Below the pieces are notes generated by a model. It ran no database searches. It worked only from the letters and a program-made list of their open reading frames with translations, and was not told the origin of the DNA. Positions 1-64,000 of a stretch of DNA of 64,000 nt are shown piece after piece. The stretch is taken from the NCBI GenBank assembly GCA_033964015.1, contig CM066915.1, forward strand, positions 3,955,575 to 4,019,574, in the 5' to 3' direction. Numbering within the stretch: the first letter of the stretch is position 1; each line of letters opens with the position of its first letter. Made by a program: the position numbers and the translations under genes. Source of the DNA: Scolanthus callimorphus. Its lineage: Eukaryota; Cnidaria; Anthozoa; Actiniaria; Edwardsiidae.

Positions 1-1977
1 AGTTTTACAAAACCTATCTTGACTTAACACAACAATTTCATACAAGAAGCAGGTGGAATTCTGTTTTCTCCAGAAATGCAACAAGGCCAGTCCTTTAGAG
101 TCTTTACAACTAAAAGAGGAAAACTAAATGATACTAAATTTCGGGAAACTAAAATTCGGGAAACTAAATGATAACAAATTCACCTGCAATAGGAAAATTG
201 AATCACTTATATGTTTCTGGAATTAGTCAATCAGCTTCATGAAATACTGGCCACTCATTTCAGTGCAATTACCTTTTTGGAGTGCAAATTAGTATATATA
301 ATAGGACTCCATGCTGTCCAATTAAGAAAAAATTGGATGATTCAGAGGAACTCCAAAATTGGAGGAGGCCGCAGGCCGAGTCCAATTTGGAGTTCCGAGG
401 AATTATCCATTTTTTTCTTAATTGGACAAGCATGGAGTCCTGTTATTTATTAATTATATAACATCCATGTTCAAACCCAAACTGTCCAATTTTAGCGCGA
501 ACTGTCCAATTAGAGCGCGCGCGATCCAATTAAAAATAATTGGACGATTCAAGAAAAATCGATCTGCCGGCACAATGGGATTTCGAGCTGGCTATATAAT
601 TACTTTTGTAATTGCACTGCTCTAACCAATCAGAATCGAAAACATTTTTTGCATCTATATTATGAGGGTTGTCTAATACACTGACAAATTTATGCAAGGC
701 ATTGTCTAAAACAATGGAGTGCAATGAGTGTATTATAGAACGAGGCAATACAATGGAGGAGAACAATACCATGCATAAATTTGTCAGAGTATTGGACTAG
801 TATGTATATTATTAGCTCTGTTAATTTGACATTTACTGTAATTTTTTACTTTTTAATATAAAGGTTGTAACTACTTTCAATTTCGTTGTGTTATTAATAT
901 GTTCTTGATGTTTTTGAATAGAAGTTGTTAAATTTCTTGCTGCTTTGCAAACATTGATAGATGGAAGTTTGAACGTAAGAAAGATTTCTTTGTAATATAG
1001 GATCAGTTGTGTTACGATAAACCTAATAAAGTTCAGTTGTATTATGCATGATACATTTGAATTTAAAAAAAGCTGAAACAGTATTGTAAAGAAAAAGAAA
1101 AAAAAACTTTACTTATTGATTTTCATAAACCCTTGGAATGAACAATTGCACACTGGTTCAGTTACCACTGATTTCACTGATACGTGGTCGCCGTTTTCAT
1201 ATTGAGTAGTTGGGTGATAAAATTGTAGCGCTTGCAATTCGAGGGATTGGAGTGGACTTGGACACTGGCCCGAGTAGAGGGAGACGGCCGGTTCATTACC
1301 AAAGAAACAAAAGAAATATCGATTTTTATCGCACGTACGCGTCAACTCACTAATGTAAACTAGGTGCAACTCAGCGCGATCTGCCGCGATTTTTGTCGCG
1401 TGGATGTCACGGAGATTTCAAACATGCTCGAAACTCTTTGCAACTTGATGCGATTTGGGGAAAGAGAGCACAGAAATCGCACCGGATTTGCATCTCGTTT
1501 GCACTAGAGAGTTGGAATTGCTACTCCGCGCGAGAAAAATCGCCGCGACAAATGCAACAAAAATCGCAAGTGTAAACCGGCCCCTTGGTAAAAGCAGCTG
1601 ATCCAAGTCACACCCCCCCCCCCCCCCCCCCCCCCCCCTTCTCCCCGGTAATTCCGCAGCTGATCCGGATTGGTCTATGTATGACTCATCACCTTGGCCG
1701 ATACTCTTGATCCGCAAGTCTGTGGTCATATGTGAGAAATGCGATGATTTTTTTAGAGGTGGTATAATAAAGGTTTAGATTTTTACGATGTTCACTTACG
1801 CTCTCATGCTTTTCATCGTGATACTGAATTAGATAATGCATTGAATTATGGATTAAATATAGACTCTATAGAGAATCACGTCTGACCCATCTTGACTGTT
1901 ATTGTGATTCAGTTTTCTCGCGCAGGTTCGCGTATCGGGCTGCCTGTGGTTTTTAAATTTCGTCTCAGGCCCTTTGG
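1..1977. other. Host flank, no gene seen; includes foldback and poly-C repeat
   Basis: Short AT-rich intergenic DNA. I see no convincing coding exon. A foldback structure lies at 304-440 and a poly-C tract of about 26 at 1613-1638. Positions about 1660-1840 resemble 42650-42880, so that part is a dispersed repeat. Confidence 0.6.
304..440. repeat. Foldback repeat
   Basis: Outer arms GGACTCCATGCTGTCCAATT and its near reverse complement, inner arms GGAACTCCAAAATTGG/CCAATTTGGAGTTCC, centre rich in GGCC. Looks like a short palindromic MITE. Variants of the TCCAATTA motif continue to about 545. Confidence 0.7.
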
Positions 1978-1982
1978 CAGAG

Positions 1983-2343
1983 ACTACTAGGGTGGAGGAG
2001 TTTCAGGCCCAATTTCAAAAAGCCTTAAAAAAGTCTCAATAAGTCTCCATAAGCCTCCTGGCCGAATTTTTCAAAAAGCCTCCATAGCACACATCTCTGA
2101 GACTTGCCCGAGACTTGTCTAGACTTGCCTGAGACTTGTCTGAGACTTGTCTGACTGTTGTTCAACAAGGTGACTGAAATCCCTCTCTTTCGAGAAAATT
2201 TAGAATTGAAATGATTTAAAGAAATAGATACTATAATAAAAAATGGAGAGACAAACAGTGAAACAACTGAAAGCCCTCGCCAAAGAGCGACACATTAAAG
2301 GCTATTATAAATTACGTAAAGCTGAACTCATCGAAGCTTTGGG
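1983..2343 (+). repeat. Left terminal inverted repeat (361 bp)
   Basis: Begins ACTACTAGGG and matches the reverse complement of 17725-18085 at every base I compared. It contains short direct repeats of the GAGACTTGTCT type (about 2098-2154), a TTTAAAG box at 2215, AATAAA at 2235, and the first 33 codons of the PolB-side open frame (ATG at 2243). The repeat therefore includes promoter, start codon and a whole SAP domain. Preceded by CAGAG (1978-1982), the left half of the target duplication. Confidence 0.95.
2213..2242 (+). promoter_or_regulatory. TIR promoter module for PolB
   Basis: GATTTAAAG at 2213-2221, AATAAA at 2235-2240, ATG at 2243. The box-to-start distance is 28 bp. The identical module in the right TIR (17826-17855) drives the methyltransferase. 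Confidence 0.75.
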
Positions 2344-3025
2344 AAAACTCGAAGCGGTGGCACCAACCCTTCCCCCACAGACTAAGATTCCTCACCAACC
2401 CGCACCAACCCCAGCCTCTAAAAAAGCCGAACCTCTCGAAGCACCACCCCCCAAACGGCGACCCCCAACAGTCCTTATAGTCAGACCCCTCAAAGCATTA
2501 GGTACTACCCCTGGAAAAAATATCCCCGACCAGCCACAAAAACCAATCCCAGCCCCTGAAAGAAATATCGTATCTAGTTTCATAGATAGTGGCAAGCGGC
2601 TAGTGAAAGCTATCCCACAAACAACGAACGACGCGGTCAATTGGATAAAAAAGAGGACGTCGGAATTATTGGGCCGAATTAAGTCTGTTGGTGTTGGCGA
2701 AACTCTTGCGGATCTCATCAATAAAAATATCCACGAACTTTCCAATAACAAACCACCCAAACCCAGAAGACAGGTAAATATATCTGAGAGTGTGAGAGCT
2801 GAATTAGGGAAAGCACAGAGCAACACTGATCAAACCCATCCAAACACAAATCCCAACGAGGTTTATGCTAATCTGAATAATGACTTATCAAACATGATTT
2901 TTAACAAACTCAAACCAGACATAGAGATGCGGTCAAGGATTGTTTACGGTTTTACGGCTAGAATTTATCGTGGGAGTGGAGAAATAGTCGTGTACGAGAA
3001 AACCCTTCGGGGAAAAGCCTTCTAA
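2243..3025 (+). CDS. SAP-domain N-terminal part of the PolB region
   Basis: A 260-residue frame. Residues 1-35 form a SAP-type helix-extended-loop-helix (TVKQLKALAKERHIKGYY, then KLRKAELIEAL), a fold generally used for DNA binding. Residues 37-110 are proline-rich with a KPIPAP motif that also occurs in the methyltransferase linker. Residues 110-260 are basic and unassigned. The start is fixed by the TIR module: TTTAAAG 28 bp upstream and AATAAA three bases before ATG. The frame closes at 3025 while frame 1, open from 2962, continues with sequence leading into the polymerase, so this is probably the N-terminal part of PolB, though an independent SAP protein is possible. A GGGAAAA heptamer sits in frame at about 3010-3016, inside the overlap. 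Confidence 0.75.
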   Translation: MERQTVKQLKALAKERHIKGYYKLRKAELIEALGKLEAVAPTLPPQTKIPHQPAPTPASKKAEPLEAPPPKRRPPTVLIVRPLKALGTTPGKNIPDQPQKPIPAPERNIVSSFIDSGKRLVKAIPQTTNDAVNWIKKRTSELLGRIKSVGVGETLADLINKNIHELSNNKPPKPRRQVNISESVRAELGKAQSNTDQTHPNTNPNEVYANLNNDLSNMIFNKLKPDIEMRSRIVYGFTARIYRGSGEIVVYEKTLRGKAF

Positions 3026-4470
3026 CAAGTGGGAAGGGGACTTTTACAAGTTTATCTGAAATCGAGGCTTATATCAAAAGGTGCGAGACCAAAAGGCTAG
3101 ATTTAGAAGATGAGGAGGCGTGGAGTAAGGCGTACCTACCAGCAACAGAGGTTGTTGACACCCAAGGCGTCTACCAAGGCAGGGTTGAGTTTACTAAGAT
3201 AACGGTAAAAGTCATTCACAGCAATGAGCCCTTAATGGGGTGCGGTCCCTTGCCTGAGTGGCTACGTAAGAAGAAATTTATCCACGCAATCGATAATAAG
3301 AAGGACAATCTCTGTGTTTGGAGATGTCTTGCCATTTTCTTTGGTTATCGTGATAAGACCCATAGACCTGCCAAACGCACTTCCACAAAAGCACTAAAAC
3401 TGGCGCGTGATTTTTACGACGACCAAAAGATGAAAGTTGCAGATGTGAGGGCGACGAAACTTGTCGATTTTGAAGGTATCGCTAAGAGATTTTCTGTCAA
3501 CATCCGTTTGTACGAACCAAAAAACCAAAAGGTCTGGAAACTAGTGTTCGGTAAAGACCAGTTCAAAGAGAATTTACCATGTGTAGACATCGGACTCTAT
3601 AATGGCCACTGTTTCTTCATCAAGGATATAGAGGCTCTAACAGGACTCTGGGAATGTTCTGGGTGTGAGCAAAGATTCAACAGACATGATAATTACAATA
3701 GACACGTCACAGAAAAAAGATGTTCTGGAGGAAAGACACAATTGATATGCAAAGGGGAAAAGTTCAAACACATCATGAACAGTTCAGACAAAGTGTTTTA
3801 TGGAGGTAATACCCAATTTAGTTATGTTGGGTGTCGATGGATTGAAGCACAGTCCGAGAAGATAGGTAAACACATTCATCACGCTCTCTGTGGGTCGCAT
3901 GGGGGCGAACGATGCGTGAAGATTGGTAAAAAGGAGATTTTGGTTGATGGATACGAACCACAGACTAAGACCGTCTTTCAATTTCATGGGTGTAAATGGC
4001 ACGGCTGCCACTGTTCAAGTGACGATGAAAAGAGATACAAAGAAACCCTCGAAATGGATAAGAAGATTAGAGAGTTGGGGTATAAGGTCGTTTCGGTTTG
4101 GGAGCACGAGAAACCTGAATTATGTGATATTATTCTTGAAAAGGAATTTACCCCATACCCATATTTTATTGTTTACGATTTTGAAGCATTACTCCGCAAT
4201 CTTTCTCAAACGATGACTGACGACCTGACTTTCAACACCAAACATATTCCAGTTAGTGTTGCTATCACCGACAATTTCACAAACAAACCCACCTTTCTTG
4301 TTAACTCAAACCCCGAAGATCTTATAAAAGACTTTATTTCAGATTTAGAACACCGCCGCGAAGTCATCATCGAAGAAGTAGTAAGAGAATTCCCGCTGCC
4401 TGATGAAGATTCCATTCCCAAGAACGTGCTAGAGCAGTACAGAAGTGGTGTGGACAAGTACCTGTTTTAG
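2962..4470 (+). CDS. PolB segment: OTU-like region, zinc finger, nuclease-like region, ExoI
   Basis: Frame 1 is open from 2962; the first ATG is 3235. Counted from that ATG: residues 24-33 (DNLCVWRCLA) and the later YNGHCFFI (122-129) resemble the Cys and His blocks of OTU-type cysteine proteases, which is inference only. C141-C163 forms a C-x2-C-x12-H-x5-C finger. Residues 236-258 hold DGY followed by VFQFHGCKWHGC, a signature I associate with the restriction-endonuclease-like insertion of this polymerase family. YDFEALL at 314-320 is the ExoI Asp/Glu pair of the proofreading domain. The frame closes at 4470 before ExoII, which continues in frame 3. Confidence 0.75.
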   Translation, partial: NLSWEWRNSRVRENPSGKSLLTSGKGTFTSLSEIEAYIKRCETKRLDLEDEEAWSKAYLPATEVVDTQGVYQGRVEFTKITVKVIHSNEPLMGCGPLPEWLRKKKFIHAIDNKKDNLCVWRCLAIFFGYRDKTHRPAKRTSTKALKLARDFYDDQKMKVADVRATKLVDFEGIAKRFSVNIRLYEPKNQKVWKLVFGKDQFKENLPCVDIGLYNGHCFFIKDIEALTGLWECSGCEQRFNRHDNYNRHVTEKRCSGGKTQLICKGEKFKHIMNSSDKVFYGGNTQFSYVGCRWIEAQSEKIGKHIHHALCGSHGGERCVKIGKKEILVDGYEPQTKTVFQFHGCKWHGCHCSSDDEKRYKETLEMDKKIRELGYKVVSVWEHEKPELCDIILEKEFTPYPYFIVYDFEALLRNLSQTMTDDLTFNTKHIPVSVAITDNFTNKPTFLVNSNPEDLIKDFISDLEHRREVIIEEVVREFPLPDEDSIPKNVLEQYRSGVDKYLF

Positions 4471-5357
4471 GTTTTAATAGTAAAAAGTATGATATTAATT
4501 TGATCAAAGAATATTTTGTAAAGCACATGACTGAGCAAGCTGGAGAGATTTTTGCGGCTAAGAAAGAGAATAGCTTTATGCTCCTCTCAACAGACCGGTT
4601 TAAATTTTTAGATGCAATGTCCTACTTAGCTCCAGGACTCTCTTTTGACAAGTGGTGTAAAGCGAACAACTGTGCAGTACAAAAACTGGTCTTTCCTTAC
4701 GAGTGGTTGGATAGTTATGAGAAGCTTTCTCATGTAGGCCCAGTGAAAAGAAAAGACTTTTACTCAAGCCTCCAACAGAAAATCACAGTGTCTCCTCAAG
4801 AATATGAAGAATTTAAGATCGAATTCCATAAGCGTGGTTGTATAACCATGATGGATTGGTTGAGGGAATATAACCTAGCCGACGTGGTTCCCTTCGTGGA
4901 AGCTTTGGAAAAGACACGTGAGCAATATTATCCAGACGAGATTGATATGTTGAAAGATGCTGTCTCCATCCCTGGAATTTCAATGAAATATGTTCTGAAC
5001 AAAGCCTTGGAAATGAAGAAACAAAATGAACCCGCTTTATATGCTCCTGGCCAACCTTGCTTTCACAAATGTGCTAAGACTTGTAGTGAAAAGGCTTGTA
5101 AAGAGTGCTCCAAGAAAAGGAAAGAATGTACCGCATGCCCTAAAAACAAGGCATATGAACTCTTGAAAACAGGCATGGTTGGAGGGCCTAGCATTGTTTT
5201 TACGCGGCATGCTGAAAAGGATAAGTCAAAGATTCGGTCACATAAATACAAAAAACCAAAACCTGCAAGTCTGTCGTTGGTTTTGATGCAAACAGTTTAT
5301 ATCTATACTGCTCGGGTCAAGAAATGCCCTGCGGTAAAGAGGAATTCATTGAGATAG
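4404..5357 (+). CDS. PolB segment: ExoII and TPR1-like middle region
   Basis: Frame 3 is open from 4404; the first listed start is at 4500. LGFNSKKYDINLIKEYF just upstream of that start is the ExoII block (N-x3-Y/F-D), so the segment begins before the apparent start. It runs through a long helical stretch and a Cys-rich patch (residues about 187-214 from 4500, pattern C-x3-C-x3-C-x4-C-x2-C-x6-C-x2-C) into GGPSIVFTRHAE, which precedes motif A in this family. The last about 35 codons look unlike a polymerase, and the expected motif appears in frame 2 instead, so the true change lies near 5250-5270. Confidence 0.7.
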
Positions 5358-5599
5358 AAAATCCAACGGATTCTGGAGATCTTCACAGGTTTTGTGATGC
5401 TGTTCTTACCGGCAAGCTTTTCGGTTTTTGTCAAGTGGATATCCATGTCCCTGAAAATCTCAGAGAAAAATTTGAAGAGTTTTCACCGTTGTTCGTTGTA
5501 GATAGTATTCCTCAAGCGTTAGTCCCCGAACATATGAAACAATACCAAAAAGACACTGGCAGAAAAACTCTAAAAGATTCAAAAAATTGCTTGGGGTAA
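5246..5599 (+). CDS. PolB segment: palm motif A
   Basis: Frame 2 is open from about 5246. GFDANSLYLY holds the first catalytic aspartate of the palm (motif A). The segment ends at 5599, shortly after an in-frame A-AAA-AAT heptamer (5580-5586, part of a run of six A). The family-like sequence continues in frame 1. The first ATG (5324) lies downstream of motif A and is not a plausible start. Confidence 0.65.
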   Translation: MQKTKTCKSVVGFDANSLYLYCSGQEMPCGKEEFIEIENPTDSGDLHRFCDAVLTGKLFGFCQVDIHVPENLREKFEEFSPLFVVDSIPQALVPEHMKQYQKDTGRKTLKDSKNCLG

Positions 5600-5919
5600 C
5601 GAGGGCAAAGAAAATATTGCTATATACCCCCCTACTGAAGTGGTACATAAATCATGGATTAGAGGTGACAGCTGTACACAAAATTTTAAAGTACCAATCA
5701 AGTCGACCTTTCAAATGGTTCCCTAAGGAGGTTAGCGATGCCCGAAGAGATGGAGATTCAAACCCTGCGTTAAAACAACTAGGCGACACACACAAGCTTA
5801 AGGGGAATTCATTCTACGGAAAAATGATCGAAGATCTTGAAAGACACACAAAAACAAGATTCACTCAATGTGAGGAAGAAGTTGATAAGGCATTCAGAAG
5901 CCCTTCTTTGAGGATTTAG
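5587..5919 (+). CDS. PolB segment: fingers motif B
   Basis: Frame 1. It contains AKKILLYTPLLKWYINHGL and then KLKGNSFYGKM, the K-x-x-G-N-S-x-Y-G motif B that binds the incoming nucleotide. The frame closes at 5919. Polymerase-like sequence continues in frame 3 from about 5890-5910, so the change falls in the CCCTTCTTT stretch. Confidence 0.65.
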   Translation: MLGVTRAKKILLYTPLLKWYINHGLEVTAVHKILKYQSSRPFKWFPKEVSDARRDGDSNPALKQLGDTHKLKGNSFYGKMIEDLERHTKTRFTQCEEEVDKAFRSPSLRI

Positions 5920-6440
5920 AAGTCATCAATGATACTTATGAATTGAAAGAAAGAAAACGACAGGTAACTATAAATCGACCTTATCAATGTGGCATTGCGG
6001 TATATCAATTGGCCAAACTACGAATGCTGGAGTTCTACTATGACTTTCTTGATAAATATGTTGATCGAAGGGATTTTGAGCTCATTCAAATGGACACAGA
6101 TAGTCTGTACATGGCCCTTTCGAATGAAAACCTTGATGCTATCATCAAACCTGAACTACAAGATGAATATTTCCAAAACGGGAAAGCTGAATTCTTATCT
6201 ACCTCAACCTATCATGATAGAACTCCAGGGTTATTCAAACTCGAGTTTAAGGGGATAAGAATGATTGCTCTTACCTCAAAATGCTATTATGCCGAAAGCG
6301 CAGACACGACAAAGTTTAGTTGCAAGGGCACTTCCCATAGACAAAATACTATGTCATGGGAAAGATACGACGAAGCTTTGAACGGGGCCCTTGACAAAGC
6401 CCAAAACACTGGCTTCAGGATTAATAAAATCAAATTGTGA
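5889..6440 (+). CDS. PolB segment: palm motif C
   Basis: Frame 3 is open from 5889 (ATG at 5943). Contains QLAKLRMLEFYYDFLDKYVD and MDTDSLYMAL, the DTDS motif C with the second catalytic aspartate pair. The following residues (KLEFKGIRMIALTSKCYY) fit the thumb-side region of protein-primed polymerases. The frame ends at 6440, about 30 codons before the probable true C-terminus in frame 2. Confidence 0.7.
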   Translation, partial: GIQKPFFEDLEVINDTYELKERKRQVTINRPYQCGIAVYQLAKLRMLEFYYDFLDKYVDRRDFELIQMDTDSLYMALSNENLDAIIKPELQDEYFQNGKAEFLSTSTYHDRTPGLFKLEFKGIRMIALTSKCYYAESADTTKFSCKGTSHRQNTMSWERYDEALNGALDKAQNTGFRINKIKL

Positions 6441-6529
6441 CATACACACAAAATAAATTAGGATTGAGCGCCTACTACGACAAACGCATTGTGGCAGCCG
6501 ACGGAATTCACACAGAGCCTTTGTATTAG
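6428..6529 (+). CDS. PolB segment: C-terminal block
   Basis: A short frame-2 block too small for standard ORF calling. It contains KLGLSAYYDKRIVAADGIHT, which resembles the conserved C-terminal signature of this polymerase family, and stops at TAG 6527-6529. This is the sixth frame change of the same sense. The integrase stop codon on the other strand begins at 6531-6533, so the two genes abut tail to tail. Confidence 0.6.
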   Translation, partial: NQIVTYTQNKLGLSAYYDKRIVAADGIHTEPLY

Positions 6530-6530
6530 C

Positions 6531-7520
6531 TCATTTCAATACAAAATTAGGCGGCAGCTCAGTATCCTCGTGAACAACCCGAAGCTCCTCCCTCACAAAC
6601 GATCTCTTTGGCCCATCTTCTAGATAATACAACACAGGCTGATTAGGTGGCACCACACTCCTAGAAATATTATATACCTCTAAGCTCCAGACAGGATCCG
6701 TAGCACGTCTACGTTCACCTCCCTCAAGTTCGCCTGGAGCATATAAATATCTTACCCTGACCCCAAGCGGCAGCCTCACTTCGTCAAGGCCAACAACTCG
6801 CTTATACTTTTGAGGATCAATTTCAACCTCTTTCAATCGAATAGCTTTTGCGGGCTCTTTACCGGTGATTCTAATCGGCTGGCTATTCAGAGTTTTCAAG
6901 ACAGCGGGCAATCGTTTAACCCATAGTCTAGACCTATCATCACTAATCATTTCCTGCGCATATTGATGAGAAAATAATCGTTCACCCAAAGTCCGATTTG
7001 CTCGCTCCACGAAAGCCTGTGCTCTATGGTTTCCTGTCTCGCTGCGTTGGATAGTAACTTTATATCTTTTCATAATAGTCGTCACATCTCCCATGAATTC
7101 CTTTCCAGGGTCAACAATTAATGTTTTTGGCCACTTTAATTTTCGAGAATAAATCTTACTAAACGCTCTTGCCACTTCACCACTTTCTTTTGAAGTTAAT
7201 GCTTCGGCATCCTTGTATCTCGAGGCGATATCAATCACCACCAACGCGTACTTATACGTTTTCCTACCAACTTTATCATGAGGTAGAAATAGCAAGTCTG
7301 CTTGGTGAATCTGATTTGGTTTATCCACAGTCCAATGTGGTCTGGGAATATACTTCGGAGGTGGTAAATAAATTTGCCATAGCGCCTGTTTCTCAAGCCA
7401 TTTTCTAACTTCGTCTTCACTCACTTTGGCTGCGCTTGCCAGTTTTGGAATGGCTGAATACCCTTTCCAGTACCCTCTGGTACTGTAGTATGTTTTTGAT
7501 AACATGCTTTCGTGATTCAT
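6531..7520 (-). CDS. Retroviral-type integrase (rve, DDE)
   Basis: A 329-aa protein that should insert the element into host DNA by strand transfer and make the short target duplication. The catalytic triad is visible: D75 in QADLLFLP, D137 in IVDPGKEFMG and E172 in FVERANRTLGE. The D137-E172 spacing of 35 residues is the classical D,D(35)E. Residues 1-60 look helical and lack an obvious HHCC zinc motif. The C-terminal 90 residues (from about 240) look like the beta-rich DNA-binding tail of Maverick integrases. The gene is intact. Its ATG (7518-7520) is 34 bp from the divergent capsid ATG, and the two promoters share that interval: a TTTAAA box on the minus strand at 7547-7542 lies 27 bp upstream. 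Confidence 0.93.
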   Translation of the reverse strand: MNHESMLSKTYYSTRGYWKGYSAIPKLASAAKVSEDEVRKWLEKQALWQIYLPPPKYIPRPHWTVDKPNQIHQADLLFLPHDKVGRKTYKYALVVIDIASRYKDAEALTSKESGEVARAFSKIYSRKLKWPKTLIVDPGKEFMGDVTTIMKRYKVTIQRSETGNHRAQAFVERANRTLGERLFSHQYAQEMISDDRSRLWVKRLPAVLKTLNSQPIRITGKEPAKAIRLKEVEIDPQKYKRVVGLDEVRLPLGVRVRYLYAPGELEGGERRRATDPVWSLEVYNISRSVVPPNQPVLYYLEDGPKRSFVREELRVVHEDTELPPNFVLK

Positions 7521-7553
7521 TTAAAGAATTGACTTTCTTTTTTTAAATAAACG
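7520..7553. promoter_or_regulatory. Divergent promoter between integrase and capsid genes
   Basis: Only 33 bp separate the two start codons. TTTAAAG at 7520-7526 serves the plus-strand capsid gene and its first T is also part of the integrase ATG. TTTAAA on the minus strand (7547-7542) serves the integrase. Each box therefore lies next to the opposite gene's start codon. Confidence 0.7.
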
Positions 7554-8801
7554 ATGGCACAAGCTATATCAGAAAACATTAACCCAAACAGGGTCCTACG
7601 AGAGCCTTTCGGCTTGAAGGCTGAATCGTCACTGAATCGAATTACATTAAATCCCTCTTCAGCTAGTCCCGGAGAGAGACTCTATATTAATATTCCGAAA
7701 CTGGCTGATAATTTGGTTATTGTTCCAAATACCCTAGCGCTGACCTTTAACATTGCTCTAACTGGTACGGATAAGCATGCGAATAATAGATTTGTCAACA
7801 ATTTGGCAGCATGCTTGAAATCAAGATATAAGATACATTTTGGTGGGGAAACAGTGCAGGATACTAATAGGTATGATTTATATAAGCTATATAGTGATCT
7901 TCATCTTTCTAAAAAGGAACGAGAAACTAGGCTCAAAGAAGGAATTTCCAGTCTCAACATGCGTAAACTGAGGGCTGGTGCAGGTGATGAAGATGATACA
8001 GATGCAGCAGAAGTAGCATTAGCAGCTGTATATAGCACAAAATATAGACTCCCTCTTGAGCATCCAATTATAGACAATCATGGAGTATTTTATCCAATGG
8101 CACTTGCTCAAGGGTTTATGTTTGAGGTTACTCTTCCAGAATCAAAAGATCTTACAATCACTTCAGATAAAACAAAACCATTTACATATGCTATTTCCAA
8201 TCTTGAGCTAGAATACCAAAGCATTTCAAGTGACTTCCTAGCAAGAGAGGCAAAGAGCACTTATCAAATTGGGAAGGGATTCTATTATGAAAATATTCAC
8301 CTTCATAAGACGTTCACGATTACCAAAGGGACGGATAGCATATTAAATGAGAATATTAACATCCCTCGTAGAAGTATGACAGGCATCCTAATGTTGTTTA
8401 CAACACCACATGCAGAGGGGGCACGCGATAGTGAAAGTTTTGTGAATCCAAGTATCACAAGTGTTAAAATTAACATCGATGGCGTACCAAACCGGTTATA
8501 TAGCAAAGGTATGGAAACCTCAGATTTTTATGATGCAGCTGTCAAACGGTTTGGATCGAGTGATAATATATCAATCAAGGATTTTTATAATGATAAATTT
8601 GCAATATGGATAGACCTACGAACATATCATGATGACTCTATACATGGTAATGGCTTACACATCAGTAATACAAGAGATGGAGTTCATCTAGAGATGAAAC
8701 GAACAGCTTCAGGGTCTGGTACCATTACCTGCTATATGTTCGTGGTAGCCGACGCGTTGATGAAGGTCATGAATTCCAACTTGCATTCAATCGTGTATTA
8801 A
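7554..8801 (+). CDS. Major capsid protein candidate (double jelly-roll, hexon-like)
   Basis: 415 aa, intact, the first gene of the rightward virion block and directly before the packaging ATPase, the usual place for the major capsid protein. The sequence is beta-rich with a SASPGERLYINIPK segment near residue 40 and a C-terminus CYMFVVADALMKVMNSNLHS that resembles adintovirus hexon ends. An acidic loop (GAGDEDDTDAAE, about 141-152) breaks the first half. Recognition rests on size, position and C-terminal pattern rather than a single diagnostic motif. A structure prediction showing two stacked jelly rolls would settle it. Promoter box TTTAAAG lies at 7520-7526. Confidence 0.75.
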   Translation: MAQAISENINPNRVLREPFGLKAESSLNRITLNPSSASPGERLYINIPKLADNLVIVPNTLALTFNIALTGTDKHANNRFVNNLAACLKSRYKIHFGGETVQDTNRYDLYKLYSDLHLSKKERETRLKEGISSLNMRKLRAGAGDEDDTDAAEVALAAVYSTKYRLPLEHPIIDNHGVFYPMALAQGFMFEVTLPESKDLTITSDKTKPFTYAISNLELEYQSISSDFLAREAKSTYQIGKGFYYENIHLHKTFTITKGTDSILNENINIPRRSMTGILMLFTTPHAEGARDSESFVNPSITSVKINIDGVPNRLYSKGMETSDFYDAAVKRFGSSDNISIKDFYNDKFAIWIDLRTYHDDSIHGNGLHISNTRDGVHLEMKRTASGSGTITCYMFVVADALMKVMNSNLHSIVY

Positions 8802-8828
8802 AAAGAACAACTGTTGTAATACAAAATT
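8794..8828 (+). promoter_or_regulatory. Intergenic module before the packaging ATPase
   Basis: A weak box (TATTAAAAAGA) overlapping the capsid stop codon and a perfect 7-bp inverted repeat TGTATTA/TAATACA (8794-8800/8817-8823), followed by ATG at 8829. Variant of the common module without AATAAA. Confidence 0.5.
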
Positions 8829-9455
8829 ATGGAAGAGTTACGAGAAAAAGTCCCTTTTCATTGTATTATAACTGGACCGACAAATTGTGGAAAAACAAAA
8901 TACCTCACGGAACAGCTCCGAGGACCGTTCCGCAATGTGTTTGAATACATTGTTCTCATATGTCCAACTTATGCAAAAAATAAGACCTATCATAGATTTG
9001 CTCACGGAGATAAACGTTTCTTGGTATTATCACCAGATGCTAGTAACATTGATGAGATTAACGAGTTATTGAAGGATTGCTCACAACTTTTTTCTGGTAC
9101 AAATACGTTACTTATTTTGGATGACTGTGCTGTATCGAAAGATCTTAAGCAACGCTCGAACAAGTTTATAGACCTTGCATTCTCAGGGAGACACGATGGA
9201 TTATCAGTGTGGGTATTGACGCAACAATTAACATCCATAGCAAAGCCCTTCCGTGACAACGTCGCCTGCGTGGTTACATTCCATAATCCATCTCAAGTCG
9301 GCACAAAAACATTGTTTGAAGATTACGGAGGAGATTTAGACGTTGAGACTCGTAAAAAGTTTGCGGAACTGCTTAAAACTGAAAAATATTCCAGACTCTG
9401 TTTCTGTTTACGATATCCATTCCAAAGTTATTTAGAGATTCCTACTACGCAGTGA
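8829..9455 (+). CDS. Genome-packaging ATPase (FtsK/HerA-like)
   Basis: 208 aa, intact. Walker A is GPTNCGKT (residues 16-23) and Walker B is LLILDDC (94-100). The following FSGRHDGLSVWVLTQQLTSI resembles the sensor/arginine-finger stretch of small viral packaging ATPases (A32/FtsK group). It would pump DNA into preformed capsids. It sits immediately downstream of the capsid gene. An inverted repeat TGTATTA/TAATACA (8794-8800, 8817-8823) lies between the two genes, overlapping the capsid stop codon. Confidence 0.9.
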   Translation: MEELREKVPFHCIITGPTNCGKTKYLTEQLRGPFRNVFEYIVLICPTYAKNKTYHRFAHGDKRFLVLSPDASNIDEINELLKDCSQLFSGTNTLLILDDCAVSKDLKQRSNKFIDLAFSGRHDGLSVWVLTQQLTSIAKPFRDNVACVVTFHNPSQVGTKTLFEDYGGDLDVETRKKFAELLKTEKYSRLCFCLRYPFQSYLEIPTTQ

Positions 9456-9490
9456 TTTAAAAACATCTATGTTTTATTATAAAATAAGAT
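9454..9490 (+). promoter_or_regulatory. Intergenic module before the 173-aa gene
   Basis: GATTTAAAAA at 9454-9463, then an imperfect hairpin (ATCT..TTTTAT/ATAAAA..AGAT), ATG at 9491. It directly follows the ATPase stop codon. Confidence 0.65.
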
Positions 9491-10012
9491 ATGGCAAGCA
9501 TTGAAGATTATATCGAAGAAAAAGAGGTCGCTGAACCAAAAGAAAATGATATTGAAGTCAAACGAGAATCACTGGCTATTCTCGCGTCTCTTGGGACTAC
9601 AAAGGAATTTCTAGGTGTTGAGATGAATCTTGGTGATATCAAGAAACTCTCATCAAAAGACGTTGAAAAATATTATAATCGTTACCAGACAGTCTTAGGC
9701 AAGAAGGTAACAGGTGGATTAGTAGAATCTGCACTTCAAGCAGTGTCTCACATCATCTCCTACGTGGTTCCTGTAGATGACGCTGAAGCGCTTTGCAAAG
9801 ACTTGCAGAACGATGAGTTGGTAAAACGTGAACTTTCAAACTTTGCAGGTCTCTTGGTATTGAAGGGTGGAAGATTGGTAGCACTTGCTAGCGGTCTCTT
9901 TCAGGTTGCTAAGCATGTTAAACTAACACCTTCACAGGAGACTTCCAACAAAATTCAAGAACTTCCTAGCACAACTGAGCAGACAACTGAGCAAACTACT
10001 AAGCATAACTGA
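9491..10012 (+). CDS. Uncharacterised virion-block protein, 173 aa
   Basis: I do not recognise a domain. The N-terminal 35 residues are acidic. A central amphipathic region (about 95-145) has two hydrophobic stretches, ALQAVSHIISYVVPV and NFAGLLVLKGGRLVALASGLF. The tail is a low-complexity Thr/Gln repeat (TTEQTTEQTT). A GATTTAAAA box is 37 bp upstream. Its place between ATPase and membrane proteins suggests a structural or assembly role, which is inference. Confidence 0.6.
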   Translation: MASIEDYIEEKEVAEPKENDIEVKRESLAILASLGTTKEFLGVEMNLGDIKKLSSKDVEKYYNRYQTVLGKKVTGGLVESALQAVSHIISYVVPVDDAEALCKDLQNDELVKRELSNFAGLLVLKGGRLVALASGLFQVAKHVKLTPSQETSNKIQELPSTTEQTTEQTTKHN

Positions 10013-10021
10013 GCATGATAT

Positions 10022-10057
10022 GATTTAAAGATACTTTATTATTGAAAATAAAGAATC
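10022..10057 (+). promoter_or_regulatory. Intergenic module before the 138-aa gene
   Basis: GATTTAAAG at 10022-10030, CTTTATT/AATAAAG inverted repeat (10034-10040/10047-10053), ATG at 10058. AATAAA within the right arm could be the poly(A) signal of the upstream gene. Confidence 0.7.
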
Positions 10058-10474
10058 ATGTCTGAAGAAGTTGTTGAACAAATTACAAAGGAGCCTGAAA
10101 AGAAGAGAGTGACTAAAGAGAAAGACCCTAAAAAGGTTGCCGCTGGTAGGAAACTCGCAGAATATAATAAGAAGGCGAAAGAAGCACTTGCTAGGGAAAT
10201 GAAGCGTGAAGCGGAGACGAGTCCAGAAGAAGCTACGGCGGAAGAATCTGGATCACAAGCTTGGATTCCAGAGCTATCTTTTACAACTGTACTGTCTATA
10301 GTTGGCATAGGGTTTACGGCATTTGATATGTTTATGCGGTACTACAAAAACAGAGTAGTTGATTTATCGCAAGTTCCGACTCATGTACCAGAATCATTCA
10401 AAGAACCACCCCCCTCAAAAATTCCTATCTCAACGAGTGCCGTCAAGCAAACTCCGAGAATAGGCATGTTGTAA
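10058..10474 (+). CDS. Lys/Glu-rich protein with one membrane segment, 138 aa
   Basis: The first 60 residues are highly charged and probably helical or coiled-coil (KKRVTKEKDPKKVAAGRKLA). One hydrophobic segment (about 75-92, LSFTTVLSIVGIGFTAFDMF) is followed by a proline-rich tail. The family is not recognised. The upstream module is textbook for this element: GATTTAAAG at 10022-10030, CTTTATT/AATAAAG inverted repeat, ATG at 10058. A basic N-terminus plus membrane anchor would suit an internal membrane or core-associated virion protein, but this is a guess. Confidence 0.6.
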   Translation: MSEEVVEQITKEPEKKRVTKEKDPKKVAAGRKLAEYNKKAKEALAREMKREAETSPEEATAEESGSQAWIPELSFTTVLSIVGIGFTAFDMFMRYYKNRVVDLSQVPTHVPESFKEPPPSKIPISTSAVKQTPRIGML

Positions 10475-10477
10475 GTA

Positions 10478-10510
10478 ATTTAAAGATTTTATTTGCGTAT
10501 AAATAAAATC
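10478..10510 (+). promoter_or_regulatory. Intergenic module before the 74-aa gene
   Basis: ATTTAAAG at 10478-10485, then a perfect 10-bp inverted repeat GATTTTATTT/AAATAAAATC with a 6-nt loop. The right arm ends at the base before ATG 10511. Confidence 0.75.
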
Positions 10511-10735
10511 ATGTCAACTGAAAACAAACTTGTGAAAACGGTTACCGATTCAGCCGTCATTATCGGATTAGCCGCTGGAGTTGGATACCTTGGTAAAAAG
10601 GCTATGAAAGAATCATTTATCAACGATCCCTCATCGAGTGTTACAAACTATGCTAAATGGGTCGCTGTCCTGTCCGGTAGTATGTATTTGAAAGATTATC
10701 TGGAAACACAAAAGATTTTGCCAAAACCACTTTAA
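10511..10735 (+). CDS. Small hydrophobic protein, 74 aa
   Basis: Start chosen at 10511 rather than the upstream 10493 because the TTTAAAG box (10479-10485) and a perfect 10-bp inverted repeat (10485-10494/10501-10510) end exactly before it. Two hydrophobic stretches are present: residues about 14-28 (DSAVIIGLAAGVGYL) and about 49-60 (AKWVAVLSGSMYL). Family unknown. The stop codon overlaps the TTTAAAG box of the next gene (10731-10737), showing how tightly the genes are packed. Confidence 0.6.
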   Translation: MSTENKLVKTVTDSAVIIGLAAGVGYLGKKAMKESFINDPSSSVTNYAKWVAVLSGSMYLKDYLETQKILPKPL

Positions 10736-10758
10736 AGATTTTATATATTGATTAATAA
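10731..10758 (+). promoter_or_regulatory. Intergenic module before the 144-aa gene
   Basis: TTTAAAG at 10731-10737 overlaps the previous stop codon. AATAAATGG places AATAAA across the start codon at 10759. The hairpin is weak here. Confidence 0.65.
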
Positions 10759-11193
10759 ATGGCAACAATAGCAATGATGATTGGTGGAGCTGTATTGAAT
10801 GCGACAACGTTCGTTGGTGGCTCATATCTCGCAAAATACCTAAGTGGAACGTCTTCAGACGCGGAGCGAATAAGACACGACAAGGCTATAGAAAAATATC
10901 AAAAAGATTATGCCTCATACCAGGAAAAGAGACAGAAACTCATTGATTGGTACTCGCAACAGCAGGATGCTGAACACCGGGCTTCGCAGGATTTGTCGAA
11001 TACCGATGAAGCTTTGAAATTGTATAGTCAAACGCATCATGATTCGAGAGGCAAGCCCCTCGATCTCCCCTTAGGAGATGAACCAAAATTCTCTGATTAT
11101 TATAGACCTAGTAGCAACCAAAAGATGGGGGAGATGGCATATGTAGGTGGTGGTATGTTGGCAATGGGTTATATGGCTAGTAAATTCTTTTAG
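10759..11193 (+). CDS. Virion-block protein with hydrophobic ends, 144 aa
   Basis: An N-terminal glycine-rich hydrophobic segment (residues 1-28, MMIGGAVLNATTFVGGSYL), a charged helical middle (35-75, coiled-coil-like KYQKDYASYQEKRQKL) and a C-terminal hydrophobic segment (128-144, YVGGGMLAMGYMASKFF). I recall similar proteins as recurrent but unnamed in adintovirus-like loci; this is unverified. It could be a minor capsid or membrane-linking protein. A TTTAAAG box is 28 bp upstream of the ATG. Confidence 0.6.
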   Translation: MATIAMMIGGAVLNATTFVGGSYLAKYLSGTSSDAERIRHDKAIEKYQKDYASYQEKRQKLIDWYSQQQDAEHRASQDLSNTDEALKLYSQTHHDSRGKPLDLPLGDEPKFSDYYRPSSNQKMGEMAYVGGGMLAMGYMASKFF

Positions 11194-11215
11194 GTGTAGC
11201 AATTTAGGCGTATCA

Positions 11216-11249
11216 ATTTAAAGATTCTTTATTCAAAAAATAAAGAATC
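11216..11249 (+). promoter_or_regulatory. Intergenic module before the split gene, best hairpin
   Basis: ATTTAAAG at 11216-11223 and a perfect 11-bp inverted repeat GATTCTTTATT/AATAAAGAATC (11223-11233/11239-11249) with a 5-nt loop, immediately followed by ATG. Confidence 0.78.
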
Positions 11250-11435
11250 ATGGATGTAATTGACTCAGAAAAAATTCCTTTAATTGACCCGGTAGATCCA
11301 GAAGGTTCTGGTGGTGAGAATATTCCAATGCAACCTATTGGAGGTCACTCTGAACCTCCAACATCGACTAGTTGGTCCTCTACAGAAACTACGCATGCAG
11401 AGACATCGTTTATAGATGGAGGGATGAGGAAATAA
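11250..11435 (+). CDS. N-terminal segment of a split virion-block gene
   Basis: 61 codons, acidic and Pro/Ser/Thr-rich. The start is firmly placed: ATTTAAAG at 11216 and a perfect 11-bp inverted repeat (GATTCTTTATT/AATAAAGAATC) whose right arm ends one base before the ATG. The frame closes at 11435 but frame 2 continues with a plausible protein (next entry). The change has the same -1 sense as those in PolB. Most likely one gene with a one-base loss near 11420-11430. Confidence 0.55.
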   Translation: MDVIDSEKIPLIDPVDPEGSGGENIPMQPIGGHSEPPTSTSWSSTETTHAETSFIDGGMRK

Positions 11436-12145
11436 TTAGAGCTAGATTACTTTGGGTAAAAATTCGCGATAAATTCCCCGAATGTGATCATACTAAATTT
11501 AAAGCTCGCATTGGTAAAAATAATCGAGTGGTTGTGATGCTGAAAGACAGGGATACAGAATACCCTCTTTTCAAGCTAAATGGGGAAATTAATGATAAAA
11601 TACCGAAAGGTATAAAAGATGCTCTCGGTCCTACTGCAGAAGAAGTTGCTAGGGCTAAAGATGAAGAAATTTCAAAACGAAAAGAGCGAGTAAAAGACTT
11701 AGAGACAAGACGTGAGCAGGTACCTGAAAATCAGAGACCAACTATAGATCATCAGATTGATGAAGAACAGGAGGAGATCGACCAACTCGAACGGGAGAAT
11801 GAAGCCATAGAAGAGCGAATGTCCTTGCGAGATAGAGTCAAGGCTATTTTTAAAAAGTACGGCTTTACAGTCGTTGCTGTCGTTTCAGCAGTAGGTGTTG
11901 TTATTGGTGTGATTGTATCTAATCTAAAAAAAGGTTTGACCAGTGTTGCAAAGGGCGTTGGCAACGGCTTGAAAGCAATTGGTAAAAAGATTGGAGAGAT
12001 ATTACCTGGAATGGTAGGTGCTATTGCTAGTTTTATCTTCAAAACAGCGGGGGAGGTTATTGGATTTTTAGGCAAAAATGCTTGGCTGCTGATAGTAGCC
12101 GTGGTTCTCTACCTTGTTGAACAATTTAAAAAGAAGAGACGCTAA
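11372..12145 (+). CDS. C-terminal segment of the split gene: coiled coil plus membrane segments
   Basis: The open frame starts at 11372, but the first about 18 residues look like out-of-frame sequence. Protein-like sequence begins near 11425 (EEIIRARLLWVKIRDKF). It continues with a charged coiled-coil region (codons about 95-155 of this frame, rich in E/R/K) and three hydrophobic stretches: FTVVAVVSAVGVVIGVIV, MVGAIASFIF and NAWLLIVAVVLYLVEQF. The end is basic (KKKRR). This resembles membrane-active minor virion proteins in layout only; no family is claimed. The last codons contain the TTTAAAA box of the next gene (12125-12131). Confidence 0.6.
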   Translation: MVLYRNYACRDIVYRWRDEEIIRARLLWVKIRDKFPECDHTKFKARIGKNNRVVVMLKDRDTEYPLFKLNGEINDKIPKGIKDALGPTAEEVARAKDEEISKRKERVKDLETRREQVPENQRPTIDHQIDEEQEEIDQLERENEAIEERMSLRDRVKAIFKKYGFTVVAVVSAVGVVIGVIVSNLKKGLTSVAKGVGNGLKAIGKKIGEILPGMVGAIASFIFKTAGEVIGFLGKNAWLLIVAVVLYLVEQFKKKRR

Positions 12146-12154
12146 GTAAAAAAC
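12125..12154 (+). promoter_or_regulatory. TTTAAAA box before the penton-like gene
   Basis: TTTAAAA at 12125-12131 lies in the last codons of the upstream gene, 30 bp before ATG 12155. No hairpin. Confidence 0.55.
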
Positions 12155-12817
12155 ATGTCAACGTTTCTATCTATCACGATGCTAACTCCGGAAACAAGAG
12201 TTTATCTGGCGCCACCGTTGGAGCGCATAAAAGAGATACAACTTTTAGATTGTCACATTCCTAAACCGTGGGTAAAGTTCAAGGACCCACAAAAGGTTTA
12301 CAAGTTTTCATCTCAAAAAAATGTGGAAGAAAAGATATTTTTTACTATTCCCCCGGGGAATTACACATTGAAAACACTTCAACAAATCTTCCTCAAAGAT
12401 GAAGAAAGCTCCAAGCTTACAATTATTATGACTGGACAAGGATATTTTCTATATTCCAACAAGACCGTTAATCTTAGGCTTTCCGAAAAACTCTCAAAAA
12501 AGCTCGGTGTACCTGAAAAGATATCGCCAAATAAATATTATCCAATAACATGGATACCTGACAAGCCATTAAACGTGTTTTGCGATCTCGTAGAGTCAAA
12601 GTCTTCATATTCTAATAAGATCCCTAGCGACGAAAATGTAGAAGTTACTCCATCAAATTTGTTGGCTGTTGTGCCATCTCAAAGTCATCCTTCTCTTCGA
12701 GGGGCTTGCCTCTCGAATCCAATCAACTACTTTACTTTGTTGATTTTAGATGAAAAGGGAAGAAAGCCTAACTTCAATAACGAACCTATTCGAATTCATT
12801 TAAAGCTTTCCTGTTGA
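12155..12817 (+). CDS. Penton-like minor capsid candidate (single jelly roll)
   Basis: 220 aa, predominantly beta-prone. The pattern IPPGNYTLKTLQ (about 68-79) and the C-terminal ILDEKGRKPNFNNEPIRIHLKL resemble the penton/minor capsid proteins of Polintons and adintoviruses, where a conserved late strand with D-x-x-G-x-x-x-x-F is typical. It would occupy the fivefold vertices. Assignment is by overall pattern, size and position, so a structure prediction is needed. The ATG lies 30 bp after a TTTAAAA box located inside the preceding gene. Confidence 0.6.
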   Translation: MSTFLSITMLTPETRVYLAPPLERIKEIQLLDCHIPKPWVKFKDPQKVYKFSSQKNVEEKIFFTIPPGNYTLKTLQQIFLKDEESSKLTIIMTGQGYFLYSNKTVNLRLSEKLSKKLGVPEKISPNKYYPITWIPDKPLNVFCDLVESKSSYSNKIPSDENVEVTPSNLLAVVPSQSHPSLRGACLSNPINYFTLLILDEKGRKPNFNNEPIRIHLKLSC

Positions 12818-12826
12818 TTAGTAAAA
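12798..12826 (+). promoter_or_regulatory. TTTAAAG box before the glycine-rich membrane protein
   Basis: TTTAAAG at 12799-12805 within the 3' end of the penton-like gene, 28 bp before ATG 12827. No hairpin. Confidence 0.55.
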
Positions 12827-13465
12827 ATGGAAGACTACAATAGTATTTATCCACAAGTGCCTCAAAATGGGGAAAATTTCAGACTTCAAAAGTCGTGTGA
12901 GGTTCTACAAGGTCTTGAAAGAGAGGTTACTCATTATGAGCGTGTACGTAAGAAATACGCAAGATTGAGGAAACTGATCGTATGGTCAACAGGTGGAATC
13001 TCTGTCATATTATCCGGTAGTGGATTAGCCCTCAGTTTGACAGGCTTTGGAGCCGCAGTAGGTGCTCCTATTGGCGGAGTTGGTGCTCTGTTCGGTATTG
13101 TTTCTACCACTGTTGGAGTCAAATTATCACGAAAGATATCTAAGCATGAAAAAACATCACAATTAGCAAGAGCAAAGGTGAACACCATACAGGATCTCGT
13201 CTCAAAGGCTCTTCAGGACAACACAATTTCTGACCAAGAGTTTTCGCTAATCCTAGCAGAAAAGGAAAAGTTTGAAAAACTAAAGGTTGATATTCGCCAA
13301 AAGCTCGGCTGGAGGAGGGAAAAAAGAAGATTTGACTCAGATACGAAGGGAGGTTCGTGCGGAACTTTTAAAGGAACTCACCGTTCCCGCACGGTAAAAC
13401 TATCATTCGAGAGAACACCTGTAGGGTGGATTTATGAGATTGGTTGCTACAAGGATCGTCAGTGA
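12827..13465 (+). CDS. Glycine-rich membrane protein with coiled coils, possible frame change near its end
   Basis: 212 aa. Residues 20-47 are a charged helix, 48-95 a glycine-rich hydrophobic region with two probable membrane passes (STGGISVILSGSGLALSLTG, VGAPIGGVGALFGIVSTTVG), and 96-160 a helical region (KISKHEKTSQLARAKVNTI). The last about 55 residues are compositionally different. Frame 3 over about 13300-13397 reads as a charged helical tail ending at TAA 13395-13397, so a one-base change of opposite sense to those in PolB is possible here. Function unknown. TTTAAAG lies at 12799-12805 within the previous gene. Confidence 0.6.
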   Translation: MEDYNSIYPQVPQNGENFRLQKSCEVLQGLEREVTHYERVRKKYARLRKLIVWSTGGISVILSGSGLALSLTGFGAAVGAPIGGVGALFGIVSTTVGVKLSRKISKHEKTSQLARAKVNTIQDLVSKALQDNTISDQEFSLILAEKEKFEKLKVDIRQKLGWRREKRRFDSDTKGGSCGTFKGTHRSRTVKLSFERTPVGWIYEIGCYKDRQ

Positions 13466-13501
13466 TTTAAAAACATCTTATTCTACTTACAAAATAAGAT
13501 G
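13464..13501 (+). promoter_or_regulatory. Intergenic module before the 526-aa gene
   Basis: GATTTAAAAA at 13464-13473 and inverted repeat CATCTTATT/AATAAGATG (13474-13482/13493-13501). The right arm contains the start codon, so a hairpin in the RNA would sequester the ATG. Confidence 0.7.
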
Positions 13502-15079
13502 TCGTTACTCGATGAATTTAAAAAGGTATATCCAAATGCAGATTTATCAAAATTCCATGAAGATAAAGACTGGTATGCGGAAGGCTTATTCGACCCTAGG
13601 TATATCGGGTGGTATAATAAAAACCATTTCTGGTATGGAATTTGGGCAAAGGATCCTAATGCTGCTTCTGTGACTAAGCTTAATGACATTCCCATAGAGG
13701 ATCGTATAGAGTTATTCAATGATTTGGGTATAGCGGCTCCTAAATTACAATTCCCGGATAGTTTGAAATTAACAACTAAAAAATACCCTATTCCAGCGAT
13801 AGATTTTGATACCACCGCTTCAGATATCACGTCCTTGTTAACAGATCTGGATATTTATGTATCCACTAAGCAAAAGTTCTCTGTGATGATGAGAGACATT
13901 TTCAAGAAGACTACTATAACGTTCAAGTCTGCAAAACAGTCGAGACGGTGGCTAAATGGTCCTAATTTTAGTTATTGGCCGCAACAACTCAACTTTGCAG
14001 TCTGGTGTGCTACATCAGGTTGTGGGATTAGTTTACATGAGGCAAAAAGCTATCCCCCTGTTGTTTATAGTTTTATTAAATTTCATGCCTATTTCACTGT
14101 GAGGAGGATTCTAAAGGAATTGGGATGTCCTCTACCTGACGACCGCGTTTTTAATCAAACAGACAATCCGTACAACAAGGTGGTGTATCAGAGGTTGTGT
14201 AATGAGTTTGGCCTAACAAACCCTGATTTTAGATGGAAAGGAGGGAGAAATTTTGGACTTGGTGATTTATTCTTAGATTATGGTTCTGGATATGGTCCGA
14301 AGCACATTGGAGGTGGATATCAGAATGTTCATGTTATAAGAGGTTATGACAAAGAAGCTGATAAATGGCCTGATAAATTGAATCTTTTCTCTGATGAGGG
14401 TGGAACTTACAATAACGGTAAATTAGTATCGTTCATTCGTAATGATGATCACGGTGGAAGGCAGTACAATTGGTTCGTCCCTGTGAATGGTCATGGTTTG
14501 ACTAGAGCGGGTCTAGGCCGGTTGAATAGGTCGCTTGAAGCGTTTGTTTACAGTGTATTAGGCGCACAAGTTAATGTTAGATCAAGCATAATCGGAAATA
14601 GCGGTTCCGCTGTTGAAGCACAGCAGGAGTTTTTGACCTTATTTGAAAGTGCCGTCATTGAAGAAAATATATCCAAAAGCGTGCAACGCTATCAGCTCGC
14701 TGTACAAGAGGCGAAGTTACGATTGAATTTGGCTATTGGACCGGGAATTTGGCTCATGCCGGCTAACTTGTTAATCAATACTGAAAGTGTGACCGGTTAT
14801 AATAACAAGTTGTTGAAAGCTACAAGTGATATGAGTTTTGGGGTGAATGATTCGCTAAATGAAGAATCAAAACATGTTGGAATTAAACATAACTTGGGCT
14901 CTTCAAAGGTAAAGTTACCGCACGCGTACGCACCTGTAACGCACACTGAGACGAAGCCAAAAACAAATCCAGACGTGACAAAGCCTATTATTGAAAAACC
15001 CGTGACTCCGCAGCATGAAACTAATCTAATAGTGTTGACAGCTGTCGCGGGTGGATTAGCGTGGTTTCTATTTCGATGA
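13499..15079 (+). CDS. Large tail-anchored virion-block protein, 526 aa
   Basis: Intact and the longest gene of the virion block. Aromatic-rich N-terminal half with WPQQLNFAVWCATSGCGISL (about 159-178) and RFNFGLGDLF-like glycine/aromatic stretches. A Pro/Thr-rich stalk (about 480-508) is followed by one C-terminal membrane segment (NLIVLTAVAGGLAWFLF, about 509-525). I recall related unnamed proteins in cnidarian Maverick-like loci, unverified. The layout (ectodomain-stalk-anchor) suggests a surface or membrane-linked virion protein, but no function is established. The start is set by GATTTAAAAA at 13464 and an inverted repeat CATCTTATT/AATAAGATG whose right arm contains the ATG. Confidence 0.65.
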   Translation: MSLLDEFKKVYPNADLSKFHEDKDWYAEGLFDPRYIGWYNKNHFWYGIWAKDPNAASVTKLNDIPIEDRIELFNDLGIAAPKLQFPDSLKLTTKKYPIPAIDFDTTASDITSLLTDLDIYVSTKQKFSVMMRDIFKKTTITFKSAKQSRRWLNGPNFSYWPQQLNFAVWCATSGCGISLHEAKSYPPVVYSFIKFHAYFTVRRILKELGCPLPDDRVFNQTDNPYNKVVYQRLCNEFGLTNPDFRWKGGRNFGLGDLFLDYGSGYGPKHIGGGYQNVHVIRGYDKEADKWPDKLNLFSDEGGTYNNGKLVSFIRNDDHGGRQYNWFVPVNGHGLTRAGLGRLNRSLEAFVYSVLGAQVNVRSSIIGNSGSAVEAQQEFLTLFESAVIEENISKSVQRYQLAVQEAKLRLNLAIGPGIWLMPANLLINTESVTGYNNKLLKATSDMSFGVNDSLNEESKHVGIKHNLGSSKVKLPHAYAPVTHTETKPKTNPDVTKPIIEKPVTPQHETNLIVLTAVAGGLAWFLFR

Positions 15080-15218
15080 ATGCATTCCATTCATACTTTT
15101 ACGACGTAGCAACAAGCAAGTTGAAAAGTGGATTTGATGTTTACTTTTTAGAGGCCCGTATCTAACGTCGCTCAGGAATGTGATTACGTCAATGTAAATT
15201 CGATAGTTTTGAGGTATT

Positions 15219-15242
15219 AATACGTGCAGTTCATCACGTATT
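15219..15242 (+). promoter_or_regulatory. Inverted repeat before the coiled-coil gene
   Basis: AATACGTG, 8-nt loop, CACGTATT, ending 9 bp before ATG 15252. There is no TTTAAA box nearby, unlike the virion genes. The rest of the 172-bp gap after 15079 holds nothing else I recognise. Confidence 0.5.
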
Positions 15243-15251
15243 GTTTGTTCA

Positions 15252-15599
15252 ATGATTGAGCAAGACGCTACAGAACTAGAATATGATTCCTTCGATTTAA
15301 CAAACATTTCACAAAGAAATGGTTTTCAACTTCCAGCACCAAGAAAAAGAGAAAATCTAAACGACTTTTTGTCGAATCTTACGATGAAAGACACCATTCC
15401 GAAGCAAGATGTTAGGAAAATTTGGCTGAGAAAGACGGAAGAACGAGACAAAGCTCTGAGACAACTAAGAGACGCCAAATCGAAGATTGAATACTGGATG
15501 GCAAAGGCAAGAACTGCAGATGAAATGGTTGCTAAATGTGATGAAGACCTGCAAAAGCTTGATGCTCTCATAATGGCTGACATTTTAGCTAATCGTTGA
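15252..15599 (+). CDS. Coiled-coil protein, 115 aa
   Basis: The N-terminal third is acidic and polar. Residues about 55-112 form a long heptad-like helix (KIWLRKTEERDKALRQLRDA). Family not recognised. It lacks the TTTAAA box of the virion genes. Instead a perfect 8-bp inverted repeat AATACGTG/CACGTATT (15219-15226, 15235-15242) ends 9 bases before the ATG, so it may belong to a different expression class. Its transcript would run into the hammerhead ribozyme 41 bp past the stop codon. Confidence 0.6.
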   Translation: MIEQDATELEYDSFDLTNISQRNGFQLPAPRKRENLNDFLSNLTMKDTIPKQDVRKIWLRKTEERDKALRQLRDAKSKIEYWMAKARTADEMVAKCDEDLQKLDALIMADILANR

Positions 15600-15639
15600 A
15601 AGACGATTGAACAAATTTTTGTAAAGACTCTGCATAGTG

Positions 15640-15701
15640 GAGTCGTCAATACCTGTGAAACTAGGTATTCTGATGAGGCTTGATATTAGCCGAAACGACT
15701 C
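15640..15701 (+). ncRNA. Hammerhead ribozyme, type III (open stem III)
   Basis: All core elements are present in order. Stem III 5' strand GAGTCGT (15640-15646); cleavage-site C at 15647 (GUC); stem I AATACCT/AGGTATT (15648-15654/15663-15669) closed by an 8-nt loop; core CTGATGA (15670-15676); stem II GGCT/AGCC (15677-15680/15688-15691) closed by a 7-nt loop; core GAA (15692-15694); stem III 3' strand ACGACTC (15695-15701), fully complementary to the 5' strand. Predicted self-cleavage is after 15647. It lies in the plus-strand sense of the flanking genes, between the stop at 15599 and an AATAAA at about 15815, so a read-through mRNA would be cut in its 3' UTR. Confidence 0.93.
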
Positions 15702-15826
15702 TTAAACCAAAGCAGCTGGCTGTCTCATGACCGGAAAACAATTCCAACTAGATGAGTCACAAGGTAAATTTTCGTAATGTAATTCTGACTTGTGTTACAT
15801 AACCTAGTGTTTTTAATAAATTAATC

Positions 15827-15851
15827 TTCATAACACGGTTCATGTTATGAA
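15827..15851. repeat. Palindrome flanking the small gene, left copy
   Basis: TTCATAACA, a 7-nt loop, then TGTTATGAA. The loop is nearly the reverse complement of the loop in the copy at 16267-16291. The adjacent CAACACAAACAATGAC (15857-15872) also recurs in inverted form beyond the right copy, so about 50 bp is repeated in inverted orientation. Confidence 0.8.
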
Positions 15852-15921
15852 ATCGCAACACAAACAATGACATGTTAATTTTGAAAAATGACTTAAGGAG
15901 ATACGTATTCAATAATAAAAG

Positions 15922-16251
15922 ATGGAGTTCCCAACAGCAGAACAATTCAACGAAAGTAAAAGTCAACATCAGACAATTACAAAATGGAGAGATGTGCCTG
16001 AGGGTATTATTTACCGCATCGAAAGTACAGATAAGATTGAGACGAAATTTGGAGAGCAATTAGTTGCTGATTTGAAAGACAAAGAGGGAAATGAATTTAA
16101 AACATGGCTTCCTTCTCGTCTTTGCATTGAACTCAAAGATTACGGTTGGCAAGGTAAAATCGCCTTTGTCAAACCGCTCGGGTTGAAACCTAAAATAGCA
16201 AATCCTAGTCAGAACTATTGGGACTATGAGATTATGTGGGTTGATGTGTAA
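15922..16251 (+). CDS. Small protein, possibly OB-fold / ssDNA-binding-like, 109 aa
   Basis: Compact, soluble-looking and beta-rich: WRDVPEGIIYRIESTDKI, then KFGEQLVADLKDKEGNEFKTW, then YGWQGKIAFVKPLG. The alternation and the conserved-looking 'Lp-G-Y-x-I' and 'TKFGE' segments suggest an OB-like barrel of the kind seen in small Maverick proteins proposed to bind DNA. This is inference without a diagnostic motif. The start is preceded by CTTAAGGAG (15892-15900) and AATAAAAG. The gene is flanked by inverted copies of a palindrome (15827-15851 and 16267-16291) and faces the methyltransferase tail to tail. Confidence 0.55.
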   Translation: MEFPTAEQFNESKSQHQTITKWRDVPEGIIYRIESTDKIETKFGEQLVADLKDKEGNEFKTWLPSRLCIELKDYGWQGKIAFVKPLGLKPKIANPSQNYWDYEIMWVDV

Positions 16252-16266
16252 ATTGTTTGTAATGAT

Positions 16267-16291
16267 TTCATAACATGAAACGTGTTATGAA
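16267..16291. repeat. Palindrome flanking the small gene, right copy
   Basis: TTCATAACA-N7-TGTTATGAA, the same 9-bp stem as at 15827-15851. It sits in the 137-bp gap between two convergent genes (stops at 16251 and 16389), so it may act as a transcript end signal. It could also be the edge of a transferred gene cassette. Confidence 0.8.
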
Positions 16292-16388
16292 ATTTCTAGC
16301 TCAATCATTGTTTTGTTGTGTGTGCTTTTAAATTTCTAACTCACCTTCAGATAAGCTCAGACACGGCTCATCTTCAGACATTCTGTCA

Positions 16389-17825
16389 TCACTCGGCTGT
16401 GAGATGTTTTTCAGTAGGTTGTTGTAGTGTTGCGTGACACACTTTACACTGAGACTTTCGTCTGTTGTGTTCACATATTTGAGACCCTTTACATGTCTTA
16501 CAAAAGAATTTCTGGATTCCATGAATACATATTCCTTTCCCGTTGCAGTCTTTGCATAGATAACTCACTCGTTTATGTTCACAGAAGCTACCACCGTTGC
16601 ATTCCTTACAGCGCGACTTTTGGTGGTTGTGGGGGCAAATCTGTGATCCATGACAATCTCTGCAATAATATTTTATTTTACCGTGTAGACATTTGTAATC
16701 ATTCTTGAGAGTTACGTCTGAGGGCGTGTTAGAAACTGGATTTTGTGGCATCAACTCGAGAATTATCTCTTTAATTACGTTAACACTCATCGTATTACCA
16801 ATCTGTTTCTTCATTTGTTTGTTACTAACTACTTGGACAAATTCATCAGAAAATCCCTGTAAGCGACGTAATTCTATGGTATTTGCATAACGGTGTTTCG
16901 ACACACACCACATACTTCCTTTAGTCGTAATACACGAAGCATATTTGTCTGCATTGACATACTTTCGGGTTCCGGATACTCCAAAAGCAAACTCGATAAA
17001 AACTTTGCCGTCAGCTAGACGATCCAGAATTTTTTGATGTCGTTCAGTCGCTGGATGTACATAATTATCGGAATGATCCACATAATCTGCAACATTTTCC
17101 AAAGCTTTATGTTTTGGCCAGTTAAATGTTTCTTTTGTTCCAATTATATACAGTCTTGGTCGATTATGTGGAATGCCGTAGTCTCTAGTGTTAAGTAGTT
17201 TCCATTGAACAGTGTATCCTTTGAGCTTTATTAATTCTCCCCAAATTATCTTCCATGTATTACCTTTATCATGATTGAGTAGTCCACGTACGTTCTCCAA
17301 AATGAAATACTTTGGTTGCTTTTCTTGAATAACTTTTAAACACCCCCAGAATACGTTACCCGATTTGTGATCAAAACCTTCCCGATAACCGGCAGTAGAA
17401 AAAGGTTGGCACGGGAAACCACAGACATATAAGTCAATATCCGGTACTGAGGAAATATCACGCTTTGTTATATCACCAAAAAGAATTTCAGGATAATAAT
17501 TAGCTTTAATTGATTGTATACAGTACTTATCAATCTCTGACGAGAAGACATGCTTAAATGGAATTCCTAGTTGGAGCAGTGCTTGTATAGGTGCTTCAAT
17601 ACCACTACAGTCTGTACCAACACGTAGTTTTTCTTTACACTGTTCGTAAACCGGTGCTGGAATGGGTCTTTGCACTGGTATATTGGTCCTTGGTGCTGGA
17701 ATGGGTCTTTGCACTGGTATATTACCCAAAGCTTCGATGAGTTCAGCTTTACGTAATTTATAATAGCCTTTAATGTGTCGCTCTTTGGCGAGGGCTTTCA
17801 GTTGTTTCACTGTTTGTCTCTCCAT
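16389..17825 (-). CDS. SAP / C5-cytosine DNA methyltransferase / Cys-His zinc-repeat protein
   Basis: 478 aa. Residues 1-34 are the TIR-encoded SAP domain, identical to the start of the PolB-side protein. Residues 35-58 are a linker containing a duplicated IPVQRPIPAP. The methyltransferase follows: motif I TDCSGIEAP (71-79), motif II SSEID (95-99), catalytic PCQ with C139, ENV (177-179), RDYGIPHNRPRLY (214-226), RRLQGF (320-325) and QIGNTMS (341-347). The order is standard for a C5-MTase that methylates cytosine with S-adenosylmethionine. Residues 379-463 hold about five repeats of an 18-residue C-x-H-x6/7-C-x2-C unit, presumably zinc-binding. An overlapping frame (to 16328) could encode an acidic tail after another frame change. 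It likely modifies element or host DNA. Confidence 0.92.
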   Translation of the reverse strand: MERQTVKQLKALAKERHIKGYYKLRKAELIEALGNIPVQRPIPAPRTNIPVQRPIPAPVYEQCKEKLRVGTDCSGIEAPIQALLQLGIPFKHVFSSEIDKYCIQSIKANYYPEILFGDITKRDISSVPDIDLYVCGFPCQPFSTAGYREGFDHKSGNVFWGCLKVIQEKQPKYFILENVRGLLNHDKGNTWKIIWGELIKLKGYTVQWKLLNTRDYGIPHNRPRLYIIGTKETFNWPKHKALENVADYVDHSDNYVHPATERHQKILDRLADGKVFIEFAFGVSGTRKYVNADKYASCITTKGSMWCVSKHRYANTIELRRLQGFSDEFVQVVSNKQMKKQIGNTMSVNVIKEIILELMPQNPVSNTPSDVTLKNDYKCLHGKIKYYCRDCHGSQICPHNHQKSRCKECNGGSFCEHKRVSYLCKDCNGKGICIHGIQKFFCKTCKGSQICEHNRRKSQCKVCHATLQQPTEKHLTAE

Positions 17826-18085
17826 TTTTTATTATAGTATCTATTTCTTTAAATCATTTCAATTCTAAATTTTCTCGAAAGAGAGGGATTTCAGTCACCT
17901 TGTTGAACAACAGTCAGACAAGTCTCAGACAAGTCTCAGGCAAGTCTAGACAAGTCTCGGGCAAGTCTCAGAGATGTGTGCTATGGAGGCTTTTTGAAAA
18001 ATTCGGCCAGGAGGCTTATGGAGACTTATTGAGACTTTTTTAAGGCTTTTTGAAATTGGGCCTGAAACTCCTCCACCCTAGTAGT
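17725..18085 (-). repeat. Right terminal inverted repeat (361 bp)
   Basis: Reverse complement of the left repeat. It supplies the promoter, ATG (17825) and first 33-34 codons of the methyltransferase gene, which reads inward on the minus strand. Followed by CAGAG (18086-18090). The two repeats lose identity immediately after the third G of the last shared triplet, exactly where the two proteins begin to differ. Confidence 0.95.
17826..17855 (-). promoter_or_regulatory. TIR promoter module for the methyltransferase
   Basis: Mirror copy of 2213-2242. TTTAAA (17853-17848 on the minus strand) lies 28 bp before the ATG at 17825. Confidence 0.75.
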
Positions 18086-18120
18086 CAGAGAAATTGCGGA
18101 AATGGTTTTAATAGACCAGG

Positions 18121-18992
18121 GGCCCGTTTCTCCAAACGCCCGGTAGTGAACGGGCCCGTAAAACTTATCGGGAGAGTTTACGGGGAAGTTTATCGGGTAC
18201 GAGCGAGCGTTTCTCAAAGCTCCCGGTAACCTCCCGATAGTTATCGGGGCCCCGGAATCAAATTTATAATTTCCGGATATTACAAATAACTTACCCCAAA
18301 AATCCATAATTAACGAAAAAGTCAGCAATTTGTCGACACTAGATTACAAAGTGTACCGCTAAGTTTGTATTTCCAGCGAAAAAAGTAAAGAAATCAGCTC
18401 AAAAATGTACGAAAACAAGAGCAATTTGTAGTGAAATTGTGCACTGAGATTGAACATTTGTTTACATTCTTGCAATCAACACGTCAAACTGATTGACAGC
18501 TAAGCTGTCAAACGAATCGTTTTGATTGGTTAATAAGCGAGATGGTCGCATCTGATTGGCTAAAACTCTCCCAGTTTATCGGAATGGCGGGAAAAACAAT
18601 CCCGGTAAGTTTACGGGAAACCATGGCACTGCGAAGCAAGAACTTTTCGAGGCAAAACGAGACATGCCAGAAAATGGTTAGTTTTGAAGGAAAAAAAGGT
18701 AAGTTTTCGGTAATTTTAACTTGGCAGAGTCTAGTTGAATAACTAGGCTTTACCTAGAGTGAAAAATTTCAGGAAAACAAATCAATTTTCGACCTTATTT
18801 TAAGACTTCAAAATGCTTCCCGTTAATTAACGGGAGGTCAAGAGCTCCCGTAAAAAATCAGCCGATTTAACCGGGAACTTTTACGATTTCGAAAATAACG
18901 GGAGTTTTGAGAAACAGTTAAAATATATCGGGAGGTGTTAACGGGTAGGTTAACGGGTCCGATAAGTTACCGGGCGTTTTGAGAAACGGGCC
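18121..18992. mobile_element. 872-bp non-autonomous element with CCAGG target duplication
   Basis: Ends GGCCCGTTTCTC...GAGAAACGGGCC; the first 25 bp match the inverted right end with one mismatch. Flanked by CCAGG at 18116-18120 and 18993-18997. It interrupts a repeat whose uninterrupted copy (ATAGACCAGGTTCGAATTACG) is at 28014. Subterminal copies of TTATCGGG/TTAACGGG are abundant. No coding frame of note. Confidence 0.75.
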
Positions 18993-18997
18993 CCAGG

Positions 18998-20320
18998 TCC
19001 GAATTACGCTCCAATGCTCACAAGACAAAAGCTTCAAATTGAGGCTTTCTCCAAGTTCTAATACATTTTAGTCCAGTCAATCTGTGGTTCAAGATCAAAC
19101 TAATTGCAACAGAATTTCTGTCACTGCTAAAGGATGGTGGTCCTAGATAACATACTAAAAATCCCAAAAAATCCCTTCGGTGGAACAACCTCAAATTAAG
19201 GGATGAAAATTCGAGCTTAAACCACAGGGTACCCGCGTCGAGTAAACGCATAATGTTGACAAAAAAAGGACATTCTGAATACAATTTGGTGGTTTTCCGA
19301 TAATTCTGACCAAGAGAGCTACAAACTTGTTAAAACTACGGATGTAACCATTTTTACTCCTAAATTAGGCATTTTAGCGTTCCACAGGGTACCCATTGTC
19401 GGAAAAGTTTAACACTTTTCTTTTGCAATTTTCTTACTACCTTTTCTATCGAAACCCTAAACCTACTAGCTAAATAAGAAAGTACAACAGATTTCAGCCG
19501 ATTCTTTGTTAAGTAATCATCCATGCAAGAAGGAACCGAAACTCCATTGTTCTACGGCATTCAGGGTTCCCCACATAAGGATGTGTCCAATTATTTTACC
19601 ACAGAAAGTTGTCATAGTAACATAATACAAGTGAAACAATTATTGATTTCGGCTTGCTTGAGAAAATATGGCGATAATAACTCTCCAGACCAATCAGATT
19701 AAAGAAAAACAAAGGAAAGAGAATCACTATTTTACGCTAGGTTCCCCATATACGAAGTCTTTAAAAATCGTATATCCTGTATATGAGTACCACATGTGCT
19801 TATATCTTACCATAAATCCTGAGAAAAGTCTTTCTTTCATGGTAATTTTACCAATTTTTGTGTCTAAGCCAATGAAATTGCCGATATTTTTAATAGAAAA
19901 TAATTGCATTCCAGCATGCTCTCCCGTTGGCTTGGGTAGTTCTTGGACCATTACTTAATTTCGTTTCACTTTAAGAGGAAACATCTTTTTGCGCCGTGGC
20001 CAAACTGCGAATTAACGTCTGCAGATTCTGAGATTGCGAAGGTTATGTACTCTAAAGCTAAGACAGCCCTTTGCTGTTGTTCTTTTTATTTCGCTTTTGC
20101 ACATTTCTGTGCGACTGCAAGAATCCTGAAAGCACCATAGGCTCTCAGGCCAGTCATTAGTTCCAGTGTTTGTATACAAAGTCGGGGCTTCCTCGTCTAC
20201 AAATTTATCGCCTGCCGTTAACATGGAACATTTTTGGGCTGGAGAAAGATAAAATCCCTCGAAAGGTAAAATCCCCAGAAAGAGATGACCACAAGAAATT
20301 TCGAAGGAGTTATTGCAGTC
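18998..20320. other. Host intergenic DNA, no gene seen
   Basis: Begins with about 75 bp of the repeat also present at 28020-28095 (half of a palindromic element). Several CAGGGTACCC/AGGGTTCCC-like stretches occur, but I see no convincing exon. Confidence 0.5.
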
Positions 20321-20321
20321 T

Positions 20322-20498
20322 GACCTGCTCCCAGTCTGACCTGGATAGCTCAGCTGGTAGAGCATCGGATGTACAATTCTGAAGGTCGTGGGTTCGAATC
20401 CCTCTCGGGGTCAGAGATTTTTTCTCTTTCTCCGCTTACTAGGGCTGACGCTCAGGAGCACACATGGGACCATTTCATTAGCACGTTAGCTTTCACAC
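20322..20498 (+). repeat. tRNA-derived SINE-like repeat, copy 1
   Basis: Contains a tRNA-like head at 20338-20412 with A box TAGCTCAGCTGG and B box GGTTCGAATCC. The D arm (GCTC/GAGC) forms, but the acceptor stem has a mismatch and the anticodon loop is eight bases without T33, so it is not a normal tRNA gene. It is followed by a tail (TTTTTTCTCTTTCTCCGCTT...) also seen near 57465-57520. A second identical copy starts 291 bp downstream. Confidence 0.75.
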
Positions 20499-20612
20499 AA
20501 GGTTAATTCCTTATCTCCACTCTGTTGAACTTAGTGCTACGCGGCCACAGGCTTGCCTGAACATCTTCATATATTCACTTCATTACCGCGAACATAACAT
20601 CTAATTTACCCC

Positions 20613-20789
20613 GACCTGCTCCCAGTCTGACCTGGATAGCTCAGCTGGTAGAGCATCGGATGTACAATTCTGAAGGTCGTGGGTTCGAATCCCTCTCGGG
20701 GTCAGAGATTTTTTCTCTTTCTCCGCTTACTAGGGCTGACGCTCAGGAGCACACATGGGACCATTTCATTAGCACGTTAGCTTTCACAC
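20613..20789 (+). repeat. tRNA-derived SINE-like repeat, copy 2
   Basis: Appears identical to 20322-20498 across about 176 bp; tRNA-like head at 20629-20703. The intervening 115 bp differs, so this is a duplication or two insertions of one family. Confidence 0.75.
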
Positions 20790-20963
20790 TATTTATTTAT
20801 TTATTTTAGAGACTCTACACGTGACTGGAAGGAATAAATAAATAAATAATGTCACGTGAAGGGGGCGAGTAAACGGACACAGGAGGTCCCGACGAGACAC
20901 GCCCCCAACACTTAACGGGTTACAATGACAATACAAAAATTATAAAATGTAAATATATATATA

Positions 20964-22764
20964 TGAGCGCTGGCAACTGAAAAGGGAGACATCACTTCGA
21001 GGTCAAAATAACCCCCATTTCGCTATTCTTCCCAGTCGCCTGTGAAACCCCCTTTTCAGTTGCGCGCGCTCATCTCATCAATCGCATCTCCTTTCCCAGA
21101 GCTGTTTTGCTTGCAATAGTGGCACGCAAGCCCTTACTGAGGCTGATATGTCGTCATTCAATGCTTTGAGTGGAGTTGCGCGAAATGAGAAGAGTCGTAT
21201 TTCTAGCCCTTATTTCCCGCTTCTTATTCTAGTCAATTTCAGGGTACGAAGTCGCTCTGGGATAGCATCGCATGGATTCGGGGGGAGCCTTAGTTCGTTC
21301 GGCGAGCTCTTTACCAAGAAACAGGCGTGGTGCCGTTTGCCAAGGCCTCTTATACCAAGCCTCTTAAGCGCAGAGTCATGACATCGCGTTAGTAGGCTGT
21401 CAGAGGGAAGACGAGAATGCAACATGAGCGCTGGCAACTGAAAAGGGAGACATCACTTCGAGGTCAAAATAACCCCCATTTCGCTATTCTTCCCAGTCGC
21501 CTGTGAAACCCCCTTTTCAGTTGCGCGCGCTCATCTCATCAATCGCATCTCCTTTCCCAGAGCTGTTTTGCTTGCAATAGTGGCACGCAAGCCCTTACTG
21601 AGGCTGATATGTCGTCATTCAATGCTTTGAGTGGAGTTGCGCGAAATGAGAAGAGTCGTATTTCTAGCCCTTATTTCCCGCTTCTTATTCTAGTCAATTT
21701 CAGGGTACGAAGTCGCTCTGGGATAGCATCGCATGGATTCGGGGGGAGCCTTAGTTCGTTCGGCGAGCTCTTTACCAAGAAACAGGCGTGGTGCGGTTTG
21801 CCAAGGCCTCTTATACCAAGCCTCTTAAGCGCAGAGTCATGACATCGCGTAAGTAGGCTGTCAGAGGGAAGACGAGAATGCAACATGAGCGCTGGCAACT
21901 GAAAAGGGAGACATCACTTCGAGGTCAAAATAACCCCCATTTCGCTATTCTTCCCAGTCGCCTGTGAAACCCCCTTTTCAGTTGCGCGCGCTCATCTCAT
22001 CAATCGCATCTCCTTTCCCAGAGCTGTTTTGCTTGCAATAGTGGCACGCAAGCCCTTACTGAGGCTGATATGTCGTCATTCAATGCTTTGAGTGGAGTTG
22101 CGCGAAATGAGAAGAGTCGTATTTCTAGCCCTTATTTCCCACTTCTTATTCTAGTCAATTTCAGGGTACGAAGTCGCTCTGGGATAGCATCGCATGGATT
22201 CGGGGGGAGCCTTAGTTCGTTCGGCGAGCTCTTTACCAAGAAACAGGCGTGGTGCCGTTTGCCAAGGCCTCTTATACCAAGCCTCTTAAGCGCAGAGTCA
22301 TGACATCGCGTAAGTAGGCTGTCAGAGGGAAGACGAGAATGCAACATGAGCGCTGGCAACTGAAAAGGGAGACATCACTTCGAGGTCAAAATAACCCCCA
22401 TTTCGCTATTCTTCCCAGTCGCCTGTGAAACCCCCTTTTCAGTTGCGCGCGCTCATCTCATCAATCGCATCTCCTTTCCCAGAGCTGTTTTGCTTGCAAT
22501 AGTGGCACGCAAGCCCTTACTGAGGCTGATATGTCGTCATTCAATGCTTTGAGTGGAGTTGCGCGAAATGAGAAGAGTCGTATTTCTAGCCCTTATTTCC
22601 CGCTTCTTATTCTAGTCAATTTCAGGGTACGAAGTCGCTCTGGGATAGCATCGCATGGATTCGGGGGAGCCTTAGTTCGTTCGGCGAGCTCTTTACCAAG
22701 AAACAGGCGTGGTGCCGTTTGCCAAGGCCTCTTATACCAAGCCTCTTAAGCGCAGAGTCATGAC
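20964..22764 (+). repeat. Tandem array of a 461-bp unit, four copies
   Basis: Units start at 20964, 21425, 21886 and 22347 and are almost identical. Each begins with a 115-bp piece whose ends are inverted (GAGCGCTGGCAACTGAAAAG versus CTTTTCAGTTGCGCGCGCTC). Short frames of 75-77 codons in both strands repeat with the unit and show no protein character. The last copy ends at GTCATGACATC. Partial copies recur at 61728-62452. Confidence 0.9.
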
Positions 22765-25410
22765 ATCAGCATCAGCATGCTGCACGCAATGCATTGTGGG
22801 CCTAGGGCGCGTAGATTCAATTTTGAAAAGGGCCTGCTTTGCAGCTTAAAGCAAAGACAGCTCTCGTTTCATATCTTCAAACGAGGACAAAAATGCTCAA
22901 TTATTAGAAAACAAAGAGTCGAAAAACGTAAAGACAGCATGCAAGAGTGAACCTCGCAGTTGATTTACTCGAGCAAAGTTGAATGAGCCAGAAGAATTTG
23001 CTTGAAATTGTTTGAAAGAATAATCAACTTAGTTCATCGCGAAAGTAGTTACTGAATCAATGTATAATAAAACATCTATTGGATTCGGTTTTTGTGTTAC
23101 CTGGAATAAATTGAATAAACAATGTCTCGTGGATTCTTGCATGCTCACCTCATCCAATAATTGCTTAATATTGAGAAACATAACACGGCCGATTTCACGA
23201 GACAAACATAATCCGGATGATTTTTTTATCATCCGCCTCAGTCGGTACGTTTAATGAATTTAACTCAAGTGTAATCGTAAAGCGCGTTACATATTAATAG
23301 ATCTTTGGTGGACAAAAATCTTGTACCAGACAAATATTAGGGATATTTTAATTCTGCTTGTATTTTCTAAAAGCTATAGAAGTTAATCGTTCACTGCTGT
23401 AACACCAAAAACAAATTCCCCCTTTCAATTCCAAAATTTCGATTCCCGTCCACTACCATTTCTCATAGTTAGAGAGGAGAACTATGGTAAGAACTTTAAA
23501 CTCCGGTTTAAGTGGTTGCCGTGATTAGAAAATGGATTCTTTTCAGGAGATATTGAAAACAGACCTAATGAATTCTAAATACAATGCAAATGATCGTGGT
23601 ACACATTTTTGTCCACTGCTTACTCGAATTTCTGGCGGATTCCTTCTTAGTTTACAGTTGACGCGGTTTCCATTGTTATTCGTAGGGAATTAACTCGGAT
23701 AATGGCTCTCAACAAACTAAAAGTCGGGGAGGGATTTGAATTCTCCAGGGAAAGGTTGGGGTTGATCAATAGAATTGAATTGAATTTCTAGGTAAATATA
23801 TTGCTCATTATGGATTCATAGGTAAATATATAGCTCATTATGGATTAATAGGTAAATATCTAGTTATTTACCTATAAATCCATAATAAGCCATATACTTA
23901 CCTGTAAATCAATAATGTGTGGTTCCAGAAAATATCCCCCCCCCCCCGGAAGAGTGTTGAAAAGTGACCCCCCCCCCCCCCCACCTTTCTGGAATTTCCG
24001 AAGAAAAATACAGTATTTGTATGGAAAATATATCCTTTCCTATTATCCTTCCTATGGATAATTTCTGGAACCACACAATAAGCCATTTTTACCAAGACTT
24101 CAAGGGGCACTGTCACGTTTGTTTCATCAAAATGTTTTAAAATAAGACCAGTGTTCTACAGAAACAACTCCGAACCTATATTTTGTTTCAAATTAGTCTT
24201 AGAAAGAAAAAGAAACTTGTTCAGCCTGTTCGAAAATCAAAAATGCCAATTAGCAATCCAATTCCATTCGCTCGATTATACACGAAAATACTCCAAATTT
24301 GTATTGATCTAGCAGCTGAAAGGTTAGTTAAAAAACGTAGACCATTATTTTGTTGATTTGTAGGGAGTTTGACTGCATTTAAGCTACTTAAAATGACCCC
24401 AAGTTAGACCAAATTCATGATAGACCATGACAGTTGCCCCTTTCACAATGACTAATTCAAATATCAACCCAAACATTTAACTAGTGAATTCAAATCCATA
24501 CACTTACCCCGAGAAAAAAACATCCAATACTCTCAGTTTATGCATCTATGCTGACTGTCTGTCTATAACCAATATTTCCTCCTGATTATCCTTTATGCGA
24601 ATCCCGTTGAATGCCACAAAACACTATTTCCGAGAACGCCTTCACTTGAACCATAATCGAGAAGCGTTTGTCCAGTCTACTTGCTTGGTCTCATTGCCCA
24701 TAGAGTGTGTTTAAGACGTAAACCTGAAAATACAGATAAAATCATGCCCAGGTTAATTGCATATCTAATCGTAGAGAGCAACCAACGAGCGCAAAATACC
24801 TGAAACTTGCCTTCAGTTTCTCCATCTTGATTCAGTTCCATCCATTTTGCTAGACACAACGTTATGCAAATTGAGCTGTAGTACGTAGCTGTCAGGGCGT
24901 GGTACAAATGAAAATAACCAGTAAGTATTATTTTCGTTCTACAAAGGAGTTCTTTTGTCTCTAGTCTATTATCCTCGTTCTTTGTGTTGAGGTATAGGGT
25001 ATTGTTGTATTATCCAACCAGAGAGGAGCTTTAAGCAGCTACGTACCGACCAAAATAACAGCGCTTTAATGAGTTGCGCTTTTACAAAAGGCCACTTGAT
25101 TGATTGGTTGTACGAAAACAAAAGACATAATTCGTGTTTGGAAACCTCTGTCAATCATGGTTGAATAAAAGTTGTCATTCATTTTCTTCAGCATCACAAC
25201 TTTATTGTGCATGGTAAAAATTAATTGCAATAAGTTTCTCTGGGGAACCCACTTCATGAAAGCAGCTAAATAACTAACAATAGTTCCTATTGCAATCCGC
25301 TATCTTTTTCAATTGTAAACTGTACTCCTTTTCAAAACTGTTCAATTCAATGAAAAGAATGCATTTCATTTGTTCCTGTTTTCTGAAAACCTTGTCAACT
25401 GTAAACTAAG
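22765..25410. other. Host intergenic DNA with minor repeats
   Basis: No convincing exon. At 23790-23910 a roughly 31-bp unit (GGTAAATATAT..CTCATTATGGATT) is repeated three times and then appears inverted. Two poly-C tracts lie at 23936-23983. Sequence at about 24140-24400 recurs at 34065-34400 and, more distantly, 35320-35600. Confidence 0.5.
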
Positions 25411-25417
25411 TCCGTTA

Positions 25418-25509
25418 ATTACCTCGATTCTCGGCAATAACCCCAATACATCCCTCGGGCCTACGGCCCTTGGGATGTATTGGGGTTATTGCCTCGAATC
25501 TCGGTAATT
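25418..25509. repeat. Palindromic repeat (AATAACCCCAATACATCC arms)
   Basis: Nearly perfect inverted repeat centred on GGGCCTACGGCCC, about 90 bp. MITE-like foldback with no coding capacity. Confidence 0.8.
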
Positions 25510-26249
25510 AACTCTAACTTAATCGATTGTATTGAGGATGACCATATTTTTAATTTTCGAAATAAAACGTGTGATTCCCAGAATCCTTCATGCCTCAACG
25601 TTTGTTTATGAACTTGACAAACACTACGTACGTTACTAGAGCAGATTTCGTATGACTGTGAAAAGTTCCGCGACAAAGTTGTACCACTCCGCGACCGTGT
25701 CCGTGCCGCGACTACGCGGTTTCGTTCGGTATCTACAGCAGGCCAGGTTCCGTACCGCCACCGCGACAGTACCGCGCCGTGTCACGGTACTTTTCACAGT
25801 CATGTGAAATCGGCTCTATTGTGCAAAGTCCGCTCTTATAAGCAACTGTGTTGTTATTCTGTTAGCAAATACTTCCTCGAACATATAGGAAGCTTCTTTC
25901 GTTTCTCATCCAAATTTCGGATACGAAGATCAAAGAGAAAAAGCTCAAATTTGAGTTAACAATCTTATGAAGTACCGCCCCCGTTGACTTCCCGCGCCAA
26001 AAATTGCTATTTCATACGTGGCGTTTCATTGATATTTATATCTAATAAACAGAACATTACATGCAACATCTTCTAAATCTTCATTGATTTCGAATAACAT
26101 CACGGAAATATCCCTGTGAGATTTGCTAGGTCCTTGCGCTTTTTGCCAGACACTGGCAATAATCTCCTGTTCAACAGGCGCAAACTGCTAACGTCCAAGC
26201 CCTCTTAACATTGTTCATCTATCTCCACCGGCGTATACCGCATTTTAGT

Positions 26250-26444
26250 CAAATCACACTAGTTGTCTATTGTCAATGCTGCGTTCTGATTGGTTGAGCT
26301 ACTATCGAAAAGTGTCGGATTCGAGAGCCAGAAAATGGCAAATGACCAGACCAGAAACCGTTTTTGGCTATACAAATTGACCTACTAGTGTGATTTGACT
26401 AAAACAATTATTCCTCTCGCCCTCACTCTGAGTCAATAGCCCAT

Positions 26445-26475
<31 letters not shown>

Positions 26476-26479
26476 GAGG

Positions 26480-26511
<32 letters not shown>

Positions 26512-26512
26512 C
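26250..26512. repeat. Dispersed foldback repeat, copy 1
   Basis: TTTTAGTCAAATCACACTAG and its inverse enclose about 150 bp, followed by an inner palindrome around GAGTCAATAGCCCATTCGGC. Related copies lie at about 51835-51925 (partial) and 54025-54300. Confidence 0.7.
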
Positions 26513-26969
26513 TCAGTGATCAATTTTAACGCGCGCTCATTGGTCGAGACGTATCACGTGGTACATTTTCACAGGACAGATGTCAAACGATATTGTCCAT
26601 CGGAAGTGCTATCCGTCCTGAGAGAAATGTTTTGAGCAAAAACTGGATTATTTTTGTTTAAAAAATAATGGAAAACAAGCAACCAAGGTTTTCGTCTAAG
26701 AATGTTGATGAAATACGGAAATTTTGTGGCTGAGGCGACGCCGGAAAACACAAAAAAGTCAACTAAATACGTCGTGAACGTTTTCAATGGTAAGAAAGTT
26801 GTTTTTTAGTGACGTCGCTGGGACATAAAAAAAATAACCCCCTCTTGGCTAGCTGCAATATTGGCGGATAATGTCCGCGAATGAAAATTTCAGTTGCCCT
26901 CGAAGCTTGGCTTCTCTCCGACATTACAGCCGCCATAAGGAGTTTATTTAGTAAATATCCTCTACATCT

Positions 26970-27950
26970 TCAATGATTTCCCGTAACATCAGAGAAATAG
27001 CCCTGCCCTCTAGGACTTAAGAATTTCGTGAGATTCGATAGGTCCTTCCGCTTTTTCTCCGACACTGGCAATAACCTCCTGTTCAATGGGCGCAAACTAC
27101 AAACTTCCAAGTCTCTCACATTGTTCTCTTTTCTTAAGTCTACCTCAACCGGCGTTTCTTCGGCAGACAGTGTTTTCCTCATCCAAACGATTCCAGGATG
27201 ACTGTAAGTTTTGATAGCTCCAGAAACGGGATCGATTCTTTCGCCTATTCCGTAATTAAAATGATGAATGTCACTAAACCTGTACGGGCGGCCATTAATA
27301 TCACGTCGAGACTCGGTGTATTTTTGTCTAAGGAACGAAGAATAGTTCTTGAGTTGTGGCTGTTCCAACTCAATCCATGTGATTTTGGGGCTTAAACTGC
27401 TGCTATTTATAATGTTCACATAGTCCCCAGGTGTTTCTATAACATCTTGAGTGCGTAGAACACCTTCTGCATTGCCTGCTTCGCGATCTACTGCTGCATA
27501 AGAATGACCGGCTATCAAGTAAAAATGATCTATGCGTTGCCTGAACCCAGACGCAACGAGGTATTCAAAATACATTGCAACTGTAAAGTTCTTTTGCTGA
27601 CTTCTGCAGTTATCGCTCCAAAAACAATTCCACGCTCTGTTTTCACCCTCCACCTCAGTTAAGTGAAAGTTTAAACAACTTAGAAGCGTGTCCGGAGTTT
27701 TCGGTGCAACCGTCTCCGGCCAGATATACGCGTATCCCTTACCAGTTTCTCCACTGTGAACTCCAAAAGCGTACGTTGTAAGCTTACTAGCATAGTAACT
27801 ATCTTGGCAGGTGATTTTGGGACATGATAGATTCTTATGAAAATCAAAATGGAAACTGGAAACGCCATGTGATACTGCTCGCTCCATTTTCGTAATGTCG
27901 AAAGCAAGGAGAAATGAGAGCCAAGGTGCGGCTTCTTCTAAACCCGTCAA
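26970..27950 (-). CDS. Transposase-derived protein, catalytic half (DDE-like)
   Basis: A 326-codon open frame whose first codon here is TTG; the frame is open up to about 28007, so this is an internal or 5'-truncated exon. The order of features (FDFHKNLSCPKI, YYASKLTTYAFGVH, WPETVAPKTPDTLLSCL, WSDNCRSQQKN, FYLIAGHSYAAVDRE) matches a widespread animal transposase-like family that I recall as DUF7869-type, with RNase-H-like acidic residues in FDF and SDNC. Unverified. No stop interrupts 326 codons, so the copy is recent or retained. A palindromic repeat (28003-28182) abuts its 5' side. Confidence 0.6.
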   Translation of the reverse strand: MTGLEEAAPWLSFLLAFDITKMERAVSHGVSSFHFDFHKNLSCPKITCQDSYYASKLTTYAFGVHSGETGKGYAYIWPETVAPKTPDTLLSCLNFHLTEVEGENRAWNCFWSDNCRSQQKNFTVAMYFEYLVASGFRQRIDHFYLIAGHSYAAVDREAGNAEGVLRTQDVIETPGDYVNIINSSSLSPKITWIELEQPQLKNYSSFLRQKYTESRRDINGRPYRFSDIHHFNYGIGERIDPVSGAIKTYSHPGIVWMRKTLSAEETPVEVDLRKENNVRDLEVCSLRPLNRRLLPVSEKKRKDLSNLTKFLSPRGQGYFSDVTGNH

Positions 27951-28002
27951 GTGATAATAGCTCTGGATGTTAAATCCGATGTCATTTACATAAGTTAAAA
28001 GA

Positions 28003-28182
28003 CCGCCTTAATAGACCAGGTTCGAATTACGCTCCAATGCTCACAAGACAAAAGCTTCAAATCGAGGCTTTCTCCAAGTTCTAATACATTTACAGTAATT
28101 TCAGAAGAAAGCCTCGACTTGAGGTTATTGTTTGTAGGCACTGGAGCGTAATTCGAACATGGCCTATTGTCTTACGGCGGCA
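28003..28182. repeat. Palindromic MITE-like element
   Basis: Left arm TTCGAATTACGCTCCA (28021-28036), right arm its inverse at about 28141-28157; the arms extend outward to CCGCC/GGCGG. Half of the same element lies at 18998-19075, next to the viral insertion. Confidence 0.75.
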
Positions 28183-28713
28183 TGGAAAAGTAAAGGAGGA
28201 TAACCGGAAACGATTTTATTTTTGCAAAGGTAAGTTTATGGCCTCATACAAGCTAAACCGACTTCAAGCAGGATTCGAAGCACTTTGATGGGATCTGCAA
28301 CTTGCACATTAAAGGTCGCGTAAGACACGTCACATTATTTGAGTAATTCCGCAATTTTCTATTTGAACGAAAAACGTCTTTCTAACTTTAAATAATCAAT
28401 TTAATACAATTTTTACCACACGATGGCAGAATCATTCCCAAACTTTCCTTCCCTAGTCTTAAAACATAATACTTTTTATACAACTTTTTACGAAAAAGTT
28501 TGCTCTTTTTAAGATAATTACTATTGTCCTACTGTCAGACGAAATTTCTCACATTCTTTGTCAGAATTACTTTGCTTTGTGTCTTCAAATTGTATGATTC
28601 TTCATTCATTATTCATATTCAAATGGACCTCCCTTCCGGCCTATGTGCGCATGACAATCACTTAGTCGAATAAGTATACGCGTGCCGCCACAATCGTCAA
28701 GTCTCGCCTAGAA

Positions 28714-31700
28714 ATGGAGGTAACGAGTGGTTTTGGATACACTTTTGATCCAGAAAATAACGGTAAAAGATCTCAAAGAAACCGTCTCCCTGCACCGTGT
28801 AACGATCTCCTACCCAGAAGAAAAAGACGCAAAGTTCACAGCAGAATTAAGACGAAAGCTACCCCTAGAAAAAACAGGCCACATCAAAGCGTGAACGCCA
28901 TAAGCTTGGAGTGCTGCACTAAACGAACTTGCCTACTAAGTCATGGACGCCGAGTGATCGAAATAATCAGAAGGCAGTTTGATGGCATGCTCTATGAAGA
29001 ACAAAACAATTATCTGATCTCTTTACTGGACATCAGAGAGGAACGTTCCAAACGCCAGATAAGGTATCACATTAAGGATGCCACTGGACAAGCGAAAGTT
29101 GAAATCTGTAAATGCGCCTTCCTAAAAATATATGGTGTCGGAAAGAAGAGGATCCGAGTATTGATAAAAAAGCTTCAGCCATACTCCGGAACAGTCGAAA
29201 AGGACCAGCGAAAAAAACAGAGAAATCAAAGACGGATTCCGCTGGGTCTTAAAGCAGAGGTAATTTACACAGCACATATTGAATTTGAGACTCTTTGAAG
29301 ACTCCTCACGGGGATGCGGGTGGGGGGGGGGGAGGGTTGATCCCAAATAAAAGTGAAAGAAATGAAATTTTGTTCAGTACTTTTCTCATGATCAAACTCT
29401 GAACTAAAAAGCCGAAATGCTGAGCAGCAAGCTACACAAGAATTATGGGGTTTTCATGAGATAATCGTTTCAAGCGCCACCTCTAAATATATTGAGATGT
29501 TTGTCTGATGGTGGTGGTGGGGGGGGGGGGGGGGGGGGGGTGAATGACTCACATATTTTTGGACATGGGTGCTGGTTGATTTGACCCTAAAAGATACCAA
29601 CATGGGTGTGGCCAAGCTTCAGAATAACGCCTAAAAGATACCGATACCTATTACAACGCCATAAAACTGACAGGGTTTTAAAGAAAAATTTTGAAGTACT
29701 CTTTTCTTGAATTGAAGGGCAAAATTGCTTGATTGGACACCCTAAAAGATCCCTAAAATTTCCTGGCTTTTATATTTTTACCCCCTAAAAGATACCACAG
29801 GTCACAATTTTAACCCCGAAAAGATACCACGACCACCCCCCCGCCAGACCCCACATGAGATTTCCCCCTCCACCCCTTGAATTAAATTCAGCAAAACAGA
29901 AATGGCAACCATTTTAGAGTTTCTGACCCATTCCTGTGTAGTCTTTTTACCTCTCTGTGTCCATCTTGTAAGAAATGACTGATAGTTTCAATTTTATGAG
30001 CAATAGTTAAGTATTAAATGTGGTACATGTCTACCAAGGAGAACTTTTTTGATTGATAATTATACCCTTCTTAGGGACGTGTCATTATTTACCGGGGGGG
30101 AGGGCTCCCATTTTTCTCAAACAAACCTAAAAAAAATTAAGACCCTCCCCTTGAACATAACAAAAAAAATGGGACCCTCCCCCAGTCGAAGGTAAAAAAA
30201 AATTGGGACCCTCCCCATGTAATTTATATTTCTGAAAAACCTGTCAGATAGACCCTTGTTCAAGTGATGCAACGTCTCTTTCATTCTTCTTAATAACAGA
30301 AATACGCTTTTCTACTTCTGTCAAAGCTAAGGAACCGCGGTCATTATTTAACGCCTCGAATATTTCCGTGAGAGGCATGTGGGTAATACACGGTAAAAAT
30401 GCAGTAATCCTTCCTCTATAAGTACAATGATTAACGGGATCCCGCCTCTCCCGTCCCCTATTTGACCTACTACTGAATACACTTTACAAAAAAATGGGGT
30501 CGCTATTTCTTTCGTTGCGCGCGAAGCGCACCGAAATTTGATAATCGCATTTCATCAAGCCTCAGAGAAAGGGTAGATGAACATGTTTTGTGTACGGTAT
30601 AGTAAACAAAGCCTGTCAGGAGTCCAGGAAGTACGCTACCTCAACTATATAGGTTAGATAAAAGCTTCTGTTGATGGGCTCCTGAGCCAACAAGGCTATA
30701 TTATTCATGCGCACAACTGCGCGCCGCAAATGTTGAAGTCATTATTCATGTGCGTGAAACGCGGCCCAAATGACGAATTTCTATGATTGTAACGTCGAAC
30801 TCACGCTTACCTATGGGGTCTTATTCATACATATAGTGACTGCGCCCAGGTCTATCATTACGGGGCATTTTTGGGAGAGTTTGGTTTTCCTCGTTAAGAT
30901 ACATTGTTGTTGTAAATAGCGTGAGGGTAGTGTTTTCGTTACAGAAACAGTATAATACATTTCCTTCTTTATCGCGCGAAGCGCGCCGAAATTTTTATAG
31001 AGAAGTTGCTGAAATAACCGCTATCGGCATCTGTTTTACCCTCTTTATCGTCCAAATGTTGCTGAAAAAAATCATGACCCTCCCCCAAACAGGAGTGAAG
31101 AAAATTTGGACCCTCCCTTTAGGCACGCGAAAAAAATTAGGACCCTCCCCACAAAAATAGGAGCCCTCCCCCCCCCCCCCGCTAAATAATGACACGTCCC
31201 TTATTTTTATTTTATTTGTCTCAAATACTGTTGAATGGCTCTTTTAGTACAATCAATTTTAATGAAACGCAGACTTCCTTATGTTATTTTTCAGGTTGTG
31301 GAGCATCTACGGAGCTATGACAGAGACAAGTCCCATTATGCACGTGAGCAAAAGCAAGACACACAGTACTTAAAATGCTCATTGTCTGTATCACAGCTAT
31401 GGCGTGAATTCTTGGCCAAGAAGGGCATTGGGGAACATGATGAGCCACCCATGAGCAAACGATCCTTCAGAAACATCATTCGTACATACCAGATCTCATT
31501 CCGTCGTCCTCGGGTTGATACATGCTCCCGCTGTGACAGTTTCGCAGTCATGATAAGGTACTCCACAAATGAGAATGATGCTGAGGCAAAAGCTGTAAAA
31601 GAATCACACATAGTTCAGGCAGATTACCATTACGATCGTATTCATTATGACTTAAACATTTTCCCAAAAATTAAGAATGGAGCTGAAAATGTACGGCCGT

Positions 31701-31729
31701 GGTTAGTGCCTACATTATGGGTACCGTAA
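28714..31729 (+). CDS. Transposase-like gene, N-terminal exons (28714-29259 and 31295-31729)
   Basis: Two in-phase exons. Exon 1 (182 codons from ATG 28714) ends GCAGAG at a GTAATT donor (29260). Exon 2 begins after TTTTTCAG (31294) with phase 0. The joined sequence keeps the layout of the same transposase-like family as 26970-27950: basic N-terminus, CCTKRTC, EICKCAFLKIYGVGKKR, then KSHYAREQ and RRPRVDTCSRCD. The catalytic half is absent downstream on this strand (stop at 31729 or a further splice), so this is an N-terminal relic or an incomplete gene. The 2-kb intron contains the 30074-31200 element. Confidence 0.55.
29512..29870. repeat. Poly-G-headed repeat with CCCTAAAAGATACC motifs
   Basis: A G run of about 25, then several copies of CCTAAAAGATACC spaced over 300 bp. 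The same vocabulary (CCCCTAAAAGGTA) occurs at 55190-55310, 57580-57920 and 58740-59055, marking a dispersed family. Confidence 0.6.
30074..31200. mobile_element. 1.13-kb MITE-like element with TTA duplication
   Basis: Ends GGGACGTGTCATTATTTA and its inverse, followed by G/C runs and GGAGGGCTCC/GGAGCCCTCC. Flanked by TTA (30071-30073 and 31201-31203). A three-base TWA duplication is characteristic of PIF/Harbinger, so that superfamily is the best guess. Subterminal GGGACCCTCCCC motifs are repeated. No transposase frame. Confidence 0.7.
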
Positions 31730-31922
31730 ATGGTCAACACTAGTTTTATTGTAACTCACATTACATATCTTGGCTTAGAGGGACATGTTTCTTATTGGAG
31801 GCCAAATGCAAGTTCACTACAGGTACATATTCACCAAGAGAAACACATATGGTTGCAGATGCACATGCTCTTGATTGGGTATTATTTATTGAATGCTTTT
31901 TTAATACAGTGAGCGCTCCCCT

Positions 31923-32311
31923 CAGGAGGGGGGGTACTCAGATATAAAAATGATGGGGAGGGGGGGGGGGGGTCCAACGGAGCTCGAAATTTCATACCCA
32001 AAGAAAAAAAAACCTGCTCCTAAAATTCGATACCCCCAAAAAATATGCAACTTTTTTAGCCTAAAAAGGCTTACGCATACACATGACACCCGTCTTAATA
32101 TTATGTTTCTGGGAAATAGCTCTAGCTATAAGGCAGTATCTTGATGATCAACTCATTGTCAAATGTTTCAACCCCCAGAATTTTTTCAACCCCCAAGAAA
32201 ATACCTGGTAAAATTTTCAACCCAAAAAATACTTTTACTACAAATTTCATACCCCAAAAAATATGTCGGACCCCCCCCCCCCCGTCTTTTTTATATCCGA
32301 GTATCCCCCTG
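31923..32311. mobile_element. About 389-bp MITE-like element
   Basis: Inverted ends of about 45-50 bp containing TACTC(A/G)GATATAAAAA and a long G/C run, then TTTCATACCC-type motifs facing inward. Target duplication not clear. Confidence 0.6.
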
Positions 32312-33742
32312 GGATGTGTGTGAGAGTGAGTATTGGGGGGAGGTGTACAGTAATGAAATGAAGAGGAAGCGCCATCAATCAAATTGGATATGTCCATGAC
32401 TCCAAAAGTGCATTCCCACAGGGGGACAGTAAAATTTATCTCATCCATTTGCACCTCCTGTGAAACATTACAATCATGTCAATGTGTTCATGACTTGATG
32501 TGCAGAACACAGTGTGACAAATGTTCTTTCAAAATTTTTAAAGTTCAAAGACATGATCAATGGAAGTTTTATCCCTGTTTTCATAATTTAGTCTTGTGCT
32601 AATTAATGTTGAAAAGGCCTGGAAAGATAATAAAAATGTTTTGTTGCAAGAGGACTGCTGATTTATTTGACAACAAATGCAACAGTGAGTACATACTATA
32701 CAAGCATAAATCACATTCAAAGACACAGTGCAAAATGTATTCTCCTTTATTAAGTGTGCATACTCTGAAGTTCCAAATAAAAGTACAGAGAGCAAAATAA
32801 TAGTATAGAGTAGAATAATAGTATAGAGTGGAGAAAACACCATTTATGCTGGAGCGCGCGGTGACATTATTATAGTGATAAGTTTGGAGTGCATATGCGA
32901 CGCTACAGCTTTTACGCAGCGAGGACTACGTAATACGCTAAGCCTAGGTGGAATTTTTTGGCCACGAAGGTGGCATTTAATATTCAACGAATCAGATTTG
33001 TTTACAAATAATAATGCGTACTTAACATTGTCTTACACGCAAGGCGTTGGTGGTGGGGCAATTAGCCCCCCTAATACAACAATTGACTACCTGCCCATAT
33101 CAACCTAAAAAGTCACCCAGAGGGAGGAGACGCGGGTGGAGGTGGGTTCGAAGATCAAAGGAGGAAAGCTTGCTTGGAAAGCGTGACGACTCATTGGGCG
33201 CTGTCCTTTTATACCGTCATTGGACGCGCCTGTCAACACTCAGCTCTGGACATATCTGAACCCATTTCCTTGCCCGCGCCTAATCCCTTTAGCCCGTGTG
33301 TGGTTAATTAAGATAACCGTCTTGCCCCCGCATAAACTCCATTATCGCCGGTGCCGATAATGTGTGTATTTATGCTGGAGCGCGCGGTGACATTATTTAT
33401 AGTGATAAGTTTGGAGTGCATATGCGACGCTACAGCTTTTACGCAGCGAGGACTACGTAATACGCTAAGCCTAGATGGAATTTTTTGGTCACGAAGGTGG
33501 CATTTAATATTCAACGAATCAGATTTGTTTACAAATAATAATGCGTACTTAACATTGTCTTACACGCAAGGCGTTGGTGGGGGCAATTAGGCCACCAGCC
33601 ACACCATGTGGCGAACCCCACCACCGCAGTGCGCAGACGCGCATGCAAACCAAACCGAACCTAGCACGAATGCAACGGGGAATAACAAAACAGATTGTAG
33701 ATACTGACACTTTTGAAGAAAATGCGAAGAAACTCCCAGCCG

Positions 33743-34024
33743 CTAGTCTGACGGAGTTATATGGCGATAATAAGAGCACCAGCCACTTGTCTGGAATGCA
33801 CTTAACGTTATCAGTAACACAGAGCGCGAAGCCCCAGCCGCTTGTCTGAAAAGCCCCGCACTCTCTTGACTATCGTGTCGAGCCAGATTTATTGGTCGAA
33901 TGTACAACCTAAATGCGTCAGATTCCCATCGACCGAGGCTGCGAATTTGCGCGTCAGACAGCCCTTTTTTCCTTTCTCGGCGGCCCGCTGGCTGCCCTAT
34001 ACCCTGACGAATCCTGATCACCAA
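33743..34024 (-). pseudogene. Tyrosine recombinase, C-terminal fragment
   Basis: GLSDAQIRSLGRWESDAFRLYIRP (residues about 21-44) fits the region around the last catalytic residues of YR recombinases (G-x-x-x-x-x-I-x-x-x-G-R-W-x-S-x-x-x-x-x-Y), including a candidate nucleophilic Tyr. It belongs to the element at 32843-37198. Separated from the N-terminal fragment by non-coding repeat sequence. Confidence 0.6.
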
Positions 34025-34774
34025 AGGCGAGCGCTTCGACTAGCCGAGCCTTTTGTTGTAAAATAGGACAAGTGTTCCACAGAAACCACTCAGAATCCTA
34101 TATGTTTCAAAATTAGTCTTAGAAAGGAAAAAATAAATAAATAAAAGTAAAAATAAAAAGGAAACTTGAACTTCCTATATTATATAGGCATTCTAAAGTT
34201 AGCAATACTTTTCGTTATGAAATTTGCAAGTTTGAAAGTTGTTCAGCCTGTTCGAAAATCAATCAACAATGCCCATTCGCGATCCAATTCCATCCGCTCG
34301 ATAGGACACGAAAATACTCCAAAATTGTATTATCTAGCAGCAGAAAGGTTGGTTAACAAGCGCAGACGATTATTTTGTTGGTTGCTCGAACTTGACTGTA
34401 TTCAGGTTACAGAAAAAAAAAAATTAATAACCCAAACTTAACGACAGACCATGACGGTCACTTTTGGTTTGAGGGACCGAAAATCGACGCCCGATTTTAT
34501 AACTGCTAACGTTTGCAAGGGAAGAACGAGTTGCGCTTGATTCGCAGCCTTTGTCGACAGCTCCCCGAGTCTAAATGAATCCGTCTAAATAAACCGTAAA
34601 AGGACACTAAAAACACGGTTTGAAATATAACTCCCGGATACTCGAACGTGATGGTATGGTTATAAAGTGCCTCAACGAGCTTATGTAACTCGTCGCACGC
34701 AATGGACAGCCGAACATCCGATCTCGGGCAAAACCTGTTGTGGGAAGATTGCGAAATTTGGCGCGCCTGGTTGC

Positions 34775-35077
34775 CTACAAATACGCTGTAAACACCGTCA
34801 TATCACTCAAGGGAATTACCAGGAAATCCCGACTACGGCCAAATGCGTATGCAAACTCCAAATACTCATCCCAGGCTCGTTTATAAGGTTTCCGCGACGC
34901 TTCGGATAGAGCGGCTGGTATCAACTCCCTCCGCAAAAAAACGCTCCAGTTGCGTGGTAGCAATTCGCCCGGGACCGGTGTTGCGATAAAAAGGTCACTT
35001 TGCATAGCTAAAATGCCGGGAAAATGTTTCCCGCGAAACAGGCGACGCACCATCACCATCACGGATCGAGTGATCAC
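34775..35077 (-). pseudogene. Tyrosine recombinase, core-binding (N-terminal) fragment
   Basis: IPAALSEASRKPYKRAWDEY followed by LEFAYAFGRSRD and IPLSDMTVFTAYL looks like the SAM-like core-binding domain of YR recombinases. The frame is lost before the catalytic domain, which appears about 750 bp further along on the same strand. Confidence 0.5.
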
Positions 35078-35424
35078 GAGATGATTGCTTATTGATAATC
35101 TCTACCACTGTTTATTGTCAGAAAAGAAAGAATGTTACGATCGCGCATCTTAGACCACCAAATCTCAGTTGCAACGACGATCGGATACAGTTCCAGCAGT
35201 GCGATGTAGGAAAAACTTCCAAACGACAAATTTGGCGGTCATGCACCGTACGACATGAGAAACAAAACCACCGCGTAACCAAGAGATCCCCTAATCTAGT
35301 CGCGCACGATTGTTATTAAAAAGACCAGTGGTCTACATAAGAACCAATAATCGTATGTTCTTCAGCTTAGTCTTAGAAAGAAAAAAGGTGTCTCATTATA
35401 AGTAAAATTTAACAATTGTCGCTA

Positions 35425-35973
35425 TCAAATTTCGACCAACATTCCGCCTGGTAGGAAAACAACTTGCCCTTTCGTAATCCAAGGTAATCCGCTCGAAAAC
35501 ATAAAGAGAATACTCCAACTTTCGATTTTGACTTTGAATGCGGTTGAAGGGTTATTTGACAAACCTAGACAATTATTTCGTTCACTTATTGTGAATTTGA
35601 CTGCCAAATGTCTTTCTGTGACACGAAAAATGCCTGTGTCCGGGTCGAGCAACGCGCTTATGAGATTTGGAGATCGAAAGGATGCGCGACTCCCCTTGAA
35701 ATTGACTGTTTCAAAGTCCTCTAACTTTCTGTTCAGAGAGGTCGCCTCGGTAATGTTTACCATTTCGGCCAGCTTTCTGGCGAGGTCACTTACTGCCGCC
35801 AACGGGACTGTACTAGGAGTAGGGACGTCGATGGGCGTCGTAGGATGAGGTTTTGCGCCAGGAGGGTGCTGGACTTGAGGAAGGCCTCGGATGGCTGCCG
35901 TCACTGCCGCGGTGAAATCCCCTGCGTCTGCGAGAATGGCGGTGAGCAAGGTCGTGACCCCCTCTCGGTCCAA
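35425..35973 (-). CDS. Gag-like or unknown ORF of the YR element
   Basis: 182 codons. The N-terminal about 125 residues are plausible protein (LTAILADAGDFTAAVTAAI, Pro-rich 35-55, VSDLARKLAEMVNITEATSL). The remainder overlaps a repeat also seen at 24140 and 34065 and is probably not coding. Position upstream of the recombinase suggests a gag-like first ORF; this is inference. Confidence 0.35.
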   Translation of the reverse strand: MDREGVTTLLTAILADAGDFTAAVTAAIRGLPQVQHPPGAKPHPTTPIDVPTPSTVPLAAVSDLARKLAEMVNITEATSLNRKLEDFETVNFKGSRASFRSPNLISALLDPDTGIFRVTERHLAVKFTISERNNCLGLSNNPSTAFKVKIESWSILFMFSSGLPWITKGQVVFLPGGMLVEI

Positions 35974-37198
35974 GGTATAACCTTCTTTCTATGCGGCTGA
36001 GAATCGGTAGATTGGGAGGCCCGGCGCCCTTGCCGGCCGGTGGCACCGATGAGACTTGCAGTTTTGGCAGGCATGATTTGAGGAAAGATAAATATTAATA
36101 ACAGAAGAAATCAGAAAGTGTATAGGCGTCTTTAGCTTAAAGAGAGCATACGAGGAGGAGCGGGACAGTGTGTTTTGCACAGCATTTAACATAAGAGGTA
36201 TGCACCGTTTATTGCCCTGACTTGCGATAGTCGCGGTACCAACACGATTCATAAGTTGTATGGTGCATGGACCAGAAAAAGAGGCACAATTCGTCCCCAT
36301 AGTGGCCTGAGTGTGTTGGGCACGCTATTGTAAAATAGTGGCCAAGGTTTAACACGCTAGTTACGCCAAGGCTGGTCGGGCACCGATACAATAAATACGA
36401 CAAAGGTAACAATTAAACAAGGACGTGGTAGCGACAAAGAAGCAAAGTCGAGACACGGTGTTACAAATGCGCAAACATATGCTTAGCCTTTACAACTGCA
36501 CCCCGGAAGCTCCTCAACATTTATTAAACCCGAGACTATTAAGCTGCACGTTAACATTTGGGCTGTAAGACCCCGAGGACGAGTCCCGAAGCCCCTATGG
36601 GGCAAGTAGAAACGGTTGCAACCAAATTTTGCATTGAAAACGGGAACATTACGCCCACTCAATAGTACTTGGCAACACAAGCTACTGAAACGCCGAAATC
36701 CTCTAATTCCGATTCCACAGCTGTCTGGGCTGGGAGAGAAGAGAGCTCGCTTGTTCGCAGCTTTAGGATAACTATGCTCGAAAACAACGCACAAAAACCC
36801 AAATCATGCTGAATGCACGTAGTTAACGTAACGACCCGGCGAATGCAGCTGGGCGAGAATATTTTCCTGCTCCGTTTTGAGCAAAACAATTTCCAAGCGT
36901 CGTACAATTGAGTAGCCGAGATTTAAAAAGCGAGGCTGATCCATAAAGAAATAAAAGAGAAGTACTTGCCTGATTCGAAGATCAAAGGAGGAAAGCTTGC
37001 TTGGAAAGCGTGACGACTCATTGGGCGCTGTCCTTTTATACCGTCATTGGACGCGCCTGTCAACACTCAGCTCTGGACATATCTGAACCCATTTCCTTGC
37101 CCGGCGCCTAATCCCTTTAGCCCGTGTGTGGTTAATTAAGATAACCGTCTTGCCCCCGCATAAACTCCATTATCGCCGGTGCCGATAATGTGTGTATT

Positions 37199-38430
37199 TT
37201 CATGCTATTCATGAAAAAATCCACTGACCTGTCTGCCTCCCAGTTTTCTGCTCCCTTTTCAGGCAATGAAACACAGCTGTTTGTTTTCGAAAACAGCAAA
37301 CAATATCGCCACTTAAACGCAGATTCGAAAACCAAAAGTCAACACAGTGAGTTCTGCAAAAATTTCTTTCGCTAAAAAAAATACAGGCCTGATTAAGGTT
37401 AATATAGAGTAGACATGCCTCAAATCAATAAACGTACAGGCCTGAATAAGGCTGTATAGAGTGCAAAATTTTCTAAAATAAAATAAACGTACATGTACTA
37501 TTATTTTAGCCATGCCACTATCTCGATTCTGATTGGCCAGGAGTACACAGCGCTATTTGAATTGAGTACGAAGAGGAAAATACTAATGGACTTAAGCTGA
37601 AGTTGAAAAATCGTTTAACCTTGTAAGGCCTTGTCATCGACTTCGCTTAGCTAGTATACAATGTAGGTAAGAATTCCAGGTTGCTGAATAAGAAAACAAT
37701 TACTGAATTCGGTTTTCGCATGATAGTGAGATTTGTCCATCCGAATCGAATATTCGACTCTAGGGGGGCACGCTTCATGTCTTTTGACTGTAACCGGAGG
37801 AAGAAAAATATGCATGTTATTGATATCAGCCAGTGAAGCAGAAACTTTTTCGAAATGGGTGCATCCTCTGGCTTCTAACTAATTGTTTGAAAACTGTCAA
37901 TATAGGAAGATTTGATGACAACTAACTTAGAGAATACCACATCATTAAATGCTAATTTGCATAAATCTTTGATCTTACATATCTCATATGAACCACCTAT
38001 CTCATGAATTTTTGGCATTAGGGGCCGGTTCCTTTAAAGGTTGGATAAAGTTATCCATGGATAAAAGTTATCTGTTGTATAGGATTTGTTCCGGATTTAT
38101 CTGTTGGATAAGCGTTTATCTACAGACAACTCTTAACTGACTTCTAGGAACCAACTTCAGGTCGCTATGTTCAAGCACAACTTTCAGTCCATTTTCTCTC
38201 CTCTCAGGGTGATATAAGCTTACACTTAAACTAATTGGCCTTGAATCTTTTTGGCGTTTTAGGGTACTATTAAATTCAGTCTGGGGGGATCTGAGTCTGG
38301 GGTAGGGTATTATCAAATACAAGGCCACTAAAACTGAGTCAATATGCTTAATGTACCACATGTACCATATACACACAAATTAGTTGAATGGATTGCACAT
38401 CATTTTAGCTGTGTATATGTTTTCCACTTA
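37199..38430. other. Host intergenic DNA, no gene seen
   Basis: AT-rich. A solitary terminal fragment of the 38432-38741 MITE (CTAGGGGGGCACGCTTCATG) lies at about 37760-37796. No exon recognised. Confidence 0.5.
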
Positions 38431-38431
38431 C

Positions 38432-38741
38432 AGTCAAAAGACATGAAGCGTGCCCCCCTAGAGTTGAACATTCAATTCATTATTCCATTATTGATTTCAT
38501 TATTACCCAAAAATGCATTTTTCAATTCAATATTAAAAATTTTAAATGTTCAAATGTTGATTTCCGAATATGTAAGTTAAGTTAATGTTCACCCACAGTA
38601 AGTTACTTATCTTAAATTACAAAATTTTCAATGTTGAATTGAAAATTGCATTTTGGATCGAATATCTAATGAAATCAATGATGGAATAATGAATTGAATA
38701 TTTAACTCTAGGGGGGCACGCTTCATGTCTTTTGACTGTAA
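38432..38741. mobile_element. 310-bp MITE with 35-40-bp terminal inverted repeats
   Basis: Begins CAGTCAAAAGACATGAAGCG and ends with the inverse. The interior is AT-rich with inverted TTCAATTC/GAATTGAA motifs. A lone end of the same family is at 37760. Confidence 0.8.
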
Positions 38742-40312
38742 AGGTCTGGAAAATGGTGCCACCTTTTGCAAATTTAGGTTTGTGTGGGGTCAAGGTTTTT
38801 GAGGTTTGTCAACCAAACACTCATTCCATGCTAGCTGCCCTGCGAGCAGTTGTTTTTTTCGAAACGGAATTAAATTAAATTAAAGAGAACGATGTAAAAA
38901 GACTGACGGGCGTATAATGCTGAAGAATAAAGGGCGTGAAAGTAGCGATACTGTCAAGAAAAGCATCGAAACGAAAGGCTTCTCTCGGGCTTGATCTTAC
39001 CTTGATAATTCGGCCAAAAGTCAAAATTATAGTAAGTAGATTCTTGGACTTGCGGTATTTCGCCAATTCCATCATCTTCAAGTTTGATTTCTCACTTTAG
39101 TTCGTATAAAAGGCTTCCTCTGTGAATCCCATATCAACGAAGACAGTAGGGAAATGATTTTGACCCTCTAAACGTAACGGCGCCATTTTGTAGCCACTTT
39201 CGCTGGAAACTGGTCCCTGTGCACACAGGTACCAGTGTGAAGTTGGTTAGTTACCCAGTTACCTAGTTCACTCTTTCCAGTTACCTGAAACCTTCAGTTA
39301 CTTTTTTTAGAATCTAAATACGCATAACTCGCCCAAATTGTATCCAATTTGCACCAAATTTTCAACTTAAGCCTTTTTGTTGGGAAACATCATATACATG
39401 TCATAAAAACGTCAAAATAGCAGAAGTCACGTGACCGTGGGAAAATAGCGAATAACTTGAAAACCAATAAGCCGAATTTTATGAAACACAAAAACACATA
39501 TCCTCTATGACTTTGACAACCGAGCACAATAACAATAATTATGATGACGTCATCAGTCACCTGACCGTGGGAAAATAGCGAATATCTTGAAAACCAATGA
39601 GCCGAATTTTATGAAACACAAAACACATATCAAGATAGTTCCCTTGAAAAAGTGTCGACTTTCTCCAACTTCCTTATAAGGAAATATCTTGGAATCCTAG
39701 TAAGTTTTTCACTATTTCTATTGGCCTAGAAAGCTTAGACCTCAACCAAAACTCAAATATACTCGAGGAAAGATGCTATGTGCATTTTCTTCTGTGTTGT
39801 TCACGGTTAAGAGCCTGGCAACAAAGTAGACAAGATACCACAGGAAGCCCGGTCAATCTCTAGAATTGCGACACTGCTATCTTGATATGCATATCCTCTA
39901 TGACTATAAGAACCGAATACACAATTATAAAAATTATGATGACGTCATCAGTCACCTGACCGTGGGAAAATAGCGAATATCTTGAAAACCAATGAGCCGA
40001 ATTTTATGAAACACAAAACACATATCCTCTATGACTATAAGAACCGAATACACAATTATAAAATTATGATGACGTCATCAGTCACGTGACCGTGGAAAAC
40101 TAGGGAATATCTTGAAAAAGCCGAATTTTATGAAACACAAATCACATAATTATTCTCTGTGACTATAGCAACCGAACACAATAACAAGAACTGCGAATAT
40201 CTTGAAAGCACATTTTTGGCCATCTGTACTAAAAATAATACCTTTCGCGGCGCTATTATTTGCGAATAAAAGAAATAGATGCAAAATTAAACATTCAATT
40301 AAAATAAAAGAT

Positions 40313-43115
40313 ATCAGGCTTTGTAGATGGGGGAGAGTGGGTCGTTATAGCGGATATCGGGCTTTGTAGATGGAGTGGTGCGGGTCGTTATAGGGGATAT
40401 CGGGCTTTGTAGATGGAGTTGGGCGGGTTGTTATAGGGGATATCGGGCTTTGTAGATGGGGTAGCGCGGGTCGTTATAGGGGATGTCGGGCTTTGTAGAT
40501 GGAGTAGAGCGGGTCGTTATAGGGTATATCGGGCTTTGTAGATGGAGTTGCGCGCGTCGTTATAGGGGATATCGGGCTTTGTAGATGGAGTTGGGAGGGT
40601 TGTTATAGGGGATATCGGGCTTTGTAGATGGGGTTGGGCGGGTCGTTATAGAAGAAATCGGGCTTTGTAGATGGGGTAGCGCGGGTCGTTACACAGCCCG
40701 ATTTCTCCTGTAACGACCCGCTCTACTCCATCTACAAAGCCCGATATCCGCTATAACGACCCACCCAACTCCATCTACAAAGCCCGATTTCTCCTATAAT
40801 GACCCGCTCTACTTCATCTACAAAGCACGATTTCTCCTATAACGACACCCCCAACTCCATCTACAAAGCCCGATATCCCCTATAACGACCCGCTCTACTC
40901 CATCTACAAAGCCCGATATCCCCTATAACGACCCACCCGACTCCATCTACAAAGCCCGATTTCTTCTATAACGACCCGCTCTACTCCATCACAAAGCCCC
41001 ATTTCTCCTATAACGACCCGTCCAACTCCATCTACAAAGCCCGATATCCCCTATAACGACCCGCTCTACTTCATCTACAAAGCCCGATATCCCCTATAAC
41101 GACCCACCCAACTCCATCTACAAAGCCCGATTTCTTCTATAACGACCCGCTCTACTCCATCTACAAAGCCCGATATCCGCTATAACGACCCACCCAACTC
41201 CATCAACAAAGCCCGATTTCTCCTATAATGACCCGCTCTACTCCATCTACAAAGCCCGATTTCTCCTATAACGACCCGCCCAACTCCATCTACAAAGCCC
41301 GATATCCCCTATAACGACCCGCTCTACTCCATCTACAAAGCCCGATATCCCCTATAACGACCCACCCAACTCCATCTACAAAGCCCGATTTCTTCTATAA
41401 CGACCCGCTCTACTCCATCTACAAAGCCCGATTTCTCCTATAACGACCCGCCCAACTCAATCTACAAAGCCCGATTTCTTCTATAACGACCCGCTCTACT
41501 CCATCTAGAAAGCCCGATTTCTCCTATAACGACCTGCCCAACTCCATCTACAAAGCCCGATTTCTTCTATAACGACCCGCCCAACTCCATCTACAAAGCC
41601 CGATTTCTCCTATAACGACCCGCTCAACTCCATCTACAAAGCCCGATATCCCCTATAACGACCCGCCCAACTCCATCTACAAAGCCCGATTTCTCCTATA
41701 ACGACCCGCTCTACTCCATCTACAAAGCCCGATTTCTCCTATAACGACCCGCCCAACTCAATCTACAAAGCCCGATTTCTTCTATAACGACCCGCTCTAC
41801 TCCATCTAGAAAGCCCAATTTCTCCTATAACGACCTGCCCAACTCCATCTACAAAGCCCGATTTCTTCTATAACGACCCGCCCAACTCCATCTACAAAGC
41901 CCGATTTCTCCTATAACGACCCGCCCAACTCCATCTACAAAGCCCGATTTCTCCTATAACTTCCCGCTCTACTCCATCTACAACAACTCCATCTACAAAG
42001 CCTGATTTCTCCTATAACGACCCGCGCAACCCTATCTAGAAAGCCCGATTTCTCCTATAACGACCCGCCCAACCCTATCTACAAAGCCCGATATCCCCTA
42101 TAACGACCCGCACCACTCCATCTACAAAGCCCGATATCCCCTATAACGACCCGCCCAACTCCATCTACAAAGCCCGATTTCTCCTATAACGACCAGCTCT
42201 ACTCCATCTACAACAACTCCATCTACAAAGCCCGATTTCTCCTATAACGACCCGCTCTACTCCATCTACAACAACTCCATCTACAAAGCCCGATTTCTCC
42301 TATAACGACCAGCTCTACTCCATCTACAACAACTCCATCTACAAAGCCCGATTTCTCCTATAACGACCCGCCCAAAGTAGCGGGGGACGGACAGTTGAAC
42401 GCCACAATAGCAAGCTGTCAAGTTCTTTTGTTCTAGGGATTAACCCCTATTGTTCTAGGAGTAGCTCCTATTGTTAGGGTCTTAGGAACCATGAGCAACC
42501 CGAGAAACCAGAGCAACCGTCGGAAATGACGTCAGATGACCGCCTATTGTTAGAGGGATTAGAGCAACCCCTTGGGAATTCCGCATCGGATTGGTCGATG
42601 ACTCATCCCCTTGGTAAACACCGGAAGTCACCCCTTGGGGAATTATTTTGTTGATCCGGATTGGTCGATGACTCATCCCCTTGGTAAACATCAGAAACCA
42701 TGAGAAACCGCTGCAAGTCGATGACTCGTCCCCTTGGGTCCTGACCCGCAAGTCTAGGGTCATAATATTTGATCTATTTTTAGATTTATTTTAGTGGTGG
42801 TATAGAGTATAAAACGGTTTAGACATGCGATGTTCATTTACGCATTCATGCTCTTGATCGTGCTTTACGTTAAAACTAATACTCCATCTACAAAGCCCGA
42901 TATCCCCTATAACGACCCATGCTAACCTATCTACATAGCCCGATATCCCCTATAACGACCCGCCCAACTCCATCTACAAAGCCCGATATCCCTTATAACG
43001 ACCCGCTCTACTCCATCTACGAAGTCGGATATCCCCTATAACGACCCGCACCACTCCATCTACAAAGCCCGATATCGACTATAACGACCCGCTCTCCCCA
43101 TCTACAAAGCCCGAT
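40313..43115. repeat. 43-bp satellite array with internal orientation switch
   Basis: Unit TCTACAAAGCCCGATTTCTC plus CTATAACGACCCGCTCTACTCCA. From 40313 to about 40690 the array reads in the opposite orientation to the rest. Variants alternate TTTCTCC/TATCCCC and CTCTACT/CCCAACT. It is interrupted at 42378-42882 by a dispersed repeat related to 1660-1840 and resumes to 43115. Confidence 0.9.
42378..42882. repeat. Dispersed repeat inserted in the satellite
   Basis: About 505 bp. The right part (TTGATCCGGATTGGTC...GGTGGTAT) resembles 1660-1840. Contains internal duplications of GATGACTCATCCCCTTGG. It splits the 43-bp array, so it arrived later. Confidence 0.7.
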
Positions 43116-43255
43116 ATCTTTTATTTTAATTGAAAGTTTAATTTTGCATCGATTTCTTTTATTCGCAAATAATAGCGCCGCGAAACGTATTGTTTTTAGT
43201 ACAGATGGCCAAAAATTTGTTTTCAAGATATTCACAATTCTTGTTATTGTGTTCG

Positions 43256-46200
43256 GTTCCTATCCAGCTGATCCAAGAAAAAATATTAGCCAATCAGAAT
43301 CGAGGGAGTTTGAAAAACTAGGTTATCACCCTTGGTAACCTGGCCTGCAAGATGGTGGGACTCAGAATTCGAAGGGGAGATCAGTTTTTCGCTTATTGAG
43401 TTTCTCTTTTTACTGTTTTCTGCCGTCTGAGCGACTTCATTTCGTATGCTGTGGATCTCGACAAGGCCTGAATGAGTCACAGGACTTTTGCGTGATGCCA
43501 TGCTGCAAATTTCTGTTGTTGTCTTCAAAAAACAGCTCGAGATTGGATAGGTCGAGATTGGCAGGGAGAATTTCCGAGTGATTTTGTGTACAAAACAATG
43601 TGAAAACAGAAGAGCAAGAAGCTCTGGAAATGATCTTCGATGATCCGGGGAGACTTTGAGATTGTTATTGGTATCATGATCAGCCTCAAAGAGTGGTGAT
43701 TTTACACAAGCCAACGGTGCTTGACCGCACCCACAACTTGAGGTCCGGTCACCAGTCTGTCCAGCCCACACTAGGCCGAACAAATCGGTTTAACAATTTT
43801 GTCTCTGTTAAGTATCAAATGTTGAATTTGTAAGTTATTATATTTGATTGAATGACCCCTCCTGTAATTCAGGCTCCGCCTGCAATGGGTTTGAATTAAA
43901 CGATTGATTGATTGATTGATTGATTGTGCTGCAGTGCTTGAACCGTTATTTCTCAGTGCGTCCAGCCGAACTTCTGAGCCAAGGCTACGCCTATACTTAC
44001 CGACTACTACAATGTAAGTTTTTCCTTTAAAAAGGACATTTCGAAATGTCTGTCTCGAAGAGCGGAATATTTCTTCGAATATGTTGTCTGTAGCAACCAG
44101 GGGTTAACTTTGGTTGGAGTCTGAATTCCCTAAGAGTAGAGGCTACTTTTTATCTTGCGCGTTTCTTTTTACTTTTAATTGTTCTGATTTCTTGTGTGTT
44201 TCAACTGCGCAAAAGAAGCTACTTCAAAACGCAAAACAAGATAGAAGTGGCCTCTGCTAAGCAGGGAAGGGTCTGATCATTGTGACAGCCCAAGCAGTGG
44301 AATGTGAGTGCATTTTTGTTGTAAAAAAATTCATCCAAATGTTCTATGTGATATAAATTATGGCCAATTTTCTAAGATGTGTTTTTTTCTGTTGCTATGA
44401 TGACCGTGAACCAGCCCTTAGAAATTGAAAAATACAGGGAACATACTTAAGCAATGAAAGGAGGATTTCCGTGGTTTATAATGTGATAAATGCAGGAGGG
44501 ATGGTTTTCTGAACCATATTTCTTTCTAAAAAATGACAATTGGGCATGGTCAGTGCTGGAATTAACTGATACATTTAATAGAATATGGGTGAAGAATGAA
44601 TACTACAGGAGGGCAACAAGTTTTTGTCACATGCTACTCTCTTGAAAAAAGTTGATTATTATGATCATTTCCAATGTATGAAGATTTTTGGACAAGTAAG
44701 GGATGTACGGACCCCCAAAACCCCCAATTAGCAAAATTAAAATCATTTGCACCTCCAAATGGTACTTGGTACACTTCTAATGGGCCACAGCCTCCCAGCT
44801 ATGCCATCCTTACTGTGACTGCAAAAAGTCTTTTAATTTCAAGTTCTATGGTAGTGTCAGATTTATTAATGTAAAATCCAAGAAGGCTATACTTACAGCC
44901 CCAAAGAACATGGCTAATTGCTGGCTGCTTGGCACAGCCTAAAAAAATAATACAATTCTTGGTAGCCTTAGCTACAGTTTTATGGAATGCAGTGTCTGAG
45001 GGGCCTATAGGCATTTTTTGGAAAAGGAAAAACGTTTGCAGTTCTTCCTGCTTTTTCTAAGGATTATCAAAATCTAAATAACAGCAAAATAGCTTTCAAA
45101 ATTCAACTAATTTTGGGATTCAACCATCATAGACCAGGAAAATATGCAAACATTGCTCTGTTATTAATTACAAAGCCCAGATCATCTGGGCTTTATTATT
45201 ATTGTTGTTATTTGCCTGATTTGTCTTGTTTTCATGTTATCAGGTAGATAGAACAAATCCTGAGACATCACTGCCATCCGTGCCCAGCTGGGCTCATGAA
45301 TATTTAAAAACTCCACAGTTATAACAACAATAACACCATTTGATTCACATGGCATAGCAAAGCACAATAAGATCATTAATCAGGTTTCGGATATTTACTC
45401 AATATTCTTTTGCTTAGTAAATAGGCAAATGACAATATAACCATTCCCGACACTGCTAGTGAAGCCATAATCAGCATTTATTTCAGGCTTAATATTGATT
45501 GGTATTTGTATCTGAAATAAAGTGTTTGTATGGTGACTGGTTTATTTACTTTTGATTGATTAATGTCTCATTTACATGTGAACACAGTGACAGTACAAAC
45601 ATTGTATAGGGGTCATTATTATTTTAATAATAATTGATTAGAAAGTGCTGCCTTCGTGTCTAATTTTGCTTTGTTCAGGGTTACAATCTTGATTAGGCCT
45701 CTTCGCTGTGTGTTTTCCTTTTCTGGCTTTTAGAAACAAGTTTAACAGCCATAAAAGGACTAAAAAAAGAGCGGACTTTGTTTAAGCTGTAGGTACAGAA
45801 GTGTGCCATTTTTGAGAGTTTGCTTGCTTGCTTTATATATAAAGACAAAGACCAACCAGAAGCAGGATTAACGCCAATGTTTCGGACATTCATTCCTTTC
45901 ATTGTTCGAACGTCATCCGCGCATCATACCTCCTAGGAATCTCGTACAGAAAACAGGGCTCTCGACAAGATATAGTACGCTATTTTTATCAATTCCTTCA
46001 ATGAAGAAGCCATTACCTCCTTACCAAGCGTGTAAGCTCTATGTCAGGGCTTTTAGAGTTGGCATTTGTAAGCAGCATCTGGGAGTTGTCGGCGGGTATC
46101 GGGTGCGGAATGAATGGGAGCCAGAAAATAAACCAGCCAAAAATCAACAAATCGCAAGTTAAAAGTTGGATTCTTCTTTCATTCATAAAACTCTGCTACT

Positions 46201-46780
46201 AAGTAAGCATTTTGAGTGGAAACTAGGACAATCACTTTAGAAATGTGGACCTCCGAAGCCAGAGAAAAGGATGGGCTTTTTTCTCCCTTCGAAGTCCGCC
46301 ATTATTTTCCTTGAACATGAGAGCCTAATGGGTGATACCGCTGACAAGTATCGCGGACAAGGTGATAACCCAGTTTTTCCGTGACGGCATGTGACGTCAC
46401 GATCTCAGATCAGCTGGATAGTCACAAGGATAATTATGTGATTTGTGTTTCATAAAATTCGGCTTAATTGGTTTTCAAGATATTCCCTATTTTCGTACGG
46501 TCACGTGATTGATGACGTCATTATAATTTTAATATATAGATTTAGCCACTGGCTAAAAGCGGAGCTCCCGGTTACATATTTTTATAAAAGGGTGCGTTTA
46601 CCTATCTTGTTGGGCCTTTGCTAGGGAAAATTATAAGTCCTACAAAAGATTAATAATGTGACTTGTCGCGACGTCACTTGCTACAGGAAACATTCGTGTT
46701 CTCCATTGCCATTCTTGCAAATTCAGATTTTTTTATGTTGCATTTCAAAGAGCTCCATACCCACATACTCCGGATGTTTT
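43256..46780. other. Unique-looking interior of the 9.1-kb region, no gene supported
   Basis: Contains a GATT microsatellite (43898-43925) and AT-rich DNA. A 165-codon frame at 43286-43783 (minus) has no protein-like pattern. Positions 46545-46585 carry a GCGGAGCTCCCG motif that returns inverted at 48016. Confidence 0.45.
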
Positions 46781-46789
46781 CTCGACTGT

Positions 46790-47885
46790 ACCCAAGTTTG
46801 TTCGCCTAGCGATGTTGCCTTCTCGAGATATAGACTTTTATAGATTTAATAACGTCATCGATGACGTCATGTCACGTGATCTTGGTAATGCATCCCCCTT
46901 GCCTCCAAAATAAGTTTACCCAAGTTTGGTCACCTAGCGATCTTGCCTTCCTGAGATATTCACTTTTCTAGTTTTGATGACGTCATGTCACGTGACCCTG
47001 TTTGTGCACCCACCTTGCCTCCAAAATAACTTTACCCAAGTTTGGTCACCTAGCGATATGTTACCTTGTTGAGATATTGACATTTCTAGTTTTGATGACG
47101 TCATCGATGACGTCATGTCTCGTGACCTTGGTAGTGCACCCCCCTTGCGTCCAAAATAACTTTACACAAGTTTGGTCACCTAGCAATGTTGCGTTCTCGA
47201 GATATAGACTTTTCTAGTTTTGATGACGTCATCGGTGACGTCATGTCACGTAACCTTGGAAGTGAACTCCCCTTGCCTCCAAAATAACTTTACCCAAGTT
47301 TGGTAACCTAGCGATGTTGCCTTCTTGAGGTATTGACTTCTAGTTTTGATGACGTCATCGATGACGTCATGTCACGTGACTTTGGTGGTGCACTCCCCTT
47401 GCCTCCAAAATAACTTTACCAAAGTTTGGTCACCTAGCGATGTTGCCTTCTTGAGATATTGACTTTTCTACTTTTGATGACGTCATCGATGACGTCATGT
47501 CACGTGACCTTGCTGGTGCATCCACCTTACCTCCAAAATATTTTTACCCAAGTTTGGTCACCTAGCGATGTTGCCTTCTTGAGATATTGACTTTTCTAAT
47601 TTCGATGACGTCATCGATGACGTCATGTCACGTGACCTTGGTGGTGCACTCCCCTTACCTCCAAAATAATTTTACCCAAGTTTGGTCACCTAGCGATGTT
47701 GCCTTCTTGAGATATTGTCTTTTCTAGTTTTGATGACGTCATCGATGACGTCATGTCACGTGACCTTGGTAGTGCACCCCCCTTGCCTCCAGAATAACTT
47801 TACCCAAGTTTGGTCACCTATCGATGTTGCCTTCTTGAGATATTGATTTTTCTAGTTTCGATGACGTCATTCCGGACGAACGAAC
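46790..47885. repeat. 127-bp satellite with CRE and E-box palindromes
   Basis: About nine copies of a unit starting TTTACCCAAGTTTGGTCACC. Most contain TGACGTCATCGATGACGTCA followed by GTCACGTGACC. The array ends in a CGAACGAACGGA stretch (47877-47905). A related motif in other order occurs at 61220-61720. Confidence 0.88.
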
Positions 47886-47984
47886 GAACGGACGAACGAA
47901 CGCACAAACCGGAAGTCCATGACAGAAACGTTCGATGCATATACACTTTTGTTTGTTCCTTTTTCTCCTGCATGTAGCTATGGG

Positions 47985-48027
47985 GCTCCGCACGCGGGCG
48001 CCTTCGGCGCCCGCGGGAGCTCCGCTA
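47985..48027. repeat. GC-rich hairpin
   Basis: CGCGGGCGCCTTCGGCGCCCGCG flanked by GGGCTCCGC/GGAGCTCCGC, with a related half site at 46558. Marks the right edge of the satellite-bearing segment. Confidence 0.75.
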
Positions 48028-48724
48028 TAATTGTGTTCGGTTCTTATAGTCAGAGAGGATATGTGTCTTGTGTTTCATAAAATTCGGCTTATTGGTTTTC
48101 AAGATATTCGCTATTTTCCCACGGTCACGTGACTTCTGCTTTTTTGACGTTTTTGTGACATGTATATGATGGTTCCAAACAAAAAGGCATAAGTTGAAAA
48201 TTTGGTGCAAGTTGGATACAATTTGTGCGAGTTATGCGTATTTAGATTCTAGGTAACTGAAGGTTTCAGGTAACTGGAAAGAGTGAACTAGGTAACTGGG
48301 TAACTAGGTAACTAGGTAACCAACTTCACACTGGTCACACAGGTACCCCATAACCTGTGGACCATTAGCCTGTTTTTTTTTTTTGCGCTGGAATGAAGTA
48401 CTAATGCTGGCTTTAACCCCGTTTCTGGGGCCTAAATACAAAAGAAAGAAGAAACTGATCTCCCGTTATATTTTTCGGGTGATTTTCCGTGGATTTGCGG
48501 GTTTGGGTGAAGTTTCAAATGTCGTGCGTCGATAAACGGTGAAATAATTTTAATGTCTTCCAAAACAAAGGTTTTCGGTCCGATAATGGTCGGATGTTTC
48601 TTCGTTCTCTAGATCTGGCCGGGAACATCATTACGTTACAGTGTTACATGTCCCAATAATAAAAAAAAAATACGCAGCACCAAAATAATTTATTATTATT
48701 TAACAGCATATCAGAGTGGTTTTC

Positions 48725-49130
48725 ATAAACCCGTGAAATACACTTTACTGCGGTTTTCGTAATTCTGCGAACTCTCGCTATTGATTTCCAACCGTAAAAC
48801 CGCCTTCTGGCTTCCGTCAATCAAACTCCCGAGTCTTTTCGTCGTTACTCTTTGTGCTTTTTGATTGGCCAGCGCCTAAGCAGTGCTAAAATGGCTTCCT
48901 GTCGCGACTGCAACGTTACGTGCTGGCCAATCAAAAAGCACAAAGAGTAGACTCGGGAGTTTGATTGACGGAAGCCAGAAGGCGGTTTGACGGTTGGAAA
49001 TCGTTAGCGAGAGTTCGCAGAATTATGAAAAACGCAGTAAAGTATTTAGTACTAATAAACTCTGTGTTTTCTGTTTTGTGCTGGCTTGACTACTACACTT
49101 TGTTCCACGGGTTTATGGAAACTAATCCTT
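48725..49130. repeat. Foldback element, about 400 bp
   Basis: Long inverted arms: CTGCGAACTCTCGCTA, ACTCCCGAGTC and AAAAAGCACAAAGAGTA blocks appear in order on the left and inverted on the right, around about 45 bp of spacer. Confidence 0.8.
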
Positions 49131-49348
49131 TTTGTAAAACTTGCGCCTACGTCTGAGCTAACTCTGACCCAACTCTGTCCTAATTCGAGCAACGCAAACC
49201 TGGACAAGAACGCGTGTCACACAACCTAATAAAGCCATAGAGTGCACAGGGAATTGAAGTACATCGGAAATAAGGGGGAACGTATATTCGCTGGTAAAAA
49301 AAAAACTAGTATTGAATAAATTAATATAATAAACAAGTGTTTTAATGT

Positions 49349-49395
49349 CCCCCCCCCCCCCCCCCTCCACACACACACAACATACACACACACAA
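49349..49395. repeat. Poly-C and CA-rich simple repeat
   Basis: About 17 C followed by CACACACACAACATACACACACAC. The 300 bp on either side hold nothing I can assign. Confidence 0.85.
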
Positions 49396-49645
49396 AAATT
49401 AAAGAAAATATAAACATAACGTCATAATAGCCTGAATTTCAGCTGTCTTTTCTTGAGAATATTCCGATTGGCCCATGCCAGCAATCGTCTGCAGGTTGTA
49501 GGGTGGTGTCTCCGTTCCTTAGCAACTTACCATAACAACAACGCTGATTGGACGAGAATGGATAAAAACGTGTGTAAGTGGGAGTCGAAGATTAGGACCG
49601 TTAGTTTTACAGATTCTATCGAACCAAATAGTTCAGATTTTCGAA

Positions 49646-52600
49646 ATGGCAGCGATAGAGTTATTGTCAGAGTTGTTGGTTTTGATAGAGAATCGGCTTG
49701 GCGGCCTTGACGCCCTGCCAGCAGGAGCCCAAGATGCCGTTCAAGTAGTTCGCCAAAAGGCAAGAGACATCGCCGATACTATTGGCATCCAGGTAGAGCC
49801 TGTTCTCGTGCCAGAAGAACGTGCTTCTGCTTCTACTGATCGCGAACACGACGTTGAACCAGAGGAAGAAGGTGAATGATTAACTACTTCCCTCCAAACA
49901 TTTCTGTATTCTAAAATACATTTTCTTAAATCCTGTTTTTTTTTTCAATTCTTCTTCGGGAAGCATACAGGAAGCGCAGCGTGTAAGCCACTTGCCTATC
50001 AACTCTGTACACCGGGTTCGATTCCCTGCTGGGGCAGTTAGGGATTATTAGTTTCTTTTTTAACATTTCACGTACAAACTCTGTTATCAGAAGCACCACA
50101 AACCCCTTCCAAGAAGACGCGGACAGTGAGAAGGAGAACTAGAAGAGTGTTGAATAAAATACCAGTAAGTATCAATAGATTACGGTAGATGAGGACATGT
50201 GTCTTAAGTAAGGGTGGCCATTTAATTTACTCGTTTCTAAGAGTTTTATGCAGTAAATCATGTTAACAAAACCAAAGCTTTGCATAATGGCGGGATAAGT
50301 CGCCCTATTTCTATTCTATATCGGGCCTGGGGGCCGTTTCTCAACACGACTAAGATTAGAATTCGACCAAATTTGTTTTATTTAAGTCCAACAAATATTC
50401 AAAGTAACGTTTTTTTTCTGTCGACCGTTTGTCAGGCCTAGCCCCTAATCCTTTTATTTGAAAACTTGAAATTTGATTTGTTACGTTCTTGTCTGTTGTT
50501 GTTGTTTTTGCTTTGTTGTTATCTGGTACAGACAAAAACGTGGGACCTTCGGCGATGTGTACCTCCAGAAATTTCTGGATTTTCCACTGGTACCGGTGTA
50601 CACTAGTAGCTATTAACCCGAGGTAACTACCACCCGAAATTAATGTCTTCATCTCCCGAGATGCGGACGAGAGCAGGACAACGGGAAAAAGCGGGAAATG
50701 CCATGCATGGACGCGCGAGACCCAATGAGGGGCGCAAAAGCGCGCCCCACCCCTTAGATATGCCAACTGCTTTTAATTTTTTTTGCGTTTGCGCAATCCG
50801 TTGTTCCATTACTCATTCGATAATGTTGGTACAACGTTCCATTACTCATTCGATAATGTTGTTACAACTATTCCGAAGGGGAGTTTTATAGTGGTGAATA
50901 TATAACGAGACTCGAAACGTAACGGTACATACCCTGCCACTATTTAGCGACTCTCCGGGGATTAGATGTTTTAGTTTCCACCAAATCAGTTGGATTAAAC
51001 ATGGAATTGTTAATATTACCTAGAACAGTCTGCGAATGACGCCGAAGCTCACGTGCGAACCAACCTAAGATATTCCAAAACGTTCAGGAGCCAATCGAAA
51101 CGCACTGAATTGGATGTCCACTGATTTGGTGGAAACTAATGTTAGGTATTCACTTTTAGTATGGAAAAATAATAGAATTACTTGGACATACATTTTTGCC
51201 TATTTTCGATAGACTACTACGTGCAGTCTATAACTTTATTGTACGTTTTTATGGCTGGCGTTTTTGTCGTTATTGGGTGTTTAGTCCCGACGGAACACAG
51301 ACTTAAGATATTTAAATGCGGTGATGACACAAGCAAATGAGGAAGAAAGAGTGCTGTCGTACTTCCAGTACCTGGATGGCTGCAAGTTCAATACAAAGTA
51401 CAACCCAGGCGGCATAATAAAGTTTGACGATATCGAGGCAAGGGCTCTTGGCACGTGGTTGGCGTCACTACAAGAAGAACAGCACGCTACTCCTCAGGTA
51501 CGAAACCCTTAAACACACAGCTTTTTTTTGGATATGCACGCTGTGTTTGGTTTGCTTTACTATACGTTCTTTTTGTTGTGGTACAAACGTCTTCTGATGC
51601 CCTCATATATAAAAATGGTCTATATAATTTGAGCCTCAAAACCCTGCCGCTTTCGGGCGGTTCATCCGCGTTTAGTATAAACCAACTAATGCTCTATTAC
51701 AAATTGGCTGAGCTACTAATGGTCAATCAGTGATAGACCGTACCTGGCGAAACTACCACCTTTCTTTGCAAGAAAATTTGATTTTTCAACATAAAATAAA
51801 GGAATTCATTGCCAAAACCGACCAACACTAGTTGTTTTATACTAAAACAATTAGTCCTCATGTGCTATGATATCAATAGACCATCATCATAGCACATTCG
51901 GCCCCGAGGTCTAATTGTTAAATAGTCATCTAACTTCTTTTTTGTATTTTCGATCACACGGCGAGCAATCTGAAAACGTCCACATTCACGCAGAGAATGT
52001 TTATTTGTATGATTTATGTTTCTAATAGGCTTTCCTAACTTTGTTGTCAAAGGTTGTGGAAAAGCTGGGCTGTGCGATAGAGCAGCGCTTCCAATTAACT
52101 CTTCAGCAGACCAGCCAGATCGGTGAGTCACAAGCCGCCTCCAAAGTTATAGACCTTCATCCAACAAGATTCTCGTTACAAATTGCACGCGTCATTAATG
52201 GAAATCAGCAAGATTATCCTTTCCTATGTCTAGATTTTAAGTTGTAGTAGTGCGAGAATATGAATTGCATCGTTTAGGCAAAATGAAACTCAGGCTCCAT
52301 TCCAGTTCAAGATGAGATTCCAGCAATCAGTGGTGAAATGTCGGCTCTTCCCCGATTCTCTACATGGTTCGCGTGCACGAATTTTGCAGTGCTCAAGAAG
52401 CCAGTCCCCGGGGTACATATATTTTCTGGAATTGCCCAATGTCCTTTCTTATAAGGGTATTGTCTTGTTCTAAACTAGGTCACCTACTAATGAAAGCTGG
52501 GGAAACATATAGAGAAGTTGCCGTGCAGCCACACACTAATCGTCCAGGCAGGCCATCACAAGATAGTCTTGTAGATGGAATACTCAAGACGAACGCTCTG

Positions 52601-55600
52601 AATGTAACAAAGTCTACTCTTGTGGATGCCCAAAATGTCTCTAAGGCTATAGAACGGTTTCCATTACTGGCATTTACTAACGAGCCAATTTCAAATCTAG
52701 CCGACACAAAAGTGCGCGACACTGCAGAATACATCGGAGATGCTGTAGATGTCCCACAATGTATCAGTGATGCATACAGATACCTTACACCCTACACGTT
52801 AGATGCTAGAACGCTGACCCCTGTTATGTTGTCCCCATCAATTCCACTGGAGCGATTGGTTCCTTGTGATGGAGACGGTATTGTACAGCTGCATACCCAT
52901 CCATCCAATCCTGATGCATTACAGCATGCTACGTTTCACCGCCTTATAGGAATAGATGCTCCAGAGCTATACGCAACGCATTTTATAGTGGCAGGGCCAA
53001 CAGTGTTTACTCGTCACAATGGACACTTATCCCATCTTGCCGTCCACTACTTCTTGCGAAAGTTCACAAGTGCTGCCATCTGCCGTGAAACCCCATATCA
53101 AGAGCAACACGACCGCTACAACAGGGCATTGTCTGCTTTCTGGTTAGTATGGAAAGCTCCTCCCAGTCCAGAGGAGCTGATTATCCTTAATGACATCACC
53201 CGTGTTGTGAGAGGAGAAACTGAGGGTGTAAAGGCACGGTTAATGTCTTTGACTGACCCAAGAGAATGTAGTGAAGCCCACCCCTTTGTCGTCAGTTTGA
53301 ATGCACTGCTTGTCACTTCAGGATTTGCACTTGTGTATACAAGGTAAACTTCATAATTTTGTTGCCTTATAAATATGAATACCTAAAAATGTAGTACCGT
53401 CCGGTATGAGATGGCATACCAAGGGAAACAAGGTTTTAGCTTTATACCACAACAAAAAGGCAGAACTAAACATAATGTGCATACTTAAGGAAAGGTTTCA
53501 ATGGCTTCACAAAATGTGCATGCTGAAATATTTGCAGCCTGTAGTGTGCGGTTTAGCTTCTGCCATGACTTTGACATCAAGTTAATGTCATTCAAAGCAA
53601 TTCCTGAGCTGCAGCCTACCATTGAGCGTCCACAATAGGTGAAAGAGAATAATAGTAGGTCCTCTCTGACCTCAGTGGTGGATCCAAATGGCCTTATCAA
53701 CCCATTCAAACTAGGCAAAAAAAAAATTCGGCATGCCCAATGAAAATCAAAATATTTTAGAAACCAAAAAACACCAGGCAACCAAAACCAACTTCGCCTA
53801 CAAAAACTGCTTCGATCCACCACTGACTATACCTGTAATCTAGCTCATTTTCACTAATAGCCAATTTATTTTCAGGGGAAGCAGAAGCCGGCGTCTTATG
53901 AGTTAAACATGAATATTTTCCTTGTGGAACATTTCTAACAACCCCCTGAACTAACGGGCAAGAGATTTGTTCTGAAAATGCCACCTCAAACTATTCTGCT
54001 TCTGCCAGCCCTGAATAACAGACCAGTCAAGTCATACTTGTGGTCTATTGTCAATGCTGTGTTCTTGTTGGCTGAGTAGCGAAAAGTGTCACATATGAAA
54101 GTCAGAAAATGGTATGGGCAGACCAGGAAACATTTTGGAAACAAATTGAACTTCTAGTTTGATTTAAAACTAAAACAATTCCTCTCGCCCTCATGGCCTC
54201 TGAGTCAATAGCGCATTCAGCCTGGACGGCTTCGTGGGCTATTAATCTTGCTATTGATTAATTAGTTATTACATTCAGGCATCAAGAATAATTGTTAATT
54301 TCACTATTCTAACTGCAGGTACAGCCCAGATGCATACCTGTTGGCTCTCCAGCGTGTAGCCATGCTAAATCGCCTTGGCTGCATCTGGTCTGGTGGCAGA
54401 AAGGACATTGTGCTAGGTGCTGGACAGACTAATTATGAAGGTCGAGATGAGGCACTGAGGTCATTAGCTTCCTTTGACAGGGCACATGCAGAGCAGTTTG
54501 GCTTTCCATTAAGTTTCAACTGCGAGGCTTTGTTGAGCCACTGAAATTTCATCCCTGGTATGAAAGAAAGAAGAAGAAGGACCTAGAGAAAAGTAGAAGG
54601 TACAATCAAAACCAGTAGAGTGTCAATTCTGGCACGAAAAGATTGGTCGAGTAGTGGCGAAATTTTGATCACGTGCTCACTATTTAGTGTACCACGTGAT
54701 TAACGTTTTCAAGATGGCTAACATTCGGTTCAAGGATCAGCTTTTACGAAACGACTCTTCACGAATTTAAAAGGGTTTTCTTGCCAAAGAATTGCTAGTG
54801 AACTCTAGAAAAGAACTCTTGATCTTCATGCTAGCAGAAAAGATCCCAAGGCTTCAACATTTTCAGTCATGTTTAGTTGGTTGTTTACATCGACTCGCAC
54901 CTAGGTCTAAAAAATATCTATCATGTGGTACATGAAATAGTGAGCACGTGATCAAAATTTCGCCACTAGGCGAACAATCTTTTCGCGCCAGAATTGACAT
55001 TCTACTGGTTTTGCTTGTATGTAGCAAACTCCTTGTTGGCAAACACCCAGGCCGATAGACACAGGTGCTCCTCAGGAAAATTAATTTCAACCCTAGGGGA
55101 TAGCAAATTGGATTTGAAAAGGAAAGTTCAACCCAATAGACTGTAGAGTTTTACCTACCTTCAATTCTAGGCTCTTAGCACTAAGTGAGACCCCCTCACA
55201 GATAGCAGACTCTTTCGACACCCCTACAAGATAGCACATAATGGGTAAATTTTATACCCTAGGGGAAAGAACAAGTACCCCTGTCTAAAATTATTTCAGT
55301 GGGAAGACGCCCCCTAAGTGCCCCCTCTCCCCTAAAAAAATGTGCTACATTCAAAAATTCTTTATTCCTATTTCAAAGATCTGCATACAGAGAACATGAC
55401 TGCCTCTTCCAAGTAAGATTCCATATGGGTCCAAAATAGACATGGAACCAGACACGTAAGATTCTTTTTATTTTTCATAACATCAAACACCAAATTTCAG
55501 GGCCCGACACTAGCTGCGGCCATATGGTCGCCAATGGCGACTAAATTTGCGGACTTGGCAACCAAAATTTAGAAGAAGTTCCCAAATGGCACCCCATCCT

Positions 55601-57030
55601 TCTGAGTTCAGCTGAGAACCACCATGTGGCAACTAAAATTTTTGAATTTGTCCCATGGCACCTAGCAAAAAAAGCTAATATCGGGCCCTGAATTCCTGAG
55701 TCAGTTACCTGTGCAAGTTGCATGTAGTGCACAGTGTGCAGCAGAGGACATTGAAACCAAAAGATGCCAGGAACCCTCAAATAACTATTCGATTTAAAGA
55801 CTGTGACTAATTGACTGGCATGTACTTCCAGTAGATATTCTCAGAGGGCTCTCAAATAAGATTGTTAAGAACTTTGCTTTCCTCTTGAGGAGTATACTGC
55901 AGTTCTTCAGAAATGATTTGTCATATTGTTCTCTAGATCACCAAGTCCAAATGTCTACAGAACGCTGACAACTGGGGAGGCATATCTGCAAGTTAGAGCT
56001 TCCCAGGTTGTAGGGTTAGGTGGATGTTCCACAGGCCTAGGGCTCTTTTCACTCAAAGACATCCCAGAAGGAGTATTTATTACTTCCTATGCCCCACTAG
56101 CTCCTCTGCAAGCTACCTGTGAAACTGCAGCGTCAGACTATGTCCTATCTGTTAGATATCTTGGTAAACATGTTGATGTTGATGCTTCGTTGGATCCTAT
56201 CTCCCTCGGAAAGTTTGTCCAAGATGGCTCATTTCCTTTTGCTTTGGTCCCTGATATGTCTGCACTTGTAAAGTGGAGAGTAAATTGTGTATTTGTGCTT
56301 CGGGATGGAGAACCCTGGTTCAGGAGTACTCGTCGAATACTCGCAGGAGAAGAGCTTCTAACCAGGTACAGGGACACCAAATGTTTTTTTGTTGTTTTCA
56401 AATTTGATGTGCCATAAGGAAAGCTAAAATTTAATTGTTCAAATTTTAATTGCTTCTTGAGATTTTTATAAAACAAAAATGTGAAATGCTGATCACTGCT
56501 TGCCGCTTATTGCCCCTCAGCAATTCATTCTATGTGGGTTTTTTTGCTGGTGCTCAGCAATGTACAACATAATGATATAAGCTGGCATGAAGGAAAGACA
56601 ACTCTTCAATAAGGATACTAGAAATAAAGCAATGTTGCTGCTTTAAAAATTTTGTCTTTTTTCCCCCACACTTTGTGACAATGCCATTGTGCACCAGACA
56701 TGACTAGGAATTTCATCCCTTAGTATGAAAAAAATAAAACGATAAATTAACTCTTTTCATTATTAAAATTAAGAGAGCTGGATAAGAGAAACATTGAGTG
56801 AATTTCCTCAATAGATGCGTTTTTGTACTTTTCCTTAACACTATATTAATTTTATGTTTAATTAAAAATGGCTTTTTGGATAACCCTGCAGGTATACTGA
56901 GGATAACAGCTACTGGGCCAGACATTTTTCCAGCCAACAGCTGCAATCCATCAGAGAAGCTCTCCTCAATACGAGTCCCCCTGGGTCATTGCCAGCAGCT
57001 CAACTAATCATCAGGAACTTCCAGGCCTAA
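49646..57030 (+). CDS. SNase-SET protein gene, nine inferred exons
   Basis: Exons inferred from GT/AG sites and phase: 49646-49871, 50091-50164, 51285-51497, 52053-52122, 52294-52412, 52479-53343, 54319-54599, 55937-56365, 56892-57030 (stop TAA 57028). Every junction closes in phase except the one between 52412 and 52479. The product, roughly 800 aa, has an N-terminal helical/acidic part, a basic patch (KKTRTVRRRTRRVL), a Staphylococcal-nuclease fold with catalytic residues conserved, and a SET-like domain. Within exon 54319-54599 the frame must change by -1 near 54515-54540, because the continuing sequence (FVEPLKFHPWYERKKKKDLE) is in frame 1. A protein joining nuclease and SET domains is unusual; it could act on chromatin or RNA, which is inference. 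Family not recognised by name. Confidence 0.7.
49951..50041 (+). repeat. Possible tRNA-derived SINE fragment in intron 1
   Basis: GGGTTCGATTCCCTGCTGGGGCA contains a pol III B box, preceded by AGCGCAGCGTGTAAGCCAC. No clear A box or cloverleaf. Low confidence. Confidence 0.35.
52479..53343 (+). CDS. SNase-domain exon
   Basis: Open from 52364, but the first about 38 codons belong to the intron. DGDG (169-172 of the open frame), HRLIGIDAPE (192-201) and DRYNRAL (250-256) correspond to the nuclease residues D21, R35, D40, E43 and R87 of the Staphylococcal enzyme; T41 is Ala. The fold is completed by SLNALLVTSGFALVYTR and, after a phase-2 intron (TACAAG at a GTAAAC donor; acceptor CTGCAG 54318), by YSPDAYLLALQRVAM. 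An active nuclease is plausible. Confidence 0.8.
54025..54300. repeat. Dispersed foldback repeat, copy in SNase-SET intron 6
   Basis: Degenerate relative of 26250-26512 (GTCTATTGTCAATGCTG, GCGAAAAGTGTC, ACTAAAACAATT, GAGTCAATAGC). Lies directly before the acceptor of the exon at 54319. Confidence 0.7.
54608..55018. repeat. Foldback MITE in SNase-SET intron 7
   Basis: Left arm AAAACCAGTAGAGTGTCAAT and right arm its near inverse; inner GATCACGTGCTCACTATTTA/GAAATAGTGAGCACGTGATC. About 410 bp, non-coding. Confidence 0.8.
55019..55936. other. Remainder of SNase-SET intron 7
   Basis: Includes CCCCTAAAA-type repeat vocabulary (55190-55330) and a possible small inverted region at 55500-55690. No exon recognised. 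Confidence 0.45.
55937..56365 (+). CDS. SET-domain exon
   Basis: Starts after TTCTCTAG (55936). GCSTGLGLFSLKDIPEGVFI is the glycine-rich SET start, DASLDPISLGKFVQDGSF the middle, and RRILAGEELLTR with the next exon's YTEDNSYW the C-terminal GEEL-x-x-x-Y block. The usual NHS-C motif is reduced to NCVF, so activity as a methyltransferase is uncertain. The exon joins the final exon (56892) in phase 2. Confidence 0.7.
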
Positions 57031-57420
57031 AACAAAGGTAAAATATGTAAATGTTCAGGCACACCTGTGGCCATGTGGCACTAGGTACATCAGAGATGAG
57101 ATAAGGAGTTAATAGAGGGGATGCTCTTTGGGAAAACAAAACATTTTTAACCCTAAAAGACAGCAAAAACTGCATATGAATTTAGCTGTTGTGGCTTTTA
57201 TACTGTTCTCAGGACAAATTATAGGGTTTAAGAGAACATTTCTGCACAAATTTCAAAAGAAAATTGTTCTAACATTTGCATGACACCTCCTAAGAGAAAG
57301 CATTTGATGTCCTGAAATCCTGATACCCCTAAGGGATAGCACATGAGAGGATTTTACACCCTAAGAGATAGGACAAGCACCCCTGTCTATGTTTATGGGG
57401 AGTCCCCCCTGGGGTGTTAG

Positions 57421-57520
57421 CCCTAGTAAGCGAAGAAAGAGAAAAAATATCTGACCGTGGCATTAGAGAGTTTTTCTCTTTCTCCGCTTTATACTAGGGC
57501 TAACGCTCAGAAGCACACAT
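57421..57520 (+). repeat. SINE-like tail fragment
   Basis: Contains TTTTTCTCTTTCTCCGCTTT, TACTAGGGCTAACGCTC and AGCACACATGGGA, matching the tail of the 20322 repeat family. An inverted CCTAGTAAGCG copy precedes it. Confidence 0.6.
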
Positions 57521-57531
57521 GGGAGTTATTT

Positions 57532-59790
57532 TCTTGGGATACGTAAATATTTTAAAACAGGAGGTTCCACTGTAAAAGGCCCAGGGGGACTCCCTATTTT
57601 TGGGGAGGGGGTGCTATCTTGCAAATTTTAGATTTTGCCCCTAAAAGGTTCCAAAAGGGTGTGGCTTAGTTGGTTTGACCCCTAAAAGGTATCAACAAAT
57701 GTGATATTCATAAAACCTCAGGACTTCAAAATCTGAGACTGCCTTGAAATGGTGAAATTTCCTGCAATTTCTTGAAATTTTGAGACACCTGACAATACTG
57801 GGAGAGTTGATGTACCGCTGTGAAGTTGGTGTACATGCCTAAGAGGTACCTATCTGGAAAAAATTAAAACGTTTTTCATTTTAAACCCCAAAAAAGTATT
57901 TTACCCCCTAAAAGGTATGTGGCTCGAATGTGAGCAGCCGTTTGTGGGGTCAGGGAAGTGTTGTGTGACTGACACAAAGAACGGGCTGCAAGGGAGACTA
58001 ACTACAACCTCTTGTAGAAAGATTTTGTAAAAAGGTTTATAAAATGTGTGATTAAGAAATCCATCATACCCTCCCATGGAAGGATTTATGGTTCTTTCTT
58101 GGTGTTGCAAGGCACCAGAGGCAATAAACACAAAAGGCCGTATAGAATTAAACAAAAAGATGGAATACAATAGCTCCAATCCAAAATACAATACATCTTT
58201 CAACCAAGAAAGACTGGGTTTTTGTCCCTTTTCGCTAGACATTCCTCCTAGGTCATTCTATATTGCCCCTAATGCAACCTCAAGGTCCTCAAGCACTGAT
58301 AACCTGGAATGATTGTGTCGCTGCTAAAATGATAAGCTGCCTTCTATGGGGCGTCCTAAGTCTTACAATGAGAAATCTCATCAAGGCCTAGGGCATACAT
58401 CGAATAAGAGTCGCGCCGAACGCATTTAAAACAATAGATAATTTGTTATTTAAAAGTGTAATGAGTCGGAATCTTTTGAAAAAAAAATGTAATCGACGCG
58501 ACCAACAAACTTCGACGTAATGCACTGGTCATTTGTTTCCACCGACCCCCAACCCCCGCGACATAGCAGGGGAATATGAAACAGATGTTGTCAAATTTGA
58601 AATAATTCCACCGCCTACCAGGGGAGAACGCCTTGGCAAATTCCCTACACCCCGGGGTGTATTTTCTTGGGATACGTAAATATTTTAAAACAGGAGGTTC
58701 CACTGTAAAAGGCCCAGGGGGACTCCCTATTTTGGGGAGGGGGTGCTATCTTGCAAATTTTAGATTTTGCCCCTAAAAGGTTCCAAAAGGGTGTGGCTTA
58801 GTTGGTTTTGACCCCTAAAAGGTATCAACAAATGTGATATTCATAAAACCTCAGGACTTCAAAATCTGAGACTGCCTTGAAATGGTGAAATTTCCTGCAA
58901 TTTCTTGAAATTTTGAGACACCTGACAATACTGGGAGAGTTGATGTACCGCTGTGAAGTTGGTGTACATGCCTAAGAGGTACCTATCTGGAAAAAATTAA
59001 AACGTTTTTCAATTTTAAACCCCAAAAAAGTATTTTACCCCCTAAAAGGTATGTGGCTCGAATGTGAGCAGCCGTTTGTGGGGTCAGGGAAGTGTTGTGT
59101 GACTGACACAAAGAACGGGCTGCAAGGGAGACTAACTACAACCTCTTGTAGAAAGATTTTGTAAAAAGGTTTATAAAATGTGTGATTAAGAAATCCATCA
59201 TACCCCTCCCATGGAAGGATTTATGGTTCTTTCTTGGTGTTGCAAGGCACCAGAGGCAATAAACACAAAAGGCCGTATAGAATTAAACAAAAAGATGGAA
59301 TACAATAGCTCCAATCCAAAATACAATACATCTTTCAACCAAGAAAGACTGGGTTTTTTGTCCCTTTTCGCTAGACATTCTCCTAGGTCATTCTATATTG
59401 CCCCTAATGCAACCTCAAGGTCCTCAAGCACTGATAACCTGGAATGATTGTGTCGCTGCTAAAATGATAAGCTGCCTTCTATGGGGCGTCCTAAGTCTTA
59501 CAATGAGAAATCTCATCAAGGCCTAGGGCATACATCGAATAAGAGTCGCGCCGAACGCATTTAAAACAATAGATAATTTGTTATTTAAAAGTGTAATGAG
59601 TCGGAATCTTTTGAAAAAAAAATGTAATCGACGCGACCAACAAACTTCGACGTAATGCACTGGTCATTTGTTTCCACCGACCCCCAACCCCCGCGACATA
59701 GCAGGGGAATATGAAACAGATGTTGTCAAATTTGAAATAATTCCACCGCCTACCAGGGGAGAACGCCTTGGCAAATTCCCTACACCCCGG
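57532..59790 (+). repeat. Direct duplication, two units of about 1.13 kb
   Basis: 57532-58660 and 58661-59790 share the same sequence throughout, from TTTTCTTGGGATACGTAAAT to TTCCCTACACCCCGGGG, differing by small indels. Short frames inside repeat with the unit and are not protein-like. The unit contains the CCCCTAAAAGGTA repeat vocabulary. Confidence 0.85.
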
Positions 59791-61727
59791 GGAAACATTT
59801 CCTACACGAGGGGGGCCTAGGGGGGTTCTCAAAACCGCACAAAAATTTCGAAAATACCGTCTTTCCGCACAGATTTTTCGGGACGCTCACCGCAAAAACG
59901 TTTTTCTTTTATATCTTAAATGGCGCCGAAATGACACGCGAAGTCAATCAAATGCCGTTTCCGCTAACGATTCCGTGGAATCCAATGGCAATCAGACCTT
60001 CTATTCAAGCAAAACGTGAGCGGAAGATTGTCTTGAGCCCTACAACCATCCGCCAGTGTAACTTGTGTTTTACTGCAATTCGAGAGTCTCGGGACGCTAA
60101 ATACCGTTAACCGTAGGACTCGCAAACACGGCAATACCGCATTTTTGTACACAAATTACCGTGTGATCGCAGACTATTTCACCAATTTTCGCACACCGTA
60201 GGTACTTTGAAAATACCGCATAACCGTAACTTTTAAGCTTTTTATCCGCAAAACCGCGCAAAAAACACAGCCAAAACCGCATCACCGTAAACCCCTAGGC
60301 CCCCCTCCGACACCCAAGGGACAAATTCCACCCTCCACAAGATGGATACAAGAAACTTCCCTAATACTATCAAAACCAGTGGAGTGTCTTTGCCGAAATG
60401 AAAAAGACAGGTGTTTTGTTTTTGTATGTTTCCCCCGCCATTTCCCCGGCCGGTTATCTGAGCCATAGCAAATTTGAAGTAAACTCCCTGAGGATCGGGG
60501 CAAGAATACAAGACAAACCACTGATATTTCCCCAGTATTGCCTAGCAAAATCCCCGGCTGTCGCGGGGGTGGGGGGTCGGTGGAAGCAAATGAGTAGTGC
60601 ATAAGTAACTTTAAGTGCTTATGCCCGAGGCCTAACATTCTCGTCAACTAGAGGCTTATTTCTATTCACAAAACAAGCAAATCCGAGCAATATTGTTCCG
60701 AAAACAGTTTTCAACAGTTATGAGTCTGAAGTATTGTTTTTTCGCCAATAAAAAGACAGTTTAAACATACCTTCATTTAACCTCCTCTTTCGATAGTTCT
60801 GCATGTCTTCCCAACGTTCATCGACGTTTTCTTCCTTGATGACCACGTGAGGGCGACGGAGCAATGCACCACGGGACGGATCAACTGGAAATTACCTCTG
60901 TAAATTCCCGTCATACAATGCGCTCCTTTTGGCGGAGCTCCTTGGCGGACGAAGACCGCACAGCGGATCACCATAGGTATCGCAGGAAGAACACAATAGC
61001 TCAAAGTATAACTCAGGTATACGATCGACTTCGTTTTTCATAGTTCAGCGATAACTGGCACGTCCGTGTCTGCGTGCCCCAAAAGGTACCCGTAACCCAA
61101 GACACATCTTTTAGTAATAATCATATCTCGTGAAGGGAAGGAGTTCATACAACCAAACTTGAGGGTGGGGGGACTTGTGTTAGTGGTAAGGGGACGCAAC
61201 TACGTGGTAAGGTGATACAATTGCGTGGTCACATGGTGTGAAGTCATCGATGACGTCATCAAAGGAGAAAAAGTACAGTATCTTGGGAAGGGATGAACCT
61301 AACCAAACTAGGTTAAAGTTGTCCAAAGCTTGGTGAACACTTGTGAAATAACGACATAAGAAAAATATCACGCGAACAAAATTCAGTGGTATATCCAAAC
61401 GGGTTGAAAAATTAAAGCATAACCTCGCTTTGATGATCCATGGAAAATAATGACTGTTTCAATTATTTTTCAATGCTTTTTTCATGGAAACATAACGTCC
61501 GTATGTCGCTATGTCGCTAGAGGGCACTGAGCTTAAGTGGCAAGGGGGTGCAACCGCGTGGACACGTGGTATGACGTAATCGATAAAAACGAACATATCT
61601 TGGGAAGAGACTGAAACAAAAAAACACAACTTGGGTGAAGAGTTCGAGTAGCAAGGGGGAACAAAGGAGTGGTAAAGTAGTGTCACGTCATCGATGGCGT
61701 TATCGAAGGAGAAAACTACAAGCATGC
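59791..61727. other. Host intergenic DNA, no gene supported
   Basis: Short repeated words ACCGTAA/ATACCGCA over 59850-60290. 60545-60600 is an inverted relative of the 58545 segment. 61220-61720 carries TCATCGATGACGTCATC-type motifs related to the 127-bp satellite. No exon recognised. Confidence 0.45.
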
Positions 61728-62452
61728 AATGTCAGAGGGAAGACGATAATGCAACAATTCTCATTTCTAGCCCTTATTTCCCGCTTCTTATTCTAGTCAA
61801 TTTCAGGGTACGAAGTCGCTCTGGGATATCATCGCATGGACTGGGGGGGAGCCTTAGTTCGTTCGGCGAGCTCTTTGCCAAGAATCAGGCGTGGTGCGGT
61901 TTGCCAAGGCCTCTTATACCAAGACTCTTAAGCGCAGAGTCATGACATCGCGTAAGTAGGCCGTCAGAGGGAAGACGAGAATGCAACAATTCTCATCAAT
62001 CGCATCTCCTTTCCCAGAGCTGTTTTGCTTGCAATAGTGGCACGCACGCCCTTACTGAGGCTGATATATCGTCATTCAATGCTTTGAGTGGAGTTGCGCG
62101 AAATGAGAAGAGTCGTATTTCTAGCCCTTATTTCCCGCTTCTTATTCTAGTCAATTTCAGGGTACGAAGTCGCTCTGGGATAGCATCGCATGGACTGGGG
62201 GGGGAGCCTTAGTTCGTTCGGCGAGCTCTTTGCCAAGAATCAGGCGTGGTGCGGTTTGCCAAGGCCTCTTATACCAAGCCTCTTAAGCGCAGAGTCATGA
62301 CATCGCGTAAGTAGGCTGTCAGAGGGAAGACGAGAATGCAACATGAGCGCTGGCAACTGAAAAGGGAGACATCACTTCGAGGTCAAAATAACCCCCATTT
62401 CGCTATTCTTCTCAGTCGCCTGTGAAACCCCCTTTTCAGTTGCGCGCGCTCA
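61728..62452 (+). repeat. Partial copies of the 461-bp repeat
   Basis: Two incomplete units (61728-61985 and about 61990-62345) followed by the inverted-end piece GAGCGCTGGCAACTG...GCGCGCTCA (62345-62452). Divergence from the 21-22.7 kb array is slight (CATGGACTGGGG instead of CATGGATTCGGG). Confidence 0.85.
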
Positions 62453-64000
62453 AGAATATATAAAATGCATAAAAATGCGTTGATCTCAAATTTCCTCGGA
62501 AAATCACATCAATCGTTTGGCATGCATGTGGTCAGCGCTCCTGAGGTGGATGTATTCCAAGGCGAAAAGAGTATTGAGAATAAGTTCTATCCCCCAGCTA
62601 ATCCCCCACACTCAGGGGTGGGGGTCCATGACAAGAATATCCCCCGTGTAGTCCGGACCAAAACCTGACCGATACGTATGTATAAATGCCCCCAAGTTGC
62701 CCACCCTCCCCCTAGGTTGGGGGGGGGGGGGGGGGATGGTGCTTACAATTGACTGGTGCATAACAGGCGAGTTTCGACTCGCTGTCGTGATGGTTATTTT
62801 CAAGAACCCACAAGCCCGTGGCGAAAGACCGGACTGCAGACAAAAAACACGAGCCTGAGCGGGCAGAATCGTATTCACGCACCACGGTTCGGTGAATTCC
62901 GTCGTATAAATACTCATGAAATTAACAAACATAGTCGTTTTGGAATTTTCAAATTAACAAATTTTGGCAAGGAAATGACGTCATCAATCCTACACCAAAA
63001 TTTCAAATCGATCATATGAACTTTTTAAAGCTAGAACTGGTACATGTGCGAGAGTAAGTAAAGTAAAGTAAAGTAGGTGCTTATATAGCGCTTATCCTCA
63101 AAGCTCTAGCACTTTTGGATAACTCATCCCATAGAAACCAGTTTGTGAGTGTGTTTTAGTCTGGCGAGTTCTGTGACACAAAGTGTTACAGCCAATACGT
63201 TATTACGTCATTGCAGCCTCGTTTCCGCGCAAGCCATGTAGTCCAGTCATTTTATGGAAAAATGCGGTCAACCTAAAAGTAATTGCAACAGAAGCTTTTC
63301 CTTCATAATCCTATCCCAAATACCCTTAGAAACTACATACTAAAAATCATATTCAATCGAAGAAGGGGAACACCGTCAAATTTAGGAGTTTTTAGTTTCT
63401 TTTGTTGGCGGCCATTTTGGCTTTTCATGTTATTAATGAGTTTTTGCGGCACTTCGAGCTCTACTCAGGGCACTTAAGGCATGGGTCCAACAGCAAAAAA
63501 TACAGAAAATACTATAAACTAGAAGTAATCGAAGATTAGTAAGTGCGCTCGTGGTTAAATCTTTTCCGCTAACCTGATCTACAGCAAGCAACTTGCATAT
63601 ACACTGTAAGGTTCTAATGAAACAGCTATCAAATTTCAGCCTGACTTGTTTACTGTATCAATCTACAGAAACATTGATTACCTCTATGTCCAATATTCTG
63701 AGTTGTTAGAGTAAATTCAGTAAATTCTATAGCAACAACCTTGTTTCTATTCTGAAATGTTCGTCAGAACTCTTCATACTTGTTCAGAAATCAAATCGCT
63801 GTAATGAGACATAGTCAACCATTCGTATTATTTATGTTCAAAGTCGAACAGATTCCAGAAATCTGTGCTGAAGCAGTCGGCGTCTAGTTTTCGTAGCCAA
63901 TATATTGGTCAAGTATCACACTGTAGACTGAGAGAAGTTTCGATCAACGATTCTGAAAGCAGTCATGTTGACAGAACACACGTGGGTTGTACAGTTCTGT
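62453..64000. other. Host intergenic DNA to window end
   Basis: Poly-G tract at 62715-62734, AGTAAAGTAAAGTAAAGT simple repeat at 63055-63073. No convincing exon. Confidence 0.45.

Follow-up and report, generated by a model that had tools for sequence, protein, structure and literature searches.

A compact type III hammerhead motif linked to an accessory gene in a Maverick/adintovirus-type element of Scolanthus callimorphus

The 64,000-nucleotide stretch of Scolanthus callimorphus DNA that was analyzed for this report (referred to below as the window) contains a 62-nt sequence that, judged by its sequence and structure, is almost certainly a real hammerhead ribozyme, for which self-cleavage is predicted. 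The motif resides in an integrated virus-like element, shortly after the end of a rare accessory gene designated here as ORF115. We put at about even the chance that it is a cis-acting ribozyme of the 3' untranslated region (UTR) that would trim the ORF115 mRNA ahead of its poly(A) signal.

The original prediction had placed the ribozyme inside an element of the Maverick/adintovirus type, and this setting is supported by inverted repeats and by genes for an integrase, a capsid protein and an ATPase. The relevant features of the element are:

1982..18086, integrated Maverick/adintovirus-type element, 16,105 bp (bounded by inverted repeats; encodes an integrase, a capsid protein and a packaging ATPase)
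1982..2346, + strand, left terminal inverted repeat, 365 bp, 100% identical to the right
6531..7520, - strand, rve-type integrase (PF00665, 36.2 bits, cut-off 32.6)
7554..8801, + strand, major capsid protein (PF16903, 18.7 bits, below the cut-off of 24)
8829..9455, + strand, packaging ATPase, A32-like (PF04665, 46.1 bits, cut-off 22.8)
13499..15079, + strand, conserved 526-aa gene 5' of the cassette
15192..15720, + strand, cassette of ORF115 and hammerhead, absent as a block from most copies compared
15252..15599, + strand, ORF115, rare accessory gene with the ribozyme in its putative 3' UTR
15815..15820, + strand, first AATAAA after the end of ORF115, located beyond the ribozyme
15922..16251, + strand, next gene, 109 aa, with a leader that by eye resembles that of the genes starting in the terminal repeats
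16389..17825, - strand, convergent cytosine methyltransferase gene
17722..18086, - strand, right terminal inverted repeat, 365 bp, 100% identical to the left

Terminal inverted repeats, an rve integrase, a capsid protein and an A32-like ATPase are among the features by which the Maverick/Polinton (adintovirus) group is recognized, and all of them are present here. A search of the protein collection gave 524 homologues for the capsid protein (PF16903 was found on 6 among the 120 listed), and the capsid gene has 102 matches in the same genome, about half of them 94-100% identical; the 526-aa gene has 1756 homologues at E<=0.001 among 8000 candidates scored. The polymerase region (3235-6440) of the window copy is split into several ORFs in different frames, and the three ORFs scanned from it gave no polymerase match in Pfam. 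Maverick/Polinton elements are associated with a 6-bp target-site duplication; no exact duplication was found at the ends of this one copy, where GGCAGA stands before 1982 and AGAGAA after 18086. No relatives were confirmed in IMG/VR with the ATPase, capsid and 526-aa proteins as queries, and no capsid relatives were found in GTDB contigs.

Some other features of the element and its surroundings are recorded here as separate observations. The terminal repeats (2243-2346 and 17722-17825) hold the start and first codons of both terminal genes, and two different terminal-gene proteins thus share one N-terminal Rho_N-like segment. Elsewhere in the same genome (C148:186238-191433), three capsid-gene matches that share one orientation and are spaced by 1,980 bp form a tandem array. 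Window regions 20322-20789 and 20963-22767 contain two identical 177-nt repeats with tRNA-like sequences, separated by 291 bp, after which come 3.9 copies of a 461-bp tandem repeat (all within 20322-22767).

Direct reading, the predicted fold and a descriptor scan all bear out the earlier description of a complete type III hammerhead with every core position in place and stems of 7, 4 and 7 bp. The motif is composed as follows, with notes on three other copies (L024, L026 and L046) that are described below:

15640..15701, + strand, type III hammerhead ribozyme (core, stems, RF00008, fold, descriptor scan)
15640-15646 with 15695-15701, stem III, 7 bp, with a possible eighth pair, G-U
15647, C at H17, in the GUC cleavage triplet
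15647..15648, + strand, predicted cleavage site between C15647 (H17) and A15648, from hammerhead geometry
15648-15654 with 15663-15669, stem I, 7 bp (8 bp in the minimum-energy fold)
15655..15662, + strand, loop I, with a T to C substitution in L024 and L026
15670-15676, CTGATGA core box
15677-15680 with 15688-15691, stem II, 4 bp
15681..15687, + strand, loop II, TGATATT, the same in the divergent L046 and with A to G in L024 and L026
15692-15695, GAAA core box, its final A paired within stem III

The CUGANGA ... GAAA core, the NUH cleavage triplet and three helices with stem III open are all found in the motif, which by its sequence is a member of the structural type III class, outside of Rfam's curated set. 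At minimum energy it folds as a hammerhead (-19.3 kcal/mol, z -3.99), and none of 200 shuffled sequences was equally stable. A descriptor that specifies the core and three stems with at least 13 pairs matched the motif (20 pairs) and nothing else on both strands of the 64-kb window; in a simulated background of 10.24 Mb of first-order Markov sequence, also scanned on both strands, it found two matches with at least 13 pairs and none with at least 18. The covariance-model search that had been proposed as a check gave a divided result. The Rfam model RF00008 aligned with the motif from its first to its last position (41.0 bits, E 2e-7 for the 701 nt searched), and this score falls below the gathering score of 48.5 bits, which is the curators' automatic cut-off and stands outside the structural definition of a hammerhead. 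A gathering-level Rfam scan of the whole window listed two tRNA matches only, and no hammerhead. The score under the cut-off is what might be said for a chance resemblance to a hammerhead, which we consider extremely improbable, since no equally good match occurs in the simulated sequence and since the genome holds seven copies, one of them divergent with compensatory changes, which speaks strongly against chance.

The genome to which the window belongs (597 Mb in 302 contigs) was searched with window positions 15600-15921, which gave 40 matches, and loci were fetched for 30 of these, the window's own included. By the strict descriptor the hammerhead is present in six of the 30 loci. Four of these close hammerheads are identical and the other two (L024, with an RF00008 score of 38.2 bits, and L026) have the same two changes, one in each of loops I and II, whose joint occurrence bears on a putative tertiary contact between these loops. 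The remaining 24 loci match only 3' of the ribozyme, and their window-like sequence skips ORF115 and the ribozyme as a block, which marks the two as a presence/absence cassette with several types of empty joint. Positions 15189-15191 are joined to 15721 in 18 loci, 15246 to 15794-15798 in three, 15191 to 15704 in one (L030) and 15073 to 15704 or 15711 in two (L031 and L032); the unrelated bases inside these joints are few in some loci and many in L031 and L032. A 68-nt query around the hammerhead, which would miss much more diverged copies, had seven matches in the whole 597-Mb genome, namely the six close copies and one at C1:10365378 in L046. Absence of the ribozyme from all related elements, a possibility raised with the original prediction, is thereby excluded, as six further copies exist, each 3' of an ORF115 homologue.

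A descriptor scan of loci L047-L078 (147,157 bases, mostly the surroundings of capsid genes) gave no match, the L046 motif being split there at the border of L077 and L078. Covariance-model negatives on large inputs are uninformative, since cmscan of 20 combined loci left the hammerhead unreported even where it is present; the same is true of an RF00008 search of the whole genome, which scored only 68 out of 97,644 candidates and gave no match, either at the seven established places or in 14 control genomes. A long hairpin in L026 (465-552, - strand) has a weak match to an Rfam microRNA family (31.4 bits, cut-off 99) and is probably an inverted repeat.

A protein search of the same genome with ORF115 gave 11 matches at seven places, and all seven lie directly upstream, in sense, of one of the seven hammerheads; the gene is otherwise rare, with three homologues found in a collection of 5.8 billion proteins. 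This co-occurrence of gene and ribozyme suggests, at the level of sequence, that the virus uses the ribozyme to cut ORF115 mRNA. Among the six close copies, ORF115 is open in the window's own and interrupted in the other five, whereas the ribozyme is intact in all six, and selection on the gene-ribozyme pair is therefore unproven from the close copies. The interrupted genes, and the fact that cassette-less copies outnumber cassette-bearing ones, might be expected if the ribozyme were a functionless passenger, an old hammerhead that hitch-hikes beside ORF115 and is neither cut nor used; but the core and the overall pairing are kept in all seven copies, even in the one with a changed stem I, and we think it rather improbable that the motif is such a relic. 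A 10-nt regulatory pairing between the ORF115 start and the 3' UTR, considered as a separate candidate, was equaled in 3 of 1000 shuffles and kept in two of the five other close copies, and was dropped.

The element in L046 is related to that of the window in its integrase (82%), capsid protein (58-66%, in two overlapping pieces), ATPase (96%) and 526-aa gene (86%) and, both on the other strand, in the C-terminus of its methyltransferase (76%) and its 109-aa gene (81%); its ORF115 homologue is open, encodes 117 aa and is 31% identical. Stem III, the core and loop II of the hammerhead are preserved in L046, and the cleavage triplet is GUA. Pairs 3 and 4 of stem I show compensatory changes (T-A to C-G and A-T to G-C), pair 5 a one-sided change (C-G to T-G) and stem II a single change from G-C to G-U; pair 7 of stem I is lost, and the stem I helix extends beyond an internal loop. 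MAFFT misplaces this stem I, so that the pairs were instead read by position, and stem I is likewise misaligned in the RF00008 match (17.6 bits, E 0.84). The GUA triplet, a longer spacing between gene and ribozyme, a hairpin in between and an ATTAAA ahead of the ribozyme indicate that the gene-ribozyme arrangement is not conserved in detail. L046 also contains, at ~1461, a 24-nt perfect inverted repeat, by which sequence around the start codon of the ORF115 homologue can pair with that immediately 5' of the hammerhead.

Between the window and L009, 91 of 533 sites differ at the 3' end of the 526-aa gene and 51 of 131 in 15761-15900, in contrast to 5 of 337 in ORF115 and none of 62 in the hammerhead; recombination between diverged backbones would be the simplest reading of these sequence differences. 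Compared with the window, L024 shows 41 differences in 616 sites and L026 shows 53 in 614 across the module around the motif (15080-15639 plus 15702-15760); within the hammerhead each shows 2 in 62, both in loops. By our own estimate, made on related copies, the chance that all 47 sites of stems and core stay unchanged is ~0.04 for L024 and ~0.01 for L026, which hints that the hammerhead may be under constraint in these loci, the statistics being weak and the two copies related. Toward the end of the 526-aa gene (window 14900-14960), 23 of 60 sites differ from L007 or L008, two loci that are otherwise nearly identical to the window around this patch, which is hypervariable or recombined.

A block that is exchanged between element backbones might also derive from the capture of an ORF-bearing retrozyme-, viroid- or delta-like agent, whose ribozyme would process circular or mobile RNA. 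Type III hammerheads occur in such agents (PMC7936874), and the 24-nt inverted repeat flanks the ORF in L046. However, instead of the two ribozymes or repeats that would bound such a unit, the window has one hammerhead with no direct repeat of at least 25 nt around it, and instead of a rod-like, highly paired RNA the 528-nt module shows no more structure than its shuffled versions do (z -0.71; z -2.3 for the L046 module). Moreover, no copies of the motif or the gene were found in the same genome outside of the seven places, and capture of a retrozyme or viroid is, in our judgment, unlikely. The possibility of an unrelated nested insertion, also raised with the original prediction, is only partly excluded; the lack of a second ribozyme, of such a direct repeat and of a viroid-like fold argues against it, and on the other side the hammerhead and ORF115 move together as one exchangeable unit.

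The location of the motif after a stop codon and ahead of the next AATAAA is as first described. The last position of ORF115 is 15599, which leaves 40 nt up to the motif. From the stop codon to the ribozyme the window has neither AATAAA nor ATTAAA, and the first AATAAA follows at 15815. As its leader resembles that of the terminal-repeat genes, the 109-aa gene probably has its own promoter, which would leave the ribozyme in the upstream transcript. By eye, an ATTTAAA-type box lies ~25-40 nt 5' of the ATG at 9 of the 11 gene starts in the cluster 7554-15252, and ORF115 is without one.

Two further sequence features of the intergenic regions were observed. An ATTTAAA/CTTTAAA box, a candidate viral promoter, precedes 12 of 16 start codons inspected by eye at a distance of ~25-40 nt (ATGs at 2243, 7554, 9491, 10058, 10511, 10759, 11250, 12155, 12827 and 13499 on the + strand and at 7520 and 17825 on the - strand), and ORF115 has a CRE-like TTACGTCA at 15184 in its place. 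Short perfect intergenic hairpins occur at 10485-10510, 11223-11249, 13473-13502, 15219-15242, 15827-15851 and 16265-16293, one of which overlaps the following ORF by 4 nt. In all, eight hairpins with stems of at least 8 bp occur in the element, these six included, compared to a mean of 2.8 and a maximum of 6 in 20 shuffles. The intergenic hairpins may be viral 3'-end or termination signals.

The earlier functional suggestions were that the ribozyme cuts a viral mRNA in its 3' UTR, separates co-transcribed genes or makes uncapped or tailless RNA, and among these the 3'-UTR role fits best. ORF115 and a type III hammerhead 40 nt past its stop codon would then constitute a portable two-part cassette. 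The transcript would fold and self-cleave after C15647, 5' of the first AATAAA available to it, leaving the coding piece with a short tailless 3' end (a 2',3'-cyclic phosphate) 48 nt past the stop codon and releasing the downstream piece, with a 5'-OH, ahead of the next gene. Cleavage might set the stability or export of ORF115 mRNA, or make a 3' end without the host poly(A) machinery, and it would also block read-through into the following genes. This role in the 3' UTR is favored by a core and stems complete far beyond chance, by the sense-strand location 3' of ORF115 in 7/7 copies, by the compensatory changes in L046 with stem III, core and loop II kept, by the confinement of the L024 and L026 changes to loops while the surrounding module diverges, by the lack of a poly(A) signal before the ribozyme in the window and by the Clec2 precedent described below (PMC6155905). 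It is disfavored by the sub-gathering Rfam scores and the lost seventh pair of stem I in L046, by the absence of the cassette from 24 of the 30 loci, by the different arrangement in L046 and by the interruption of ORF115 in most of the close copies.

The main rival to a role in the ORF115 3' UTR, ahead of the functionless passenger, is that the ribozyme serves as a read-through insulator, cutting RNA of the capsid cluster before it extends into the following gene and into the methyltransferase gene on the opposite strand and so limiting antisense (double-stranded) RNA. In the window the motif indeed closes the + strand cluster, ahead of the methyltransferase gene that converges on it, and in L046 it directly precedes the 3' end of that gene. 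An insulator would not, however, be expected to be missing from most of the copies compared, in which both flanking sequences remain, or to accompany ORF115 at every place where the gene was found, and we regard insulation as a minority possibility.

The motif can be compared with hammerheads from several other sources. In most type III motifs helix I has ~6-7 bp and a loop of 6-8 nt, and helix II has 4 bp and usually a loop of 4 nt (PMC7936874). The type III hammerheads of plant satellite RNAs, viroids and retrozymes resemble the window motif in the open stem III, the core, the GUC site and the sizes of helices I and II; loop II is 7 nt here instead of the usual 4, and the plant ribozymes cut multimeric circular RNAs, whereas a single copy lies behind a gene in this dsDNA virus-like element. 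Long type III hammerheads, with a long helix I, an internal loop and an end hairpin, occur in animal delta-like circular RNAs and some insect genomes (PMC7936874); the long helix I of L046 is reminiscent of these, but the window motif is compact, and neither a delta-like ORF nor a rod-like fold was seen with it. The mammalian Clec2 genes, which encode proteins, likewise have a type III hammerhead in the 3' UTR (PMC6155905), although there the motif is split by a very large helix I and belongs to host genes, and here it is compact and virus-borne. The haloarchaeal viruses HF1 and HF2 offer a hammerhead beside a gene in a linear dsDNA virus, with an mRNA 5' end within 3 nt of the cleavage site (PMC3088659), but these are lytic viruses of archaea and not of eukaryotes, with a hammerhead variant beside a helicase gene. 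Penelope-like elements, Terminons and animal retrozymes are eukaryotic mobile elements with hammerheads (PMC6431247; PMC7229834); they are retroelements, mostly with type I motifs in animals, in contrast to the single internal type III copy in a DNA virus-like element. No report of a hammerhead in the Maverick/Polinton/adintovirus group was found among the titles and abstract openings listed by searches of open-access literature.

Hammerhead DNA patterns were also run against IMG/VR, where a loose pattern matched five loci, of which only L003 is hammerhead-like by eye, and two other patterns gave no matches; one pattern had no matches in GTDB. The L003 sequence (~9230 in IMG/VR contig IMGVR_UViG_3300007539_000002) is, by eye, an apparently complete hammerhead with a closed stem III.

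If true, a compact hammerhead that accompanies one particular gene of a dsDNA virus-like element in a eukaryote would place this ribozyme in a new setting and would offer a way to approach the role of genomic hammerheads in general. With seven copies in the genome, of which three are almost the same in the ribozyme region, the proposal is testable by ordinary RNA-seq of 5' and 3' ends. For the integrating dsDNA viruses of the Maverick/adintovirus group, it is possible, and here we are more tentative than about the role in the ORF115 mRNA, that they carry a mobile cassette of gene plus ribozyme, swapped between viral backbones, in which the hammerhead would replace or override 3'-end formation by the host for a single accessory gene.
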